Of a stretch of 64,000 bases of DNA, positions 1 to 64,000 are shown in pieces. The stretch spans positions 530,940 to 594,939 of the forward strand of contig NZ_VLKC01000002.1 of the NCBI RefSeq assembly GCF_007830295.1. The letters are read 5' to 3'. Positions within the stretch are counted from its first letter, which is position 1; each line of letters starts with the position of its first letter. The notes beneath the pieces were generated by a model. The model worked only from the letters and a program-made list of their open reading frames with translations, was not told the DNA's origin and did not search any database. This DNA comes from Sporomusa sp. KB1. GTDB taxonomy: Bacteria; Bacillota; Negativicutes; Sporomusales; Sporomusaceae. Made by a program: the position numbers and the translations under genes.

Positions 1-80
1 TACCAGCTGTGTTCACATATAAGTACAGCAGAGCATTCCTGCTCTGCTGCCCAGATGTTCTTCAATTAGCCAAGCGGCAA

Positions 81-290
81 TTATTCTTTGGTATTGCTGC
101 CAAAACGCTTGTTGAATCTTTCTACACGGCCGCCTGCTGCTATTTGACGCTGTTGACCGGTATAGAACGGGTGGCATTTGGAGCATACATCTACACGCAG
201 TTCTTTTTTAACCGAACCAGTAACAAATGTATTGCCACAGCCGCAGACAACTTTGGCTTCGTTGAATTGGGGATGAATCTTTTCTTGCAT
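81..290 (-). CDS. rpmE: 50S ribosomal protein L31 (zinc-binding form)
   Basis: A 69-residue L31 protein of the large ribosomal subunit. Four cysteines fit the zinc-binding C+ form: a CGCG segment near residues 16-19 and a [10 protein letters not shown] segment near residues 35-44. I chose the ATG at 290 over an in-frame GTG at 299 because AGGTG sits seven bases before the ATG and overlaps the GTG. Length and motifs match the family closely. It has its own promoter (341-369) and is the last gene seen at the left edge. Confidence 0.95.
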
Positions 291-340
291 ATCTTGCACC
301 TCACTTTATCGAGCCATTTAAATTAAATTTATGCGTAGTA

Positions 341-369
341 ATTATAGCATATCAGACTACGCTACGCAA
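341..369 (-). promoter_or_regulatory. Sigma-70 promoter of rpmE
   Basis: Read on the minus strand, TTGCGT (364-369) and TATAAT (341-346) are separated by exactly 17 bases, with a TG one base before the -10 (extended -10). It lies about 50 bases upstream of the L31 start. Confidence 0.7.
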
Positions 370-453
370 GCTATCTCATGGCAACTTTGCTAATATCCTG
401 TCCCTTGTAAGCCCGGGATAGCCACCGCCATTTCATACCTTGCTGTTAAAACG

Positions 454-486
454 AAAAAATAGTGGCTGGCATTAAGCCTGAGCCAC
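454..486 (-). terminator. Rho-independent terminator of the omega-amidase-like gene
   Basis: On the minus strand, GTGGCT and AGCCAC pair around a short loop and are followed by TATTTTTT. It begins about 20 bases after the stop codon at 505. Confidence 0.7.
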
Positions 487-504
487 CAAGCTCTCATTTC
501 TTCC

Positions 505-1326
505 TCAGATCCTGTAAACTTCTGGCTTGCGGTGGCGCAGCAACGGCAATTCTTCCCGCACTCTGTTCAACGTTCTAAAATCAATCTTGCTGGTAATCAC
601 GGTTTCGGCTTCATTGGTAAGTGCCAGTACTCTGGCCCAGGGGTCAACAATAATGGAATGCCCATATGACTTATACTCGGTGGCAGCATTTAATGCTGGA
701 GCCGCTCCAATTACATATACCTGATTATCAACGGCTCTGGCGCGCATCAATAGCTCCCAATGGGCCGGACCTGTCACCGGGCCAAAGGCACCTGGATACA
801 CTAAGATTTTGGCTCCTTGCAGCACCATTGACCTGGCCAGTTCGGGAAAACGCACATCATAACAAATTGCCACTCCAATCTTTCCCAGTGATGTATCTAC
901 CAGCGTCATACTGCTGCCGGCTACTAACGTCTTAGATTCCTGGAATACAGTCCCCCCTTTAATGTCCACATCAAACAGATGTACTTTGCGATGGCGGCCA
1001 ATCAGGCTGCCCTGCTCATTAAAGATAAAGCAGGTATTATAAATATTACCTACTTCATCCCGTTCCGGAATTGAACCACCAACAAGAATTATTTTGTGCT
1101 TTTCAGCGCACTCGGCCAACATGGCAATTGTCGGCCCTTCCGGATAGATTTCAGCATATTGAGAAAACAGTTCTGACTGATAGGGACAATTAAACATCTC
1201 CGGCAATACCACCAAATGACTACCCCGATCAGCTGCCTCGGCAATCATGCTCCTTGCTTTACAAATATTCCCCTGTTTATCTGCCACAACACCTAATTGG
1301 CAAATTCCAACACTAAAAGCTAACAC
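505..1326 (-). CDS. Carbon-nitrogen hydrolase, omega-amidase (Nit2) type
   Basis: A 273-residue cytoplasmic amidohydrolase of the nitrilase superfamily. The catalytic triad is visible: Glu43 in LPEMFNCPY, Lys114 in HRKVHLFD and Cys155 in CYDVRFPE. These motifs and the length match omega-amidases, which hydrolyse alpha-ketoglutaramate or alpha-ketosuccinamate to the keto acid and ammonia; the exact substrate cannot be read from sequence. The start is the GTG at 1326, preceded at seven bases by GGAGGGG. A longer frame from an ATG at 1395 has no ribosome site and adds a tail absent from the family. It is monocistronic, divergent from the HD-GYP gene, and ends at a hairpin terminator. Confidence 0.85.
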   Translation of the reverse strand: MLAFSVGICQLGVVADKQGNICKARSMIAEAADRGSHLVVLPEMFNCPYQSELFSQYAEIYPEGPTIAMLAECAEKHKIILVGGSIPERDEVGNIYNTCFIFNEQGSLIGRHRKVHLFDVDIKGGTVFQESKTLVAGSSMTLVDTSLGKIGVAICYDVRFPELARSMVLQGAKILVYPGAFGPVTGPAHWELLMRARAVDNQVYVIGAAPALNAATEYKSYGHSIIVDPWARVLALTNEAETVITSKIDFRTLNRVREELPLLRHRKPEVYRI

Positions 1327-1447
1327 CTTTCGACCCCTCCAATGATATTCATGCCACTTATGGATTATCAATAAAAAACCTAAAGGATTTTCCATTACCT
1401 CCTGTCGAATAAATTCAGTAGACTAGCAGAAGGGGACATCTTAAATC

Positions 1448-2605
1448 ATGCAAAAAATTGCTATATCAGAGCTTCAACCTAACATGGTAGTTGCCCGTAA
1501 TATCTTCAGCACCGAAGGCGTCTTGCTCTTACGCACCGATACAGTGCTCAATGCTACGCAAATTGAACGCTTACAGCAGTTTGGCCTACCTAGTATCTAT
1601 ATAAAAAATCCCTTTACTGACACTATCCCCTATGGCGACCTTTTAGATACCATTCCTGAAGTTGTCCGCGAAGAAACACGGGTTCAGGCCGTCCAACTCG
1701 TGAATACCGCTTTTCAAAACCTTACTGTCATGCGGAATCTCGACACACAGCAGTTTAAGGCAATTTCTGATTTTATTCTTGATGACGTTATCAAAAATCG
1801 TGGGGCCATGATTCATCTCACAGATATCCGGGCCCGTGACGGCTATACCTTTGGGCATTCGGTCAATGTCTGCGTATTAGCTACCCTCACCGGCGTTCAG
1901 TTAGGCTATGACATGATTAATCTCAAAGAACTGGCATTAGGAGCCTTACTCCACGATGCAGGCAAAATGCTCATTCCACAAGAAATCCTCCTCAAACCTG
2001 CTCCGCTTACAAATGCCGAGCGTAAACTTATGGAACAACATTCCGGTCTTGGTTTTGATATTCTCCGTAAACACAGCGACATCCCCTTAGTCTCAGCCCA
2101 TATTGCCTTTCAGCACCATGAAAAATTTGACGGCACTGGCTATAACCGCGGCCTTGCGGGCACAAACATTCATGAGTATGCCCGCATAGTAGCCATTGCC
2201 GATGTGTATGATGCTCTTACCTCAGACAGACCTTACAAAGAAGCCTCCTTGCCGCACGAAGCCTATGAAATCATGATGTCACTGGCTAATACCCACTTTG
2301 ATCCAATTATTTTGCAGACTTTTCTAAATCAAATTGCCCTTTATCCGCTAGGCAGCATCGTCCAGCTTAATACAGGTGACATCGCGGTAGTAACCCGAGT
2401 AATTCCCGGACTACAAACCCGGCCAACTGTAAAAGTTGTCTTTGATGCAAGCGGTCACAAGCTGAAAAATGGCCCCGAAATTGATTTGGCCAGACACCTG
2501 ACAACTTTTATTACTAAAGTATTCACCCTCACAGAGGTTCTGCAACTGGGCACCAATTCAACCCAGCAAACAAACCTTCATCAGCCCTTTGAACCAAGCA
2601 GCTAG
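1448..2605 (+). CDS. HD-GYP domain protein, probable cyclic-di-GMP phosphodiesterase
   Basis: A 385-residue cytoplasmic protein. Residues 1-75 form a small N-terminal domain like those preceding many HD-GYP modules. The HD-GYP core covers about residues 100-310, with the metal-binding HD at 169-170 (LLHDAGK) and the signature HHEKFDGTGYNRGL at about 223-236. The canonical GYP triplet reads GYN here; the other ligand residues are present. The family degrades cyclic di-GMP and so controls motility and surface behaviour. There is no membrane segment or receiver domain. It stands alone, convergent with the anti-sigma-like gene at 2636. Confidence 0.85.
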   Translation: MQKIAISELQPNMVVARNIFSTEGVLLLRTDTVLNATQIERLQQFGLPSIYIKNPFTDTIPYGDLLDTIPEVVREETRVQAVQLVNTAFQNLTVMRNLDTQQFKAISDFILDDVIKNRGAMIHLTDIRARDGYTFGHSVNVCVLATLTGVQLGYDMINLKELALGALLHDAGKMLIPQEILLKPAPLTNAERKLMEQHSGLGFDILRKHSDIPLVSAHIAFQHHEKFDGTGYNRGLAGTNIHEYARIVAIADVYDALTSDRPYKEASLPHEAYEIMMSLANTHFDPIILQTFLNQIALYPLGSIVQLNTGDIAVVTRVIPGLQTRPTVKVVFDASGHKLKNGPEIDLARHLTTFITKVFTLTEVLQLGTNSTQQTNLHQPFEPSS

Positions 2606-2635
2606 CCTGAAACATAGGCAAGCTCCACTTCATGC

Positions 2636-3538
2636 TTATTTCGCAACACTTACTTTGGTTAATGTTTTGGCAAGGCTCAGTAGTTCTTCCTGGCTGGCTG
2701 CGCCTTCCAGCGTTACTTCATTATTATCAATAGTGACAGTTACTTTATTACGGCTTGGCAGCTTACTAGTAATGGCTTCCCTGGGGATGGCCATTTTTTC
2801 CTGTACCTGGGGCGGCACCGGCACTGTGCGGAGCGTATTGGTTGGCTTTGGAGCCTGGGTGATGATGATTTCATCAGGAGCACCCTGATGGTACACTTGT
2901 CTAATCGTTTTGCTGATTGCATCAATTGTGACAATATCAGCTTTACGGTCAGCCAAGGCCAGCATGGTATCGCTGACTGCTGGCACAGCAGGGGACGGCG
3001 CAGCCAAGGCTGCACCAGGCGCCTGGGTGATTTCAGACCTAGGTTGAGCTGGCTCAGTAATTTGAGAACCAGGAGTAGTCGAAGCCTGTATTTTGTCTTT
3101 GGCTGGCGGCACTGTCAGATTAGGCGGTGTTTCCACAATAGATGACGGTTGCGGTGTTTCAATGGCCGGCGCCGGTACCGCTTGCGGACTCTTAGCCAAT
3201 TGCTGTTCTTGCGCGGTTGGTGGCAAAATGTTTAACAGTGTAATTAATAACACCGCCGCTGCTGCCGTACCAGCAAAACCAGCTACGCCCCAGGCCAAGC
3301 GTTTTTTACGCTTGGCCCTGGCAATCGAAATGGCTGCTTGCTCCACAATATAGTTTCGTACTGCCGGAGGCGGTACAGCTGGCGGCGCGACTGCCGCTTT
3401 AATTAATTGGGCAGTACGCAAGAGTTCGGCGAGTTCTTCCTCGTGCATGTTTTCTAATGTCATCCCCTGATTTAGCTCATCCAAAGCGGCTGACAATGCT
3501 TCTGCTTGTCCTTTTTCCGTATTCGTGTTATCCTGCAC
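2636..3538 (-). CDS. Single-pass membrane protein, probable anti-sigma partner of the ECF factor
   Basis: About 300 residues with a cytoplasmic N-terminal part, one transmembrane helix at about residues 90-110 (rich in Ala, Val, Leu), then a long Pro/Ala/Thr-rich segment and a small folded C-terminal region. The GTG at 3538 is preferred: GGAGGGAAG precedes it closely and it overlaps the sigma-factor stop by 11 bases, a common coupling for sigma/anti-sigma pairs. An in-frame ATG farther upstream would bury the gene deeper in the sigma factor. The architecture and coupling suggest an anti-sigma factor, but I see no recognisable zinc (ZAS) motif, so this rests on context. Confidence 0.65.
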   Translation of the reverse strand: MQDNTNTEKGQAEALSAALDELNQGMTLENMHEEELAELLRTAQLIKAAVAPPAVPPPAVRNYIVEQAAISIARAKRKKRLAWGVAGFAGTAAAAVLLITLLNILPPTAQEQQLAKSPQAVPAPAIETPQPSSIVETPPNLTVPPAKDKIQASTTPGSQITEPAQPRSEITQAPGAALAAPSPAVPAVSDTMLALADRKADIVTIDAISKTIRQVYHQGAPDEIIITQAPKPTNTLRTVPVPPQVQEKMAIPREAITSKLPSRNKVTVTIDNNEVTLEGAASQEELLSLAKTLTKVSVAK

Positions 3539-4109
3539 CAGCTTCCCTCCCTCCTGTAATTCCATTTTCATCAAATAAATCCTTCAGTTTTTTGAGCGCC
3601 CGCTGCTGCAGCATTTTTATGGCAGCACTACTTTTCCCCATGATCCTCGCAACATCAGCTATTGCCACCCCTTGAAGAATTCTAAGTTCAATCACTCGTC
3701 GTTGCTCTTCAGGCAAAAGTTCCAGCAGCCTGCTCACTTCCCTGCGCTGTTCCGCACTCATAACGGCTTCGTCAGGACGAGTACTTGTGTCAATTATGGG
3801 CTCATTATATTGAGCAATATCAATCATATGAGGAGTCCGGCCACGCTTACGGTAATAATCAATAATAAGATTAAGCGTAATGCGTGACAGATAGGTTTTG
3901 AAGGTGGCGTTGGTTTCTTTATACCGCGGCAGCGCCGTCAGCGCCCGCAAAAAGGTGTCTTGCGCGATTTCCTGAGCGTCTTCTGGGCTGCCGGTCTTAG
4001 ATAACGCCAAGCGGTAAATAGGCGGCCAATAAGCAGTAACCAGTTCATCAAGGGCTGCCTTGTCACCCTCCTGCGCTTTGGCAATCAAACGAGTTTCATC
4101 CTGCGCCAT
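3528..4109 (-). CDS. RNA polymerase sigma factor, ECF (sigma-70 family)
   Basis: A 193-residue ECF sigma factor. Region 2 spans about residues 10-90, with SPEDAQEIAQDTFLRAL and the -10-binding part around TYLSRITLNLIIDYYRK. Region 4 spans about 125-175, with LPEEQRRVIELRILQGV followed by a helix-turn-helix ending QQRALKKLK. The start ATG at 4109 has GGTGA six bases upstream. It is first in a two-gene operon with the membrane protein at 2636, the usual layout for a membrane-gated ECF system. No cognate promoter motif could be fixed by eye. Confidence 0.9.
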   Translation of the reverse strand: MAQDETRLIAKAQEGDKAALDELVTAYWPPIYRLALSKTGSPEDAQEIAQDTFLRALTALPRYKETNATFKTYLSRITLNLIIDYYRKRGRTPHMIDIAQYNEPIIDTSTRPDEAVMSAEQRREVSRLLELLPEEQRRVIELRILQGVAIADVARIMGKSSAAIKMLQQRALKKLKDLFDENGITGGREAGAG

Positions 4110-4247
4110 CTTTTGTCACCACGCTTTACCTTCCCATATATTTAAACGCACTTCCACTCCATAAGTAACTGATACAACTTGGTCGAACTTTATGCACCCT
4201 ATATTGTTTTCCCAAGTAAAGCAAAAATACTCTTTGCCAGTAACAAC

Positions 4248-6779
4248 TTATCTTACTAAAAACTCTCCTAAGGTGAGCGGCAGTTGTCCTAGCTGCTCTC
4301 TTACCTCTTCCATACTGTCGGCAAAGCCACTGGCCGCTTCTGCATCGGTAAAGCGCACCTTTACATCCAGGTTATTCCCGTCATATAAGCGAAACGCCGC
4401 ATCTACCATGCCGATATTTTCGGTTTCCAGGCAAATTCTCAGCCATGTCTCGGTCACTTTCCGGCCGGGATTTTTTTTGTCTTCTTCCTCTTGATAATAA
4501 ACATGAATGTAGGCCGGATATACTGTTTGGCCGTCACCAAAGTATAATGGCACCGCTATCGTCAATACCCGCTGAGCATCCTGCCGTTCCGCTGTTACAC
4601 CACTTGGCTTAGACATAGTCTCGGCCAGTTCCCGCACGACTTTGATGGCCGCTTTAACCTCTTCCGGACTTTCTCCCTGCCAGAGGTTGGCCAGCTCCAC
4701 TATAGCCTGTTGGCTAAGACCAAATGACTGAGCACCCTGTGGGTGCTTAGGTGTAAGCAACTCTGCCGCCTGTTCCAAAATATTGGCAAACACGATAATC
4801 TTCTCTATTGGTGACTGCTGTGATTTTTTGAGAGCTGTCACCAATTCAGCTACTGCCGCTGATAATGTTTGCATCAGTTGCCCGGTTTGCGGGGATGAAG
4901 CCTGTGCTGTCAGCGTTGGCGGCGATGACTGAGAGATTGGGCTTGGTGTTTGTTGTGCCGGAAGCTTTTGATTCTGGGTTGTTTGGGCTGACGCTGGCAT
5001 CTGTGTTGTCTGTGCTGTTGGCGATGCTGGCTCTTCCTGTTGCAATAGGGTTAGAACTAGTTTCCTGATCTCCGGCGGCAGGCTTTGGGCCAGCTCGGGC
5101 TGGGTGGTAAAAGCCTTGAGTAATTGGGCCAATTCTTGTGACTTAACCAAATCACCTGCCGGCATGGCAGGTCTTGTAGGCAAATTCTGCAAGTTACTGG
5201 GAGAATTATCCTGACGCTGAGGCATTGGAGACTGCTTTGCCTCAGGCTCCTGACCTTCCTTGGCCTTCGGCAGGGTAATCTGCGCGGCTTGCTCTTGACT
5301 TGATTCTTCCTGTTGCAATAGAGTTAGAACTATTTTCCTGATCTCCGGCGGCAGGCTTTGGGCCAGCTCGGACTGAGTGGTAAAAGCCTTGAGTAATTGG
5401 GCCAATTCTTGTGGCTTAACCGAATCACCTGCTGACATGGCAGGTTTTGTGGGCAAATTCTGCGAGTTATTGAGGGAATTCTCCTGACGCTGAGGTATTG
5501 GAGACTGCTTTGCACTAGGTCCCTGACCTTCCTCGGCCTCCGGCAGGGTAGTCTGCACGACTTGCTCTTGACCTGATTCTTCCTGTTGCAAAATAGCTAG
5601 AACTATTTTCCTGATCTCCGGCGGCAGGCTTTCAGCCAGCTCGGGCTGAGTGGTTAAAGCCTTGAGTAATTGAGCCGTTTCTTGTGACTTAACCGAATCA
5701 CCCGCTAACGCAGCAGGTTTTGTCGGCAAATTCTGCGAGTTATTGGGGGAATTCTCCTGACGTTGAGGCATTTCAGGCTGCTTTCCCTCAGGCCCTTGGT
5801 TAGGAGCTTTGTTGGTTGGTGCTAACTCTGCCTTTTTTTCTGACAATTGGCTTACCAAACCGTCTGGTTGCTGAATAGCAGCCCGCATATCCTGTTGGTT
5901 ATTGCCTGGCACATTGGAGCGCGCAGCCAACTGCCGCAGCACTTTGGCCATTGCTTGCAAATCACCAGGATTTTTCCCCTGTAACGCAGCAGTGAGTTCT
6001 GTCTGCAGCTGCTGTTTACCTGTTGCTGCCGAGGATGAAGCCTCCCCCTGGCCTTCGATACTATCAGCCAGTATTGCCGTCTTTTCGGCTCTTGTCGTTG
6101 ATGATTTAAGCAGTGCAACTACACCTGCCGGCAGGCTAGTCTGCGTGGCTTGATCCTGACTTAGCAGCTGCTGAACAGGTCCCCTATTTTCCGGTGGCAA
6201 GCTCTTGACTGTCCGGTTGGCAATCGTCTGTGTAAGTTCATCCAGCTCATCAGTTAGCAGAATAATTGGATCACCTGTTGGCATGACCAGTTTTGTCGGC
6301 AAATTCTGCGAGTTATTGGATAGATTCCCCTGCCGTTGGACCATTTCAGACTGTTTTGCATCAGGCCCTTGTCCCTCCCCGTTCGTGAGGCCAGCTGCCT
6401 GTTCCATAATATCAGCCAGCATTGCCAGCTTTTCTGCTCCTGTCTTTGATGATTTAAGCAGTGCAACTAAGCCCTCCTGCAGGGTAGTCTGTGCTGCCTG
6501 ATTCTGGCTTACCAGTTGCTGAACAAGCTCCCTGATTTCCGGTGGTAAGCTTTTGATAAGCGCCGTTCTGTTGGCAACAGTCTGAGAAAGTTCACTTAGT
6601 TCGGTTGTAATAATGTTTTCTAAAGCCACCAATACCGCTTGCGGTGAATTGGCTGTCTTACCTGATGAATTCTGCTGTACCTGGGTGGTCTCGTCCGGTT
6701 GCCCAGCTTGCACAGCCTCAGGTTTAACTGTCGATGTAGTCTGGATAGAGCGGATATCATTAATGGTGTTACTTATCAT
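4248..6779 (-). CDS. Large repeat-containing protein with FliK-like C-terminal domain
   Basis: An 843-residue protein, Gln/Ser/Pro-rich and without signal peptide or membrane helices. Most of it is built from degenerate repeats. Three adjacent units of about 91 residues (273 bp; DNA about 5165-5990) share motifs such as NSQNLPTKPA, AQLLKAFTTQ and LPPEIRKIVLTLLQQEE, and earlier diverged units occupy residues 40-300. The last ~110 residues are non-repetitive and resemble the C-terminal domain of flagellar hook-length control protein FliK (ETWLRICLETENIG, then VKVRFTD, ending LPLTLGEFLVR). FliK-type proteins pair a variable ruler with such a domain. No flagellar genes are adjacent, so the role is inferred. 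A GAGGG ribosome site precedes the ATG. Confidence 0.6.
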   Translation of the reverse strand: MISNTINDIRSIQTTSTVKPEAVQAGQPDETTQVQQNSSGKTANSPQAVLVALENIITTELSELSQTVANRTALIKSLPPEIRELVQQLVSQNQAAQTTLQEGLVALLKSSKTGAEKLAMLADIMEQAAGLTNGEGQGPDAKQSEMVQRQGNLSNNSQNLPTKLVMPTGDPIILLTDELDELTQTIANRTVKSLPPENRGPVQQLLSQDQATQTSLPAGVVALLKSSTTRAEKTAILADSIEGQGEASSSAATGKQQLQTELTAALQGKNPGDLQAMAKVLRQLAARSNVPGNNQQDMRAAIQQPDGLVSQLSEKKAELAPTNKAPNQGPEGKQPEMPQRQENSPNNSQNLPTKPAALAGDSVKSQETAQLLKALTTQPELAESLPPEIRKIVLAILQQEESGQEQVVQTTLPEAEEGQGPSAKQSPIPQRQENSLNNSQNLPTKPAMSAGDSVKPQELAQLLKAFTTQSELAQSLPPEIRKIVLTLLQQEESSQEQAAQITLPKAKEGQEPEAKQSPMPQRQDNSPSNLQNLPTRPAMPAGDLVKSQELAQLLKAFTTQPELAQSLPPEIRKLVLTLLQQEEPASPTAQTTQMPASAQTTQNQKLPAQQTPSPISQSSPPTLTAQASSPQTGQLMQTLSAAVAELVTALKKSQQSPIEKIIVFANILEQAAELLTPKHPQGAQSFGLSQQAIVELANLWQGESPEEVKAAIKVVRELAETMSKPSGVTAERQDAQRVLTIAVPLYFGDGQTVYPAYIHVYYQEEEDKKNPGRKVTETWLRICLETENIGMVDAAFRLYDGNNLDVKVRFTDAEAASGFADSMEEVREQLGQLPLTLGEFLVR
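5165..5990 (-). repeat. 273-bp in-frame tandem repeats in the FliK-like gene
   Basis: Blocks beginning near 5165, 5438 and 5711 repeat at a 273-bp spacing with strong identity, for example the shared string caaattctgc. A more diverged related block lies near 6288. The period is a multiple of three, so gain or loss of a unit keeps the reading frame. Confidence 0.8.
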
Positions 6780-6950
6780 CGTCCCTCGCCTTTCTCATGC
6801 CTTTCCCTCCCCATATCAATCCAATTAAGAATCTAGCTTTATAACTACGATTATCTCTGTTATCGGGATTTTTATTTAATTTCTTAACATAACTCACAAT
6901 ATTTATGCCAATACATAAACTGTAATAAAAGCCATAAAGGAGGCTGCTAC

Positions 6951-7244
6951 ATGCCTACATTCCGCAAGCTACTGTCCGGGGGGCGCAGTTCAAGGCCTGC
7001 GCCAATATTCCAGGTTGTTCCCGGTCAGCCGCTGACAACTGGTTATTTTTTATTGCAGGTTGAGCCTGCAATCCGTCACGGAATAGCCGAACTGTTAGAA
7101 AGCAATCCGCGCCATGCCCTAACCGAACTGGCGTTAATCGCCTATTTGATGGGCATGGGATTTGACTATCCTACAGCACACGTAATTGTTGAAGCTTGGG
7201 AGAAGGACGATATTTTATTGGCACAAGGAATTTTGACAGAGTGA
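6951..7244 (+). CDS. Conserved-looking 97-residue protein of unknown function
   Basis: I do not recognise this protein. It has a perfect ribosome site (AAAGGAGG, seven bases before the ATG), which supports real expression. The N-terminus is basic and probably disordered; residues 45-95 look alpha-helical and mixed hydrophobic/acidic, containing YLMGMGFDYPTAHVIVEAW. There is no signal peptide or metal-binding motif. It is divergent from the FliK-like gene. Its TGA stop codon is also the first three bases of repeat R1 copy 1, so its last codons may have been shaped by that insertion. Confidence 0.65.
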   Translation: MPTFRKLLSGGRSSRPAPIFQVVPGQPLTTGYFLLQVEPAIRHGIAELLESNPRHALTELALIAYLMGMGFDYPTAHVIVEAWEKDDILLAQGILTE

Positions 7245-7349
7245 ACTTGTTCAGCAAAGCTGAACATTGATTCTTCAGGTGAAACTCTTCCCCACCTGAA
7301 GTAACGCCTCTTATATAGGCGAGAGTCTTAACTCATTGATTAAGATAAA
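7242..7349 (+). repeat. Dispersed hairpin repeat R1, copy 1
   Basis: It starts at the TGA stop of the preceding gene (TGAACTTG) and ends at AAGATAAA. Four successive stem-loops can be drawn: GTTCAGC/GCTGAAC, CTTCAGGTG/CACCTGAAG, CGCCT/AGGCG and GAGT/ACTC. This is the most diverged of the five copies, yet its stems remain paired through changes on both arms. Confidence 0.85.
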
Positions 7350-7455
7350 GAGAATTCTACTTTTGGTTAGGAAAGTAAAATTGCCACGCAACACACTCAA
7401 TGACTACTCTCAAGGACCTTCGTCATTGCATGTGCTAAGCGTGACAATTTTTTTA

Positions 7456-10389
7456 TTACTCTATTACTGTCACCAATTCCCCAAACAGCTCTTTGTTAGC
7501 CTTGATGAGTTGCTCGCCGCCTAAAACGCATAAGATATTGGCTTTCATTACCGTATCGACAAGTTGGGCTAATTGGTGAATATCCTGCTGTTTAGTCGCC
7601 AGGATTTCATCCCGCTCTTGCTGCAGATCTCTTTGGCTAATATTACGAATATAGGCAACATCTGCCCGTTCCCCCTTCATCTGCGGCGTCAGCGGCGTAT
7701 CCATGGTACTTATGGTGCCAATGATATATTTGGTCATTTCGCGTTTACTAACTGTTTCAGCAGTAAAGTTGTTCAGATAGTCTACCGTTGCATCATACAC
7801 CTTAATGGTGTCAGCCAAGTTGGGATCGCGGTAAGAACCAAACACGACATTACCGCTACGTTCAAATTGGGCAAAAGCACCGTACGCCCCGCCCTGCACC
7901 CGAATCCGATTCCACAGATAATCATAGCGCAAGATGGTTTCCAGCACCTTCATGCTGCCATGATAGCCAAATCCTAAGCGGCGGAAATTGCCCCCTTTGG
8001 CTACATATTGTACCTTTCCCGATGTCATCAGGCCTTCATTACGGGCCTTAGCCTGGAAACTGTAGGTAACCGGCTCATATTGCCTTGTCCCCAGTTTGCC
8101 AAGAAGCACAGGCAAGCTCTGGCAAAAAGCCTGATAATCTTCGTTTTCACAGGTTATACCGATAAAAAGGTTGTTATGATTAAAGATAGTCTGTGATACC
8201 TTCGCCAGCGTCTGGCCAATTTTGCTTATCCTGGCATCCAGATTTTGCTCCAGTTCTACAATAAATTTGTAATAAGTCAGCTGACCTACTTCATTGAATT
8301 TGGCAACAGGCGATAAATAGGATAATAGGCGGCTGGCGACCACCTGCTGACCACGCCTAAAGAGCGCGGTATCCCAGGTTGCTTTGAGCTCGCGGATGAG
8401 TTCTTTCAACCGGGCTGCATCTGTAAACAAACTGCCGCCGGTTATGTCGCCTAACAAGCCAAACAACTCGGGCAGCTTGCTCACAAGCGCCTTGGCTTTA
8501 ACCCGAAACATTGGCGTGTATATTTGATCATCACTGTTCTCTGAAAAAGCAAAGACATCATAGGAAAAACCACCTGTATGAATATTAGTCTCTTTCGCTA
8601 ATTCAGCATATGGATATTTTTCAGTATCAACCTTGCCCAAAATATCTGCCAATAAAAACAAATAAGGCAATTCGGCTTCAGCTACAGCGCCGGTGTTGAA
8701 ATAAAGATTAAGATACGCAATGCGGTTGGTGAACAAAGGGTGCAGCAATACTGTTACGCCCTGCTCCTTATGCTTTTCGGCAACCAATTTCTCTGCTTTC
8801 GGATCAATATCTTTTAATTCCACCAGTGGAATCAGTTCGAGTTTTTCCGGTGCATCAGGGGTTTCCTGACGCATTTTCAACGCCTTGGTCTGCTCTACAA
8901 GTGCAGCTATCTCAGCTTGGCTTAACCCCTCCTTGTACTTGGCCAGCTTGGCCTTATTCTCAGCCGCCTTGCTTGCGCCGATCTTGCTATTAGGCTTTAG
9001 GGTGACCAGTGCCTGGTGAGGGTTCTTTAGCAAGCAATTTTTAATCAACTGTTCAAAATAGCCGTGCCTGAATTGCTGTTTAATTTTCTCCAAAGCCGGT
9101 TCGTACGCTAAATGGATCAACGGATTTTTATTATATAGCCAGCTATCAAGACATTTTATGTTGTAAACCAAGCCTTTAGGATGTTTCCCGTAGTTGGCTT
9201 CCCGCAGGTGGAATTCAAAAATATTTACAGATGACTCTACCAGTTTTTTATCCAAGCCCTCGGCTGCCAGCTTGTTTAGTACATCATAAACCGTTTCTTT
9301 AAACAAATCTACTTGCTCAGGATTAGCGCCGCCGACACCAAAGGTCATGGTTGGCTGAAGAATACTTTTATTATAGCTGCCAAATACTTCTTTACCCAGC
9401 CCAGCATCCAGAAGTGCTTTTTTCAGTGGTGCTGCCGGAGTTTCTAAGAGAATATGTTCCAGCATCATGAGGCCCAGATAACTTTCAGGGTCGGTGGCTT
9501 TACCAGCAACAATATTTAATGCAATAAAGGTTTTATCGTTTGTTGACTCATCCGGCGATACCGGATAATCCACAACTTTTACAACCATTTCTTTAAACGG
9601 TTTTTGCAGTGGAATTTCAGAGTCAATCTCAACCCTTGTGAAGTCCTTGAGATAGGCAGCATCTAAAAACTTCAGATTATCATCCAAATCCATATCACCA
9701 TAAAGAAAAATATAGCTGTTGGCGGGATGATAGTATTTTTTATGAAAAGCAACAAATTGTTCCTGAGTAAGTTCTGGTATAAACTCGGGGTCGCCGCCTG
9801 ACTCAAAGCCATAGGGGGTATCTGGGAACAGGCTGGCATAAATCTGATGCTCTAAGATGGCATCCGGAGAAGAGAATACGCCTTTCATCTCATTGTAGAC
9901 AACACCTTTATAAGTAAGCTCAGCCTCTTTATCAGGCAGCTCGTAATGCCAGCCCTCCTGCATAAGAATCGCAGGCGTTTCCAGCATCTGTGGATAAAAT
10001 ACAGCATCAAGATAAACATCCATCAAATTGCGAAAATCCTTTTCATTGCGGCTGGCAACAGGATACATGGTCTTATCGGCAAAGGTCATGGCATTCAAAA
10101 AAGTATTGAGTGAACCCTTTACCAGCTCAACAAACGGCTCTTTTATCGGGAATTTTCGTGAACCGCAGAGCACCGAATGTTCCACAATATGCGGCACACC
10201 AGTTGAGTTCTCCGGCGGGGTACGGAAGGTAATAGAAAATACCTTGTTATCATCTTCATTGCCCAAGTGCAGCAGCCTCGCGCCACTTTGTTCATGCACA
10301 AACAATTTAGCATCAGAGTTAATCTCATCAACATGCCTGGACTCTAGCAGCTTAAAGCCGTGATAGGTTTTACCAGTCTTAAAAGACAT
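7456..10389 (-). CDS. Presequence protease-like M16C metalloprotease
   Basis: A 977-residue cytoplasmic zinc peptidase of the insulinase family, M16C/PreP subfamily, which degrades peptides inside a two-halved chamber. The inverted zinc motif HIVEH is at residues 67-71 (ligands His67 and His71, catalytic Glu70), followed by SVLCGSRKFP. The downstream glutamate ligand lies in the conserved VVYNEMKGVFSSPD region near residue 165. Length and the N-half/linker/C-half organisation match the full family, so the gene appears intact. The ATG at 10389 follows GCGAGGTAA. It is monocistronic and convergent with the 97-residue gene, with R1 copy 1 between them. Confidence 0.9.
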   Translation of the reverse strand: MSFKTGKTYHGFKLLESRHVDEINSDAKLFVHEQSGARLLHLGNEDDNKVFSITFRTPPENSTGVPHIVEHSVLCGSRKFPIKEPFVELVKGSLNTFLNAMTFADKTMYPVASRNEKDFRNLMDVYLDAVFYPQMLETPAILMQEGWHYELPDKEAELTYKGVVYNEMKGVFSSPDAILEHQIYASLFPDTPYGFESGGDPEFIPELTQEQFVAFHKKYYHPANSYIFLYGDMDLDDNLKFLDAAYLKDFTRVEIDSEIPLQKPFKEMVVKVVDYPVSPDESTNDKTFIALNIVAGKATDPESYLGLMMLEHILLETPAAPLKKALLDAGLGKEVFGSYNKSILQPTMTFGVGGANPEQVDLFKETVYDVLNKLAAEGLDKKLVESSVNIFEFHLREANYGKHPKGLVYNIKCLDSWLYNKNPLIHLAYEPALEKIKQQFRHGYFEQLIKNCLLKNPHQALVTLKPNSKIGASKAAENKAKLAKYKEGLSQAEIAALVEQTKALKMRQETPDAPEKLELIPLVELKDIDPKAEKLVAEKHKEQGVTVLLHPLFTNRIAYLNLYFNTGAVAEAELPYLFLLADILGKVDTEKYPYAELAKETNIHTGGFSYDVFAFSENSDDQIYTPMFRVKAKALVSKLPELFGLLGDITGGSLFTDAARLKELIRELKATWDTALFRRGQQVVASRLLSYLSPVAKFNEVGQLTYYKFIVELEQNLDARISKIGQTLAKVSQTIFNHNNLFIGITCENEDYQAFCQSLPVLLGKLGTRQYEPVTYSFQAKARNEGLMTSGKVQYVAKGGNFRRLGFGYHGSMKVLETILRYDYLWNRIRVQGGAYGAFAQFERSGNVVFGSYRDPNLADTIKVYDATVDYLNNFTAETVSKREMTKYIIGTISTMDTPLTPQMKGERADVAYIRNISQRDLQQERDEILATKQQDIHQLAQLVDTVMKANILCVLGGEQLIKANKELFGELVTVIE

Positions 10390-10495
10390 ATCGTTACCTC
10401 GCTTTTACCATTTTGTTTATCCTATGTAGTGTCTTACTAAGAAGTTAAGTATTCTTTTTCGGCAATCTGGAACCGTTTTCCTTCAAATGAACAAA

Positions 10496-10518
10496 GAGAA
10501 GCTAATAAATAGCTTCTC
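10496..10518 (-). terminator. Terminator after the PHP-VOC pair
   Basis: On the minus strand, GAGAAGCTA and TAGCTTCTC form a perfect nine-base stem followed by TTTGTT, shortly after the VOC stop at 10542. Confidence 0.7.
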
Positions 10519-10541
10519 CCACTTGACAATAATTAATTATC

Positions 10542-10949
10542 CTATTTTTTAAATGAATCATAAAGCACCTGATACTCATCTGTCGGTGGAATGGATTTAT
10601 AAATATAGATATGAACGCCACTGGGATCATTAATGACAAAGCTGCGTTCCCCCCACGGCTTATCAACAAGCTCCTCACAAAATTCCACCTCAGCTTCCTT
10701 CAACCGCCGATACTCGGCATCAACATCCTCTACTTCAAAGGAAATAATAATACCTGCACCATGGAAAAACTCACCGGCATCGCGCTGTGGCTTGGTAAAG
10801 CTAACCCCGACCGAAAGCTCCGGCGCAAGCAATTCAATATACCAGTCGCTTTCGTAGACAAGTTCAAATTTAAAATGCCGCATATAAAAATCTTTGGATT
10901 CAGTTAGTTTGTCTGTACTAATTGTGGTATCCACCCGTGTTATTTTCAT
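10542..10949 (-). CDS. VOC superfamily (glyoxalase/bleomycin-resistance fold) protein
   Basis: A 135-residue protein of the vicinal-oxygen-chelate fold. It shows the paired beta-alpha-beta-beta-beta modules, with FYMRHFKFELVYESDWYIEL in the first and VEDVDAEYRRLKEAEVEF then FVINDPSGVHIYIY in the second. Glu in the last strand region, a common metal ligand, is not clearly present, so it may be a binding protein rather than a lyase. The start at 10949 follows GGGGGAGAG and overlaps the PHP stop by four bases (ATGA), so the two are translationally coupled. The substrate is unknown. Confidence 0.75.
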   Translation of the reverse strand: MKITRVDTTISTDKLTESKDFYMRHFKFELVYESDWYIELLAPELSVGVSFTKPQRDAGEFFHGAGIIISFEVEDVDAEYRRLKEAEVEFCEELVDKPWGERSFVINDPSGVHIYIYKSIPPTDEYQVLYDSFKK

Positions 10950-11722
10950 AAAGCTCTCCCCCATTCAGGTTTTCGCTGCTTAAAATAGACTACTTTTAGC
11001 TTGCAGGCTTCTGCCATACCCTGGGCAAGCGCCAGCGCGCGACCGATATCCTCCGGCTTATGGGCATCAGAACCGATAGTCACCAGCTTACCGCCCAATT
11101 CAGAAAAGCGTTTATAAATCGGCAGCAACTGCTCTACCGCCGCCAGGCTTGTTAGACGGCGGGTATTAATTTCCATAGCTTTCTCCTGCTGAGCCGCAAC
11201 CTTTAGTATCTCATCAATTCTGTCGCTAAATTCGCAGTAATGAATATCCGGATCCTGATAGCGGGCATAGCGGGCAATATAATCAATATGACCCAGACTA
11301 TCAATGAAATCATGGCTCTTTAGACACTGCAGCATAACTTCAAAATACCGGTCATATACCTCTTGCTTAGGTCGTGATTCATAAAACGAGCTATGGTAAA
11401 TGTCAACATTGTCAACAACATGAATTGAACCAATGACATAATCAAACAAATTATTTTCAATAATGCGCCGATTTTCCTCCAAGCAATCAGGACGCATACC
11501 AACCTCAATCCCAAGCAGCACCTTATCGCCCCGGTATTGAGCGTAATCCTGGAAATATGTTTTTACATCCAAATTAAAGACATCTGGCTCAGGGTAAGCC
11601 AAATCCATATGCTCAGTAATAATAATCCCTAAATTTAAGTCAGCAGCCCTGCTGACAGCCGTCTTAATGTCCATGTTGGAATCAGAAGAATAACAGGTGT
11701 GAATATGGGTATCGAATAACAC
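10946..11722 (-). CDS. PHP-domain phosphatase, histidinol-phosphatase (HisJ/HisK) family
   Basis: A 258-residue member of the PHP metallophosphoesterase family. The metal-binding motifs are visible in order: HIH at residues 6-8, TEHMD near 36-40, the IGSIHVVD region near 98, GHID near 144, MEINTRR near 183 and GSDAH near 218. Histidinol-phosphate phosphatase of histidine biosynthesis is the best-known role, but no his genes are nearby and other sugar-phosphate substrates are possible. The start is GTG at 11722 with AGGGAGGC upstream. It forms a two-gene operon with the overlapping VOC protein. Confidence 0.8.
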   Translation of the reverse strand: MLFDTHIHTCYSSDSNMDIKTAVSRAADLNLGIIITEHMDLAYPEPDVFNLDVKTYFQDYAQYRGDKVLLGIEVGMRPDCLEENRRIIENNLFDYVIGSIHVVDNVDIYHSSFYESRPKQEVYDRYFEVMLQCLKSHDFIDSLGHIDYIARYARYQDPDIHYCEFSDRIDEILKVAAQQEKAMEINTRRLTSLAAVEQLLPIYKRFSELGGKLVTIGSDAHKPEDIGRALALAQGMAEACKLKVVYFKQRKPEWGRAL

Positions 11723-11820
11723 AGAAAAAGCCTCCCTAATTCAAGAGAATAGAAACGTGATTATCTACCATTCTAATACAAAAATACCAAAACTACAAAT
11801 ATCTAAGGGAACGAATCTGC

Positions 11821-11866
11821 TTTTTTATCCAGACGGAAAAGTTAACTTTCCCTGAATTGAACGACT
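11821..11866 (-). repeat. Dispersed repeat R2, partial copy a
   Basis: On the minus strand it contains the R2 core: TCGTTCAATTCAGGGAAAGT, a GGAAAG/CTTTTCC stem and a tail TCTGGATAAAAAA. It matches the 3' half of the long copies at 51036 and 54687. It lies downstream of a gene remnant, in sense orientation. Confidence 0.65.
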
Positions 11867-11891
11867 ATCATTCTTTTCACCACGCATGCAA

Positions 11892-11937
11892 CGCGCAGAA
11901 AGCTCATTTCTGCCATGTGGCAAAAATGAGCTTTCTT
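11892..11937 (-). terminator. Strong hairpin downstream of the LolA-like remnant
   Basis: AGAAAGCTCATTT pairs with AAATGAGCTTTCT across a short loop, giving a long stem just after the stop at 11955. It probably acts as a terminator, possibly in both directions. Confidence 0.55.
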
Positions 11938-11954
11938 ACTATTGTTCGCTACTT

Positions 11955-12302
11955 TTACTGTTTGGGTAGACCTTTCATCATCTCACCCATATCCATTACT
12001 TCTACGCCCTCCGGCAGTTGGAAAGCAGCCGCTGGCTGAGCCCCCACCTTTAGATTCTTATACTCCATTACCATATTCTTGCTACCATTAGCCTCAGTGA
12101 CTTCTACCCGCAGGGGAATACCGTAATCTTCCCTCACCCACAGTTTTGTCTGGGACTTACCCTCACCCTCGTCTTGAGTAAGTAACACCTTGCACTTGAC
12201 ACCATCATAAGTAAAACAATAAAAGTCTGATAATTCCGTCATTAGCGAGGATTCTAAAAAAGCAACCTTGACGATTTTGAAGTCAAACCTTTTCGATATA
12301 AA
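11955..12302 (-). pseudogene. C-terminal remnant of a LolA-like (outer-membrane lipoprotein-sorting) protein
   Basis: The frame is open from 12302 to the stop at 11955. Its end (PLRVEVTEANGSKNMVMEYK, then FQLPEGVEVMDM) matches the C-terminal part of LolA/DUF4412-type periplasmic proteins. Family members are usually over 200 residues with a signal peptide; here only about 95-115 residues remain. The sole ATG (12242) lacks a ribosome site, and an in-frame TGA lies at 12303-12305, ten bases from the gluQ stop. I read it as a gene whose 5' half has been lost. Confidence 0.6.
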
Positions 12303-12312
12303 TCAAGTCATT

Positions 12313-13254
12313 TTACACTGGCAGCGGATATTCAACAATAAGCTGGCCGGACGGCAATTTGTCAATCGCAAAGCCCGCAATCAGTTCTGACGCTTTAACT
12401 TGCTGGCATCGTTCCAACAAACCGGCCTTCCAGGCCAGATAACCAATAATACTTTCCGCTTTCACGCCGCGCTCCCGCAGCGCGGCAATAGATAAAGCCT
12501 GCTGCCGTTTGGATAAGCGATGACCTTCCTGATCTATTAATAGCGGCACATGCGTAAAAACTGGAGCTTTTAGCCCTAGCAGCCGATATAACAGCAGTTG
12601 GCGTGGCGTTGAGCTTAACAGATCATCCCCGCGTAAAACATGAGTAATGTTCATGGCGGCATCATCCACCACAACCGCTAATTGATACGCATGAATACCA
12701 TCAGAACGCCGCACGATAAAGTCCCCAATCTCCCGGCTGATATCCTGGCTGCGAAATCCTGCATGCAAATCTGAAAAACTAGTTTCTCCTGGTGGTACGG
12801 CTAAACGCAGCGCAGGATGCCGGATTACCTGCCTGGCATCGTCAAGCTTACGCCGCCGGCAAATACCAGTGTAAACACGTTCATTTTCGCTACCATGCGG
12901 CGCCGATGCGACCAATTCAGCCCGAGTACAGTAGCAGGAATATACCAAGCCTGCTGCCGCCAGTCGTTCAAGTGCCGCCTGATACAGCCCACGCCGCTCA
13001 GCCTGGCAGTAAGGCGCATAACAGCCGCCAACATCCGGCCCCTCGTCCCAATCAAGCCCCAGCCATTTCATATCAACCATCAACTGTTCTCCATATTCAG
13101 GCCGTGACCGGTCAGGATCAAGATCTTCTACTCTCAGTACCATGGTTCCGCCAGCCGCCCGCACCTGCAGCCAGGCCAGCAGTGCCGTCCAGGCATTACC
13201 TAAATGAATTTCACCTGTGGGACTAGGAGCAAACCGCCCCCGCATTGTTCGCAT
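12313..13254 (-). CDS. gluQ: Glutamyl-Q tRNA(Asp) synthetase
   Basis: A 313-residue truncated GluRS paralogue that glutamylates queuosine at the wobble base of tRNA(Asp). The class I signatures are present: RFAPSPTGEIHLGN near residue 5 (HIGH variant HLGN) and HRLSKRQQ near residue 240 (KMSKS variant). A zinc-site-like cluster CYCTRAE...CRRR sits at about 115-145. The anticodon-binding domain of true GluRS is missing, as expected. The start ATG at 13254 has GGAG five bases upstream; the frame continues open into the uraA terminator but without support. It lies downstream of uraA on the same strand, separated by a terminator. Confidence 0.9.
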   Translation of the reverse strand: MRTMRGRFAPSPTGEIHLGNAWTALLAWLQVRAAGGTMVLRVEDLDPDRSRPEYGEQLMVDMKWLGLDWDEGPDVGGCYAPYCQAERRGLYQAALERLAAAGLVYSCYCTRAELVASAPHGSENERVYTGICRRRKLDDARQVIRHPALRLAVPPGETSFSDLHAGFRSQDISREIGDFIVRRSDGIHAYQLAVVVDDAAMNITHVLRGDDLLSSTPRQLLLYRLLGLKAPVFTHVPLLIDQEGHRLSKRQQALSIAALRERGVKAESIIGYLAWKAGLLERCQQVKASELIAGFAIDKLPSGQLIVEYPLPV

Positions 13255-13288
13255 AATGACTCCTGTCCTCCTTTGACATGAATATAAT

Positions 13289-13327
13289 AACAACAAAGCC
13301 GGGGCTTGCCACCCCGGCTTGTTGTTA
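13289..13327 (-). terminator. Rho-independent terminator of uraA
   Basis: A GC-rich stem (AAGCCGGGG with CCCCGGCTT) is extended by ACAACA/TGTTGT and lies immediately after the permease stop at 13328. Confidence 0.85.
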
Positions 13328-14605
13328 TTATTCCTGACTTTGCTGGGTTTCAGCACTATCATTATCATTGGTAAGACCCAGCTTGTCAAATATCGTAAAG
13401 GTCAAGCCAAGAATGATCGCTACTATGGTAGCTAATGCCATGCCTTTAAGTGTGACCGAACCAAAGGTCATGTGGGCGCCGCTGACACCGATAATCAGGA
13501 CAACAGCTGTTAAAATCAAGTTGCGTGAACGGTTATAATCCACTTTCGACTCTACCAGTATCCGAACACCGGAAGCCGCGATAACCCCGAATAATAACAA
13601 TGATACGCCGCCCATAACCGGGCCGGGAATGCTTTGAATAAGGGCTGCCAATTTACCGACAAAGGATAATACAATAGCAAGGACTGCAGCAAAGCCAATT
13701 ACCCAGACACTATAGACCCGGGATAAAGCCATAACGCCAATGTTTTCTCCATACGTGGTATTGGGCGTGGAGCCAAAGAAGCCAGATACCATTGTCGACA
13801 GGCCATTGCCTAACAAGGAACGATGCAAACCTGGTGATGCCGACAAATCGCGACCAACAATATTACTGGTAACTACCAAGTGGCCGATGTGTTCGGCAAT
13901 AACTACCAACGACGCGGGAATGATAATTATGATGGCTTGCAGATTGAATTCAGGCGTATAGAAGGTAGGCAGCGCAAACCATGGTGTAGTGTAGACGGCA
14001 GCTAAATTAACCATCCCCAACGCCAAGGCCAGAGTATAACCGGCAGCAATACCAATTAATATCGGAATAACAGCAAAAAATCCACGGAATAAAACAGAAC
14101 CAAGAATGGTTACCCCCAGCGTAAAGATAGATACCATTATCACCTGGGGATCAGGTTCCTTAGCCAGCAGCCCAGCCATATCAGCAGCAACAGGAGCCAG
14201 TTCCAGGCCGATAATAGCAACAATGGCGCCCATGGCGGCCGGTGGGAAAACAACATCAATCCATTTCGTGCCAACAACGCCAATACTTAACGCTACGATG
14301 GTAAAAATAAGACCAGCGGCGATAAAACCACCAAGTGCAGCACCATATCCGTATTGGGCCAAGACCAAAAACACCGGTGATAAAAAGGCAAAGCTTGAGC
14401 CTAAATAAGCAGGAATTTTTCCTTTAGTAACAAAAATGTAGAGCAGTGTGCCGATACCATTCCACAATAGTACGGTAGCCGGGTTAATCTTAAATAAAAT
14501 CGGAACAAGGACTGTGGCCCCAAACATGGCAAATAGGTGTTGCAGACTTAACGGCAGCGTTTCAATCATCGGCAATTTTTCTTCCACTTGAATGGTTCGT
14601 CGCAT
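13328..14605 (-). CDS. uraA: Uracil permease, NCS2 family
   Basis: A 425-residue inner-membrane nucleobase:cation symporter of the NCS2 (UraA) family, with about 14 hydrophobic segments. Family signatures include the N-terminal LQHLFAMFGATVLVPILF and the segment VVIAEHIGHLVVTSNIVGRD, which holds the conserved acidic residue near the substrate site. A second family motif ends TPNTTYGENIG. It imports uracil with protons. The start at 14605 has a near-perfect AAGGAGGAG. It is transcribed alone from the strong promoter at 14823-14851 through a ~210-nt leader that can fold, so it is probably controlled at the RNA level. Confidence 0.9.
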   Translation of the reverse strand: MRRTIQVEEKLPMIETLPLSLQHLFAMFGATVLVPILFKINPATVLLWNGIGTLLYIFVTKGKIPAYLGSSFAFLSPVFLVLAQYGYGAALGGFIAAGLIFTIVALSIGVVGTKWIDVVFPPAAMGAIVAIIGLELAPVAADMAGLLAKEPDPQVIMVSIFTLGVTILGSVLFRGFFAVIPILIGIAAGYTLALALGMVNLAAVYTTPWFALPTFYTPEFNLQAIIIIIPASLVVIAEHIGHLVVTSNIVGRDLSASPGLHRSLLGNGLSTMVSGFFGSTPNTTYGENIGVMALSRVYSVWVIGFAAVLAIVLSFVGKLAALIQSIPGPVMGGVSLLLFGVIAASGVRILVESKVDYNRSRNLILTAVVLIIGVSGAHMTFGSVTLKGMALATIVAIILGLTFTIFDKLGLTNDNDSAETQQSQE

Positions 14606-14816
14606 AAGCTCCTCCTTAAAAGTTATGTAACATCCTGTCAGCGAATCTTCTTCTCCTCATCTATATACAACGCAGTAAAGTTTTGCAAGTGGGTGGTGTG
14701 TTGGCATAAGCGGAAGTCAAACGTCAGTGGTGGAGCGTTGTCAATACACCACCCGCCGGCGCCTGTAGCATTCTTTAGTGCGGAATATATACACATGCTC
14801 AGCGTGAGCTAAAGCT
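14606..14816 (-). promoter_or_regulatory. Long structured 5' leader of uraA
   Basis: The predicted start point near 14816 leaves about 210 nt before the uraA ATG. In it GGGTGGTGT[A/G]TTG and CAACACACCACCC can pair over 13 bases (14690-14703 with 14742-14754) and enclose about 35 nt. I find neither the PyrR-binding consensus nor a purine-riboswitch core, so the regulator is unidentified. Confidence 0.5.
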
Positions 14817-14822
14817 TCCATA

Positions 14823-14851
14823 ATTTTAAGCCATAGGGCAACCCTTGTCAA
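14823..14851 (-). promoter_or_regulatory. Sigma-70 promoter of uraA
   Basis: On the minus strand, a consensus TTGACA (14846-14851) and TAAAAT (14823-14828) are separated by exactly 17 bases. Confidence 0.8.
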
Positions 14852-14885
14852 GATATGGAATACTATGACAGCTCTCCTCACCTTC

Positions 14886-15779
14886 TCATTCGGCGTTATT
14901 ATAGGGGTCCCAGTCGGCCAGCCGGCTTAATCGGGCCTCAGCCATTTGTAGTTCTTCAAGCAATCTGTTCTTATCCTTGGGCAAAGTGCCTGCCAAAGCA
15001 GCATAATTAGAGCTATGGGTGCTTCTAAACAGACAGTGGCTGCCTGACGGTAAATCAATGTTACTCACCAATTGGTAAAGCTCGCCCATAATCTTCATTG
15101 GCGGCAATGGCACAAATTCACCACGTTCAAATTCAGCCAACAGTTCACTGCCACGGTATAACATAAGCGTCAGGGCACTCAACATCTGGGGCTGGATAGC
15201 GTTGACTGCCTGAGCGGTATGCAAGGCATGACGGCTAGAATGGACTTGACCACCGAGACCGGCAATAACCATCACTGACAACTTGATGCCTGATTCTACA
15301 ATACGCCGGCCAGCCGCAATGGCCTCGGCTGCCCCAACGCCTTTATTTACCTGCTTTAGTACAAGCTCATCACCTGACTCCAGCCCAAAATATACCAGCC
15401 TAAGCCCGGCCTCCCGCAGCGCCGCCAATTCTAACAGCGTTTTATTTAGTATATCCTTAGGACCGGCATAACAAGATACCCGTTGCAAACGGGGAAACGC
15501 TTGCTGCAAAACGTGCAGGACAGCTAACAACCTGTCTGTTGCCAGCACCATTGCGTTGCCATCTGCCAAAAATATACGGCGAATATGCCGGGCATAAGGC
15601 TTAGCCGCCTCGATCTGGGCCACAACCTCTTCCCAGGGCCGCACGCAAAAGGCAACCGAACGATACATAGTGCAGTAGGTACAGGCATTATGTGAGCAGC
15701 CTGTTGTTATCCGCAAAATGAAACTGTGCGCTTCACTGGGGGGACGAAACACCATCCCCTCATTAGTGTCAAAATACAA
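14886..15779 (-). CDS. Radical SAM protein of unknown substrate
   Basis: A 297-residue radical SAM enzyme. The cluster motif reads CSHNACTYC at about residues 29-37, a CX4CX2C spacing instead of the usual CX3CX2C but known in a subgroup of COG1032-type proteins. A glycine-rich ESGDE region near residue 135 fits SAM binding. No auxiliary cluster or B12 domain is visible. The predicted start is a TTG at 15779 with AGAGG eight bases upstream. It stands between cheW and uraA without an obvious functional partner, so the reaction cannot be named. Confidence 0.75.
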   Translation of the reverse strand: MYFDTNEGMVFRPPSEAHSFILRITTGCSHNACTYCTMYRSVAFCVRPWEEVVAQIEAAKPYARHIRRIFLADGNAMVLATDRLLAVLHVLQQAFPRLQRVSCYAGPKDILNKTLLELAALREAGLRLVYFGLESGDELVLKQVNKGVGAAEAIAAGRRIVESGIKLSVMVIAGLGGQVHSSRHALHTAQAVNAIQPQMLSALTLMLYRGSELLAEFERGEFVPLPPMKIMGELYQLVSNIDLPSGSHCLFRSTHSSNYAALAGTLPKDKNRLLEELQMAEARLSRLADWDPYNNAE

Positions 15780-15837
15780 CTATATCGCCTCTTGTCAAAA
15801 ATGTTATTATACTCCTTCTTACTGTAACAAAAATAAA

Positions 15838-15877
15838 AAAAGTTGTCAAAAGGGGCCTAAGCCCCCTAACAACTTTT
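15838..15877 (-). terminator. Rho-independent terminator of cheW
   Basis: On the minus strand, AAAGTTGT...ACAACTTT encloses an inner GGGG/CCCC stem and is followed by a run of T, ten bases after the stop at 15887. Confidence 0.85.
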
Positions 15878-15886
15878 TGAAAACAA

Positions 15887-16354
15887 CTAAGCCAGCTGCT
15901 GAATGTTTGTTTCCCGCCCGGCTTCTACCAGCAAGCGGTCAAAATCTAGAATAATAATTCTTCTTTCACCCACTCTGCCAATGCCGTCAATATACGGTGT
16001 TTCCTCACCGGTTTCAAAGCAGATTGGCCGCTCGATTTCTTCATCATCAAAGTAAACAATATCCTTTATTTCATCAACAATACAGCCTAAGCCTATAGGC
16101 ATATCATTAGTACAAGCTATAATAATTTTACTTTCTTCTTTAATTGGTGTATTTTCCAAGCTTAATTTATAGCGCAAATTATAAACATAACTGACATTAC
16201 CCCGTAAAGTTATCCTGCCTTCAATCTCTTTGGGCATACTTGAATCCTTTTGGATATTACACCTTTTAGCCCTCAAGATACCACTTATCAGTCTGGCATC
16301 AATACCAAACTCCTGACCATCCATATCAAACACAACCAGTTGTACACGCGACAT
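15887..16354 (-). CDS. Stand-alone CheW-domain protein
   Basis: A 155-residue single-domain CheW-like adaptor, the kind of protein that links chemoreceptors to the CheA kinase. The typical beta-barrel pattern is present: VQLVVFDMDGQEFGID at the start, RGNVSYVYNLRYKL in the middle, and RRIIILDFDRLL at the end. It starts at the ATG at 16354, nine bases after GAGGAGGGG; an upstream in-frame ATG overlaps that ribosome site and is rejected. No cheA, cheY or receptor gene is adjacent. The nearest chemoreceptor is the soluble one at 24989. Confidence 0.85.
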   Translation of the reverse strand: MSRVQLVVFDMDGQEFGIDARLISGILRAKRCNIQKDSSMPKEIEGRITLRGNVSYVYNLRYKLSLENTPIKEESKIIIACTNDMPIGLGCIVDEIKDIVYFDDEEIERPICFETGEETPYIDGIGRVGERRIIILDFDRLLVEAGRETNIQQLA

Positions 16355-16529
16355 AGTAAGCAACCCCCTCCTCATGTCAGAGAAATAGTTTATGACTATG
16401 ATCTGCCCAACTGTTTTATCCCCCCCCTTTTCTAATCAGTGTCAGACTTGTAGCTTGCGACAATTATCCTATTTTTATCTATTCTATAGTAAACCTGGTT
16501 TTCCTCCAATAAATTCCATGTGAAAATAA

Positions 16530-16556
16530 AAACGCTTCCCTTGCGGGCAAGCGTTT
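16530..16556 (-). terminator. Terminator at the end of the purine operon
   Basis: AAACGCTT and AAGCGTTT form a perfect eight-base stem just downstream of the mocA stop (16570), followed on the minus strand by TTTATTTTC. Confidence 0.75.
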
Positions 16557-16569
16557 CTTCCTGCAATAA

Positions 16570-17175
16570 TTAGGCAAATAACTCTTGTTTTAACTTTTGA
16601 TAGTCTTCCCAGGTATCAGCATCGTAAAAAGCCGCCTTTTCAGGCCAGTCAACTTCCACAACCTGCGCCGGGTTAGCACGCATAATCTGCCGTCCGCCGG
16701 TATCACCGTTTAGCTCAGTAAGCGCAGTAAACCAATAGCTGCCAAATAGTACAGGACTATGGCGTTGTCCCTGATAACAAGGCACAATAATAGTTTTACT
16801 GCTGGCTGACTGCACGAAGCGAGCAATTAGAGTCTCAATCAGCGCTTGCGATACCAACGGCTGATCGCCCAAAAAAAACATGATACCGTCAAGCTCTCTG
16901 GCTAACTGCTGAACACCCAAAACAATCGACGTAGCCTGCCCCTGCTGTCGCTTGGAATTATAGATTGAGCGAATAGCCTGCGACTGGCACAGCGCAGCCA
17001 GCTTGGCCTCAGGTTCCCCAATAATGGCAATACAATCGGCCCACGGGAATTTGCGCACAATATCTAGTACATGGGACAACAAGGGTTGGCCAGCCAGTGG
17101 CAGCAGCAGTTTTTGCCGGCCCATACGGCTGGCAGTACCTGCCGCCAAAATTACTACCCCAATTCCATTACTCAC
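16570..17175 (-). CDS. mocA: Molybdenum cofactor cytidylyltransferase-like protein
   Basis: A 201-residue nucleotidyltransferase of the MocA/MobA-like family. It shows the pyrophosphorylase signature VILAAGTASRMGRQKLLLPL at residues 8-27 and the metal/nucleotide motif FFLGDQPLVS near residue 100. MocA transfers CMP to molybdopterin to give the cytosine dinucleotide cofactor used by xanthine dehydrogenase-type enzymes. The GTG start at 17175 overlaps the yqeC stop by four bases (GTGA) and has GAGGTG eight bases upstream. As last gene of the xdh operon, it most likely matures the cofactor of the enzyme encoded upstream. Confidence 0.85.
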   Translation of the reverse strand: MSNGIGVVILAAGTASRMGRQKLLLPLAGQPLLSHVLDIVRKFPWADCIAIIGEPEAKLAALCQSQAIRSIYNSKRQQGQATSIVLGVQQLARELDGIMFFLGDQPLVSQALIETLIARFVQSASSKTIIVPCYQGQRHSPVLFGSYWFTALTELNGDTGGRQIMRANPAQVVEVDWPEKAAFYDADTWEDYQKLKQELFA

Positions 17176-17921
17176 AGGTTATACACCTCGCTTGGCTGCA
17201 TGGCAACGCCGTAGCCTGTGGTTACCACTACCCGCTCAATACCCACATCAGCCACCTTAACATAGCCGGCAATTTGTTTGGCTGCTTGCCTCGCAGCCTG
17301 ATCACCGCTACCGCTAAGCAGTAAAACCTTGCTTCCCCGGGCATATTGGAAGATGCCCTGGTGATGCACGGCCAGCCTGGCAATATCCTGCCAGGTGATT
17401 GGCTCGCCCGGCTGTTTATTAATTATATGCGTCACTAACTCTAATCGATGGGTATTGGCTGGAGATAACGGCTGCTCCAGCGCGCTTATATTAACTACGC
17501 CGACAGTTCGCATTGTACTGGCAGGTATAACGGGCTCCTGCGCCGACGGAGCTTTAATAAGACAATGACGCGCCCCGTCTGCTTCAACCAAAATACAGGC
17601 ACCAGGCAGAGCGGCGGCCAGCTTATCCACCCAGTCGAGCGGTATCCCTATTACCTTTTCCCCCTCTTGCCGGAAAAACCAAGCCACCTGCTGCTGCTTT
17701 GCCAGTGCCTGCATAACCTTTGCCGCCCCTCGGCCATAGTTATCAGTCACCACCAGGGGATAATGAGTTATCTGACGATAAAACATCTTGGTTGTAGTTG
17801 TAACCACAATAGGCCATCCCAGACCAGCAGCGACAAGTGACTGCATTAAAGATGTCTTACCTCCCGCACCAACGCACGCCACTACACCTGGCTGCTTTAG
17901 TCCTACGGCATCTACCAGCAT
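17172..17921 (-). CDS. yqeC: YqeC family protein of molybdenum hydroxylase maturation
   Basis: A 249-residue P-loop-like protein of the YqeC family, found with molybdenum hydroxylases, especially selenium-dependent ones, and thought to act in cofactor maturation. A nucleotide-binding loop (VACVGAGGKTSLMQ) lies near residues 15-28, and ILVEADGARHCLIKAP near residue 130 is typical of the family. I place the start at the ATG at 17921, one base beyond the permease stop (TAATATG), indicating coupled translation; the frame stays open upstream to 17978 but overlaps the permease without a ribosome site. The exact biochemical role is not established. Confidence 0.8.
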   Translation of the reverse strand: MLVDAVGLKQPGVVACVGAGGKTSLMQSLVAAGLGWPIVVTTTTKMFYRQITHYPLVVTDNYGRGAAKVMQALAKQQQVAWFFRQEGEKVIGIPLDWVDKLAAALPGACILVEADGARHCLIKAPSAQEPVIPASTMRTVGVVNISALEQPLSPANTHRLELVTHIINKQPGEPITWQDIARLAVHHQGIFQYARGSKVLLLSGSGDQAARQAAKQIAGYVKVADVGIERVVVTTGYGVAMQPSEVYNL

Positions 17922-17922
17922 A

Positions 17923-19263
17923 TTAACCGATATATTCCTGCTTGCCAATAGCGGTTTCACCTGGTTTATCAGTACCATTTAAGGCAGCGTTCAAAATGAT
18001 CGCTGTCACACTGCCGGCAGTAATGCCGCTGTGGAGAATTACCTGTGCCCAACTGGGGAAGTTCTGATAAAAGTTAGGTACGGCCAGCGTAATCATGCCT
18101 ACGCCGATACTGACGGCAACTACCATAATATTGTGAGTACCATCAAATTGAACCTTGGATAAGGTCTTAATCCCGCTGGCAGCTACCATACCGAACATAG
18201 CAATGCCCGCGCCGCCTAATACCGGATTGGGAATAGCGGCAATAACAGCAGCTGCTTTAGGGAATAAGCCCAGGACTATCAGGATGACGCCAGCAGCTGC
18301 TACCACAAATCGGCTCTTAACCCTTGTCAAACCAACTAAGCCGACATTTTGCGCAAAAGCAGTGTACGGGAAACTATTCAATATCCCGCCCAAAATGGTG
18401 GAAAACCCATCGGCGCGGAGACCCTTGGTCAAATCCTTTTGCGTAACAGGCTTTTCAATAATCTCACCAATAGCGATACAGTCGCCTGTCGTTTCAGTCA
18501 TAACTACCAGCATAACCAGTACCATGGCGAGAATGGATGCCAGATCAAAGGTTGGCAGCCCAAAAGCAAACGGCGTGGTAACTCCCAGCCACGCGGCGAC
18601 AGGAACCTGGGAAAAGTTAACCATCCCCAGGGGAATAGCAATCAGCGTGCCCACAATTAGTCCCAAAAGAACAGCAATATTGCTTAAAAAGCCTTTAAAA
18701 TAGCGGTAGAAAAATAGCACAAGTATCAAGGTAACAAGCGCCATACAGATATAAGGGAAGGCCGCAAAATCCTTGGCTGCCGGATTGCCGCCAGCAGCCC
18801 AGCGAACCGCAACCGGCATCAGCGTGACACCAATGATAGTGATAATGGTACCTGTCACAACCGGCGGAAAGAAACGGATAAGCCGGCTAAAATAAGGACT
18901 CATTAGATAAGTCACAAGACCGGCGACCATTATAGATCCATATATGCCTGTCAGTCCGTGAGTCTTGCCAATAATAATCATGGGCGTCACTGCTGCGAAA
19001 GTTACCCCTTGAATAACAGGCATCTGAATACCCATATTCCCAAACCCAATGGTCTGAATCAGGGTCGCAATACCACAGGTGAATAAATCGGCGTTAATCA
19101 GGTAAATCAGCTGCTCTTTGCTCAATCCCAGCGCATTGGCAATAATGAGCGGCACAGCCACAGCCCCGGCGTACATAGCCAACACATGCTGCAAGCCGTA
19201 GGTAAACAGTTGGCCCAGTGGCAGTATTTCATCCACTGGATGCTTGGATTGGTTTTCTTGCAT
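17923..19263 (-). CDS. Xanthine/uric acid permease, NCS2 family
   Basis: A 446-residue inner-membrane purine:cation symporter with about 14 hydrophobic segments. It has the NCS2 start LQHVLAMYAGAVAVPLIIAN and the conserved segment VVMTETTGDCIAIGEI in the substrate-binding region. The glutamate and threonines there, plus its place in a xanthine dehydrogenase operon, favour xanthine or urate over uracil. It lies between xdhA and yqeC. R1 copy 2 occupies the gap upstream of it and may alter read-through from xdh. Confidence 0.85.
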   Translation of the reverse strand: MQENQSKHPVDEILPLGQLFTYGLQHVLAMYAGAVAVPLIIANALGLSKEQLIYLINADLFTCGIATLIQTIGFGNMGIQMPVIQGVTFAAVTPMIIIGKTHGLTGIYGSIMVAGLVTYLMSPYFSRLIRFFPPVVTGTIITIIGVTLMPVAVRWAAGGNPAAKDFAAFPYICMALVTLILVLFFYRYFKGFLSNIAVLLGLIVGTLIAIPLGMVNFSQVPVAAWLGVTTPFAFGLPTFDLASILAMVLVMLVVMTETTGDCIAIGEIIEKPVTQKDLTKGLRADGFSTILGGILNSFPYTAFAQNVGLVGLTRVKSRFVVAAAGVILIVLGLFPKAAAVIAAIPNPVLGGAGIAMFGMVAASGIKTLSKVQFDGTHNIMVVAVSIGVGMITLAVPNFYQNFPSWAQVILHSGITAGSVTAIILNAALNGTDKPGETAIGKQEYIG

Positions 19264-19299
19264 TACATTTTCCCTCCTTCTATTCTTTGGGGATTAACG

Positions 19300-19409
19300 T
19301 TATCTTAGTACGCGAGTCAAGACTCCCGCCTCTACAGGCGGCGTTAATTCAGGTGGAGTAGACTCTCCACCTGAATCCCCAGTGTTTCAGCTATGCTGAA
19401 ACGAGTTCA
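19300..19409 (-). repeat. Dispersed hairpin repeat R1, copy 2
   Basis: A near-consensus copy in the same direction as the flanking genes. On the minus strand it starts with the TGA stop of xdhA (TGAACTCGTTTCAGC) and ends ACTAAGATAA. The stems GTTTCAGC/GCTGAAAC, TTCAGGTGGAG/CTCCACCTGAA, CGCCT/AGGCG and GAGTC/GACTC are all intact. Confidence 0.9.
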
Positions 19410-21698
19410 CTTGGGTCTTGCTTGTGATTTCATCCCCATAAACACCTTTTCTGGAGTAATTGGCAAACGGGTAATACTGACGGCCACTGCATTATACACA
19501 GCATGAGCAATGGCGGGCGATGGCGTATTGATAACCGCTTCGCCAATCGACTTGGCACCAAACGGGCCTGTTGGCTCATAGCTCTCTTCAAAAGCCACGG
19601 TAATCCTGCCTACATCCTTCCGGCAAGGAATCTTATATTGCATAAAGTTATTGGTCTGCAACCGGCCACGTTCGTCATAGCGAACTTCCTCGTACATAGC
19701 CATACCAATGCCCTGGGCGATTCCACCCTCTACCTGGATTTTGACCAGGTTGGCATTAAGTATAGTACCGCAATCTACGACCGCTACATAATCAATAAGT
19801 TCAAACTTCCCGGTCTCTGTATCTACTTCCACTTCAACAAAACCAGCAATGAATGGCGGTGGTGATATCGGCGAGCCATAGGTGGCGTTACCTACCAGCT
19901 GGCACTTGTCGGTCCCCACAACCAATGATTCTGCCAGCGTTTTGAGACTGATTGCCTTACTGCCGTTAAGCGCTGTAAGCTGCTGACCATCAAATTCAAT
20001 TTGTTCCGGCGCCACAGCCAGGACTTTGGCACCTTGGGCAATAATCTGATTTTTTAAATCTTCGGCAGCCTGCAGCACAGCCATACCAGTGACATAGGCT
20101 GTGCTTGAGGCATAAGAACCGGGATCATAAGGCGAAACATCGGTGTCTGCCGCATGAACAATAATTTTCTCTGGCGGTGTATCCAATACCTCTGCGGCAA
20201 CCTGAGCCAGCATCGTATCACTGCCTGTCCCCATATCGGTGGAACCGATGAGTAAAACATAGTGACCGTCCTCATTCAGGCGGATGGCCGCCGAAGACGT
20301 GTCAATACCGGCAATGCCTGAACCTTGCATGGTTACAGCCATACCAACAGCCCGTATTTTGCCGTCGGGCAGTTCCCTGCGGGGATATTTATCTTGCCAG
20401 CCAATCATCTCTCTGCCTTTTTGGATACAGCGCTCCAAGGTCGAGCTGCCAAGCACATTGCCATGATAAGCAAGCGCGGTTTCGCCTTCCTTGATTATAT
20501 TTTTGAGCCTAAGCTCGGCTGGATCCATATTGAGCCTGGCTGCCAATTTGTTGATTGTCGATTCCAGCGCAAAGGTTCCCTGGGTAGCTCCATATCCCCG
20601 GAGTGCTCCTGCCGGCGTTTTGTTTGTATACACAGCGTGACCGTGGTAACGGACAGCTCTGGTCTTATTATAGAGTGGCAGCGTCTTATCGCCACACACC
20701 GAAAAAGTAGTTGACCCATGTTCACCATAAGCCCCGGTGTCTGATAGATTTTCAATATCAAGGGCGCGGATAAAACCGTCTTTGTCTGCACCTAATCTGA
20801 CTTTCAGCCGCATGGCATGGCGGCTGGTAGTACAGCCGAAGGTCTCGGCACGGCTATAGATAAACATGGCGGGTTTGCCGGTTTTAAGAGTCACCAAGCC
20901 GGCAAATACTTCGCCTGAACCAGTTTGTTTGCCGCCAAAACCACCGCCAATCCGCGGTTTGATAACCCGCACTCTCGTAGCAGGCAGTTCTAAAGCCCGC
21001 GCTACTTGCCGTTTAATATGGAAAGGAACTTGCGTGGAAGTAACCACTACCAATCGGTCAGTATGGTCAAGATAGGTAAACGCGCGAAAGGTTTCCATCA
21101 TCGCCGGCGCCTGAGCCTGCGTATAATAGGTTTCTTCAACAACAATATCACAATTCTTTAGTTCCTGTTCAACATCGCCTGCTGCCAAGGTATGGGAGGC
21201 GCAAATATTGCGTTCTTTTGCCAGGCCAATATCAAAATTGCAGAACAAATCATCTTCCGGATGAATGACTGAGGCATGATCAATGGCCTGCTCAAAATCA
21301 AGCACTGGTTCAAACACCTCATAGGAAACTTTGATTAGTTTCATGGCCGCATTGGCAGCCTGTTCGCTGGTAGCGGCAACTATGGCTACCTCATCACCAA
21401 CATATCTGACAATAGGGTCAAGAATCAACCGGTCATAAGGCGATGGTTCAGGATAAGATTGACCAGCCAGTGTAAACCGCACTTTAGGAACATCTTTATG
21501 GGTAAGGATGCATTCTACCCCTTTACAATTACGCGCTTTAGTTGTATCAATCGACTTGATTCTGGCAAACGCATGCGGACTGCGCAGGATTTTTATCACC
21601 AGGGCATTGGCGGGTGCCAAATCTTCAGTATATACAGGCTTACCTGTGCAAATAGCAATCGCATCCGTTTTAGGCAAAGCTTGACCTACATATTTCAT
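19407..21698 (-). CDS. xdhA: Xanthine dehydrogenase, molybdenum-binding catalytic subunit
   Basis: A 763-residue molybdenum hydroxylase large subunit that oxidises hypoxanthine and xanthine. Typical cofactor-binding segments are visible: RIGGGFGGKQ near residue 245, the ALRGYGATQG stretch near 365, and GPFGAKSIGEAVINT near 715, which carries the catalytic glutamate. Length fits the family. The start at 21698 overlaps the stop of the 2Fe-2S subunit gene by four bases (ATGA); an upstream in-frame extension lies inside that gene and is rejected. The stop codon coincides with the first bases of R1 copy 2. Confidence 0.9.
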   Translation of the reverse strand: MKYVGQALPKTDAIAICTGKPVYTEDLAPANALVIKILRSPHAFARIKSIDTTKARNCKGVECILTHKDVPKVRFTLAGQSYPEPSPYDRLILDPIVRYVGDEVAIVAATSEQAANAAMKLIKVSYEVFEPVLDFEQAIDHASVIHPEDDLFCNFDIGLAKERNICASHTLAAGDVEQELKNCDIVVEETYYTQAQAPAMMETFRAFTYLDHTDRLVVVTSTQVPFHIKRQVARALELPATRVRVIKPRIGGGFGGKQTGSGEVFAGLVTLKTGKPAMFIYSRAETFGCTTSRHAMRLKVRLGADKDGFIRALDIENLSDTGAYGEHGSTTFSVCGDKTLPLYNKTRAVRYHGHAVYTNKTPAGALRGYGATQGTFALESTINKLAARLNMDPAELRLKNIIKEGETALAYHGNVLGSSTLERCIQKGREMIGWQDKYPRRELPDGKIRAVGMAVTMQGSGIAGIDTSSAAIRLNEDGHYVLLIGSTDMGTGSDTMLAQVAAEVLDTPPEKIIVHAADTDVSPYDPGSYASSTAYVTGMAVLQAAEDLKNQIIAQGAKVLAVAPEQIEFDGQQLTALNGSKAISLKTLAESLVVGTDKCQLVGNATYGSPISPPPFIAGFVEVEVDTETGKFELIDYVAVVDCGTILNANLVKIQVEGGIAQGIGMAMYEEVRYDERGRLQTNNFMQYKIPCRKDVGRITVAFEESYEPTGPFGAKSIGEAVINTPSPAIAHAVYNAVAVSITRLPITPEKVFMGMKSQARPK

Positions 21699-22150
21699 CC
21701 TGCTGTCACCCCCAGGTACTTCTTGATTGCCCTGAGCTGTCCCTGATAACCGGTACAACGGCACATGTTACCTGTCAAATAGTGAATCATGTCAGCTTCG
21801 GCGGGATTAACCAGCTCCCGTTTCATGGCCAGCACTGTCAGGATAAAGCCGGGACTACAGTAACCACACTGTTCAGCCCCTTCTGCTGCCATAAAGTGAG
21901 CAAATTCCTCTGCCTCATGGCGCAACCCCTCAATAGTGGTAATATGCTTGCCAGCCGCGCGAAAGGATAAAATAGAACAAGACAACGTCGGTTTACCGTT
22001 CAGCCAGATCGTGCATAATCCACAGCAGGAAGTATCACAGCCTCTTCTTACACTGTACAAACCCTGCTGGCGCAGCGTATCCACAAGAAAATCGTTAGGA
22101 TGAACCTCGAGAGTAACCTGCCGGTGATTGATGATGACTGTTATTTGCAT
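21695..22150 (-). CDS. Xanthine dehydrogenase, [2Fe-2S] subunit
   Basis: A 151-residue electron-transfer subunit with two [2Fe-2S] clusters. The N-terminal plant-ferredoxin-like cluster uses RRGCDTSCCGLCTIWLNGK and a following Cys (TLSC). The C-terminal helical cluster uses EQCGYCSPGF and MCRCTGYQG. An extra cysteine follows the second ligand position (SCCG). Its ATG lies 12 bases downstream of GGAGGTGGCAGC inside the end of the FAD-subunit gene, so the genes overlap and are coupled. It passes electrons from the molybdenum site to FAD. Confidence 0.92.
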   Translation of the reverse strand: MQITVIINHRQVTLEVHPNDFLVDTLRQQGLYSVRRGCDTSCCGLCTIWLNGKPTLSCSILSFRAAGKHITTIEGLRHEAEEFAHFMAAEGAEQCGYCSPGFILTVLAMKRELVNPAEADMIHYLTGNMCRCTGYQGQLRAIKKYLGVTAG

Positions 22151-22941
22151 GCTGCCACCTCCGCAATAGCCCGTTTAATAAGTGTTTTGGCTACAGCCTG
22201 CCGATACACAGCGGAAGCGCGCCGGTTGTCACCAAAGGACAATTCGCCTACTGCTGTTTGTACAGCCTGCTCCATGACCTCAGCGGTTACATTATCGGCC
22301 TCTCTTAGTAGCGCCGCCGCTTGAACAGCTAGTCTGGCGCGAGTAGGCCTGGCACCAACGGCAATTTTCCATTCACCCTCAAGCTGGGATGCCGCCACCG
22401 TCAACAAGGGATAATCACTGGCTGAGTTGCGCAAAGCCTGATAGGCAGCATGGCCCTTGGTTTTATGAATGATTATTTTTGTCAAAATATCTTTGCTGCG
22501 GGGCGTATCCAAAAAGGCCGCTAACGCCATCCGCCCGCTTTTAACTAATTCAACTTCAGTATCAAGCGCCAGTAAGGCGGTAAGAAAATCAGAAAAACCA
22601 TAACGCATAAAGACAGACGCACCAACAGTCACAACATTACGAAACTGCACACCAATAATATTAGCTACTGCTTTTGGCAATAAACCATCGGCATAGTTAT
22701 TTAGAGCTGCATCTGTTTCTACCTCACGCAAACTTGTCATGGCACCAATTTCGATATAGCTGCCATAGTCTTTACTATATCTCAGACCAAGTTTCGACAA
22801 ATCAACTCCGGTATGGATGGTCTGAGAGCCCATTCGTAGATAGGCACAGCCGCCCAGCACGGCATTGCTTCTTTTCTCTTTTAAAATATTATAAGCGGCT
22901 TCCAGCGTATCTGGCTGCGCTACATTAAGCAATGTGAACAA
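22141..22941 (-). CDS. xdhB: Xanthine dehydrogenase, FAD-binding subunit
   Basis: A 266-residue FAD subunit of the CoxM/XdhB type. The first FAD motif appears as VLGGCAYLRMG near residue 31, and a second as IIGVQFRNVVTVGASV near residue 93, where the family usually has IRN..T.GGN. The C-terminal CO-dehydrogenase flavoprotein domain covers about residues 165-262. The start is a TTG at 22941, seven bases after GGAGG; no better ATG exists. It is the first gene of the six-gene operon down to mocA. Confidence 0.88.
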   Translation of the reverse strand: MFTLLNVAQPDTLEAAYNILKEKRSNAVLGGCAYLRMGSQTIHTGVDLSKLGLRYSKDYGSYIEIGAMTSLREVETDAALNNYADGLLPKAVANIIGVQFRNVVTVGASVFMRYGFSDFLTALLALDTEVELVKSGRMALAAFLDTPRSKDILTKIIIHKTKGHAAYQALRNSASDYPLLTVAASQLEGEWKIAVGARPTRARLAVQAAALLREADNVTAEVMEQAVQTAVGELSFGDNRRASAVYRQAVAKTLIKRAIAEVAACK

Positions 22942-22998
22942 TTTTCAACCTCCATTACCGATCAAACCTTTGGCAATTATTTCACTAGTATAGTTCGA

Positions 22999-23004
22999 AT
23001 TATA
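22999..23004 (-). promoter_or_regulatory. Extended -10 element of the xdh operon promoter
   Basis: On the minus strand, TGTTATAAT gives an extended -10 about 55 bases upstream of the xdhB start. A convincing -35 is not visible, which would suit an activated promoter. Confidence 0.5.
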
Positions 23005-23107
23005 ACATAGGCGCTTGCTTGTCGAAAAGAACTATTGTATAGGTTGTGTATCCAGAGAGAAAAAAATGCCGACCACTGCAACAGTTGCATGCGACCGGCC
23101 AATATAT

Positions 23108-24664
23108 TTACACTATCTTTGTTGTCCAATTCTCGACATTCCATACTGCTGTTACCCAGTCTTCGTAAAATTCAGGTTCGTGGGAAACCAGGAGAATTGT
23201 GCCTTTGTACTCAATTAGAGCCCGTTTTAGTTCGGCCTTGGCTTCGATATCAAGGTGGTTGGTGGGCTCGTCCAGCACCAACCAGTTAACATCTTTAAGC
23301 ATAAGTTTACATAGCCGCACTTTAGCATTCTCGCCCCCGCTTAAAACCATCATTTGGCTGGTTATATGCTCATTGGTCAGACCACAACGCGCCAGTGCGG
23401 CCCGTACTTCAAAATTGGTCAGGCCAGGGAATTCATCCCATACCTCTTCTATGGCAGTGCGGCTGTTATTACGGCTGGATTCCTGCTCAAAATAACCGGC
23501 TTGCAGATAATCACCCAAGATGACCTTGCCGTCAACCGGTTTGATATACCCGAGCAAGGTTTTAAGCAGTGTTGATTTGCCAAGGCCGTTCACACCTCTA
23601 ATAGCTACTTTCTGCCCGCGCTCTAAGGTAATATCCACCGGTTTGGTAAGCGGCTCATTATAGCCCAGCACCAAACCTTTGGCCTCAACAACAAATCGGC
23701 TGGGCGTCCGGGCTTCGCGGAACTGGAAAGTGGGTTTCGGCTTCTCCCGTGGTTTTTCCATAATCTCCATTTTATCCAGTCTTTTCTGGCGACTGTTAGC
23801 CATGCCCCGGGTAGCCACCCGGGCCTTATTGCGGGCGATAAAGTCCTCCAGGCGGTCAACTTCTTGTTGCTGCCGCTCATATGCTTTGGTTTCCTGGCTT
23901 TTACGCATAGCGTACATTTGCTGAAATTGCTCATAATCGCCAGTATACCGGGTAAGAACCGCGTTTTCCACATGATAAATAACATTAACAACTTCATTCA
24001 AAAAAGGAATATCATGCGATACCAGGATAAAGCTATTATCATACGCTTTGAGGTAACGCTTCAGCCACTCGATATGTTCAACGTCAAGATAGTTGGTAGG
24101 TTCGTCTAAAATGAGAATGGTAGGATTTTGTAATAGCAGCTTGGTTAGCAGCACCTTAGTGCGCTGCCCGCCGCTCAAGTCTGCTACATCGCGGTCAAGA
24201 CCGATATCGCCCAGCCCTAAGCCATTGGCTACTTCTTCAATTTTGGCATCAATAATATAGAAGCTGCCATGTTCGAGCATATCTTGTATCTCGCCGACTT
24301 CTTCCATCATTTTTTCTACTTCTTCCGGGGCAGCCTCACCCATTTTATTATAGAGACCCAGCATCTCGGCTTCCATGTCAAACATGTTCTGAAATGCTTC
24401 CCGCAGTACATCCCTGATGGTCTTACCCTTGGTTAGCACCGAATGCTGGTCAAGATAACCGACAATCACGCGGTTAGACCATTCCACTTTACCTTCATCA
24501 GGGGTCAATTGGCCTGTAATAATATTTAAAAAGGTCGATTTTCCTTCGCCATTAGCGCCGATCAAACCGACATGTTCGCCTCGTAACAGGCGGAAAGAAG
24601 CCTCGGCAAGAATAGCACGGGCACCAAAACCATGGGATACATTTTCAACAGTTAAAACACTCAT
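23108..24664 (-). CDS. ABC-F family ATPase
   Basis: A 518-residue soluble protein with two ABC ATPase domains and no membrane part, hence an ABC-F ribosome-associated factor (YbiT/YkpA branch). Domain 1 has Walker A GANGEGKST near residue 38, LSGGQ near 150 and LDEPTNYLD near 175. Domain 2 has GVNGLGKST near residue 350, LSGGE near 435 and LDEPTNHLD near 460. A charged linker follows domain 1 (about residues 245-320). Such factors act on ribosomes at the tRNA exit site. The ATG at 24664 follows AGAGGAGT and lies under a strong promoter. Confidence 0.88.
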   Translation of the reverse strand: MSVLTVENVSHGFGARAILAEASFRLLRGEHVGLIGANGEGKSTFLNIITGQLTPDEGKVEWSNRVIVGYLDQHSVLTKGKTIRDVLREAFQNMFDMEAEMLGLYNKMGEAAPEEVEKMMEEVGEIQDMLEHGSFYIIDAKIEEVANGLGLGDIGLDRDVADLSGGQRTKVLLTKLLLQNPTILILDEPTNYLDVEHIEWLKRYLKAYDNSFILVSHDIPFLNEVVNVIYHVENAVLTRYTGDYEQFQQMYAMRKSQETKAYERQQQEVDRLEDFIARNKARVATRGMANSRQKRLDKMEIMEKPREKPKPTFQFREARTPSRFVVEAKGLVLGYNEPLTKPVDITLERGQKVAIRGVNGLGKSTLLKTLLGYIKPVDGKVILGDYLQAGYFEQESSRNNSRTAIEEVWDEFPGLTNFEVRAALARCGLTNEHITSQMMVLSGGENAKVRLCKLMLKDVNWLVLDEPTNHLDIEAKAELKRALIEYKGTILLVSHEPEFYEDWVTAVWNVENWTTKIV

Positions 24665-24698
24665 TTTTTTACTCCTCTTACTGTGCAAATACCTTTAT

Positions 24699-24728
24699 AT
24701 TTTAGCGCAAAGCGGCTAGAGCTGTCAA
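24699..24728 (-). promoter_or_regulatory. Sigma-70 promoter of the ABC-F gene
   Basis: On the minus strand, TTGACA (24723-24728) and TAAAAT (24699-24704) are 18 bases apart, about 35 bases before the start codon. Confidence 0.7.
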
Positions 24729-24751
24729 AACCATTTTTTCAAAAAGAAAAA

Positions 24752-24787
24752 ATACCCTGATGAAGAAGTTTGTCTTTATCAGGGTAT
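24752..24787 (-). terminator. Rho-independent terminator downstream of the chemoreceptor
   Basis: ATACCCTGAT pairs perfectly with ATCAGGGTAT and is followed on the minus strand by TTTTTTC. It lies about 200 bp after the chemoreceptor stop. Confidence 0.7.
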
Positions 24788-24988
24788 AAAAATGAAATAT
24801 GTTCGTAGCAAGCTTAGCTACAAAACCAGAGCTAGGCAAATATATTTATCTGGATTTTACTCTTGCTTTTGAGTAAAAATACAGTCATTTTTACAAAACT
24901 CTTTATTCTGAAACACACTCTATCAGTAATACCAGGAGTCCCGCCATAATCCTGATAACTGCTCCATAAAATACTAATATAGCACTTT

Positions 24989-25816
24989 TTATACCACCTC
25001 GGCAATCTTTTCGAGTTCATTCGTCGTGGCGGTCAAGGATTGCATCGTTGACGTCGTTTGTTCTGTTGCTGCCGCCTGCCGTCTGCTAAGCTCGAAAGCC
25101 CGCTCAACCGTTTGGGTTACGCTTTCCGTTTGGTTCTGAATATCTTGCAATATTTTTTTTATTTCGGCAACGGAATTAGCACTGTTAACAGCCATTTTAC
25201 GAATCTCATCGGCGACAACTGCAAATCCTTTGCCATGATCTCCCGCCCGAGCGGCTTCAATTGCAGCATTGAGTCCAAGTAGATTGGAATTATCAGCAAT
25301 ATCGCTGACAAATTTTAAAATATCGCCCGTTTTATTTATCTGGATAGCAACATTGTGTTCGCCATCCCTAATCTTACTCAGTTCTTCCGCCAAGCGCGTC
25401 GCTGTGGCCCCTAACTCCTGGGATGTTACCGCCATTTTTTCGGTTGTGGCGGCAACCGTTTGCGCCACTGCGTGAACATTATCTTGATTCTCCATACTTA
25501 CAGACATGGAAAAAACACCGATCAATGATCCAGCATTCTCAAATACCGGTTCGCACCACACTTTCAGTTTTATCCCTAAAATTTCTTTTGGAATTACCTC
25601 ACTCACCGGCCGCCCAGTTTCTATGCACTGATAGCCGAGTCCCGGAGGTATACGTTTTCCAGGTTCAAACAATGCCGGAACGTTCGGAAGAAAATCAGGT
25701 TTTTGGGCACCAGCTATAATCACTCCATCTTTATCGATAACGACGGCGCTGCAGGGAAATGGATTTGCTGCAATAATGATATTAATACAATCGCCCAGAA
25801 CCTCCAATTTGTTCAT
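24989..25816 (-). CDS. Soluble methyl-accepting chemotaxis-type receptor
   Basis: A 275-residue cytoplasmic receptor. Residues 1-115 form a PAS/GAF-like sensing domain ([19 protein letters not shown], then [16 protein letters not shown]). After a short helix the MCP signalling hairpin follows, with the conserved tip [20 protein letters not shown] near residue 180. There are no transmembrane helices, so it senses an intracellular signal. Only one side of the usual long coiled coil is present, giving a short signalling domain. The start is the ATG at 25816; upstream in-frame Met codons overlap AAAGGA. Confidence 0.8.
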
Positions 25817-25894
25817 TATTATAACCATTCCTTTCAAGCTCAGTGGTAACGGTATGAAACCATTGCCCACTATAGTGGTCGATTATTGAAACTC

Positions 25895-25980
25895 GACGGC
25901 CTAGTAGTGTTGCTCCATCGAAGCATTTAATGTAGCTTATATCCTCGAAGTTTAAAGTTTTAGGCCGTCTATTTACCTGA
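25895..25980 (-). repeat. 3' flank duplicated at 34255-34340
   Basis: This 86-bp stretch around the end of the first UroD-like gene matches 34255-34340 at all but about eight positions. Its ends, GACGGCCTA and TAGGCCGTC, form a perfect nine-base inverted repeat here, so it may also act as a terminator stem. Confidence 0.75.
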
Positions 25981-27075
25981 AGCGGCGGAAATCATGGCCT
26001 TAACATTTTCCACTTTGGCATTGGGAGGGACGGTGCACCCGGAGGATAATATGAACCCTGTACCCATGTCGTTTATCAATTTTGTGCAGTATTTGTATAC
26101 ATCATCGGGAGTGCCCAAGGTAAGCATGCCTGCCGGAACATCTCCTTTGATACACATATGGTTGCCGAGAACCTCTTTTATTTTGTAGATATTGGTAGAG
26201 CTGTCAGTTTCAAAGACGCATTTTCCCCGCGGCAGCATCTTGAAATACTCCAGGTCGCGTTCCCAGTTGCCGTCGATATGAAGATTAGCTATCGCACCCT
26301 CTTCAATAACAGCCTCTACTGTTGCCTTTAGGTATTTCCAAACAAACCGTTCCCACAGTTTGAACGAAAAAAATTGACTGGCGCCCCGGGCAGGGGAGAT
26401 AAAGACGGCCAGCGGTTTGGCCGCCTGAATTTGTTTTCGCAGTGTAGTAATAGTTTCGGCTTGGATTACGTCCAAAACAGCCGCCACTTTGTCCGGCATT
26501 TTGAATAAATCTTTCATAAACTTTGGAAAGGAACGGCCGCCACCCAAAAACTCATTTACCGTGATGGCACCACAAGGGTTATAGAATACATAGCCTGCTG
26601 CTTCGACATTTTTGCCCATTTGTGGAGCGACTTTCATTTCATCCATAATTGCGGCCAGCGGCAGTTCCAATCTTTTCGTAAAGTACTGCTCGCTAAAGGC
26701 GGCCCACCCCTTGGCTAAAATGGTGTCGTAATCTTCCACGGTCATCATTTCTTGTTCGTCCAGTTGCCAGAGGGCATTGTCCGACAGTTCCCGCCCGGGC
26801 AGTTTGACCTTCGAACAAAAGCCTAATGCAAATCCCCGTGCTGCCGTAAAGGCTACGCCGGTACCATCAATATCGCCTAGTTCTTTGTAGGATTTTAAAA
26901 TTATCTCATTGGATCTCTCAAGCGTTGAGATATAGTCAGACAGTTTTACACCCATATGCATAGCGGCAAAAGCATCTCCCGATAGTATTACTGGCGTCTT
27001 ATCCGGCTTCTCCAGCGCTATTGCCTTTTTTATTCTCACAGTACGTTCTTGCAGTAATTGTTCGGGTGTTTTCAT
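25969..27075 (-). CDS. UroD/MtaA-superfamily methyltransferase homologue, type A (copy 1)
   Basis: A 368-residue cytoplasmic TIM-barrel protein of the uroporphyrinogen decarboxylase superfamily, which includes the methylcobamide:CoM methyltransferases MtaA/MtbA and CmuA. Seen: LEKPDKTPVILSGDAF near the start, GGGRSFPKFMKDLFKMPDKV near 185, His266 and Asp268 in NLHIDGNW, and Cys347 in SSGCTVPPNAKVENV. The Asp replaces the second zinc ligand (Cys) of MtaA-type enzymes. HemE is unlikely given six paralogues here. The ATG at 27075 has AGGAGGG seven bases upstream. It is the last gene of an MFS-UroD pair. Substrate unknown; transfer of a methyl group or decarboxylation is inferred from the fold. 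Confidence 0.75.
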   Translation of the reverse strand: MKTPEQLLQERTVRIKKAIALEKPDKTPVILSGDAFAAMHMGVKLSDYISTLERSNEIILKSYKELGDIDGTGVAFTAARGFALGFCSKVKLPGRELSDNALWQLDEQEMMTVEDYDTILAKGWAAFSEQYFTKRLELPLAAIMDEMKVAPQMGKNVEAAGYVFYNPCGAITVNEFLGGGRSFPKFMKDLFKMPDKVAAVLDVIQAETITTLRKQIQAAKPLAVFISPARGASQFFSFKLWERFVWKYLKATVEAVIEEGAIANLHIDGNWERDLEYFKMLPRGKCVFETDSSTNIYKIKEVLGNHMCIKGDVPAGMLTLGTPDDVYKYCTKLINDMGTGFILSSGCTVPPNAKVENVKAMISAASGK

Positions 27076-27126
27076 CAATAAACCCTCCTTATTAATCTTC
27101 GAATTATCGGTCGACATCACCAACGA

Positions 27127-28344
27127 TTAGTTGTCAACAGTGGTTTGAGTTTCACCTTCACGTTTCTGCGCAAAAATTACATATACTAAGGCAATAACAG
27201 CGAAAACGGCCATATTGCCACCGACAAAGGCGAAGCCAGCCCGGATCGAACCATTGGTGATCCAATCAACAAACTGGGTGTAAAAACCGGTGAAGAATTG
27301 GCCAAGGTAAATAGCCATGCTTAACAAAGAAATGGCAAAGGTCTTTTTGGAATTAGGGGCCACTATGGACACCCGGTTCATTAGGTAAGGAAACATTAGG
27401 CCCATGGAAAAACCAAGGAAAATGACCGCAGCCATCATCATGGTATAGGAGTGGGCAATACTAAATAAGAAATAGCATACTGACATGCAGGCTAAACCGA
27501 CAACAGCAGTAAACCGTTTAAGTTTATTCCAGATTTGGGCAAAAAGCATACTAACCACAAATGATCCCAGGGTATTGATTGACGAAGCCATACCGGCGTC
27601 AGCCGAGGTGCCAATGTGTTCATTAACGATGAACAAGGCTAATTTAAAGATAATAAACATAGCAACAGTCATGAACACCAGCATGTCGAAGGAAGTAAGC
27701 CAAACCCGGTAGCCCAGTTTTTCATCCGAGCCAGTTTGCGATTTTGCTTGGATAATGGCCGGGTCCTTTTTTTCCGGGGGGAAATCGGGTAGTAAAAACC
27801 ACTGCATGACTAAAACGATAACAAAGAGCAGGTAGTAATAAAAGGCGTATTTCCAGTCAACTAATGCGGCATAGCCGGCGGCAATACCAAGCACGAACGA
27901 GACAGCGCCGCCGCAGGAGTTGGTCCAGCCCATGAGCTGGGCGCGTTCCTGACCATCATACAGGTAGGCGATCATTGCTGGAGCCAGAGGATAAACAATG
28001 CCGCAGCCAATTCCCAGCAGTGCCCTAGTCCAAACTAAATCCATAATTCCATTGGCGAAAACACCACCGAAGCCACCAATAATGAACAAAAGAGTCCCGA
28101 TCAGCAACAGAGTTTTTTTGCTGATATAGTCAGCTAGTTTGCCGGTTATTAAGATTGCCGGAATCATTAGCAGCGAGGGCAGCGACAGCAACTGATTGAG
28201 CCAGGGACCGGCATCCGGGTAGGAGCCGGCGACATTGGCCAATATTGGCACCATCAGGGCGCTGGCGACCATACCGTTCACACTGCTAAGTAATAGAGTT
28301 AATTTCAGTAAACCACCAGTTCCTAGCCTTTTACTTTCACTCAT
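27127..28344 (-). CDS. MFS transporter 1 of the UroD cluster
   Basis: A 405-residue inner-membrane major facilitator transporter with 12 predicted helices. The first cytoplasmic loop carries GKLADYISKKTLLLIGTLL, the MFS motif A region, and a charged central loop follows helix 6 (FPPEKKDPAII). It is a close paralogue of the protein at 32911 and more distant from that at 38047. Its partner, the type A UroD protein, follows 52 bases later. The ATG at 28344 has GAGGAGAC. A near-consensus sigma-54 promoter lies about 125 bases upstream. It presumably imports the substrate of the neighbouring enzymes or exports a product. Confidence 0.85.
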   Translation of the reverse strand: MSESKRLGTGGLLKLTLLLSSVNGMVASALMVPILANVAGSYPDAGPWLNQLLSLPSLLMIPAILITGKLADYISKKTLLLIGTLLFIIGGFGGVFANGIMDLVWTRALLGIGCGIVYPLAPAMIAYLYDGQERAQLMGWTNSCGGAVSFVLGIAAGYAALVDWKYAFYYYLLFVIVLVMQWFLLPDFPPEKKDPAIIQAKSQTGSDEKLGYRVWLTSFDMLVFMTVAMFIIFKLALFIVNEHIGTSADAGMASSINTLGSFVVSMLFAQIWNKLKRFTAVVGLACMSVCYFLFSIAHSYTMMMAAVIFLGFSMGLMFPYLMNRVSIVAPNSKKTFAISLLSMAIYLGQFFTGFYTQFVDWITNGSIRAGFAFVGGNMAVFAVIALVYVIFAQKREGETQTTVDN

Positions 28345-28470
28345 GAATAAGTCTCCTCTCAGTTTTTAATTTAAAAACAATGTTGCGATGCTATTGGTTT
28401 TCAATTACCGCCGTCAACTGCTATTGCGTGTCTAACAATAAGCGACTGTTTCATCCCAGCCATTTGAACT

Positions 28471-28486
28471 TGCAAAACTCATGCCA
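28471..28486 (-). promoter_or_regulatory. Sigma-54 (RpoN) type -24/-12 promoter before MFS 1
   Basis: On the minus strand the sequence reads TTGGCATGAGTTTTGCA, against the consensus TTGGCACGN4TTGCW. The GG and GC doublets are exactly ten bases apart. Transcription would begin near 28459 and read the MFS-UroD pair. Confidence 0.65.
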
Positions 28487-28610
28487 AAATCAAAAAATGT
28501 ATAATATAAGCTGAGAAGTGAATTAGCTATTCTGCTTTTGAAGGTGATAAATTCCGGCAGCAACAAAAGCATGGCCAGTTGCTCCGGACTAGTAAGGCAG
28601 CCCGGCGGGG

Positions 28611-29735
28611 TTATTCGAGGCAGGCCGCGATAAGCGCATCAATATTTTTGGGCTTAGTGTTATGCGGTAGGGTGCAGGAACCGCTGGTGATAAACCCGGT
28701 AGGACCGAAATCAGCTATCTGCTTTTTGGCTTCTTTGTACACTTTGTCCGGGGTACCGAGGGACATGAGAGCGGGGCTGATATTACCGGTAATGCACATC
28801 CGATCGCCGAGAATTTCTTTGATCTTGTAGATGTCAGTCATACCGTCGCTGTCAAAGATACAGCGGTTTGCCGGAAATTCTTTGAAGTAATCAAGAACTT
28901 TTGTCCAGTTTGCATCCATGTGGAAATACGGCGTTCCGCCAATCTCCAAAACAGCATTGGTTTCTGCCTGAAACAGGGGCCAGATGTATTTTTCAAATTT
29001 ATCGCGGGAAATAAAATCGCAATTACCGCGTACTGCGGGGGCAATACCTACCCGGATGCTCTCCCCAGGGCAACGTTTCTGTAGTACCGCCAGATCACGC
29101 CGGAAGTCGGCCATCATTTCTTCAGTAATGACATCAAGCGTTGCTTTCACTTTGTCCGGTATTTTCCACAAATCGCGGATGAAATTAACGATACCGCGCC
29201 CGGCGCATAGACCATCGTAAATAATCGGACCCATCATCTGAGTCATGTTGATACAGCCGATATCCTGCAGTTTTTGGTCTGTATAGGCCATGTATTTTCC
29301 GCTCAATAAAAGGTCTTCTTCGGTCAGACCAAGATAATGTTCAAAATAATATTTCTGGTAATACTTCCAGCCTTTGCTGATAATTACGTCGTAGTCTCCC
29401 ACTTTCATGCAGGCGACTTCTTCGATCTGCCAGGATGCCGTCGGCGCTAGTTCATGACCGGGCAGTTTGGCCTTTGACATCCAGACAGCGCCTAGCGCTT
29501 TGCCGGGAGTAATCCCCAAAACGCTTACAGCATCAATGTGCTTCATTTGTTTTAAGGCATCGAGAGCGCGGTCAAGTGCCCAGGGAAATTGGTCCACATA
29601 ATCAGCGGGAATCGCCGAACGTTCCGCATAATGGAAGAAAGCAAAGTCGCCGGAAAGGCAAATTGGGGTACGATCGGTTTTTTCTCTGCGAACCGCCTTT
29701 TCAATCCGTTCTTTTCCTTGATTGATTTCACTCAT
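28611..29735 (-). CDS. UroD/MtaA-superfamily methyltransferase homologue, type B (copy 1)
   Basis: A 374-residue UroD-superfamily protein, clearly related to but distinct from the type A copies. It has REKTDRTPICLSGDFAFFHY at the start, LCAGRGIVNFIRDLWKIPDK near residue 180, His272 and Asp274 in FHMDANW, and Cys354 in SGSCTLPHNTKPKNI. Type B proteins share a CDFISRDKFEKYIWPLF-like segment where type A has RGASQFFS and KLWERFVWKY. The His-X-Asp...Cys arrangement recurs. It starts at the ATG at 29735 after GGAGGTG. It follows the type A copy 2 gene after 74 bases on the same strand. It may act as the partner subunit or on a related substrate. Confidence 0.72.
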   Translation of the reverse strand: MSEINQGKERIEKAVRREKTDRTPICLSGDFAFFHYAERSAIPADYVDQFPWALDRALDALKQMKHIDAVSVLGITPGKALGAVWMSKAKLPGHELAPTASWQIEEVACMKVGDYDVIISKGWKYYQKYYFEHYLGLTEEDLLLSGKYMAYTDQKLQDIGCINMTQMMGPIIYDGLCAGRGIVNFIRDLWKIPDKVKATLDVITEEMMADFRRDLAVLQKRCPGESIRVGIAPAVRGNCDFISRDKFEKYIWPLFQAETNAVLEIGGTPYFHMDANWTKVLDYFKEFPANRCIFDSDGMTDIYKIKEILGDRMCITGNISPALMSLGTPDKVYKEAKKQIADFGPTGFITSGSCTLPHNTKPKNIDALIAACLE

Positions 29736-29809
29736 GATTTACACCTCCATCCTGTTTTTGTTGGAACGGTGGCAAAAGGAGCCGATTTTGAGCTGATGAG
29801 CTTGCCGGT

Positions 29810-30916
29810 CTACTTACCGGAAGCGGCTGCAACCATGGCTTTGACATTATCTACTTTGGCATTTGGCGGTATGGTGCAACCGGAAGCAAGAATAAAACCT
29901 GTTCCCATATCATGAATCAGTTTGGTGCAATAATCATACACTTCATCAGGAGTGCCAAGCGTCAGTAAGGCAGCCGGAACATCACCTTTGATACACATAT
30001 GGTCACCCAGAACCTCTCGCACTTTGTAGATGTTAGTAGAACTGTCTGACTCGAAGATACATTTCTGTTTAGGCAAGGTTTTAAAATATGCCAGATCGCG
30101 TTCCCAATTGCCGTCAATATGGAGATTGGCTATGGCACCTTCCTCAACAATCATTTCAACAGTGGCTTTCAGGTATTTCCAGACAAAACGTCTCCATATT
30201 TTAGGAGAATAGAACTCGCTGGCACCTCGGGCCGGCGAAAGGAAAACAAGTAAGGGTTTGGCAGCCCGAATTTGTTTCCGAAACTCGGCCAATGTTTCTT
30301 GAAGAATTAGATCTAAAACAGCCTCTACCTTATCAGGCATCTTAAACATATCTTTCATGAACTTGGGAAATGACCGTCCGCCGCCCAAATATTCATTAAC
30401 CGTGATTGTCGCGGTGGTAGCGAATACCAGATAACCGGCATTTTCAAAGTTTTTTATAAATTGCGGTATATTGTCCAGTTGCGGCAGCAAGCTATCGACA
30501 TCAAATCCTAGTCGATTCTTGATATAATCATCACTAAAATTTTTCCAACCAGTATTCAAAATGGTATCGTAATCTTCCACAGTCATCAGTTCTTGTTCAT
30601 CAAGCTGCCACATGGCATCATCGGGAAGCTCCCGCCCAGGTAATTTGACTTTGCAATAAAACGCTAAAGGAAAACCAGTCGCTCCTCCAAAAATATTGCC
30701 GGCTCCATCTACATCTCCAAAGTCTTTGAATGAATGTAAAATTGCTTCATGAGAAGCCTTAAAATCCGCACAAAAATCTGATAATTTCATGCCTGCATAT
30801 TTTGCAAAAAAAGCATCACCACTAAGTGTGACCGGTGTCCTGTCAGTTTTCTCAAAGGCAATAGTTTTCTTTACCCGTTCGGTGCGTTCTCCCAATAATT
30901 GTTGCGCGTTTTTCAT
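29810..30916 (-). CDS. UroD/MtaA-superfamily methyltransferase homologue, type A (copy 2)
   Basis: A 368-residue close paralogue of the proteins at 25969 and 34329, with the same length and the same landmarks: FEKTDRTPVTLSGDAFF, GGGRSFPKFMKDMFKMPDKV, RGASEFYSPKIWRRFVWKYL, His266 and Asp268 in NLHIDGNW, and Cys347 in ASGCTIPPNAK. The ATG at 30916 is chosen because it aligns with the starts of the other type A genes; the ribosome site is weak (GAGTGG) and a longer in-frame version reaches 30973. It stands directly downstream of the porin gene and upstream of the type B copy 1, suggesting co-expression with outer-membrane uptake. Confidence 0.72.
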   Translation of the reverse strand: MKNAQQLLGERTERVKKTIAFEKTDRTPVTLSGDAFFAKYAGMKLSDFCADFKASHEAILHSFKDFGDVDGAGNIFGGATGFPLAFYCKVKLPGRELPDDAMWQLDEQELMTVEDYDTILNTGWKNFSDDYIKNRLGFDVDSLLPQLDNIPQFIKNFENAGYLVFATTATITVNEYLGGGRSFPKFMKDMFKMPDKVEAVLDLILQETLAEFRKQIRAAKPLLVFLSPARGASEFYSPKIWRRFVWKYLKATVEMIVEEGAIANLHIDGNWERDLAYFKTLPKQKCIFESDSSTNIYKVREVLGDHMCIKGDVPAALLTLGTPDEVYDYCTKLIHDMGTGFILASGCTIPPNAKVDNVKAMVAAASGK

Positions 30917-31121
30917 AATTAACCACTCGCTTTCTTTAGTTTCCCGTTCATTCCGGCTACAACTCAAGAACAATCAGATGAATTGGCCTTGAATTCACTT
31001 TAGCCGCACCTAAAAGTCCCAATGCTTTCTTCCGCATTGACTACCAGACCATTTCAAAAAGGGCTATTACCACAAAGGCTTCGTCTTTGTGCCCCCCATA
31101 TTGGGGTTTTCACTGACGTAT

Positions 31122-31164
31122 AAATTATTCAGACCTCTCTATATAGAGGGGGTCTAAATAATTT
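31122..31164 (-). terminator. Terminator of the SLH porin gene
   Basis: A long AT-rich stem (AAATTATT and AGACC on one side, GGTCT and AATAATTT on the other) caps a CTCTATATAGAG tip, 20 bases after the porin stop. A second small hairpin (CACAAAG/CTTTGTG) follows near 31070-31090. Confidence 0.75.
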
Positions 31165-31183
31165 AGTCTGTATAAAGACCAGA

Positions 31184-32617
31184 TTAATAGAAGAAGTCTA
31201 ACTTAACTTGATACAGGCTGCCAGCGGCATTGGTGTAGCCAGGCAACAGACTGAGATCTTTATACTTGACATGCCAGTAGGCTAACTGCAGGTTGGTATT
31301 TTTAGCGATAACTTTCTGGTACAGCAAAAACAGCGTTTTGGTATTGTCCTGCTGTTCGTAGCTGGGGCTGCCCACATAGTTTTTATTCCACTGAAAATCC
31401 CAGCCATTAACGTATGGGGGTACAGCGCCAGCATCACATTCAAAATAGCCAACAGCCCATGCGCTTTGGCCGACGGTTTTGTGGTCAACAATGTCGGAAG
31501 CCGGCCAAGTGGTATGAGGAATCGTGACTTGTCCATTGGTTAAAAAGAGAGCAAACGCTTTAGGGTTTTTCGGTATCATGGTGTAACCGGCCAGCGCGGT
31601 ACGGTCCACAAGCGTAGTGTTGATATATTCGGCCAATAAGGTCAGGTTACCGATCTTGTAATCCGCTGAAAGGTCAAGCCCCTGGGATTTTTGGAACGAA
31701 GTGCCAAGGAAGTTGCCGTTAGTATAGGCAATGGTGTCGCTGGTACTGCCGTTAATGCTGGACCAATAGTAGCCGGCCCGCAAGCCGAAATTGTCGGACA
31801 GTCTGGTGCCTAATTGAAAGTCCCCCATTACCGGGTTAGTCTGTGGCGGGCTGGTCTGATAAGCCGGTGAGTTTACATTGGCGATATAGGTAGTAGCTTC
31901 AACGTTGCCGAGGGTTTTCTTAAAGAAAATGCCATCGGCATTAGACGGACGGGCGATTAGACCTATACCGATATCATGGACAGGCTGACGGCCTGCCCAG
32001 ATCATGTCAAGGCCCATGGTATCGAACATCATAGCACTGGCGCCGGTCATTTTTACTGCGGCAGTGGTATTGCCGATATGTTGGTCGCCGCCCATTTCCA
32101 GAGTGAGGTTTACAAAGGTTTTGTCATTAACTTTGTAGGTAAAGAAGTTTTTGTCGGCAAAGGTAAACTTTTGGCTGCCGTTAAGCCGTTTAGTACCGGC
32201 GGCTTCATTGCCGGACGGAATGCTGTCGTAATGGAAGCCCAGTTGTAGGTCACCAGTAATAGTTAATTTATCTTGTTTTTCTTTGATCGCCTTAACTTCA
32301 GCGCCGAGGGTCTTAAGTTCGCCGGCGAATTCAGCGGCTAGTTTGTTGATTAACGCTTTGTCTTCGTCATTGGCCTTGTCAACTTTTTTTAGGGCATTGA
32401 CTACGACTAGAGCCATTTCATAACGTGTAATAGTATTATTGCCACGGAAAGTTTTATCGCTGTAACCATCAACAATTCCGTCGTTCGCCAATTTATTTAC
32501 GGCGCTATATGCCCAGTGATTGGTCGGAACATCGCCGAACGGGTTTTCAGCGGCAAAGGCTACCGATGCAAAGCTAAATAGAAAGAGTACTAAAATCAGA
32601 TACGTTAGTTTTTTCAT
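31184..32617 (-). CDS. SLH-domain outer-membrane porin (OmpM type)
   Basis: A 477-residue secreted protein. A signal peptide occupies residues 1-22 and ends AFA. One S-layer-homology domain follows (FGDVPTNHWAYSAVNKLAND, then GYSDKTFRGNNTITRYEMA), which in Negativicutes tethers the outer membrane to modified peptidoglycan. A coiled-coil linker (about 70-115, AEVKAIKEKQDKL) precedes a beta-barrel of alternating strands ending in an aromatic C-terminus (KLDFFY). The family forms general or substrate-induced pores. Its place inside the UroD/MFS locus suggests it is the dedicated outer-membrane entry route. The ATG follows AAAGGTGGGG. Confidence 0.88.
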   Translation of the reverse strand: MKKLTYLILVLFLFSFASVAFAAENPFGDVPTNHWAYSAVNKLANDGIVDGYSDKTFRGNNTITRYEMALVVVNALKKVDKANDEDKALINKLAAEFAGELKTLGAEVKAIKEKQDKLTITGDLQLGFHYDSIPSGNEAAGTKRLNGSQKFTFADKNFFTYKVNDKTFVNLTLEMGGDQHIGNTTAAVKMTGASAMMFDTMGLDMIWAGRQPVHDIGIGLIARPSNADGIFFKKTLGNVEATTYIANVNSPAYQTSPPQTNPVMGDFQLGTRLSDNFGLRAGYYWSSINGSTSDTIAYTNGNFLGTSFQKSQGLDLSADYKIGNLTLLAEYINTTLVDRTALAGYTMIPKNPKAFALFLTNGQVTIPHTTWPASDIVDHKTVGQSAWAVGYFECDAGAVPPYVNGWDFQWNKNYVGSPSYEQQDNTKTLFLLYQKVIAKNTNLQLAYWHVKYKDLSLLPGYTNAAGSLYQVKLDFFY

Positions 32618-32658
32618 TTTTACCCCACCTTTAATTTTTTATTACCGGGACCTTTCGT

Positions 32659-32709
32659 CTACCACCGATAGCCATTGTTTGAGGCCGTTAAGTACTTTTG
32701 ATTATTCAC
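32659..32709 (-). CDS. Possible 16-codon leader ORF before the porin
   Basis: A short frame starts with GTG at 32709 and ends at TAG 32659, encoding MNNQKYLTASNNGYRW. A GAG directly before the GTG is the only ribosome-site-like sequence and is too close to be ideal. It lies 42 bases before the porin start. Support is weak. Confidence 0.25.
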   Translation of the reverse strand: MNNQKYLTASNNGYRW

Positions 32710-32718
32710 CTCACTTGC

Positions 32719-32787
32719 TTACTGCGTATTAATTGCAATTTGAGCAGCCAAATAGTACTTTACCAGAGTTCCGTTACCGGCTGCCAA
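32719..32787 (-). CDS. Possible 22-codon small ORF in the porin leader
   Basis: A TTG at 32787 stands seven bases after a strong GGGGGTGA and opens a 22-codon frame ending at 32719; its product contains LVKYYLAAQIAINTQ. The frame is hydrophobic-amphipathic in composition. It could be a leader peptide or a small membrane-active protein; it could also be chance. Confidence 0.35.
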   Translation of the reverse strand: MAAGNGTLVKYYLAAQIAINTQ

Positions 32788-32910
32788 AAGCAAATCACCC
32801 CCTTATTTAAAGCTGTTTTTATCCAAATTATCGCTCGCCTGGCTTGCTGCAAATAAACTGCTTGCACTAGGGATAAATAATCTGTCTGGATGCTTCATGC
32901 AACGTGCATG

Positions 32911-34122
32911 CTATTTCTCTACCATGCTTATGTTGCGGTCCCGACTCTGTGTAGCAAAGATATATATTATGGCAATAATTACGCAGATAGCAAGCATCGC
33001 CGCTACAAAGGTGAAGGTTCCGCGAATTGATCCATGCGAGACCCAGTCGGCAAATTGCGTAAAAAATGCTGAGAGGTACTGTCCTATGTAAATGGACATA
33101 CTCAAAAAAGAAATAGCGAACGTTTTTTTAGAATTAGGAGCCACGGTGGAAACACGGTTCATTAGGTAGGGGAACATTATACCCAGCGATAAACCGAGAC
33201 AGATTGCCGCGACTACAACCAGTGAAAAGCTGTGGGCAATACTGAAGAAAAAATAACCTAAGGCCATGCAAGCAAGGCCAAGCACTGCGGTGAACCGTTT
33301 TAGCCCCTTCAATACTTGGACGAAAACCAGGCTAATTAAGAATGAGACCACAGTCTGGATCGAGGTGGCAAGCCCGACATCCACTGATGTGCCAATGTGT
33401 CCGCTAACGATAAATAAGGATAGTTTGTAAAGAAGAACCATTGACATGGTCATGTATACAATCATGTCAATGGAGGTCAGCCAGACCCGATAGCCTAACT
33501 TTTCATGCGGGTTGCCTTGGACTTTAGTCTGAGCTATCTTGTCATCCTTCTTCTCCGGCGGGAAATTCGGCAATGTAGCCCACTGCATAATTAGCACGAG
33601 AACAAAAATCAGGTAAAAATAGAAGGCGTATTTCCAGTTAAATAGTGCGGCATACCCCGCACCGATAGCCAAGGCAAACGAGAATACACTTCCGCAGGCA
33701 TTGGTCCAGCCTAGTAGCTGTGCGCGCTCCTGGCCCTGGTATAAATAGGCGATCATTGCCGGAGCCATCGGATACACCATACCTGCGCCGATTCCCAGCA
33801 GAGCCCGGGTCCAGACTAAATCCATAATATTGTTAGCAAAGACGCCGCCAAAGCCGCCAGCGATAAACAGAATCGTTCCAATCATGAGCAATGTTTTTTT
33901 GCTGACATAGTCCGCCAGTTTACCAGTTATTATTATTGTTGGAATCATCAATAGACTGGGTAACGACAGTAGCTGATTCAGCCAGGGGCCGGCGTCAGGG
34001 AAGGCGTCAGCGATATTTGCCAAAATTGGTACCAGCAAGACGCTGGCGACCATACCGTCGACACTGCTGAATAGCAAGGCGCCTTTAAGCAGATTTCCCC
34101 TTGCTCCACCACTATTAACCAC
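32911..34122 (-). CDS. MFS transporter 2 of the UroD cluster
   Basis: A 403-residue, 12-helix MFS transporter, a close paralogue of the one at 27127 along its whole length (both share VLVPILANIADAFPDAGPWL-like helix 1-2 sequence and the central FPPEKKDD loop). Start choice: GAGGAG lies eight bases before GTG 34122, while the longer TTG-started frame at 34140 contains that ribosome site. Located between the porin and the type A copy 3 gene. The duplicated MFS-UroD arrangement and 3' flank suggest block duplication. Confidence 0.85.
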   Translation of the reverse strand: MVNSGGARGNLLKGALLFSSVDGMVASVLLVPILANIADAFPDAGPWLNQLLSLPSLLMIPTIIITGKLADYVSKKTLLMIGTILFIAGGFGGVFANNIMDLVWTRALLGIGAGMVYPMAPAMIAYLYQGQERAQLLGWTNACGSVFSFALAIGAGYAALFNWKYAFYFYLIFVLVLIMQWATLPNFPPEKKDDKIAQTKVQGNPHEKLGYRVWLTSIDMIVYMTMSMVLLYKLSLFIVSGHIGTSVDVGLATSIQTVVSFLISLVFVQVLKGLKRFTAVLGLACMALGYFFFSIAHSFSLVVVAAICLGLSLGIMFPYLMNRVSTVAPNSKKTFAISFLSMSIYIGQYLSAFFTQFADWVSHGSIRGTFTFVAAMLAICVIIAIIYIFATQSRDRNISMVEK

Positions 34123-34254
34123 GAGACATTCTCCTCTCAAATTCTGCTGTCTAACTTGAAATAACTACAAAATAGTTGTACCGCGTATATTTCACTATAG
34201 TGGTCAATATCTTTGCCTTTATGGTTATGGGAAATATACAAAGGTTTCCGTGCT

Positions 34255-34340
34255 GACGGCCTAGTAACGTTGATCCATCGAAGCATTTAATGCAGCTTAT
34301 ACCCTCGAAGTTTAAAGTTTTGGACCGCCTATTTACCTGA
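34255..34340 (-). repeat. 3' flank duplicated from 25895-25980
   Basis: It matches the 3' end and downstream region of the first UroD-like gene with about eight differences. The inverted-repeat right arm has decayed here (TGGACCGCC), so the potential stem is weaker than at 25895. The upstream motif actatagtggtc is also shared. Confidence 0.75.
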
Positions 34341-35435
34341 AACAGCGGAAATCATGGCTTTGACATTTTCCACCTTGGCATTTGGCGGTACATAACAACC
34401 GGACGACAGAATTAAGCCTGGGCCCATATCACGTATCAGCTTTGTGCAGTAATTATAGACCTCATCCGGCGTTCTCATCGTCAGCATAGCCGCTGGCACA
34501 TCACCTTTGATACACATGTGGTCGCCGAGCATTTCCTTAATCTTGTAAATGTCAGTCACCGAGTCAGTATCAAAAATGCATTTACCCCGTGGCAGTGTTT
34601 TAAAATATTCCAAATCGCGTTCCCAGTTGCCATCAATATGGATATTAACTGCCGATCCTTCTTCAATAATTACGTCCGCCAACCCCTTAAGGTATCGCCA
34701 GACAAACCGCTCCCACAGTTTCCGCGAAAAGAACTGGCTGGCACCGCGGGCGGGAGTCAGACAAGTCACCTTCGGTTTGACGGCTCGCAGTTGCTTTCTA
34801 AGCTCCTCTACTGTTTCTTGATGGATGATATCCAGGACAGCTTGAACCTTGTCCGGCATACGAAATAAATCGCGCGTAAACCGGGGAAATGATCGGCCTC
34901 CACCCAGGTGTTCATTTACCGTGATAGCGAAGCAAGGCGTATAAACCATATAACCATTATCCTCAACATCTTTGGTCATTTGCGGCACACCGCCTAAATC
35001 CGCTACTATCTCGGAAACTGAAATATGCAATCTGTTGGCAAAATAATCGTCCTTAAAGGCTGACCAGCCTTTATTTAAAATGATATCGTAGTCTTCTGTC
35101 GTCATTCTTTCCTGTTCGTCAATCTGCCATAAAGCATCATCCGATAGTTCCCGTCCAGGCAGTTTAACATTGGCAAAAAATGCAAGTGGAAATGAATTTG
35201 CGGCGGTAAATACCGCGCTTATTCCATCAATATCTCCCAGTTGCTTAACTGAATTCATAATTATTTCATGAGATCTTTCCGGACTGGAGCAATATTCTGA
35301 TAATTTGACGCCCATATGCATTGCGCAAAATGCGTCGGCTGAGAATACCACTGGCGTCCTGTCCGCCTTTTCCAGCGCAATGGCCTTTAACACGCGTGCG
35401 GTACGCTCTTTAAGTAACTCTTGAACTGTTTTCAT
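34329..35435 (-). CDS. UroD/MtaA-superfamily methyltransferase homologue, type A (copy 3)
   Basis: A 368-residue type A paralogue with LEKADRTPVVFSADAF, GGGRSFPRFTRDLFRMPDKV, RGASQFFSRKLWERFVWRYL, His266 and Asp268 in NIHIDGNW, and Cys347 in SSGCYVPPNAK. The ATG at 35435 follows AGGTGGTG by six bases. The gene shares not only coding sequence but also its 3' flank with the copy at 25969, so the two separated by a fairly recent duplication. MFS 2 follows downstream and type B copy 2 precedes it. Function inferred as for the other copies. Confidence 0.72.
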   Translation of the reverse strand: MKTVQELLKERTARVLKAIALEKADRTPVVFSADAFCAMHMGVKLSEYCSSPERSHEIIMNSVKQLGDIDGISAVFTAANSFPLAFFANVKLPGRELSDDALWQIDEQERMTTEDYDIILNKGWSAFKDDYFANRLHISVSEIVADLGGVPQMTKDVEDNGYMVYTPCFAITVNEHLGGGRSFPRFTRDLFRMPDKVQAVLDIIHQETVEELRKQLRAVKPKVTCLTPARGASQFFSRKLWERFVWRYLKGLADVIIEEGSAVNIHIDGNWERDLEYFKTLPRGKCIFDTDSVTDIYKIKEMLGDHMCIKGDVPAAMLTMRTPDEVYNYCTKLIRDMGPGLILSSGCYVPPNAKVENVKAMISAVSGK

Positions 35436-35556
35436 AGTAAACACCACCTATTGATTTTTAAACTCAAACCCCTTACCCATCCTCGTGCTTAAGTCCAACA
35501 CCTCTTAGCTTTTTCCCACTGCTTCGGACAAGAAGATTCTTTATCTTCGGTCTGAG

Positions 35557-36675
35557 TTAGCCTTTTGCAGCAGCAACTAATGCTTCGACATTTTCTGGTT
35601 TTGCATTGCAAGGTACGGTACAGCCTGAGGAAAGAATGATGCCTGACGGACCAATTTCTTCGATTAATTTGCGGGAATACTTATAAACATCATCCGGAGT
35701 TCCCAGCGTGAGCATCGCCGGCGATACGTCCCCGGTAATACACATCCGGTCGCCAAGTACTTCTTTTATCTTGTAGATATTGGTCGAACTGTCAGGATCA
35801 AATATACAACTACCTTTAGGAAAATCAGTAAAATAATCAAGGAAATCATCCCAACGGGCATCCATATGAAATAATACTTTGACGCCTTCAGCGATAGCTA
35901 CGTCGGTAAATTTTTTGAACAATGGCCAGCCAAATTTTTCAAACATCTTTCGTGATAAGAAGTCACAATTGGCCCGGACGCAAGGAACTACGACTGTGCA
36001 AAACGGTTTTTTCACCCGTAGAAATTTTATCTCGTCCTCAACCATTTCAGCCACCATAACATCTAATACGGCTTTGATTTTGTCAGGCTTTTTATACAAA
36101 TCGCGGTTAAACTTGACAAGTCCGCGACCTGAACAAAGAGCATCATACGGTATTCCGCCGCCAATACCGTCAAGAAGGTTAACCAGGCCGATTGATTTGA
36201 ACTTTTCATCCTGCTGTTTATTGAATTCCGGGTCTGGCGTTATCTGTTCGGAAGTATAGCCCAATCTTGTAGTCAAAAAGTCCGGTAAAAACTTACGCCA
36301 GCCAATTTTCAAAATGGTATCGTAATCTTCTTCGGTCATCAATCCGACTTCATCGATTTGCCAAAAAGTATCATCCGACAGTTCGCGGCCGGGAATCTTG
36401 GTTTTAGACAACCACATCGCCCCGGTTGCATCCGCTCTACCCAACACTGGCGGTCCGCCGGCGTCAACCTCGGCCAGTTTCTGATAGCCGTTAATTACCA
36501 TATCATCAGCCCAATCCGGCCGGTTTATGAAATCAACCATTTTTGCCTGCGGGTTGCCATATTTCAAAAAGAAGGTTCCCGAAAGCAATATTGGCGTTCG
36601 GTCGGGTTTCTCTAAGGCAATAGCCTTTTTTAGCCTTGCCATTCGTTCATTGAATAAAGTTTCTGTCGAGTTCAC
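35557..36675 (-). CDS. UroD/MtaA-superfamily methyltransferase homologue, type B (copy 2)
   Basis: A 372-residue type B protein: LEKPDRTPILLSGTFFLKYG, LCSGRGLVKFNRDLYKKPDK, CDFLSRKMFEKFGWPLF, His270 and Asp272 in LFHMDARW, and Cys352 in SSGCTVPCNAKPENV. The GTG at 36675, eight bases after GAGG, aligns with the starts of the paralogues; an upstream GTG at 36684 overlaps that site. It sits between the type C and type A copy 3 genes, all on the minus strand with gaps of about 120-150 bases. Confidence 0.72.
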   Translation of the reverse strand: MNSTETLFNERMARLKKAIALEKPDRTPILLSGTFFLKYGNPQAKMVDFINRPDWADDMVINGYQKLAEVDAGGPPVLGRADATGAMWLSKTKIPGRELSDDTFWQIDEVGLMTEEDYDTILKIGWRKFLPDFLTTRLGYTSEQITPDPEFNKQQDEKFKSIGLVNLLDGIGGGIPYDALCSGRGLVKFNRDLYKKPDKIKAVLDVMVAEMVEDEIKFLRVKKPFCTVVVPCVRANCDFLSRKMFEKFGWPLFKKFTDVAIAEGVKVLFHMDARWDDFLDYFTDFPKGSCIFDPDSSTNIYKIKEVLGDRMCITGDVSPAMLTLGTPDDVYKYSRKLIEEIGPSGIILSSGCTVPCNAKPENVEALVAAAKG

Positions 36676-36724
36676 ATCGCACACCTCGTTTTCTTCTTTC
36701 TTCCATCATCAGGCTTAAATATTA

Positions 36725-36770
36725 CTCCCGTTAACCCCTCCCGCACTTTCGGGGTAGGGTGCAACGGGAG
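36725..36770 (-). terminator. Intercistronic hairpin between type C and type B genes
   Basis: CTCCCGTT and AACGGGAG form a perfect outer stem with an inner GC-rich CCCCT/GGGG pairing. No T-run follows, so it may be an RNA-processing or attenuation structure more than a full terminator. Confidence 0.45.
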
Positions 36771-36825
36771 CAGCATATCGCCTTTTATTTACTTAAGCGT
36801 TTTTTGTTTATACATAGGAACAAAT

Positions 36826-37938
36826 TTATTTGCCGGAAGCGGCGGCGACCATGGCTTTGACATTTTCCTCCTTGGCGTTAAAAGGTACAAAGCAAGCTTC
36901 AGCCAAGATGTATCCTGTCGGGCCAATTTCGTTGACCAGCCTACGGCTGTAGTTATATACTTCGTCCGGCGTTCCCAGCGTTAAGAGCGCCGGCGGTACA
37001 TCGCCCATTATGCAGGCATGGCCTTCTAACGCTTCTTTGAGTTTATAGATATCGGTTGAATTGTCACTGTGGAAAATAAATTTCTTGGCCGGCAGCTCGC
37101 GGAAGACCTCTAAATCCCGATTCCAATCGCCATCCATATGTAAGTAGGCAATTGAACCATTATCTGCGATAAACTCGACTGCCTGTTTCATATACGGCCA
37201 GACAAAGCGCTGCCAGAGTTTTGGCGAGAATAAGCCTGTTGCGCTGCGCGGGGCACCCATCATCACCGTTAACGGGTTAGCGGCAAAACAAGGCTTAGCC
37301 ATGGCCAGCAGGTCCGGCATAGCGGCATCCATGGCCGCTTGTACTTTGTCCGGGCACTTAAATAAATCTTTCATAAAGTTACTCATGCCCCGGCCGCAGC
37401 TAAACAAATCAAGGGGCATCATGATTGCGCCGCCGGACAGCGGCACAACGCCGGCGTTGCTAAAATTGGTGTCGTATTGGGGCATATTGGCTTTGCTTAC
37501 TGTTTCTAAATCAGCCAGTGTCTCGGGAATTCTGGTTTCGAGAAAATGTTTATTGAACGCGTTCCAGCCTTTGTCGATGATCATATCGTAATCCTCGACT
37601 GTCATCAGATCCACTTCTTCAACTTGCCAGATATCGTTTTCCCCTAATTCCCGTCCAGGCAGCTTTTGCCGGGAAAGGAACGCCGGTCCACTGGCAATGG
37701 CCAAGGCCGTTGTTTGCATCGAGCAATCGGCATTTTCCCCCATGTCCAGCATGCAGTTAAGCATCATTTCGCTTGCTCTGTCCATATCACTTAAGTATTC
37801 GGCTAAGGTAAATCCCATATGTCTTGCAGCAAAGGAGTCAACCCCCAGCACTACCGGCGGACGGTCAGTTTTTTCCAATGCAATTGTCTTTTTAATCCGG
37901 TCAGTACGTTCCTGAAACAGCTCCAGGCCAGTTTTCAT
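36826..37938 (-). CDS. UroD/MtaA-superfamily methyltransferase homologue, type C
   Basis: A 370-residue UroD-superfamily protein forming a third subgroup. It keeps LEKTDRPPVVLGVDSFAARH, FSCGRGMSNFMKDLFKCPDK, SATGLFSPKLWQRFVWPYMK, His267 and Asp269 in LHMDGDW, and Cys349 in AEACFVPFNAKEENV. The C-terminus (AAASGK) is identical to the type A copies. The ATG at 37938 has AAAGGTGG ten bases upstream and aligns with MKTGLELFQERT-like starts elsewhere in the locus. It is immediately downstream of MFS 3, suggesting that pair is a unit. Confidence 0.72.
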   Translation of the reverse strand: MKTGLELFQERTDRIKKTIALEKTDRPPVVLGVDSFAARHMGFTLAEYLSDMDRASEMMLNCMLDMGENADCSMQTTALAIASGPAFLSRQKLPGRELGENDIWQVEEVDLMTVEDYDMIIDKGWNAFNKHFLETRIPETLADLETVSKANMPQYDTNFSNAGVVPLSGGAIMMPLDLFSCGRGMSNFMKDLFKCPDKVQAAMDAAMPDLLAMAKPCFAANPLTVMMGAPRSATGLFSPKLWQRFVWPYMKQAVEFIADNGSIAYLHMDGDWNRDLEVFRELPAKKFIFHSDNSTDIYKLKEALEGHACIMGDVPPALLTLGTPDEVYNYSRRLVNEIGPTGYILAEACFVPFNAKEENVKAMVAAASGK

Positions 37939-38046
37939 AGTATAATATCCACCTTTCATTTAGTCATTTTGAGGAGTTTTTATCTGTCACGTAATATATA
38001 CAGAACTACTAACCGTCATTTTATAAAATCTAACGGTGACCATTTT

Positions 38047-39246
38047 TTAAGCATTCAAGTTCTTGCTACTATTTAAATGTTTATCAAATTGACTTTGCGT
38101 TGATAATATGAAGACAACGGAAATAACGACAATAATCAAGACCTGGACAGCAATTATCGAAAATGCCGCTCTTGTTACTCCATTGACAAAAGATTCAACC
38201 GCTTGGATATAATACGCCGCTAGAAATTGCCCGATGTACATCGCTGTACTCACGAACGACACTGCGGTAGTCTGCGCGTTTTTAGGAACAACCATGGTTA
38301 TTGTTGTCATCATGTATGGCAACACAGTTGCTAATGAAACTCCCATAAAAAGCGAGGCAACAATAATCATTTCAAAATTCTGCGCGATACTAAGGCAAAA
38401 GAAACATAATCCGGTTGCAGCAAAGCCCACCACTGCCGTATACCTCTTCAAGGCTTTAAATACTTGTCCAAACACTAAGCAAAGAAGCAATGCTGTAAAC
38501 GATACTACTGAAGAAGCTATTCCGGCATTCGCCGAATTTCCAAGGTTTGCTTCCATGATAAAAATAGCAGTTTTTACAATGAACACCATGCTGATTACCA
38601 TATATACCAATGTCGCCAAAACATAAACCCAAGCCAGCCAGTTCAAACCGTCATTTTTGTCATCCTTTGTCATTGCGACGTCTTGTTTTTCCGGGGGTAC
38701 ATGGGGTAATATCATTATTTGGGCAATCAACAAAACTATATATAATAAATAAATATAAAAAGCATAATGCCAGTCCATTACCGCAAGGTAGCCGGTAACT
38801 GTGGCAAAAACTACTCCGAAAATGCTTCCGGTCGCATTTCCCCAGCCAATCATCTTAGGTACTTCCTGGCCTTGATAAAGTTGCGCAATTAACGCTGGAA
38901 CCAATGGAAAAATCAACCCTGTACCCAGTCCGCCAATAGTCCGCATTAGTAAAATGAAGTCAATATTATCATACAGGCCACCACCAAACCCGCCAATAAT
39001 ATAAAGAATAGAACCAAAAACCAGAACGGTTTTCTTACTGACATATTTGCTAATATATCCGGATAATAGTATTGCAGGAATCATAACCAATGACGGCAAG
39101 GAAATAAGCATAGGAATCTTCGTTCCCGCATTTGGAAATTCTATTGCTAAATTCCCCATGATCGGCATAATTAAAGTTGTCGCCATCATTGTATAGGTGT
39201 AGCTAAACAATAACACTGCCTTCAAAGCCGAACCTGTATTTTGCAT
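38047..39246 (-). CDS. MFS transporter 3 of the UroD cluster
   Basis: A 399-residue, 12-helix MFS protein. It shares the plan of the other two (GYISKYVSKKTVLVFGSILY in loop 2-3, HVPPEKQDVAM in the central loop) but is clearly more diverged. The ATG at 39246 is preferred over a GTG four codons earlier that overlaps GGGAGAG. It is the first minus-strand gene of the locus and is divergent from the LysR regulator, the usual layout for LysR-controlled genes. Confidence 0.85.
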   Translation of the reverse strand: MQNTGSALKAVLLFSYTYTMMATTLIMPIMGNLAIEFPNAGTKIPMLISLPSLVMIPAILLSGYISKYVSKKTVLVFGSILYIIGGFGGGLYDNIDFILLMRTIGGLGTGLIFPLVPALIAQLYQGQEVPKMIGWGNATGSIFGVVFATVTGYLAVMDWHYAFYIYLLYIVLLIAQIMILPHVPPEKQDVAMTKDDKNDGLNWLAWVYVLATLVYMVISMVFIVKTAIFIMEANLGNSANAGIASSVVSFTALLLCLVFGQVFKALKRYTAVVGFAATGLCFFCLSIAQNFEMIIVASLFMGVSLATVLPYMMTTITMVVPKNAQTTAVSFVSTAMYIGQFLAAYYIQAVESFVNGVTRAAFSIIAVQVLIIVVISVVFILSTQSQFDKHLNSSKNLNA

Positions 39247-39570
39247 GTTATAACACACTCTCCCTTATTTTTTTGATCAATGTACAATACTGACAACTTC
39301 TTATTCACCTCCCAGCAGTATGTGGCTTTACTAAAATTACATGTTTATGATACTTAAAAATAAAACAATTGTGAAATATCAAAATAGACATGTATATTCC
39401 AAAAATTCATAACATACGTAATGATTTTTTATAAATTTTGAAATATAATGATGGATATAACATTATATAAATTTGTCAACAAAGCACATCTGCCGTTTGA
39501 TACACGCTTTGGTAGTTTCGCCTTCAATAAGCTGATAACATTAAATCATATTTTTCAGAGGTGACAATCC
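39247..39570. promoter_or_regulatory. Divergent control region between MFS 3 and the LysR gene
   Basis: A 324-bp AT-rich spacer without a supported gene. It must hold the promoters of both divergent genes. On the minus strand TTGACA (39474-39479) precedes TATCCA by 16 bases, a weak pair. On the plus strand a TATAAT lies at 39444-39449 with a poor -35 (ATGATT). Several T-N11-A dyads fit a LysR box, but none stands out. Confidence 0.45.
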
Positions 39571-40458
39571 ATGAATAATGATATTCGTTATTTACATTCA
39601 TTCATTGCTGTAGCTGAGTATTTAAATTTTACCAAAGCAGCCGAACATCTCCATATTAGTCAATCGGCACTAAGTAAACATATTATTGAATTAGAAGAAC
39701 AATTAGGAGTCCAATTATTTATTCGCAACCACTCAATGGTTTGTCTGACGCGTGCGGGGTTTACCCTATTTAAAGAGGCTGGAAATCTTCTGAAGAAAAT
39801 TGATGAAGTGCTTGAAGCAACACGTCAATCCCAAAATGATGTTTCAGGAAAGCTAAAAATTGGATGCCCTAGCTCTTCGCACACTTTTCTGCCCAAAATC
39901 TTCAAACGGTTTAGTGCTCTTTATCCCCACATCACCCTTGAACTGCGAGTGCTCCAGATGCCAATTAGCAATAACCAACTGTATCTAGAAGAATTAGACA
40001 TTAATTTCAATTCCTGTATCGGGCATACGGAGAAACTAAAGTCTCCATTTAAGCAAAAAGAAATACGAAGATCCCGACTATGTTTCTTATTGCCCATCAA
40101 TCACACTTACGCTAATAAATATTCCATTAGTCTTTACGAACTTAAACAAGAGCGCTTCATTCTCTTTGATCAACCGGGATTTGAATTTAGCAATTGGTTT
40201 GTACGTAAGTGTAACGAACAAGGATTTACCCCTAATATTGCACATGCTTTTTCGGAAGTAGATAGCATTTTTTTGCATGTGGCATCTGGGCTGGGAATTT
40301 CATTTTTTGTTTTGGATTCACTATATTGTAAAATGCTGCGAAGTCAAATTTCCGTTGTTGCTATGAATGGCGATGATGCATATGGCATAGTTTCTGCTGT
40401 TTGGAATACTAAAAATAAAAACCCCGCTATTTCACTTTTTTTAAATTCAATTAATTGA
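39571..40458 (+). CDS. LysR-family transcriptional regulator
   Basis: A 295-residue LTTR. The N-terminal winged helix-turn-helix covers residues 1-60 (FTKAAEHLHISQSALSKHII, then QLGVQLFIRN). The rest is a periplasmic-binding-protein-like effector domain of two lobes (from about residue 92). GAGGTGAC precedes the ATG. It is divergent from MFS 3, and LTTRs usually regulate the divergent unit with a pathway metabolite as co-inducer, so it is the likely regulator of at least the MFS 3-type C pair. The gene is more AT-rich than the UroD genes. Confidence 0.88.
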   Translation: MNNDIRYLHSFIAVAEYLNFTKAAEHLHISQSALSKHIIELEEQLGVQLFIRNHSMVCLTRAGFTLFKEAGNLLKKIDEVLEATRQSQNDVSGKLKIGCPSSSHTFLPKIFKRFSALYPHITLELRVLQMPISNNQLYLEELDINFNSCIGHTEKLKSPFKQKEIRRSRLCFLLPINHTYANKYSISLYELKQERFILFDQPGFEFSNWFVRKCNEQGFTPNIAHAFSEVDSIFLHVASGLGISFFVLDSLYCKMLRSQISVVAMNGDDAYGIVSAVWNTKNKNPAISLFLNSIN

Positions 40459-41343
40459 CTATATAATTGAATTTTTAAAAACAGCTAACTAATGTGTACT
40501 GAATGAATCGCAAAGCCTTGCTAATACTGAAATGGTCAAATTACCAAACCGTTACGACTGGCATTAGGAGCCCTGTCGATACAAATTGAGTATGGCTACT
40601 CTCAGTACCTTAGTGGTAGATGCAAAGATGCAGGCTGTGCGCCCTCGAATATCAAAAATAGTGATCACTTTGTCGATTTTGGCATTGAACCTACACAAGG
40701 TTTTTTGCGTTTTTTTTTTGCGTTTTTATAGACAGATGGGTACTTTTTCCCCTTGGGACAAATGGTCATAAAAATAAGGCTTTCGTTCAGTAGATATTAA
40801 CTAGATCTGGTTGGCGGATTGTAAAATGGCAGCCTCGCAACGCGCGGCGGTCCATGGAAATGGCCTGGAACATAAATAAACGCCCTCGATACTTCCTATT
40901 GGAAGCATCAAGAGCTAAAAAGTTGGTTAATATGTAACGGGAAGAAAGTCAATTTTAGGCGACCAGCCATGCTTATGACAATGCTCAGGGATTTTAATTT
41001 GAGTAGATAGTCACCGCCGAGCTCTTTATAGTGTTCTTTATCACGTATAATGAAAAATGCGAAAACTAGCATATGGCTGCAATACTCATATAATCCATCC
41101 CCTTTGTGTAATTATTGCAACACCATTATTACAAATTAGCAGTCCTTTTGTTTTGTACATTATTGCGCATCTTCTTTAGGATTGTATACTTTACAATTAA
41201 ATTCTCTACCTATTGCACATTTTTAGATATTAGCGTTATAATTTTACATATTATAGGGAGGGGGATATGTTAATTACGATCACTTTGCGAGGAGGTAAAA
41301 ATATCTAATAAATGAATTTGTCTTTCAGTTTCCCTTTTTATTT
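40459..41343. other. Long AT-rich region without a supported gene
   Basis: About 0.9 kb follows the LysR stop with no credible long frame. A 61-codon plus-strand frame at 40586 lacks a ribosome site. On the minus strand, short broken frames around 40560-40720 and 40830-41050 read like pieces of decayed genes, but I cannot assign a family. From about 41150 the sequence looks like a promoter/leader, with ribosome sites at 41255-41264 and 41289-41296. Confidence 0.4.
41267..41308 (+). CDS. Possible 13-codon leader peptide
   Basis: ATG at 41267 follows GGGAGGGGG and encodes MLITITLRGGKNI before TAA. Its end contains a second ribosome site (GAGGAGGT) feeding an ATG at 41312 whose frame runs into R1 copy 3. 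It could be a leader peptide or a fragment of a disrupted gene start. Confidence 0.3.
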   Translation: MLITITLRGGKNI

Positions 41344-41453
41344 TTATCTTAGTACGCGAGTCAAGACTCCCACCTCTACAGGCGGCGCTAATTCAGGTGG
41401 AGTAGACTCTCCACCTGAATCCCCAATGTTTCAGCTATGCTGAAACGAGTTCA
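41344..41453 (-). repeat. Dispersed hairpin repeat R1, copy 3
   Basis: Near-identical to copy 2 across its length, but here oriented opposite to the downstream gene (livK-like, plus strand) and not attached to a stop codon in the sense orientation. The ends are TTATCTTAGTACGCG and GAGTTCA. All four stems are intact. Confidence 0.9.
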
Positions 41454-41477
41454 CTATTAAAGTTTAGGAGGATAATG

Positions 41478-42644
41478 ATGGTAAAAAAATCTCGCTACAT
41501 TGGTCATCTAGTACTCGTTCTTATCTTAATTACCAGTCTATTTTCCGGTTGCGGGAACAGCGAAAGTAAGGATATTAAAATCGGTATGGTATACGAGTTA
41601 ACAGGAAATACTGCATCTTACGGTACTTCTGCCGCAAATGGCGCCAAACTGGCCTTCAAAGAAGTCAATGCCAAAGGAGGTATTTTGGGAAAGCAAGTTC
41701 AATTAGTTACTGCTGATAATAAAGGCGAGCCTTCTGAATCGACTAATGCAATGTCAAAAGTAATTACTCAGGATAAAGTAGTAGCTGTAACCGGCTTTAC
41801 CGTGAGTTCCTGTGGAATTGCCGGATCTGCTGTTGCCGAAGCCAATAAAATTCCTTTTGTAGCCGCAGCTACCGTGAACCCAAGGGTCACACTAAATGAT
41901 CAAACCGGCAAAGTAAAAGATTATACATTTCGAGCTTGCTTTATCGACTCTTTTCAGGGGACAGTAGGTGCTAATTTTGCGTTAAATAGTCTTAAGGCCA
42001 AAAGAACTGCCATTATGACCGATAATTCTAGTGACTATAGTAAAGGCTTAGCCCAGATTTTTAAAAGCACCTTCACAGCAGGAGGCGGTCAAATACTAGC
42101 TGAAGAGGCTTATCTCCAAAAAGACCAAGACTTTAAATCCATTCTAACAACAATTAAAGCACAAAATCCTGATTTGATTTACATACCTGGATACTACGAA
42201 GATGTAGGTAAGATTGTAAAACAAGCTCGCGAGCTAGGTATAACTGTTCCGGTTCTTGGTGCAGACGCCTGGGATTCGCCTAAATTAGTTGAAATTGGAG
42301 GGCCTACCGCTTTGAATAATACGTACTTCACCAATTTCTATTCTGTAGAAGATAAAAACCCTACATCGAATGCTTTCGTTGAAGCGTATAAACAAGAATA
42401 TGGCCAAACCCCAGATTCGATGGCTGCTATGGGTTATGATGCTGCCTATTTATTAGTTGATGGTATTACACGTGCTAATAGCACTGATCCAAATAAAATC
42501 CGTGAGGCATTAGCAGCAACTCAGACTTTTAAAAGCGTAAGCGGTGATATGAGCTTAAACGCTACACATGATGCTGTTAGAGGCGTAGTTATCATCGAAA
42601 TGAAGGATGGGAACCAAGTTTACAAAGAAACTGTAAAACCATAA
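41478..42644 (+). CDS. Orphan LivK-type ABC substrate-binding lipoprotein
   Basis: A 388-residue type I periplasmic binding protein of the branched-chain amino-acid/amide family. The signal peptide ends with a lipobox (LFSGC, Cys about residue 25), so it is membrane-anchored. IKIGMVYELTGNTASYG and the VTADNKGEP segment are typical of LivJ/LivK. The second of two adjacent ATGs (41478) has the better spacing after AGGAGG. No permease or ATPase genes accompany it, so it must work with components encoded elsewhere or serve as a sensor. The ligand is unknown. A terminator follows. Confidence 0.85.
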   Translation: MVKKSRYIGHLVLVLILITSLFSGCGNSESKDIKIGMVYELTGNTASYGTSAANGAKLAFKEVNAKGGILGKQVQLVTADNKGEPSESTNAMSKVITQDKVVAVTGFTVSSCGIAGSAVAEANKIPFVAAATVNPRVTLNDQTGKVKDYTFRACFIDSFQGTVGANFALNSLKAKRTAIMTDNSSDYSKGLAQIFKSTFTAGGGQILAEEAYLQKDQDFKSILTTIKAQNPDLIYIPGYYEDVGKIVKQARELGITVPVLGADAWDSPKLVEIGGPTALNNTYFTNFYSVEDKNPTSNAFVEAYKQEYGQTPDSMAAMGYDAAYLLVDGITRANSTDPNKIREALAATQTFKSVSGDMSLNATHDAVRGVVIIEMKDGNQVYKETVKP

Positions 42645-42663
42645 AAATTATGTTTTCACCCAC

Positions 42664-42693
42664 AATTGCCACCTATATATCTTGGTGGCAATT
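42664..42693 (+). terminator. Rho-independent terminator of the LivK-type gene
   Basis: AATTGCCACC and GGTGGCAATT pair perfectly and are followed by TTTTTC, 20 bases after the stop. Confidence 0.9.
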
Positions 42694-42780
42694 TTTTTCA
42701 TGCTACTCCACCAGCACAGGTGATTGTTGATGAATTTGAAAAAATAAAAAACAGCAGCAGCTAATCGCAATACGAAACCA

Positions 42781-42826
42781 AAAGCGAGCTTGCTTCACTG
42801 GTGTATCAGTGAAGCAAGCTCGCTTT
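42781..42826. terminator. Bidirectional terminator with a 20-bp perfect stem
   Basis: AAAGCGAGCTTGCTTCACTG (42781-42800) is exactly complementary to 42807-42826, with a six-base loop. A T-run follows on the plus strand and A bases precede it. It sits between convergent genes and ends the glnQ-type operon. Confidence 0.85.
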
Positions 42827-42850
42827 TTTAGTCTGCTAACTACTCTTTTC

Positions 42851-43609
42851 CTATACTACCCTCTGTAAGAAGGCCCTTGTCCGGGCCTGCGACGGCGAAC
42901 CAAATACAGCGTCCGGCGACCCTGCTTCGACAATCTCACCGTTGTCCATAAAAATAACCCGGTTGGCAACTTCTCTGGCAAATGCCATTTCATGGGTAAC
43001 AACTATCATGGTCATATGCTCTTCCGCCAGCTTGCGCATGGATTTCAGAACTTCGCCGGTCAGTTCCGGATCAAGCGCTGAGGTTGGTTCATCAAACAGC
43101 ATAATGTCAGGATTCATTGCCAACGCCCTGGCAATGGCCACTCGCTGTTTTTGACCACCTGACAGGCGTGAGGGATAATCATCGCGTTTTTCGGCTAGTC
43201 CGACTTTACGCAAAAGTTCTTCAGCCTGAGGCACAATATCCTCACGTTTACAGCCTTTGACAGTAATCGGCGCTTCAATAATGTTTTCCAGCACAGTAAG
43301 ATGAGGGAAAAGGTTAAACTGTTGAAATACCATCCCCATCCGGCGGCAAATCTGTCTGGCCTCGGCTTCAGCGGCGTAGTTGACTTTTCCCTGACCGCTA
43401 TCTGTTACCAGCACATCGCCCTCAATCTCGATGGACCCTTGATCAATGGTTTCCAGGCGGTTCAGGCAGCGCAAAAAAGTGCTTTTGCCTGAACCAGAGG
43501 GACCGATGATAGCAATGACCTCGCCTTTGTCCACCGTAAGCGATATGCCTTTTAAAACTTCAAGTTGGTTAAACTGTTTATGAATGTTTACTGCTTTAAT
43601 CATGTTCAT
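42851..43609 (-). CDS. glnQ: Polar amino-acid ABC transporter, ATP-binding protein
   Basis: A 252-residue ATPase of the GlnQ/HisP family: Walker [10 protein letters not shown] near residue 34, Q-loop in [17 protein letters not shown], signature [15 protein letters not shown] and Walker [13 protein letters not shown]. It energises uptake of a polar amino acid with the permease and binding protein encoded directly upstream. I use the ATG at 43609, nine bases after AGGAG; two nearby Met codons are alternatives. It is the last gene of the operon, ending at the long hairpin. The exact amino acid is not readable from sequence. Confidence 0.88.
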
Positions 43610-43621
43610 CGCCATTTGCTC

Positions 43622-44275
43622 CTACTCGTCATATACAGCATACTTCTTTTCCAGCTTTTGAAACAACCAGGTAAGAACCAATGTCATAACCAAGTAAAAT
43701 ACGGCAGCAACAATAAATGGCATTGTATTAAAATCCCGCTGTACAATGGCTCTGGTTGTCCGCAACAGATCATTCATGGCCAGAACATAAATCAGAGAAG
43801 TATCTTTGACCAGCGTAATGGTTTCATTGCTCACCGGCGGCAGCACGCGTTTAATGACCTGAGGTAGAACAATGCGACGCATTGTTTGCACATAGGTCAT
43901 GCCCAATACCTTGGCCCCTTCATACTGACCACGATCAATGGATTGAATGCCTGCCCGGAATATTTCAGCAAAATAAGCCGCATAGTTTAGTACAAAGGCC
44001 AGTAACGCCGCCGAAAAATCAGGCAGCCGTACACCAACATAGGGCAAGAACGGCAGCCCAAAATAGATAAACAGGAGTTGCAGCATCAGGGGCGTTCCCC
44101 GAAACAGCCAGATGTATACGCCGACCGCACGGCTCAGGACCTTGAACCGGGAAATGCGGGCCAAAGCCAATAGCAAACCCAGAGGCAATGCAAGGACAAT
44201 AGTGGCAAAAAACATTTGCAGCGTCACTACTGTGCCTTCCAGGAGCGGCGGCAGAATTCCTAGTACATAGTCCAT
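43622..44275 (-). CDS. Polar amino-acid ABC transporter, permease
   Basis: A 217-residue inner-membrane permease of the HisM/GlnP type with about five helices. The cytoplasmic EAA loop is visible as YEGAKVLGMTYVQTMRRIVL near residue 138, the contact site for the ATPase. Other family segments are FRGTPLMLQLLFIYFGLP and AAYFAEIFRAGIQSI. A single permease gene implies a homodimeric channel. AAGGAAGA precedes the ATG. It lies 12 bases from both neighbours in the operon. Confidence 0.88.
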   Translation of the reverse strand: MDYVLGILPPLLEGTVVTLQMFFATIVLALPLGLLLALARISRFKVLSRAVGVYIWLFRGTPLMLQLLFIYFGLPFLPYVGVRLPDFSAALLAFVLNYAAYFAEIFRAGIQSIDRGQYEGAKVLGMTYVQTMRRIVLPQVIKRVLPPVSNETITLVKDTSLIYVLAMNDLLRTTRAIVQRDFNTMPFIVAAVFYLVMTLVLTWLFQKLEKKYAVYDE

Positions 44276-44286
44276 TTATGTCTTCC

Positions 44287-45051
44287 TTACTTTACAATAT
44301 CTTCGCCAAACCACTGCTGGGAAATCTTAGCCGAAGCACCGTCTTTCTTCATTTCATCCAGAGCCTTTTGCAGCTTGCCTAAAAGTTCCTTATCTTCTTT
44401 GCGCAAGCCGACGCCATATTCCTCTGAACCGAAATTATCCTTTAAGATAGTGTATTCGCCCGGTTTTTTAGCGATATAGTACCGGCCAACAATTTCGTCC
44501 ACAACGACCGCATCAAGACGGCCGGTCTTTAAATCCATAAGCGCGGCTACGTTGTCGCCAAACTTTTTGAGTTCTTTAAACGACTTCAGAGCGTCAGCAT
44601 CTTTTTCAATCGCCTCAATACTGCTGCTGCCTTCCTGCGTACCAACTACTTTGCCTGCCAAATCAGCCTTGGTTTTAATCGGCGAATTAGCGGCCACAAC
44701 AATAATTTGGCGATTTTCCATATAGGCATTGGTAAAGAGGATATTCTCTTTGCGCTTGTCAGTAATCGTCAAACCATTCCACAGCACATCGACCCGTTTA
44801 CCGCTCAGTTCTGCTTCTTTGCTATTCCAGTCAATAGGTTTAAATTCAACTTCTACTCCCATACGCTTGGTAGCTTCTTTCGCCATATCAATGTCAAAGC
44901 CGATAATGTTGTTTTTGTCATCCCGGAATCCCATGGGTGGAAAATTGTCATCAAGGCCAACCACAATTTTTTTCTTGTCGGTTCCGCCGCATCCGGCTAC
45001 CAACATTCCGGCCACCAGTAACACTAACATGGCTGCTATTAATCGTCTCAC
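44287..45051 (-). CDS. Polar amino-acid ABC transporter, substrate-binding lipoprotein
   Basis: A 254-residue type II binding protein of family 3. The signal peptide ends with a lipobox (LVAGC, Cys about residue 21). The start GFDIDMAKEATKRMGVEVEF and KTKADLAGKVVGTQEGSSS are typical of glutamine/cystine/histidine-binding proteins. It delivers a polar amino acid to the permease. The start is a GTG at 45051, eight bases after GGAGGAG. It is the first gene of the three-gene operon, so it has its own promoter in the 160-bp gap after the terminator of the QueG-like gene. Confidence 0.88.
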   Translation of the reverse strand: MRRLIAAMLVLLVAGMLVAGCGGTDKKKIVVGLDDNFPPMGFRDDKNNIIGFDIDMAKEATKRMGVEVEFKPIDWNSKEAELSGKRVDVLWNGLTITDKRKENILFTNAYMENRQIIVVAANSPIKTKADLAGKVVGTQEGSSSIEAIEKDADALKSFKELKKFGDNVAALMDLKTGRLDAVVVDEIVGRYYIAKKPGEYTILKDNFGSEEYGVGLRKEDKELLGKLQKALDEMKKDGASAKISQQWFGEDIVK

Positions 45052-45120
45052 TCTAACTCCTCCACTCTCCCTAAATTCTACCCTTATTTTACTTTACCAT
45101 ATTAAAGTTTGGAAACAATA

Positions 45121-45143
45121 AAAAGCGCCGTTTGCGTAAACGG
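45121..45143 (-). terminator. Rho-independent terminator of the QueG-like gene
   Basis: On the minus strand CCGTTT/AAACGG pairs across a four-base loop and is followed by CGCTTTTT. Confidence 0.75.
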
Positions 45144-45214
45144 GGTTAGTGTTTGGATTAAAAATCTTGCATTTGCGGCATAACTCTCAGTATATTGTGT
45201 TCTTTGGGAAAAGA

Positions 45215-45979
45215 CTACATCGGTACAGCCGCTTCACACGGCACGGCAGTCTGACATTTACCACAGCCATAGCGTGGTTTAAACCGCACCGCCGTACTCT
45301 CAAGAAACCGGGCACAAATATCATTGTTTTTGCCTGTAGCATCAATGGCCTGGGGCGGGCAGCGCTTGATACAGGCACCGCATTTACTGCAATATTCATC
45401 ATAGGTTTGGTAACTGCGCGGTGTAGGCGTAATATCTGTCGTCACAATAACACTGCCTAGCCGCCCGGCTGCACCGGCCCTGGTAATAAATGACCTATTT
45501 AAACTAAAGGTGCCCAACCCGGAAACATAAGCAATATGCCGCTCAGACCAATTGCTTTTGCGGTTAACTACAGCAAACCGTTCATCAAGCCCTGGCGCTA
45601 CAGCCTGATAGCCTGCCGCCTGAAACCACTCTACTAAAAACTTGCGCAGAGCGTCATTGATCATTTCGCCTTCAATCCGCGCATACAGCCACTCAGCAGC
45701 TGGCAGCTCACCCTGCCGGTTAGCCTCCCGTACAGTCTGACTAAAGGGCAAAAAATAAGCGATTACTGATTGAGCCGCCGGCAGCCATTCACGCGGTGAC
45801 AAGTGATTGGGGCCGACAATATTATCGGCCTTTAACGTCTCAAATAAAGCATCCTCAGCCCGAGACACACCTACCAACGGTTTATCATAGATTTTGCCCA
45901 GGCCAATTTCAGCCACAGTATTAAGTGGTGTGCCGGCGATAAAGTCAATCACCGCTTGTTCGATTGTCTGTAGTTCCAA
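45215..45979 (-). CDS. QueG-like iron-sulfur protein
   Basis: A 254-residue protein related to epoxyqueuosine reductase (COG1600). The C-terminal ferredoxin-like region carries YCSKCGACIKRCPPQAID (near 193), a later Cys (ICARFL near 218) and CGKCQTAVPCEAAVP at the end, enough for two [4Fe-4S] clusters. The N-terminal half matches the family region ahead of the clusters. True QueG is longer (about 350-380 residues) and ends with HEAT-like repeats missing here, so this is a shorter paralogue and may not act on tRNA. It is not in an operon with queuosine genes. Confidence 0.65.
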   Translation of the reverse strand: MELQTIEQAVIDFIAGTPLNTVAEIGLGKIYDKPLVGVSRAEDALFETLKADNIVGPNHLSPREWLPAAQSVIAYFLPFSQTVREANRQGELPAAEWLYARIEGEMINDALRKFLVEWFQAAGYQAVAPGLDERFAVVNRKSNWSERHIAYVSGLGTFSLNRSFITRAGAAGRLGSVIVTTDITPTPRSYQTYDEYCSKCGACIKRCPPQAIDATGKNNDICARFLESTAVRFKPRYGCGKCQTAVPCEAAVPM

Positions 45980-46016
45980 AGCTATCCCTCCATTTGCTTA
46001 TGTTACACTATATTTT

Positions 46017-46766
46017 CTAAGTGTTCATTAATATCTTCAGCATCTTTTCCCGGTTATTAATAAATTCACGCATAATAATATAATGCTCTGTTTGCTCATA
46101 TTCAATTTCTGCCAAACCAGTTTCTGTCAGTTGCACTATCTTGGCATCAGGGTAAGCCATAATAATCGGCGAATGAGTTGTTATGACAAACTGTGAATCC
46201 TGCCGAACCAACTCATGAATCCGCGAAATCATAGCCATTTGACGTAATGGCGATAGCGCTGCTTCAGGCTCATCTAGGATGTATAGGCCCTGTCCCCCAA
46301 ACCGGTTCATAAAAGTTGCAAAAAAGGCTTCACCATGTGATTGTTCATGAAGTGACCGGCCACCATAAGAATCAATTACTCTCGCACCTGTACCTTCCCG
46401 GTCAAGTTCTTCTATCGTTGTCGCTACATTATAGAAACTTTCAGCCCTGAAAAAGAAACCAGTGCGCGGCCTTTTAATCCCTTTCACAAGGCGGATATGT
46501 TGATATAATTCCGAATGAGAAGGTCTGGACGCAAAATTAAAATTAATGGTTCCTCCCTCCGGGTTAAATCCCCAAGCCACCGCAACGGCCTCTAAAAACG
46601 TGGATTTTCCCGTGCCATTTTCGCCCACAATCATCGTCACTTTAGGATGAAAGTCAATACTATCCAACTCCTTAAATGCAGGCAGGCAAAACGGATATTC
46701 TTCCTGCGATTTTATTCGCTCGCGTTCTACTTTCACACTCCGCAAATAAGCCCCATTACTCAGCAA
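46017..46766 (-). CDS. AAA-family ATPase (SMC/RecF-like, single domain)
   Basis: A roughly 250-residue P-loop ATPase. Walker A is IVGENGTGKSTF near residues 46-57, the signature region is GRSLHEQSHGEAFF, and Walker B is GLYILDEPEAALSP with the acidic catalytic pair. The compact form with no coiled coil resembles stand-alone predicted ATPases of the SMC/Rad50 side. Start is uncertain: after GGGGGTGA two TTG codons (46769 and 46766) have reasonable spacing and an upstream ATG at 46784 is inside the ribosome site. It is monocistronic. No toxin or nuclease gene lies next to it. Confidence 0.7.
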   Translation of the reverse strand: MLSNGAYLRSVKVERERIKSQEEYPFCLPAFKELDSIDFHPKVTMIVGENGTGKSTFLEAVAVAWGFNPEGGTINFNFASRPSHSELYQHIRLVKGIKRPRTGFFFRAESFYNVATTIEELDREGTGARVIDSYGGRSLHEQSHGEAFFATFMNRFGGQGLYILDEPEAALSPLRQMAMISRIHELVRQDSQFVITTHSPIIMAYPDAKIVQLTETGLAEIEYEQTEHYIIMREFINNREKMLKILMNT

Positions 46767-46843
46767 CAAACATTCACCCCCCATGTCAAAGACAATCTAT
46801 TTTGCCGTATCGCATTCACTGCAATAGTATTATACCGATAACC

Positions 46844-46869
46844 AAAAACCGGAACCTGGAAGATTCCGG
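46844..46869 (-). terminator. Rho-independent terminator of the cyclophilin gene
   Basis: On the minus strand CCGGAA and TTCCGG pair and are followed by TTTTTGGTT, 16 bases beyond the stop at 46886. Confidence 0.85.
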
Positions 46870-46885
46870 CTTTAGCTCGTCTTGC

Positions 46886-47494
46886 TTACAGATTCTTTGC
46901 TTGTTCAATAGTAATCTTCTTAATAACAACATCTTCTACCGGTTTATCCTGCGGGCCTGTCTTAACTTTGCCGATAGCCTGAACAACATCCATACCTTCA
47001 ATTACCTTGCCAAATACAGCATGTTTATTATCAAGCCAGGGGGTTGCTTTCAGCGTTATAAAAAACTGGGAACCGCCGGTATTGGAACCAGCATTAGCCA
47101 TAGAAATAACGCCTTCCGTATGTCTTAAGTCGCCGTTAAATTCGTCAGGGATAGTGTAACCGGGGCCACCTGTGCCATTCCCCTTAGGATCGCCGCCTTG
47201 AATCATAAAGTCGGCAATAACCCGGTGAAAAATCAGGCCATTATAAAACCCTTTATTGGCAAGGGTAATAAAGTTTTTACTGGTCTGCGGCGCTTTATCT
47301 TCGGACAATTCGATCCGGAAATTACCCTTCGAGGTTTCAAACAACGCTACACTGTTTTTCTTTGTGGAACCATCTGTTTGTGCTTGTGGAGGATTGTTCT
47401 CAGCCTGCTTAGGTGTATTGCTGCCGGCACAACCTGCCGTTGAAAGTACCAATAATGTGAGCAGCAAGATAAATGTAGTTACATATTTTTTCAT
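46886..47494 (-). CDS. Cyclophilin-type peptidyl-prolyl isomerase, lipoprotein
   Basis: A 202-residue exported prolyl isomerase. The signal peptide ends in a lipobox (LSTAGC, Cys about residue 22), followed by a short Gln/Asn/Pro-rich linker, then a compact cyclophilin domain from about residue 48. Key pieces: [20 protein letters not shown] (active-site Arg), [20 protein letters not shown] and [18 protein letters not shown]. It folds proteins outside the cytoplasmic membrane. AGAAGAGAGTG precedes the ATG, and a clear terminator follows. Confidence 0.9.
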
Positions 47495-47556
47495 AAGATC
47501 ACTCTCTTCTTTTATTTGTTATCCAGATATTAGTATATCACATTAGGTTACATAGT

Positions 47557-49602
47557 TTAAATTGATTTTACGGTTTGCAACATTTTTCCGTACTTTATCC
47601 GCCACCAGGAAATTGCCCTGGCCGAATCAATTTCCTGACGAATTTTATCCTGGTTCGGCGGTAAGAGGCCAGTCTTTGACAAGTGCGCTTCCTGGTAGTC
47701 ATTATCGGCATTACCCACATAGCCTGGCGTAATCCAGAAACCATAATTCATACCAAAATCATTGCCATTTGTCAGACTGCGTCCTACAGAATAATACTCA
47801 AACCCACCAGGGGCGACAAGTTCCAGCAAGGTTGGTATAACATTGATATGGCTGCCTGCCGTTTGCTCAGGAAACGACTCTTTGCTGATATTTTTGCCAT
47901 AGACGATGAAGGGAACGGCATACCGCTCAAACAAAGCTGGATTTGTCTCCACATTAACCCTGTCAGCATGATCGCCAACAATAACAAACAGGCTGTCCGG
48001 ATACTGCTGCCGGGCCTCTTTAACAAACTTGGCCAACATTTTATCAGCATACCAGAAATGCCCCAGCTTCTTAATAAGCTCCTGATCATTCTTACATTTA
48101 TCTGGCAAGCCGGCAGTAACAATAGTAGGGTCAAAGCCTTCCCTGGCCAGATCGACCGTATAGGGCGAATGATTAGATACTGTAACAATAACATGGAACC
48201 CAGGGTGATCATTCTGCACCTGCCCCAGCACAGCTTGATACAAATCAGCATCATCAACACCCCAGACATTGCCGCCTTGGCTGGCGAAATCGCCCATACC
48301 ATAGAACGACTCAAAACCCTGCGCCAGCGTAAAATCCTTGATTTTTTCCCATGAAGCAGGCCCGGCATACCAAAAATCAGTGGTATAGCCCAGCCGCTTC
48401 ATCTGCGGCGCCAGCGAAGTAGCATATGGTTCTTTGTAAGACTCCGGCAGATAGTTTAGGTACAGGTTAGCCTCAGCTAAACCAGTAATTACACCCATTA
48501 CACCGGAAATCGTACTCATGCCATTTGGTAAAAAGTCAGGGACATAAGCTGCCTCCTCTTGCGTAATAAGCTCCTTCATTCCGTTTGCAATAGCAAGGTT
48601 ACTGTACTTAGGCAGTAAGGGCCAATTGGCATAACTTTCGGCAATAATGAGAAATACCTGTTTGGGCGGCGCCTCTGTTCCTACTATTACTTTCTTACGT
48701 AAAAAGTCATCCAAATTAACGGAATTCACTCGCTTTCCCGCCAGATAGCTGCCATAATCATTCAAACTTGCTGGCTCCATATCAAGACCAGTAGAGGAAC
48801 AAACCCGTTCATGTAAAATATAGGCCCGATACAGTGCCTGCACATCATCCAAAATAGCTTCATTAAGCAGCTGATCTTTAGTAACTCCGGAATTCTCCCA
48901 GTCGATATTATAGGCATAAGTCATGGTTCCACCAAACCGAATAAAAATAGCCAAATAAAAAATGACTACAAGCAGAGCCGCACGAATAGCAATGTTTTGA
49001 TACCATTTAGGCAGCCGGGGAAAGCTGAAAGTTTTAACAGCTAGCCACCGCTGCAGTATTTTGCATAACAAGAATGCTGTCATACTCGCCAAAAGCACTC
49101 TGACAGGTAAATTATACTGCTCGATAACAGTATGCATAATGGCCGTTACGTCATCATTTAACGTATTGAATAACAATTGATTAAAGGCCATACGAAATTC
49201 CTGGTAGTAAGGAATACGCGCATGAAATAAAAAGCTAAGTATAGTAACATAACCCGCCCCTAGATATAAGCGAATATGGCTAAGTCTCTTCCAGGGAAGA
49301 AACAAGCGCAAGCCAGTACAACAAACAAGCGGCACCAGCACCAGCATTCCCGCGCTTTTCAAGCTGATTCGCAAACCATAATATAGCGCTGAAACAATGT
49401 CGCTCACAGTCACGGCTTCGCTCAAAAACGAATGCATTACCGCAATAAAGCCAACGCGAAACAAACAGAAGACTCCTACTATGAAAATGAAGAGTTTGCA
49501 ATCCTGCTGCAACTCAGTGTAAAATTCGTCCCAACAAACCAGCCTGATAATAAACCCACCCTTTCCCACCTTTTTAAAAACTACCGCTTTACTACTATTC
49601 AA
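47557..49602 (-). CDS. LtaS-like phosphoglycerol transferase/sulfatase-fold membrane enzyme
   Basis: A 681-residue membrane protein. Four to five transmembrane helices occupy about residues 35-230. The extracytoplasmic alkaline-phosphatase-fold domain starts near residue 305 (FLIIAESYANWPLL). A probable nucleophile region is LPNGMSTISGVMGVITGL, and the metal-binding VGDHADR lies near residue 565. The family makes lipoteichoic acid or modifies periplasmic glucans (OpgB type) with glycerol phosphate; in a diderm host the latter kind of target is plausible. No firm ribosome site supports the ATG at 49602; AAGGGTGGG lies about 17 codons inside, so the true start may be later. Confidence 0.72.
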   Translation of the reverse strand: MNSSKAVVFKKVGKGGFIIRLVCWDEFYTELQQDCKLFIFIVGVFCLFRVGFIAVMHSFLSEAVTVSDIVSALYYGLRISLKSAGMLVLVPLVCCTGLRLFLPWKRLSHIRLYLGAGYVTILSFLFHARIPYYQEFRMAFNQLLFNTLNDDVTAIMHTVIEQYNLPVRVLLASMTAFLLCKILQRWLAVKTFSFPRLPKWYQNIAIRAALLVVIFYLAIFIRFGGTMTYAYNIDWENSGVTKDQLLNEAILDDVQALYRAYILHERVCSSTGLDMEPASLNDYGSYLAGKRVNSVNLDDFLRKKVIVGTEAPPKQVFLIIAESYANWPLLPKYSNLAIANGMKELITQEEAAYVPDFLPNGMSTISGVMGVITGLAEANLYLNYLPESYKEPYATSLAPQMKRLGYTTDFWYAGPASWEKIKDFTLAQGFESFYGMGDFASQGGNVWGVDDADLYQAVLGQVQNDHPGFHVIVTVSNHSPYTVDLAREGFDPTIVTAGLPDKCKNDQELIKKLGHFWYADKMLAKFVKEARQQYPDSLFVIVGDHADRVNVETNPALFERYAVPFIVYGKNISKESFPEQTAGSHINVIPTLLELVAPGGFEYYSVGRSLTNGNDFGMNYGFWITPGYVGNADNDYQEAHLSKTGLLPPNQDKIRQEIDSARAISWWRIKYGKMLQTVKSI

Positions 49603-49832
49603 AACCCCGGTAGATTTCTACTTTATTTGCTAAAATCCTGCAACCGTCAGCAAAATTTTTTAACTAAAACAAAAAAGACTACTCACAGGCAGCCTAAAAT
49701 AATACATCTCAAGACAAAAGAACGCTCACTTTGTCTGTTTTAAAAATTGACTAATCAGGCATAAACTGTCGCGGTTGCTATCTTCTATTTTTGCAAACAA
49801 TAATTAAAACCTGGTATAGAAAGGAGCAGACT

Positions 49833-51032
49833 ATGAAGCACACCAGCCGTAGAAAAAGTGCCAAACGCAGATGCAAGCGTCTAGTAGCCGCCCTTGCCGG
49901 TGCTGCTGTTGTAACCTCAGCTATGCTGCCAGGACTTCCCCTGTCCCAGGCTCATGCTGCAGAGAATACAGCTATCACAGTTCCGTCTCCGGGTACTGAG
50001 GCCAATCCTCCCACTGAAGACAAACAAGATAATAACAAGGAAACTACTCAAGAGAATGCAGTGAACCATGACCGTGATAAAGAACGCCCTGGTGAACAGC
50101 AGTCTTCACCAGTAGCCGCCGTCAAGGCAGCAGCTGCGGCATATGGCTTTGATGCCCGGCATGACAGTTTTTCACTGCAATGGAATAGTTCGACAGAAGG
50201 TGTAGTCATGGTTCGCACCGATAAGGGCAAAACCTTCAAGGTCCGTCTAATTAAAACCGCTGGCGACTGGAAAATTAGTAGTGTAACAGAGGTCGTTACC
50301 GGCGGTCAAGGTAATGGTGTTATCCACTTAGGCGACCCGGTAGAGGTTGTAAAAGATAACGCGGCCACCTTCGGCTTTGATGCTTACGACGATAGCTTCA
50401 CACTATTATCAATGGCGGGCAGCAAAGCCATTGTCCAGGTAAAAACCAGTGGACAAACCTTCAAAGTTGATCTGGAAAGAAGCGGCAGCAACTGGATAAT
50501 CACCACAATTCGCGGCATCGGCAATAGCAACTACCCTGCCACCTATCGTCCAGCCAGCCTCTATGGTTACCCAGCTACCGCACCGGTAACAACAGTTACT
50601 AACAAGACGCTGTATAACAACAATAGCTTTGCCGACTGGACCTGGCACGAAAGTGCCTACCCCGCTGATATGAAAGTCGGTGTTTTACTCTTCAAACCTG
50701 AATCAGCCGCTATTGCAGATATACCTGGCATCATTGTCGATAAGGTAGAACCGATTGATTTTAGCCGGCAACTTGTACTATACGCACATATCGGTTCAGT
50801 AGCTAGTAAAGGCTATGGCATTGGTATTGAAAACGTTGTACAAACAGGCAATGACCTGACTGTTACCATCAGGACAAAAAGCCCCCTGGAAAACCACAGA
50901 CTCTCACCAACTATAAACAATGACGTTATCTCCCTTGACCGTCTGACGTTAAACTTTGACAATCCGATTCATATCCAATTTGTAGACCAAAAGGGTACTG
51001 CCCTGAGTAACTATACCTTATATAGAAAATAA
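49833..51032 (+). CDS. Secreted protein with duplicated beta domain and PrcB-like C-terminus
   Basis: A 399-residue exported protein. A long basic N-region and signal peptide (to about residue 43, ending AHA) are followed by an acidic, Asn/Glu-rich linker. Two ~65-residue repeats follow: AAAAYGFDARHDSFSL to DWKISSV and NAATFGFDAYDDSFTL to NWIITTI, spaced so that each carries a GFDA/DSF start. The last third has a GYGIGIENVVQTGNDLTVTI strand pair resembling the PrcB C-terminal domain. I do not recognise a characterised function. The ATG at 49833 has AAAGGAG; R2 copy b begins four bases after its stop. Confidence 0.6.
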   Translation: MKHTSRRKSAKRRCKRLVAALAGAAVVTSAMLPGLPLSQAHAAENTAITVPSPGTEANPPTEDKQDNNKETTQENAVNHDRDKERPGEQQSSPVAAVKAAAAAYGFDARHDSFSLQWNSSTEGVVMVRTDKGKTFKVRLIKTAGDWKISSVTEVVTGGQGNGVIHLGDPVEVVKDNAATFGFDAYDDSFTLLSMAGSKAIVQVKTSGQTFKVDLERSGSNWIITTIRGIGNSNYPATYRPASLYGYPATAPVTTVTNKTLYNNNSFADWTWHESAYPADMKVGVLLFKPESAAIADIPGIIVDKVEPIDFSRQLVLYAHIGSVASKGYGIGIENVVQTGNDLTVTIRTKSPLENHRLSPTINNDVISLDRLTLNFDNPIHIQFVDQKGTALSNYTLYRK

Positions 51033-51035
51033 ACA

Positions 51036-51137
51036 GACTTGGCTTGTGGCAAGTCCGTCAGGACGCCGGCAGAAGCCGCCTTTGGGGGTATAGGCGTTCA
51101 ATTCAGGGAAAGTTATACTTTCTAGCTGGACGAAAAA
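51036..51137 (+). repeat. Dispersed repeat R2, copy b
   Basis: Begins four bases after the preceding stop with the hairpin GACTTG...CAAGTC, then GACGCCGGCAGAAG, an insertion GCCTTTGGGGGTATAGGC not present in copy c, and the core CGTTCAATTCAGGGAAAGTT closing with CTGGACGAAAAA. Confidence 0.75.
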
Positions 51138-51185
51138 TAGATTGCCTCTCTGTGCATTATAGCGCACAGAGAGGCAATCTATTTT
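51134..51185. terminator. Hairpin with a 22-bp perfect stem
   Basis: The arm at 51134-51155 (AAAATAGATTGCCTCTCTGT plus GC) is exactly complementary to 51164-51185, with an eight-base loop. A-rich and T-rich ends allow termination in both directions. It overlaps the tail of R2 copy b. Confidence 0.8.
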
Positions 51186-51269
51186 CTCACGCTCGAAAAT
51201 GGGATAAATTTTACTGCTTGGATAAAATTTATCTGCAAGTATATAGTTGTTTATGCAACTATTTTCCTA

Positions 51270-51319
51270 TTGAGATAGACTAGTGTAATAATTTTAATAT
51301 TCAATAGACTTAGTCTATT
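51270..51319 (+). promoter_or_regulatory. Promoter and palindromic operator of the arsenic operon
   Basis: TTGAGA (51270-51275) and TTTAAT (51293-51298) are 17 bases apart. Directly downstream, over the expected start point, lies a perfect 17-bp palindrome, AATAGACTTAGTCTATT (51303-51319). Such a placement is typical of a repressor site; an ArsR-type repressor is a natural guess, but none is encoded in the window. Confidence 0.6.
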
Positions 51320-51350
51320 AAGTGTGTTAATCTATATTAAATAATGTAAG

Positions 51351-51451
51351 TAAACCTGTTTCAGCATAGCTGAAAACCCGGCGGATTCAGGTGAGGAGTC
51401 TACCCCACCTGAACAAACGCCGCGGAGTCTTAACTCGCCGCAAAAGATAAA
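51351..51451 (+). repeat. Dispersed hairpin repeat R1, copy 4
   Basis: A shorter copy in the leader of arsM, same direction as the operon. It keeps GTTTCAGC/GCTGAAA, TTCAGGTG/CACCTGAA and GAGT/ACTC stems and ends CGCAAAAGATAAA; the third hairpin is reduced to AACGCCGCGGAGTC. It lies about 90 bases before the arsM ATG and is not attached to a stop codon. Confidence 0.85.
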
Positions 51452-51539
51452 TAGAGCGGCAAACCAATGGACGAGCTCAAAATAAGAAAAGAGCCATTCT
51501 TAGTATGGTTTTTAAAAAGCAAATATAGGAGAAAAGGGC

Positions 51540-52511
51540 ATGGGTTATTTAGATACTACAAATGAACTGTACAAAGAAGCGGCTTTGATACCGCAGGACG
51601 GTCTCTGCTGTGTTACAAGTAAGTCTCGCTTTTTGCCAGGATTAACAATTCCGGCTGTTATGCAGGAAATGAATTACGGTTGTGGGACAACCGTTCACTT
51701 TGGTGACCTAAGTCATGAGGAAACCATTCTCTACGTAGGCGTGGGAGGAGGACTGGAGGCACTTCAATTTGCCTATTTCACCCGGCGGCCCAAATCGGTT
51801 ATTGCAGTGGATAAAGTTCCCGAAATGCTTGATAAAGCCAGACAAAATTTGGAACTTGCAACAAAAATGAATGCTTGGTTTAGACCAGATTTCATTTATT
51901 TGATAAACGGTGACGCTCTCAGCCTACCTGTAGAAACTGAAAGCGTTACCGTTGCTGCTCAAAATTGTCTATTTAATATCTTCGAACAGGATGATTTAAC
52001 AAAAGCACTAGCGGAAATGCACCGTGTTTTAAAACCCGGTGGCAGGTTTTATATATCTGATCCTATCACAACTAAGCCGATACCCGAACAATTGCGAAAG
52101 GATGAACGGTTACGTGCGATGTGCCTTTCAGGTGTTTCGACTTATCAAGAGTACCTAAATAAAATTGTCAGCGCAGGATTTGGCACGATAGAAATTCAAG
52201 CACGAAGACCATTCCGCGTTCTGGATAAAGATCGTTATGGATTATCAGAGAATATTCTTTTGGAATCAATTGATCTTGTTGCCTATAAAAACCCCGCTCT
52301 TGCCAGCGGAGCCCGCATCTTTGCCGGAGAGACCCTTATCTATTTTGGAAAAGAAAGGCTGAGGGATGAAGATGGCCGCATTATACCACGGGATATTCCT
52401 CATCCAGTGTGTCAAAAAACAGCCGATTACTTCCGTAAGTTAAACCGTTGCGATGTGGTTGTAACCGCTCCAACATACCATTACAACGGAATAAATAATG
52501 GATGCTGCTGA
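51540..52511 (+). CDS. arsM: Arsenite methyltransferase, arsenosugar-biosynthesis type
   Basis: A 323-residue SAM-dependent methyltransferase. It matches the ArsM branch linked to arsenosugar biosynthesis: a YLDTTNELYKEAALIPQDGLCC start, the EMNYGCGTTVHFGDL segment, SAM motif I ILYVGVGGGLEALQFAY near residue 63, NGDALSLPVE and AAQNCLFNIF, and a C-terminal half ending NNGCC. Cys pairs near residue 23 and at the end, plus a Cys in the middle, can bind trivalent arsenic. It methylates As(III). The ATG at 51540 follows AGGAGAAAAGGGC. First gene of a three-gene operon; no ArsS radical SAM partner is present, so the product may stop at methylated arsenic. Confidence 0.85.
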   Translation: MGYLDTTNELYKEAALIPQDGLCCVTSKSRFLPGLTIPAVMQEMNYGCGTTVHFGDLSHEETILYVGVGGGLEALQFAYFTRRPKSVIAVDKVPEMLDKARQNLELATKMNAWFRPDFIYLINGDALSLPVETESVTVAAQNCLFNIFEQDDLTKALAEMHRVLKPGGRFYISDPITTKPIPEQLRKDERLRAMCLSGVSTYQEYLNKIVSAGFGTIEIQARRPFRVLDKDRYGLSENILLESIDLVAYKNPALASGARIFAGETLIYFGKERLRDEDGRIIPRDIPHPVCQKTADYFRKLNRCDVVVTAPTYHYNGINNGCC

Positions 52512-52555
52512 GAATCTATTGTTTATATAAAAAATATGTAAGGAGATGCTTAGTT

Positions 52556-53362
52556 GTGGAATATATGCGCGATTTTATCGGGGAGTTTTTAGGAACTTTT
52601 TTGTTGGTCTTGTTCGGATGCGGTTCTGTTGCGGTTTCTGTCCTCTTCAATTCCCACAGTGGCTTATTTCAGATCGCATTAATTTGGGGAATTGGCGTTA
52701 GCTTAGCTATTTATGCTACACGGCATTTATCTTGTGCTCACCTTAACCCCGCAGTTACTTTAGCTATGTTGGTGAGCAAAAGAATGTCGATAAAAAAGGT
52801 GCCGACTTATCTTATTGCCCAATTTGTCGGAGCTTTTTTTGCAGGGCTAACCTTATATATTTTATTTGACCCCTCCATTACTGCTTTTGAAACGGCTCAG
52901 AATATTGTTCGCGGTACACCGGATTCCGTTAAGGTCGCAAAAATGTTTGGCGAATATTATCAACTCCCAGGAAGTACAACTGTAGTCTCCATGCCTTTAG
53001 CAATATGTGCTGAAGCTATTGGGACTTTTTTGCTTGTGCTCATGATATTTTCACTAACAGAAGGCTGCAATCTCGGAAGACCGGATGACAATTTGGCACC
53101 GGTATTTATTGGACTATCCGTGAGCTCGGTGATTTGTCTTATCGCACCACTCACCCAAGCTGGACTGAATCCTGCCCGTGATTTTGGGCCTCGTCTTGTT
53201 GCGTGGATTTTTGGCTGGGGTTCTGCTGCCTTTCCTGACCAGTCCGGAGGGTTCTTCTTTGTTTACATTCTCGGTCCCATGATTGGCGCTCTGGCGGCAG
53301 GGCTGTTGTTCACAGGCGTGTTGGAACCACTGATGAAAAAAACACAATGTCAGTGTCAATAA
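52556..53362 (+). CDS. Aquaglyceroporin (GlpF/AqpS-like MIP channel)
   Basis: A 268-residue inner-membrane channel with six helices and two half-helices. The NPA boxes are HLNPAVTLAML near residue 62 and GLNPARDFGPRL near 205. The Asp after NPAR is the mark of glycerol facilitators as opposed to water-only channels. Aquaglyceroporins in ars operons move As(III) or methylarsenicals, so here it probably releases or admits arsenic species handled by ArsM. The GTG at 52556 lies seven bases after AAGGAGATG; a longer frame overlapping arsM has no ribosome site. Confidence 0.85.
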   Translation: MEYMRDFIGEFLGTFLLVLFGCGSVAVSVLFNSHSGLFQIALIWGIGVSLAIYATRHLSCAHLNPAVTLAMLVSKRMSIKKVPTYLIAQFVGAFFAGLTLYILFDPSITAFETAQNIVRGTPDSVKVAKMFGEYYQLPGSTTVVSMPLAICAEAIGTFLLVLMIFSLTEGCNLGRPDDNLAPVFIGLSVSSVICLIAPLTQAGLNPARDFGPRLVAWIFGWGSAAFPDQSGGFFFVYILGPMIGALAAGLLFTGVLEPLMKKTQCQCQ

Positions 53363-53387
53363 ATTAATGAAAGGAAGATGAATTTAT

Positions 53388-54488
53388 ATGAAAACTAAGA
53401 TCATTTTAGTCGGAGGATTCCTTGGTGCTGGCAAAACAACGCTTCTTGGGGAGGCCGCCCGTAAGCTTAGTCAAACAGGCAAACAAGTCGGACTAATTAC
53501 CAATGATCAGGCATCAGAACTAGTAGATACAGTATTTCTTGAGCATATAGCTACAACTGTCTCAGAAGTGAGCGGCAGCTGCTTCTGCTGCAATTTTTCA
53601 GGGTTTACTGATGCTATTGCTTATATTAATGAAAAGAAGGCTATGGATGTCATTATTGCCGAACCTGTTGGCAGTTGTACCGATCTTTCCGCAACCATTT
53701 TGCAGCCGTTGAAGCATAAGTTTGCTGAAGAATTATGCGTAGCCCCGCTTTCAGTGCTTGTTGATCCTGAGCAACTGTCGGATATTTTAGACGGAAGAAT
53801 GTCGGGACTTCATATGAGCGCAGTTTATATTCTCCGGAAGCAGCTTGAAGAGGCGGATTTGATTGTCATCAACAAAACAGATTTATTAAGTCCCGAAGTG
53901 GTCGCGGCTTTAAAAAAACGTACTGCCGAAGAGTGGCCATGGGCTGCAGTCCATGCCATCAGTGCAAAAAACGGGGACGGTTTAGAAAATTGGCTGAATG
54001 AGGTTTTGCAATCTTCTGAAGCCGGAACCCATTTGGCAGAGGTTGACTATGATACTTACGCCGAAGGAGAAGCCGTTCTCGGCTGGCTTAACACCACAGT
54101 CAAACTGCAAAGTAGGCTAGCCAACTGGGATAAATTCACCGAAAATTTACTCAATTATCTGAATCGGCGCTTTATAGAGGTAAATGCTGCGGTCGGTCAT
54201 GTGAAATTGCTTATAAAAACAGATAACGGCTTTGTGATCGGTAATATTACAGGCCCCAAAAACTTCCTGAATATCCGTGGGTCTGCGGGGGAGGGTAAAG
54301 AGGCGCAGATGACGCTAAACGCTCGTTCCCAGATGGAGCCTGATGCGCTTAAAGCCATCGTCTTAGAGGAGATTTCCAAAGCTAGCGAGAACCATATAAC
54401 TACCGATTTTGTAGCTTTAAAATGTTTAAAACCGGGACGTCCTAACCCAACTTACCGTTACGACCATGTAGAAGTCCAAAGTCTCTGA
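53388..54488 (+). CDS. CobW/G3E-family GTPase
   Basis: A 366-residue P-loop GTPase of the COG0523 (CobW/YjiA) group, typically metal-insertion chaperones. P-loop GGFLGAGKTTLL is at residues 9-20; the metal-binding CXCC motif is present as SGSCFCCNF near 63-71; NKTDLL near residue 165 gives base specificity. The C-terminal half lacks the His-rich tail of many members. It follows the aquaporin after 25 bases with GAAAGGAAG upstream, so it belongs to the arsenic operon. Its role with ArsM is not known; handling of a thiol-bound metal or metalloid is a reasonable inference. Confidence 0.8.
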   Translation: MKTKIILVGGFLGAGKTTLLGEAARKLSQTGKQVGLITNDQASELVDTVFLEHIATTVSEVSGSCFCCNFSGFTDAIAYINEKKAMDVIIAEPVGSCTDLSATILQPLKHKFAEELCVAPLSVLVDPEQLSDILDGRMSGLHMSAVYILRKQLEEADLIVINKTDLLSPEVVAALKKRTAEEWPWAAVHAISAKNGDGLENWLNEVLQSSEAGTHLAEVDYDTYAEGEAVLGWLNTTVKLQSRLANWDKFTENLLNYLNRRFIEVNAAVGHVKLLIKTDNGFVIGNITGPKNFLNIRGSAGEGKEAQMTLNARSQMEPDALKAIVLEEISKASENHITTDFVALKCLKPGRPNPTYRYDHVEVQSL

Positions 54489-54564
54489 ATAAAGCCCTCT
54501 TTACACATATAAACTGATTAGCCTAAGTTGCTCACCCAAAAGAGTGAGCTCAAAGATTTGTAAC

Positions 54565-54601
54565 AAAAAACCATCCTCTGCCACAGCAAAGGATGGTTTT
54601 T
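54565..54601 (+). terminator. Rho-independent terminator of the arsenic operon
   Basis: AAAACCATCCT and AGGATGGTTTT pair perfectly and are followed by T bases, about 75 bases after the GTPase stop. Confidence 0.85.
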
Positions 54602-54686
54602 GTTACATTGATTTATTTGTTGGAATCAGTCTCAGCTCATCCAGTTCGTTCGGTTATGGTATTCTATCGCTTCCTTTTACTGCTTA

Positions 54687-54776
54687 TTTTTTATCAGATG
54701 GAAAGCAGATAACTTTCCCTGGATTGAACGACTAAGACTTCTGCCGGCATCCTAAAGGACTTGGCACAGCCAAGTC
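54687..54776 (-). repeat. Dispersed repeat R2, copy c
   Basis: On the minus strand it begins at the stop of the radical SAM gene with GACTTGGC/GCCAAGTC, then GATGCCGGCAGAAG, the core CGTTCAATCCAGGGAAAGTT and a GATAAAAAA tail. It is inverted relative to copy b, on the other side of the arsenic operon. Confidence 0.75.
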
Positions 54777-55955
54777 TTATCTTATCCCAATTTCTTCGTC
54801 TGTAAGATAACATGCGGGATCAGCTTCCCAGAAATCCCCGGTCATGGCCTCAGCCCTCGTCCGGAAATTTCCATTACAAATAGCAAGGTATTGGCAAACA
54901 CTGCACCTGCCTTTAAGCAATGGTTTACGGTCTTTAAGTCCGCTAAGAATTGGATTCGTCAGATCAGTCCAGATTTCCCCGAATTTTCGTTCCCGCACAT
55001 TACCAAAGGTATGGTGTTGAGTGAATTGATCAGGATGAACAAACCCGCTAGGATCCACTTCCGCAAAAGCAATTCCGGACCGGTTACCGCCGTTAAGCGA
55101 AATCAATGCTTTAATTCTCTCAGCCAATGCAAGATTATTTTCGCCAAGTGCTTTCAGGTAAAGGTATACTCCATCACAATGATTATCAACTGTTAGAATC
55201 TCTTTAGTCAAACCGCGTTCTTCAAAGTCGCGGGCCCGGTTAATAATAATATCCATAGCCTGGCGTGACTCAGCGGTAGTTATATCTTCATCCATCATTA
55301 GGTTGCCGCGCCCGGAGTACACTAAGTGGTAAAAGCAAACACGATCAATTTTTTCCGTTTCAATAAAATCAAAGATATTATCCAATTCTTGCAGGTTGTG
55401 ACGGTTTATGGTAAATCTCAGCCCTACACGCTGGCCGGCCGCAACACAGTTTTGAATTCCCTGCATTGCGGCTTGGAAAGCGCCTTCTTTACCGCGAAAC
55501 TTATCGTTTACTTCACGCAAACCGTCCAAAGAAATACCGACATAACCTACACCGATCTCCTTGATTTTTCGTGCAACCTCTGGCGTAATCAAAGTACCAT
55601 TCGTCGACAGTGTCGGTCGAATTCCCTGGGCAGCAGCATAGGCCGCCAGTTCAAAAAAATCCGGTCGGATAAGCGGTTCCCCACCTGAGAACAATAACAC
55701 CGGAACCCGGAATTCTGCTAAGTCATCAATAAACTGCTTGGCCTCATTGGTGGTTAATTCGCCTTGGTATTTTTTTGAATCCGAATCCATATAGCAGTGG
55801 CGGCATTTAAGATTGCATGTCCTCGTAGAATTCCAGACAACAACCGGTCCTGCATCGTGGGTAACCCCATGGCGCGCTCCCCTGGAATTCTGGTTGTAGC
55901 GCAAAGTATCGCCAAAGTATTCAGTTGAAAATAAAAGTTTCGTAACACTTATCAT
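54777..55955 (-). CDS. Radical SAM/SPASM protein, NirJ1/AhbC type
   Basis: A 392-residue radical SAM enzyme. The N-terminus (MISVTKLLFSTEYFGDTLRY) and ARHGVTHDAGPVVVWNSTRT lead into the cluster motif CNLKCRHC near residue 48. LLFSGGEPLIRPDF supplies the SAM-binding GGE. A C-terminal SPASM-like cluster domain uses CSVCQYLAICNG near residue 350. These features fit NirJ1/AhbC proteins, which remove side chains from sirohaem-derived tetrapyrroles in haem d1 or alternative haem b synthesis. No ahb/nir partners are in the window. Start ATG 55955; it is monocistronic and its stop abuts R2 copy c. Confidence 0.75.
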   Translation of the reverse strand: MISVTKLLFSTEYFGDTLRYNQNSRGARHGVTHDAGPVVVWNSTRTCNLKCRHCYMDSDSKKYQGELTTNEAKQFIDDLAEFRVPVLLFSGGEPLIRPDFFELAAYAAAQGIRPTLSTNGTLITPEVARKIKEIGVGYVGISLDGLREVNDKFRGKEGAFQAAMQGIQNCVAAGQRVGLRFTINRHNLQELDNIFDFIETEKIDRVCFYHLVYSGRGNLMMDEDITTAESRQAMDIIINRARDFEERGLTKEILTVDNHCDGVYLYLKALGENNLALAERIKALISLNGGNRSGIAFAEVDPSGFVHPDQFTQHHTFGNVRERKFGEIWTDLTNPILSGLKDRKPLLKGRCSVCQYLAICNGNFRTRAEAMTGDFWEADPACYLTDEEIGIR

Positions 55956-56091
55956 TGTTTTATCCCACCTATAATACTATTTGTCAGACTAAATTTCAAC
56001 TCCGAAAATGGTTGCCATTATAACGCCCGCTACCATCATACCATAAACTATTCCTTAACACGAATTCGTCGCTATTCCATACATTTTTTCT

Positions 56092-56961
56092 TTACCGCCA
56101 CAACGCCTGACGATCATGCCCATATTGTAATTCAAAATGCATGATAGCTGCCGCAATATCCTTGGTATTACTCATTTGCTGCCACATACGTTCAAGCAGT
56201 AGTAACGTTTTCTCCAAGCCATAAATATAAAAGGGTTTTCTAAAGATAAAACTCACTAAAAAATTTTCCAGTAAGAACTCTCCCGGCCCTGCTGCCAACG
56301 GCAGCCTATCAGCAGCCAGCTTTTCCAGCCAGTCATAATTATAATTAAATAAAGCCGTCAGTTCTCTGGCAAGGGTTTCGTTCTGTGGCAAATCATTTAT
56401 TGCTTTAATTGTTTTAGTCAGAAAGTCCAGACGTTCATCAAGCTGCAGGCTCCGGCACTGCAGGATATCGATAAAATGAGTTTCCAGTTCAAAGTAGTAA
56501 TGCATTGGTTCCCATGCTGGCTGCTGCTGAGGATAAACTTCGACAGCGTAGTTATTCTCCGGAAAAGCAATTGGTGGTTGACCGGCTCTCTTAATAGCCA
56601 GCGATGCCTCTTGTCCAGCCAGCTTCAATACGGCCGGACAACTGAAGCTGAGCGTCAGTTCAATTCCCCGTGAGGTACTCATCGGGTAACGCGGATAAGT
56701 CTGACAAACGGCATCAAGCTGGCTGTGACCGGCTTCTTTATGCAAGCGGCAGCGATTGCACTCATCCAAAAACCAACAACCACCCCCATCCTGTTTGGCA
56801 ATATAGGCATATTCACCATACCCTGCAGCCTCATTCAGCCTGATAAACGCCTGGTCAAATTCCGCCTTGCGGCCAGTGCTACTAAACAATGCTTCATTGC
56901 GGCGATAGCTGGTTTCATCCAAGGTTACCTGCCAGGAATTACGGCAACAGGTGCCACACAT
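56092..56961 (-). CDS. FliB/YkgJ-like cysteine-cluster protein
   Basis: A 289-residue protein with cysteines arranged as in flagellin lysine-N-methylase (FliB) and YkgJ-type proteins: MCGTCCRNSWQVTL at the start, CWFLDECNRCRLHKEAGH near 62, then CQTYPRYPM near 86 and a later Cys. These families bind an iron-sulfur or zinc cluster; FliB methylates lysines of flagellin. No flagellar genes are adjacent. The ATG at 56961 has no ribosome site. The frame is open upstream to a TAA and encodes DLCERFTCE before the ATG, which looks like family sequence, so the true start may be a non-ATG codon (for example ATT at 56997 after GAAGGTG). Confidence 0.6.
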   Translation of the reverse strand: MCGTCCRNSWQVTLDETSYRRNEALFSSTGRKAEFDQAFIRLNEAAGYGEYAYIAKQDGGGCWFLDECNRCRLHKEAGHSQLDAVCQTYPRYPMSTSRGIELTLSFSCPAVLKLAGQEASLAIKRAGQPPIAFPENNYAVEVYPQQQPAWEPMHYYFELETHFIDILQCRSLQLDERLDFLTKTIKAINDLPQNETLARELTALFNYNYDWLEKLAADRLPLAAGPGEFLLENFLVSFIFRKPFYIYGLEKTLLLLERMWQQMSNTKDIAAAIMHFELQYGHDRQALWR

Positions 56962-57159
56962 TTCACAAGTAAACCGTTCACATAGATCTACATAAATATA
57001 CGTAGAAACACCTTCTTACTCAAATTACTATATTCTGTTTTGTCTGCTATTTCGTACACCTTATCAAGTGTTTCCTAGTACATCAACCAGTAACCCTGAG
57101 TAAAAGCTCCATATAGTGTAATACTAACATATGCAGGTAGTTTTAGGTGGTGTTTAGTA

Positions 57160-58746
57160 ATGGAAGAAGCTTCACATGACATGATCAAGAACAAGCTTAA
57201 TACTCTTAGACAACGAATTATAGAATGTGAGAAAGTCGCAGGCGAAATATCGCAGATTGCTGCCCAACTTAGACTCGTAGAAGGCGTGACTGTCTTTAGA
57301 GCCGTAGCGGCCAATAAAGCATTTTTGGAGGATGCGTTCAAAAAAAGTGGCGACGTTATATTTTTTGAATTTGTTACTTTTTCAGGCGTAAAAGTCTTGA
57401 TCGTATATATTGAAGGATTAGTAAGCAAGGAAATATTAGGACGAGACATAATAAATGCATTTATTATGAAATCGAAAGAACTACCAGCAAACACGTTGCT
57501 TGATTCGAAAATATTAACAACCTTAGTTACGGCAGCAGGCGTAATAGAAACTCAAACAATGTCTGAGGTTATTGATGATCTAGTAAATGGTAACACTGTT
57601 CTGTTTGTTGATGGAGTAGCTACAGCCTTTCTAATTGAGTCCAAGGGATGGGAAACTAGAACGGTAGCTGAGCCTGATACCGAGTCAGTTATTCGGGGGC
57701 CCCGTGAAGGTTTTATTGAAAATATCAGAACAAATACAAGCTTATTGCGGCGAAAGATAAAAAACCCCAATTTGGTATTTGAAAATATCACCCTTGGCAA
57801 GCAGACAAAAACCAATGTTGCTATCGCTTATATCGATGGCATTGTAAACCAGGCAGTACTGGGGGAAGTAAGAAGACGGCTAAATAAGATTGATACCGAT
57901 TCGATACTAGAAACAGGTTACATTGAGCAGTTTATCGAAGATAGTCCGTTCTCGCCACTGGCGACTATTGCCAATACCCAAAAGCCTGATATTCTGGCGG
58001 GCAAACTACTCGAAGGCCGGGTAGGCATATTTTGTGATGGGACTCCGCATGTACTCACTGTTCCCCACTTGCTTGTCGAAACATTGCAAACCAGTGAGGA
58101 TTATTATGTGCGGCCATTCATGGCATCAATGTGGAGAATAATCCGACTTACGGCGCTTTTCTTTAGTATCTTTGTACCCGGTTTATATGTCGCGCTTCAG
58201 ACTTATCATCAGGAAATGATTCCAACAATACTACTATTACGCATGGCTGGCTCAATCTCGGATATACCCTTTCCGGCTGGAGCGGAAATGCTTATCATGG
58301 TTATCTTTTATGAGTTGCTCCGTGAATCAGGCGTCAGACTTCCCCGGGCAGTAGGATCGGCAATCAGTATCATCGGCGCGCTGATTGTTGGCGAAAGCGC
58401 GGTAAATGCCGGCCTCGTGAGTGCTCCTGTGGTTATTGTTACTGCCGTTACTGGAGTTGCCGGGTTTATTGTGCCGGCTTTATCGGAAGCTATCATGTTT
58501 TTTCGATTTTTTTTCTTAATTGCAGGCAGCGTAATGGGCCTGTATGGCGTCGTATGCGGGTTATTCCTCATTGTGTTGTACGCAGTTTCGCTGCGTTCCT
58601 TTGGTGTTCCCTATACCTCCTCGTTAGCACCTTCTGATCAAGGCGTACTTATGGATTTTTTTCTTAGGTTTCCGCTATGGGCGATGAAAAAAAGGCCGCC
58701 AGCTATTGCCAAGGACAACCAACAACGGCGGGGGGACAACGAATGA
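57160..58746 (+). CDS. gerAA: Spore germination receptor A subunit (GerAA/GerKA family)
   Basis: A 528-residue A-subunit of a Ger receptor in the spore inner membrane. The N-terminal soluble domain spans about residues 1-300 (typical ESKGWETRTVAEPDTESVIR and GPREGF). The C-terminal part carries five to six helices (YVRPFMASMWRIIRLTALFF onward). Ger receptors sense amino acids or other germinants and trigger spore germination. The ATG has AGGTGGTG seven bases upstream. First of the gerAA-gerAC-gerAB genes. I did not find a clear sigma-G promoter upstream. Confidence 0.9.
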   Translation: MEEASHDMIKNKLNTLRQRIIECEKVAGEISQIAAQLRLVEGVTVFRAVAANKAFLEDAFKKSGDVIFFEFVTFSGVKVLIVYIEGLVSKEILGRDIINAFIMKSKELPANTLLDSKILTTLVTAAGVIETQTMSEVIDDLVNGNTVLFVDGVATAFLIESKGWETRTVAEPDTESVIRGPREGFIENIRTNTSLLRRKIKNPNLVFENITLGKQTKTNVAIAYIDGIVNQAVLGEVRRRLNKIDTDSILETGYIEQFIEDSPFSPLATIANTQKPDILAGKLLEGRVGIFCDGTPHVLTVPHLLVETLQTSEDYYVRPFMASMWRIIRLTALFFSIFVPGLYVALQTYHQEMIPTILLLRMAGSISDIPFPAGAEMLIMVIFYELLRESGVRLPRAVGSAISIIGALIVGESAVNAGLVSAPVVIVTAVTGVAGFIVPALSEAIMFFRFFFLIAGSVMGLYGVVCGLFLIVLYAVSLRSFGVPYTSSLAPSDQGVLMDFFLRFPLWAMKKRPPAIAKDNQQRRGDNE

Positions 58747-59915
58747 GCCTACGCAAAAGAATGCTTGCCAGTATCGTAATCCTTGTATTAGCTTTATCGC
58801 TTACCGGGTGCTGGAATCGTCGCGAGTTAAACACGCTTGGAATTGTCGGCCTGGTAGGCGTAGACGCTAATAATGACGGCATTACAACTACGTTTGAGAT
58901 CATTAATCCTAAAAAAACCAGTAAGGATGGCAGCGAACAAGCTAAACCCGTCAAGTATGTACAAGCTAACGGCAGAACTGTTGCCGAAACATTTCGCGAT
59001 GCATCGTTGCGGTTTGACCGCAAGATATTCGTGGCTCACGCCAAAGGATTTTTGTTCAGTGAAGAACTTGCCAGAAATGGGTTGGCAGCGCATCTTGATA
59101 TGATTTTACGCGACCATGAGGCGAGAATAGCAATGCATTTAGCAATTGTAAAAGGTACTTCTGCTGCCGATGGTATGACCATTGCCAGTGGAATCAATAT
59201 TATTCCTTCAAACTATTTCGAAGACATAGTTAGACAAGATAAAACCCATGCGAAAAGCGTGGATTCCAAAGTTATCGATTTCTTAAAGACATATAGCGGC
59301 AAAGGTATAAATCCCGTTGTTACAGTACTACAGAAAGCAAAAAAGGCCAAAATAGGAACAGGACAAAGTGAAGAATATGAATTAAGCCCTGAAGGATCAG
59401 CTGTGTTTTTAAGGGACCGATTGGTCGGATTTTTGAACGGTGAGGAAACAAGAGGCTACAACTGGGTAATCGGCAAAGTACGTAGTGGTATCGTTATATC
59501 CCCTACCCCTAATACTAACGGGACTAGCTCTGTGGAAATATTAACAGCCAAGAGTAAAAATGAGGTCGAGATTAGCGGTAATGATATAAAAATCAAAGTA
59601 AAAATCACTATGACCGGTATGCTGGATGAAGAAACCACTAAAGTCGAAATAACAGACCGAGCGGTAATAGCAATGCTAGAACAGGCAACTTCACAGAGCA
59701 TTAAACAGGAAGTGGAGCATACCCTGCAAAAAGTGCAAACTGAATATAAGTCTGATATTTTTGGTTTTGGACAGCTTGTCCATCGCAAATATCCTCAGGA
59801 ATGGAAGAACATGCAGGATAATTGGGATGACTTGTTCGCACAAGCAACCATTGAGGTGGAAACCCAAACAAAGATAACCAAAACAGGTAAATCAGAAAAT
59901 CCTGTACAGGATTGA
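58743..59915 (+). CDS. gerAC: Spore germination receptor C subunit, lipoprotein (GerAC family)
   Basis: A 390-residue lipoprotein. The signal peptide ends with a lipobox (LSLTGC) and continues CWNRRELNTLGIVGLVGVD, which is diagnostic for GerAC. Conserved Ger C segments follow (RDASLRFDRKIFVAHAKGF, LILRDHEAR-like MILRDHEARIAMHLAIVKG). The start at 58743 overlaps the gerAA stop by four bases (ATGA) after GGGGGGA; a longer frame inside gerAA is rejected. Its TGA stop is also the first three bases of R1 copy 5. Confidence 0.9.
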   Translation: MSLRKRMLASIVILVLALSLTGCWNRRELNTLGIVGLVGVDANNDGITTTFEIINPKKTSKDGSEQAKPVKYVQANGRTVAETFRDASLRFDRKIFVAHAKGFLFSEELARNGLAAHLDMILRDHEARIAMHLAIVKGTSAADGMTIASGINIIPSNYFEDIVRQDKTHAKSVDSKVIDFLKTYSGKGINPVVTVLQKAKKAKIGTGQSEEYELSPEGSAVFLRDRLVGFLNGEETRGYNWVIGKVRSGIVISPTPNTNGTSSVEILTAKSKNEVEISGNDIKIKVKITMTGMLDEETTKVEITDRAVIAMLEQATSQSIKQEVEHTLQKVQTEYKSDIFGFGQLVHRKYPQEWKNMQDNWDDLFAQATIEVETQTKITKTGKSENPVQD

Positions 59916-60025
59916 ACTTGTTTTAAGCATAGCTGAAACATCGGCGGGTTCAGGCGGGGAGTCTACCCCACCTGAACAAACGCCGCCTGCAGAGGCGGGA
60001 GTCTTACCTCGCCGCAAAAGATAAA
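59913..60025 (+). repeat. Dispersed hairpin repeat R1, copy 5
   Basis: Begins at the gerAC stop (TGAACTTG) and ends AAGATAAA, filling almost the whole gap to gerAB. The second, third and fourth stems are intact (TTCAGGCGGGG/CCCCACCTGAA, CGCCT/AGGCG, GAGT); the first has a mismatch (GTTTTAAGC). It lies inside a normally tight operon. Confidence 0.88.
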
Positions 60026-60041
60026 AAGGGGCCAACAGCAA

Positions 60042-61145
60042 TTGATAGCAAATTTAGAAAAGATATCTCCACTACAAGTCATTCTTTTATTGAGTTTTTG
60101 CCGTATAGCGATTGTACTATTATGGTTTAATTTCACCAACCAGGATGTATGGATTACAGAAATTATTGCCCTGTTTTACCTTGCAATACTATCTGCTCCT
60201 CTATTATTTTTAAGTAAGCAGTTTGCAACTCTGACGCTAATAGAGTATTTACCGATAATAACCGGCAAACTGGCCGGTAAAATACTGGGATCGTTGTATA
60301 TTGTTTTTTTTCTGTTTTTGGCTACCCTTGATTTATCGTTGTTTGATAACATTCTTAAGCCAATAAATTATCCTGAAACTCCGGATTCTGTCATTGTATT
60401 ACTGGCGTTACTCTCTTGTGCTTATGGTGTATATCTGGGCCTGGAATGCATTTGCAGGGCGGCAGAGTTTTTTACCCCGCAAATTTTTGCCATCATTTTC
60501 TTTTATGCAGTGCTACAAATCCCTGATATGGATTTCAAAGTATTTCTGCCAATATTGGCTGATTCCACTTTCCCGGAGATTAACTTTCAGGCCTTTATTA
60601 CGGCTGCCAGAGTGAACGAACTTGTAGTTCTTGCTATACTGGCTCCATCCATTACTAAAAAAGAAAATACCACTATGATTTTATTCTGGACAATGATCGT
60701 TATTACGGTGTTTTCCCTTATAATCATAGTTCCAACGCTAGCAGGCTTAGGACTAGATCTCTCCCAAAAAACCTTTGACCCCTATTATCTCTTTATAAAG
60801 CAAATCAACATCTATGATTTCATCACGCGCATTGAATTTCTCATTGTTGCCGCCTGGAATATTAGCATGTTCGTGAAAATTTCATTAATGATATATTTGG
60901 CAATACTATGTTTTGTTCAAGTTTTTGGACTTACAAATCGCAAGGTTCTCATTATTCCCATGGTTATAGTGATATTCATAACGGCGTTAAAAACAGAGAT
61001 TCTTAGTTCTGTTGTAGTATTCAATCTTATTGAATATTACGTACCTTATATCAACTTAATTTTTATGTTTGGTATTCCGGTAATTGCATTGGCTATTTTT
61101 TTTCTGAAGAAGGCTACGAACGTAAAAAGTGACTGTAACCGTTAA
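60042..61145 (+). CDS. gerAB: Spore germination receptor B subunit (GerAB/GerKB family)
   Basis: A 367-residue integral membrane protein with ten predicted helices, of the APC-like GerAB transporter family, thought to bind the germinant. Landmarks include LEKISPLQVILLLSFCRIAI at the start and RVNELVVLAILAPSI-like sequence in the middle. The start is a TTG at 60042, ten bases after AAGGGG; no ATG fits. It is separated from gerAC by R1 copy 5, so its expression relative to the other subunits may depend on read-through. Confidence 0.87.
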   Translation: MIANLEKISPLQVILLLSFCRIAIVLLWFNFTNQDVWITEIIALFYLAILSAPLLFLSKQFATLTLIEYLPIITGKLAGKILGSLYIVFFLFLATLDLSLFDNILKPINYPETPDSVIVLLALLSCAYGVYLGLECICRAAEFFTPQIFAIIFFYAVLQIPDMDFKVFLPILADSTFPEINFQAFITAARVNELVVLAILAPSITKKENTTMILFWTMIVITVFSLIIIVPTLAGLGLDLSQKTFDPYYLFIKQINIYDFITRIEFLIVAAWNISMFVKISLMIYLAILCFVQVFGLTNRKVLIIPMVIVIFITALKTEILSSVVVFNLIEYYVPYINLIFMFGIPVIALAIFFLKKATNVKSDCNR

Positions 61146-61156
61146 GCAGTCTTTTC

Positions 61157-61543
61157 TTACTGCATTAAATTACGAACAACCATCACAACAATAACAATCC
61201 AGGCCACAGCGACTACCGCAATCACAGCAAAAATATAGGGCATTCGCCGGACCCATTTTTCACTTTGCCGCCTGCTTTCCATAAGTACCGGCGCTGGCAG
61301 TAAATTGGTCAAATACAGCATGGCACCAGTAAACAGGGTAACGTCATCAGCAATACCTACCAGCGGCAGATAATCAGGCAATAAATCAATTGGACTAAGC
61401 AAATAAATAACCAATGCTGTCAAAATTCCCTTAAAATAATAAGGAGTTTGCGGATGCCGCCAGGCATAAAATAAAATCAGGGCATTTTCCCGCACCATTT
61501 TTAATACGGACCAAAATTGAAATAGGCGGCCTGCCTTTATCAT
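61157..61543 (-). CDS. DUF1232 (YkvA-like) small membrane protein
   Basis: A 128-residue protein with the DUF1232 core YLLSPIDLLPDYLPLVGIADD near residues 47-67, two membrane segments around it and a C-terminal hydrophobic helix. Function of the family is not established; members are often near stress or envelope genes. The ATG at 61543 follows CAGGTGAG. It is convergent with gerAB with only a short gap. Confidence 0.82.
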   Translation of the reverse strand: MIKAGRLFQFWSVLKMVRENALILFYAWRHPQTPYYFKGILTALVIYLLSPIDLLPDYLPLVGIADDVTLFTGAMLYLTNLLPAPVLMESRRQSEKWVRRMPYIFAVIAVVAVAWIVIVVMVVRNLMQ

Positions 61544-61600
61544 AGTCTCACCTGCCTACATTTTTATCTGATGTCCAAACCAGAGTAAGAGTGTCACAAC

Positions 61601-63010
61601 TTATTTCCCTGACCGTTGGAAGGATACCAATGCTCCGATAATAGCAAAGGCAGCACCTACCAGCAATGCGGCTTGATACCCCTCCAGGAAAGCGGCTATC
61701 TGCTGCACCTGCGTTGGTTGATTAAAGCCACTAAGGCTGGCGGCTCGCCGATATTCCAGAATAGATACCGCTACCGCTGTACCGCATACCATGCCAAAAT
61801 TGCGGGCTAAGGCATTGATACCGCCCGCCACTCCCAGTTGCCGGGGTTGTACAGCACTCATTATACTGTTATTATTCGGAGACTGGAATAGGCCATTGCC
61901 CAAACCCATGATGGCTTGTGAGGCCATAATCAACCATAACTCAGTATTAACCTGCAGCCTGGCGGTTAAAATTAAGCCCAGCGCCAGTATTCCCATTCCC
62001 GTAGTAGCTAGCGGACCTATACCAATCTTATCTGACAAACTGCCGCTCAGTGGTGCAACTACCGCCATAACCAGGGGAAAAGCTGACATAATGAGACCGG
62101 TCTTTGCCGGAGTAAAGGCTAGTATATCATGGAGGAAATACGGTAGCAGTAACGTGTTGCTAAACATAGCCATGAAAGAGAGCATACCAGCCAAATTGCC
62201 TGTTGAGAACTCCCAATTCTTAAATATTGATAATTCCAGCATGGGATAGGCAATTCTTTTTTCCTGCCATATAAAGAGAACAAACATTACCAGGGCAAAT
62301 CCCAGGCAAGCAAACGTGCTTACCGAAAGCCACCCCCACCTAGTGCCATAGCTTAACGCCAATAAAAAACTGATCATGCCGATTGTAAACAAGGCCGCCC
62401 CTAGATAGTCTATTTTTTCCTGCTGTAAATCCTGATCGACCGGCAAAATCAATCGCACGCCAGCATAGCCGAGCATGCCAATAGGAATATTGACATAAAA
62501 AATAGCATGCCAGTCAAAATTATCCACAAGCAGGCCCCCTAACCCCGGTCCACTCAGACTGCCTAACGCTACAATGGTACCAAGCATCCCTAACACCTTG
62601 CCACGCTCATTTTGCGGAAAACCCGCCGTAAGTATAGCCATACCATTAGCCATCAATGTGGCAGCGCCAATCGCCTGAATTATGCGAAAGCCAATCAGCA
62701 GACCAATAGAATTAGCCATACTGCATAGTAATGAACCTGCGGCAAAACCGATAAAGCCATAGCCATATATCCTGCGACATCCCAATACATCGCCAAGCCG
62801 CCCCACAAGTGGCAGCAGGCTGGTGATTGCCAGCAAATACGCTGTCACCACCCACTGGGCTGTGGGAATATCAGTATGTAATGCAATCGTAATCGGCGGC
62901 AAAGCAACATTAACAATGGAAGACGTCATTGTCGATATAAAAATTCCTGTACTAATAACACCAAAAATCAACCATTTATAATAAGGAAGTTGCTGCAATT
63001 TTTTCTGCAC
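61601..63010 (-). CDS. DHA2-family multidrug efflux transporter (EmrB/QacA type)
   Basis: A 469-residue, 14-helix MFS exporter. Motif A (GRLGDVLGCRRIYGYGFIGF) lies after helix 2, and motif C is visible as GSLSGPGLGGLLVD in helix 5, the mark of drug:proton antiporters. It starts with ATMTSSIVNVALPPI-like helix 1, typical of EmrB/QacA. The GTG start at 63010 has AAAGGAG seven bases upstream. No TetR/MarR regulator or membrane-fusion partner is adjacent. Substrates cannot be deduced. Confidence 0.87.
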   Translation of the reverse strand: MQKKLQQLPYYKWLIFGVISTGIFISTMTSSIVNVALPPITIALHTDIPTAQWVVTAYLLAITSLLPLVGRLGDVLGCRRIYGYGFIGFAAGSLLCSMANSIGLLIGFRIIQAIGAATLMANGMAILTAGFPQNERGKVLGMLGTIVALGSLSGPGLGGLLVDNFDWHAIFYVNIPIGMLGYAGVRLILPVDQDLQQEKIDYLGAALFTIGMISFLLALSYGTRWGWLSVSTFACLGFALVMFVLFIWQEKRIAYPMLELSIFKNWEFSTGNLAGMLSFMAMFSNTLLLPYFLHDILAFTPAKTGLIMSAFPLVMAVVAPLSGSLSDKIGIGPLATTGMGILALGLILTARLQVNTELWLIMASQAIMGLGNGLFQSPNNNSIMSAVQPRQLGVAGGINALARNFGMVCGTAVAVSILEYRRAASLSGFNQPTQVQQIAAFLEGYQAALLVGAAFAIIGALVSFQRSGK

Positions 63011-63162
63011 CCAGAAACTCCTTTCCCACTATCTACAACATACAACGCGTTAACGATTTTGGCCGGTAGTGTAATGTAGTCTATTTAGTTTGCCTGCTAT
63101 TCTCGGGATAAATTCCACCAGAGCTACGCTATTTCCTTTGCCAACTTACTCCATTGTAAAAA

Positions 63163-63199
63163 AATCAGCATACCCCGTCAAGCAGGATATGCTGATTTG
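63163..63199 (-). terminator. Rho-independent terminator of the ammonium transporter gene
   Basis: AAATCAGCATA and TATGCTGATTT pair perfectly and are followed on the minus strand by TTTT, about 55 bases after the stop. Confidence 0.9.
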
Positions 63200-63252
63200 G
63201 TCTTTTTTTCAATTATACAACTATACAACGTGTTAAAGAATTTTAATTTATC

Positions 63253-64000
63253 CTATTCCTCTGCAAGCTGGCGCTGCCCCACAGGTAACGGGCCAATAGC
63301 AGATACAGTTCCAAGAGCGGTAAGTGGATTGCACTCCAAATCACTGTAGGCGGTAATGCCATGTTCACTCATATCCAAGCCCTCGGTCTCCTCTTCCACT
63401 GACACCCGTATGCCAACTGTCGCCTTGAGGGCAGAAAATAGCATATAGGTCGCGGCAAACCCCCACAATGATACAACTGCTACACCCAAAAATTGCACAC
63501 CCAGCAGCCCCAGGCCGCCGCCATACAGTAAGCCGCCTTTTTCAGCAAAGATACCGACAGCCACCGTACCAAAAGTACCACATACCCCATGCACGGCAAT
63601 GGCACCTACCGGGTCATCAGCCCGCAGCCGGTCAAACAACGGTACGGCAAACACTACCAACATACCGGCAATACCGCCAATAACCATAGCACTAATGGGC
63701 TCCACAAAAGCACAGCCAGCCGTAATGGCAACAAGACCGCCCAAGGCACCGTTAATGGCCATACTGGGGTCAGCCTTCCCCCACTTTACCGCCGTATACA
63801 GAGCAGCAATCGTACCGCCAGCGGCAGCTGACAAATTAGTATTGACAGCAATAAGGGCAATATTTAAGTCCAGACCGGACAAAGTGCTGCCCGGATTAAA
63901 GCCAAACCAGCCAAACCATAACAGAAAAGCTCCAAGCGCAGCTAAAGGCAGATTATGTCCAGGCAAAACATGTACTGAACCATCTTTACCAAACTTACCT
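63253..64000 (-). CDS. amt: Ammonium transporter Amt, C-terminal part (cut by the window edge)
   Basis: The reading frame is open from the right edge of the window to a stop at 63253 and encodes about the last 248 residues of an Amt/Rh channel, which normally has 400-450. Visible: GKFGKDGSVHVLPGHNLPLA, then LLWFGWFGFNPGS, NTNLSAAAGG (with the conserved conserved pore-region residues), and DDPVGAIAVHGVCGTFG, whose HGVCG carries the second pore histidine. The C-terminal tail is extended (EETEGLDMSEHGITAYSD). GTAT/nitrogen-control GlnB is not in the window. It imports ammonium. Confidence 0.9.
   Translation of the reverse strand, partial: GKFGKDGSVHVLPGHNLPLAALGAFLLWFGWFGFNPGSTLSGLDLNIALIAVNTNLSAAAGGTIAALYTAVKWGKADPSMAINGALGGLVAITAGCAFVEPISAMVIGGIAGMLVVFAVPLFDRLRADDPVGAIAVHGVCGTFGTVAVGIFAEKGGLLYGGGLGLLGVQFLGVAVVSLWGFAATYMLFSALKATVGIRVSVEEETEGLDMSEHGITAYSDLECNPLTALGTVSAIGPLPVGQRQLAEE

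What the first reader, a model, noticed from the sequence alone, without database searches (positions are those of the whole stretch)
25969..40458. Candidate undescribed system: six UroD-superfamily enzymes, three MFS transporters and one SLH porin under a LysR regulator
Seen: six full-length UroD/MtaA-like proteins in three subgroups (A at 25969, 29810, 34329; B at 28611, 35557; C at 36826) interleaved with three MFS paralogues and an outer-membrane SLH porin, all on one strand with a divergent LysR gene. Known: the superfamily includes HemE and corrinoid-dependent methyltransferases (MtaA, MtbA, CmuA). Inference: the porin, transporters and enzymes form one uptake-and-processing route for a family of small (perhaps methylated) compounds. 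Unusual points are the copy number, the built-in outer-membrane pore and the absence of any corrinoid protein nearby.
Basis: partly seen in the sequence, partly recalled or inferred. Interest (0 to 1): 0.8.

Follow-up and report, generated by a model that had tools for sequence, protein, structure and literature searches.

The report
Six-enzyme methyl-group harvesting array
A Sporomusa-type bacterium carries six related enzyme genes beside three transporter genes, one outer-membrane pore gene and a sensor gene; together they likely import methyl ethers, perhaps plant-derived, and would strip off their methyl groups, handing them to one shared vitamin-B12 protein that is predicted to be encoded elsewhere in the genome.

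Summary
In detail: six full-length UroD-superfamily genes in three subgroups, three MFS genes and one SLH porin lie on one strand beside a divergent LysR gene; a small chemosensor gene (24989-25870) follows. The enzymes are neither HemE nor MtaA/Mlp type: their MtbA-like zinc site reads His-Asp-Cys, not His-Cys-Cys, a pattern described for O- rather than S-methyl enzymes. Outside the genus, 44 of 77 such genes have a corrinoid protein within three genes, and acetogenic Clostridium keeps several with methyltransferase II and activase. The 'missing' corrinoid protein is most likely the one on contig C2 (623634-624278), in an activase-CobW-corrinoid protein-MTII operon: of 18 own corrinoid proteins in the tree it alone groups with those abutting such enzymes, and it co-occurs with them (17 of 18 genomes). 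In S. malonica the orthologous operon is followed by chemosensor, enzyme, porin, enzyme and LysR genes, which our genome lacks there. Best reading: the window is the largest of ten modules (16 enzymes) feeding one shared demethylation core. Substrates, metal and co-regulation are untested. New variant of a known kind (O-demethylase-like methyltransferase I systems).

The parts
24989..25870 (-). small chemotaxis-type sensor (MCP signalling domain, 293 aa), last gene of the array
   Evidence: PF00015 1e-28; the same family lies beside UroD genes in L033, L049, L052, L134. The MCP family is large in this genome: 55 matches, itself included, of which four (itself included) align over nearly the whole length
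25969..27123 (-). UroD-superfamily enzyme A1, predicted methyltransferase I; likely start at an internal ATG, 368 aa
   Evidence: PF01208 1.2e-26; H282-x-D284...C363 at codons 26278-26280, 26272-26274, 26035-26037
27127..28344 (-). MFS transporter 1
   Evidence: PF07690 8.9e-35; 66% to MFS2
28611..29735 (-). UroD-superfamily enzyme B1, predicted methyltransferase I, the most divergent of the six
   Evidence: PF01208 7.5e-21; H272-x-D274...C354
29810..30973 (-). UroD-superfamily enzyme A2, predicted methyltransferase I; likely internal start, 368 aa
   Evidence: PF01208 8.7e-30; H285-x-D287...C366; AlphaFold2 model, mean pLDDT 93.2
31184..32617 (-). SLH-anchored outer-membrane porin, OmpM-like
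   Evidence: SLH PF00395 7e-13; 8bys E 1.1e-29 and 8bym 1.1e-28, named there only 'S-layer homology domain-containing protein'; that these are Veillonella OmpM porins is recalled
32911..34140 (-). MFS transporter 2
   Evidence: PF07690 3.8e-35; 87% and 86% orthologues in Sporomusa sp. and S. aerivorans
34329..35447 (-). UroD-superfamily enzyme A3, predicted methyltransferase I; likely internal start, 368 aa
   Evidence: PF01208 1.7e-28; H270-x-D272...C351
35557..36684 (-). UroD-superfamily enzyme B2, predicted methyltransferase I
   Evidence: PF01208 1.6e-24; H273-x-D275...C355; 93% orthologue in Sporomusa sp.
36826..37959 (-). UroD-superfamily enzyme C1, predicted methyltransferase I
   Evidence: PF01208 7.2e-30; H274-x-D276...C356
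38047..39258 (-). MFS transporter 3
   Evidence: PF07690 8.6e-35; 39% to MFS1
39571..40458 (+). divergent LysR-type regulator, predicted to control the array
   Evidence: PF00126 1.7e-21, PF03466 9.5e-26; 53-56% relatives beside the same kind of module in L040 and L054

Best explanation
This is a cluster of six UroD-fold enzyme genes, three MFS transporter genes, one SLH porin gene, one chemosensor gene and a divergent LysR gene, and the six enzymes are likely substrate-specific methyltransferases I (O-demethylases) that would pass methyl groups to one shared corrinoid protein predicted to be the one encoded on another contig. Shown: the genes, the conserved His-Asp-Cys triad in all six, the recurrence of similar modules in the genus, the corrinoid-protein neighbourhood of many relatives elsewhere, and a matching core operon (MTII, corrinoid protein, CobW, small protein, activase) on contig C2 of the same genome. 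Inferred: the porin and MFS proteins would bring methyl ethers into the cell; a metal held by His-Asp-Cys would activate the ether oxygen; Co(I) of the corrinoid protein would take the methyl group; MTII would pass it to tetrahydrofolate and the Wood-Ljungdahl pathway (acetyl-CoA synthase genes are present). The six enzymes would differ in the substrate they accept, the shared core would do the rest, and the LysR protein would switch the array on. Methoxylated aromatics are the likeliest substrates; that part is the least certain.
For: Active site: in 150 distinct UroD rows from the loci, the position of the first zinc Cys of MtbA is D in 130 and C in 18 (E and N once each), with H in 149 and C in 148 at the other two; all six window proteins are HDC. 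A preprint states that His-Cys-Cys marks S-methyltransferases and that in O-methyltransferases of this superfamily one or both Cys are replaced by carboxylates or by non-ligands (PMC10418091, passages). Neighbours: 14 of 23 Clostridium and 30 of 54 other non-genus H-x-D genes have a corrinoid protein within three genes (rows not independent); L061, L064 and L066-L070 carry MTII, CobW, corrinoid protein, UroD and RACo activase in varying completeness. In L138 (a genome of the same class) porin, enzyme, corrinoid protein and MFS lie in a row on one strand. Hub: C2:620.4-625.2 kb is activase, small protein, CobW, corrinoid protein, MTII; its corrinoid protein sits in a 35-row clade (97), 26 of whose 32 non-genus members lie within two genes of an H-x-D enzyme, and it is the only one of 18 own corrinoid proteins in that clade. 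Co-occurrence over 41 genomes: both 17, enzyme only 1 (58% complete), corrinoid protein only 1, neither 22; Fisher 2e-9, not corrected for kinship. Acetyl-CoA synthase family in three copies. Closest solved sequence relative: the corrinoid methyltransferase CdmB.
Confidence: 0.66

Rival explanations
1. The six enzymes are corrinoid methyltransferases I but act on substrates other than methyl ethers, for example halomethanes or other methylated compounds, as CdmB does with chloromethane.
For: CdmB is the closest solved relative (E 4.4e-28 with the profile), and the CdmB paper places haloalkane users in scattered uncharacterised UroD clades. MFS2 has three 51-54% relatives named 'Dehalobacter sp. 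DCM'.
Against: The window family keeps H-D-C, CdmB does not; a porin plus three MFS genes would be of little use for a small gas (inference); CdmB groups with the long own-genome protein of L035 rather than with the window proteins (flagged there as two long branches meeting).
Confidence: 0.17
2. They use the second, GntR-linked corrinoid protein (C2:648333-648989, beside DUF1638) or several corrinoid proteins rather than one hub.
For: GntR-corrinoid protein-DUF1638 lies near an A3-like enzyme in L039, L055, L057 and is the only own corrinoid protein within 5 kb of an enzyme locus counted. In L105 and L079 a member of that clade lies within two genes of an H-x-D enzyme.
Against: In the corrinoid-protein tree that clade is separate; in L079, L100 and L141 it is the extra copy, while the copy next to the enzyme belongs to the hub clade.
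Confidence: 0.25
3. The enzymes are not methyltransferases: they are decarboxylases or lyases of the UroD fold on imported aromatic acids.
For: The predicted fold matches HemE as well as MtbA; no corrinoid protein in the window.
Against: NCBIfam hemE scores 22-37 bits against a cut-off of 303; the relatives' corrinoid-protein, MTII and activase neighbours; the conserved triad.
Confidence: 0.07
4. The cluster is a pile-up of duplicated genes without a common role.
For: A1 and A3 are sisters; MFS1/MFS2 and hence the full array are missing from the eight held genus-mates.
Against: Three old subgroups 37-47% identical, all with intact triads; porin, MFS, LysR and sensor associations recur in other loci; orthologues at 86-93% are kept in other Sporomusa.
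Confidence: 0.06

Closest known systems
Mto O-demethylation operon of Methermicoccus shengliensis (PMC8630106, passages seen)
   Same: UroD-family methyltransferases I (MtoB1, MtoB2), corrinoid protein, MTII, activase, MFS transporter and regulator around one pathway
   Different: there one operon holds everything; here six enzymes plus a porin and a chemosensor stand apart from corrinoid protein, MTII and activase
Cdm chloromethane system of Acetobacterium dehalogenans (PMC13222342, passages and Discussion read)
   Same: UroD-fold methyltransferase I; closest solved relative by sequence
   Different: CdmB lacks the His-Asp-Cys triad and needs no zinc; cdmBCA is one cluster; no porin or MFS array is mentioned in what I read
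Type 1 mlp gene clusters (PMC10418091, outline and passages seen)
   Same: UroD-superfamily corrinoid methyltransferases in acetogens and others; 12 H-x-C...C relatives occur in this genome
   Different: mlp enzymes carry His-Cys-Cys and are proposed S- or Se-methyltransferases; the window proteins fall outside the H-x-C clade (100 support, FastTree)
O-demethylases OdmB, VdmB, MtvB of acetogens (as cited in PMC13222342)
   Same: substrate-specific methyltransferase I feeding a corrinoid protein
   Different: sequence relation not tested here

Membership tests
UroD superfamily | PF01208 match over cut-off and UroD TIM-barrel fold | tested here: met
HemE uroporphyrinogen decarboxylase | NCBIfam hemE equivalog cut-off | tested here: not met
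   22-37 bits against 302.95
MtaA/MtbA/Mlp methyltransferases | family cut-off and His-x-Cys...Cys zinc site | tested here: not met
   PRK06252 58-81 bits against 244; H-x-D...C in all six
Corrinoid O-demethylase systems (methyltransferase I component) | zinc site with a Cys replaced by a carboxylate | tested here: met
   Asp at the first Cys position in all six; rule taken from PMC10418091. Residues only; metal binding not tested
Corrinoid O-demethylase systems (methyltransferase I component) | corrinoid protein, MTII and activase in the same gene cluster | tested here: not met
   none in the window; present beside many relatives and as an operon on contig C2. So it is not filed as a complete O-demethylase system
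Corrinoid O-demethylase systems (methyltransferase I component) | phylogenetic grouping with OdmB, VdmB, MtvB, MtoB | not tested
   no sequence of these was at hand
Corrinoid O-demethylase systems (methyltransferase I component) | methyl transfer from a methyl ether to Co(I) | not testable with these tools
   needs purified proteins
CdmB haloalkane methyltransferases | same residues at the active-site positions | tested here: not met
   at the positions aligned with H, D and C of A1 CdmB has S, Q and F (alignment)
OmpM-type SLH porins | SLH domain plus similarity to solved SLH-bearing outer-membrane proteins | tested here: met
   SLH over cut-off; 8bys E 1.1e-29 over residues 16-221, 8bym 1.1e-28; the rest of the barrel was not modelled, and the name OmpM is recalled

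The most novel reading that the evidence does not exclude
A hub-and-spoke methyl-harvesting network: one corrinoid protein with one methyltransferase II and one activase serves sixteen different His-Asp-Cys UroD enzymes spread over ten genomic loci, which draw in varying combinations on a 'sense, import, cleave' kit (chemosensor, SLH porin, MFS, enzyme, LysR), with the six-enzyme window array as the fullest set. The His-Asp-Cys enzymes would be an uncharacterised clade of methyl-ether demethylases whose specificity diversifies while the B12 core stays single-copy.
Probability: 0.4. Interest if true: 0.68.

Novelty: new variant of a known kind. Interest (0 to 1): 0.52.

Why it matters
Acetogens can carry dozens of UroD-superfamily genes of unknown substrate (32 in this genome). 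The array gives six of them a predicted reaction, a predicted uptake route and a named predicted partner, so the substrate range of anaerobic demethylation becomes testable with one corrinoid protein and interchangeable enzymes. The CdmB authors point to uncharacterised UroD clades whose function is open. A single core shared by many enzymes would also show how a methyl diet widens without new B12 machinery.

Tried and rejected
HemE role: rejected by hemE scores. S-methyl (mlp) role: rejected by the triad and the tree. Fold as judge between decarboxylase and methyltransferase: HemE and MtbA tie; CdmB (9rui) appears in neither list, which says nothing about the fold, and that library ends in April 2026. 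Promoter and terminator scan: 45 promoter-like sites against 34.3 (sd 5.3) in shuffles and 29 terminator-like against 18.0 (sd 4.6); it does not settle the transcript structure. MFS type and direction of transport: not decided. A second possible core at C1:3.55 Mb (L149) turned out to be an MTTB-type methyltransferase with its own corrinoid protein and MTII, and its corrinoid protein falls outside the hub clade.

Porin background: six own porin-family matches align over nearly the full length, the window's own included; of the five others, two lie within 5 kb of an enzyme locus, one of these beside the non-H-x-D enzyme of L035. The binomial values counted the window's own porin and L035 as hits and are therefore too favourable. 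The other three sit in loci without these enzymes, so this porin type is probably a general substrate-linked pore. Porin 'family' in my counts means a BLAST cluster; the L138 member has no Pfam match, and porins of other taxa would escape it. In one search no porin lies within three genes of the 23 Clostridium, 54 other and 4 CTSoil-MAG genes; beyond that set, L138 and L140 (same class and same order) do have one.

Papers: searches listed no paper that I recognised as describing this array; only open-licence PMC papers are held.

Rows dropped: UroD proteins under 330 or over 480 aa, and 12 near-identical ones, were left out of the 150-row alignment (162 to 150); two own UroD-like proteins (289 and 324 aa) are therefore not in the motif count. 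Of 578 and 388 homologues the best 120 each were listed; 26 of the 120 went into the 41-row alignment for folding. The corrinoid-protein tree held 16 of the 19 own matches; one search added two, and the last is a 790-aa methionine-synthase-like frame left out.
Full report
What is there. On the minus strand, in the order of transcription, the window holds MFS3 (39258-38047), enzyme C1 (37959-36826), B2, A3, MFS2, the SLH porin, A2, B1, MFS1, A1 and a small chemosensor gene (25870-24989), with a LysR gene diverging at 39571. The six enzymes are full length and match PF01208; none passes the curated cut-off of any NCBIfam family it hits. Alignment and tree confirm three subgroups.

The genome around it. 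There are 32 distinct PF01208 genes. Sixteen carry His-x-Asp...Cys (six here, ten in nine other loci), twelve His-x-Cys...Cys, and two deviate (L035, L042); two shorter ones were not classed. Of the ten outside the window, six have an MFS, four a porin, seven a LysR and two a chemosensor gene within three genes; none has a corrinoid protein. Some of these loci are only an enzyme plus a LysR gene (L031, L037). The window is the largest of the ten.

The active site. The zinc site of MtbA-type enzymes is His-x-Cys...Cys (PMC10418091, and recalled). In the profile alignment with 4ay7 the window family puts His on His, Asp on the first Cys and Cys on the second. Over 150 distinct UroD rows the counts are H 149, D 130 or C 18, and C 148. 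The H-x-C rows separate from the rest with support 100 in a FastTree tree. The preprint says that His-Cys-Cys marks S-methyltransferases and that replacement of Cys by carboxylates or non-ligands is seen in O-methyltransferases. This points to an oxygen-bound methyl group. Metal binding itself is not shown, and CdmB works without zinc.

Neighbours elsewhere. One scan of 84,980 species genomes gave 75 loci. In Clostridium 14 of 23 and in other taxa 30 of 54 H-x-D genes have a corrinoid protein within three genes; in four CTSoil MAG loci 1 of 4; in the named Sporomusa loci 1 of 16; in the window 0 of 6. Many of the 54 come from one Eubacteriales MAG, so the rows are not independent. C. ragsdalei, C. 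drakei and C. carboxidivorans show MTII (Pterin_bind), DUF1638, CobW, a small His-containing protein, DUF2284, corrinoid protein and the enzyme, with RACo activase near by; C. magnum, C. luticellarii, BL-3 and C. ljungdahlii show parts of it. Porin neighbours: 10 of 16 in the named Sporomusa loci, 0 of 23 in Clostridium, 0 of 54 in other taxa, 0 of 4 CTSoil. Absence in single-membrane Clostridium fits an outer-membrane uptake role. In the same-class genome G038 (L138) porin, enzyme (76% to A2), corrinoid protein and MFS are consecutive on one strand, which ties all four kinds together in one place.

The missing corrinoid protein. Contig C2, 620.4-625.2 kb, holds activase, small protein, CobW, corrinoid protein and MTII. 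In a tree of 72 corrinoid proteins this one falls in a clade of 35 rows (97); 26 of its 32 non-genus rows lie within two genes of an H-x-D enzyme. With 18 of the 19 own matches included, it is the only own corrinoid protein in that clade; no other own one exceeds 42% identity to it. Against exclusivity, corrinoid proteins of other clades also abut H-x-D enzymes in L105, L112, L114, L115 and L119. Among 41 genomes, 18 have a strong match to A2 (best E at or below 1e-40) and 18 a close relative of this corrinoid protein (best E at or below 1e-70); 17 have both. The exceptions are one 58%-complete genome with the enzyme only and one genome with the corrinoid protein only (Fisher 2e-9; kinship not corrected, thresholds set after seeing the lists). 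In 15 of the 18 genomes it has one copy at 60% identity or more. In G013, G020 and G023, each with one enzyme match, the enzyme abuts the corrinoid protein by coordinates. The same class of module and the same core are thus physically joined in a sister species.

How it would work. Shown: genes, triad, associations, core operon, acetyl-CoA synthase genes. Inferred: porin and MFS import of methyl ethers, or export of the product by one MFS; metal-assisted cleavage by one of six enzymes; methyl transfer to Co(I) of the C2 protein; MTII to tetrahydrofolate; Wood-Ljungdahl pathway. In related systems methyltransferase I defines substrate specificity (PMC12915777, passage), which is why six diverged enzymes on one core make sense.

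Conservation of the array. None of the relatives' regions read holds all ten genes, and MFS1/MFS2 relatives above 35% are absent from all eight held genus-mates. A Sporomusa sp. has 93% A1, 93% B2 and 87% MFS2 orthologues, each listed with the same longest-contig length of 22,900, which suggests one contig; S. aerivorans has 90% A3, 89% MFS1 and 86% MFS2.

Known or new. UroD-type methyltransferases I with corrinoid protein, MTII, activase and MFS genes are known (Mto, Cdm). What is unusual is the separation of a many-enzyme, transport-rich substrate side from a single-copy core. I rate it a new variant of a known kind.

Noticed in passing
L039:12607-14723, L049:6037-8166, also L057, L079, L100 (GntR, corrinoid protein, DUF1638): A GntR/UTRA regulator, a second type of corrinoid protein and a DUF1638 protein recur as a triplet near these enzymes; the corrinoid protein forms its own clade and might sense methylation state.
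   Followed up: partly
L061:8601-9086, L064:7097-7582, L070:19212-19697: A small protein, His-rich in several Clostridium copies, beside CobW and the corrinoid protein; perhaps metal delivery. No Pfam match for the copies tested in L064 and L144.
   Followed up: partly
window 16570-22941: MobA-like, YqeC, xanthine/uracil-type permease and molybdopterin hydroxylase subunit genes on the same strand, downstream of the array; probably a separate purine or heterocycle route.
   Followed up: partly
G000:C1 2.13, 2.56, 2.88-2.89, 4.95 Mb (L043, L044, L045, L048): Several loci with H-x-C...C enzymes, corrinoid proteins and, in most, activases (mlp-like) in the same genome.
   Followed up: partly
L149:2771-7639 (G000:C1 3.55 Mb): An MTTB-family methyltransferase, a corrinoid protein and MTII near each other: a separate methylamine- or betaine-type system.
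   Followed up: partly
P0219, P0224, P0229: Three MFS2-like transporters (51-54%) named Dehalobacter sp. DCM, with one shared longest-contig length.
   Followed up: no
L130:6988-7843: Two short overlapping porin-family ORFs behind a C1-like enzyme in another Sporomusa genome, looking like one interrupted porin gene.
   Followed up: no
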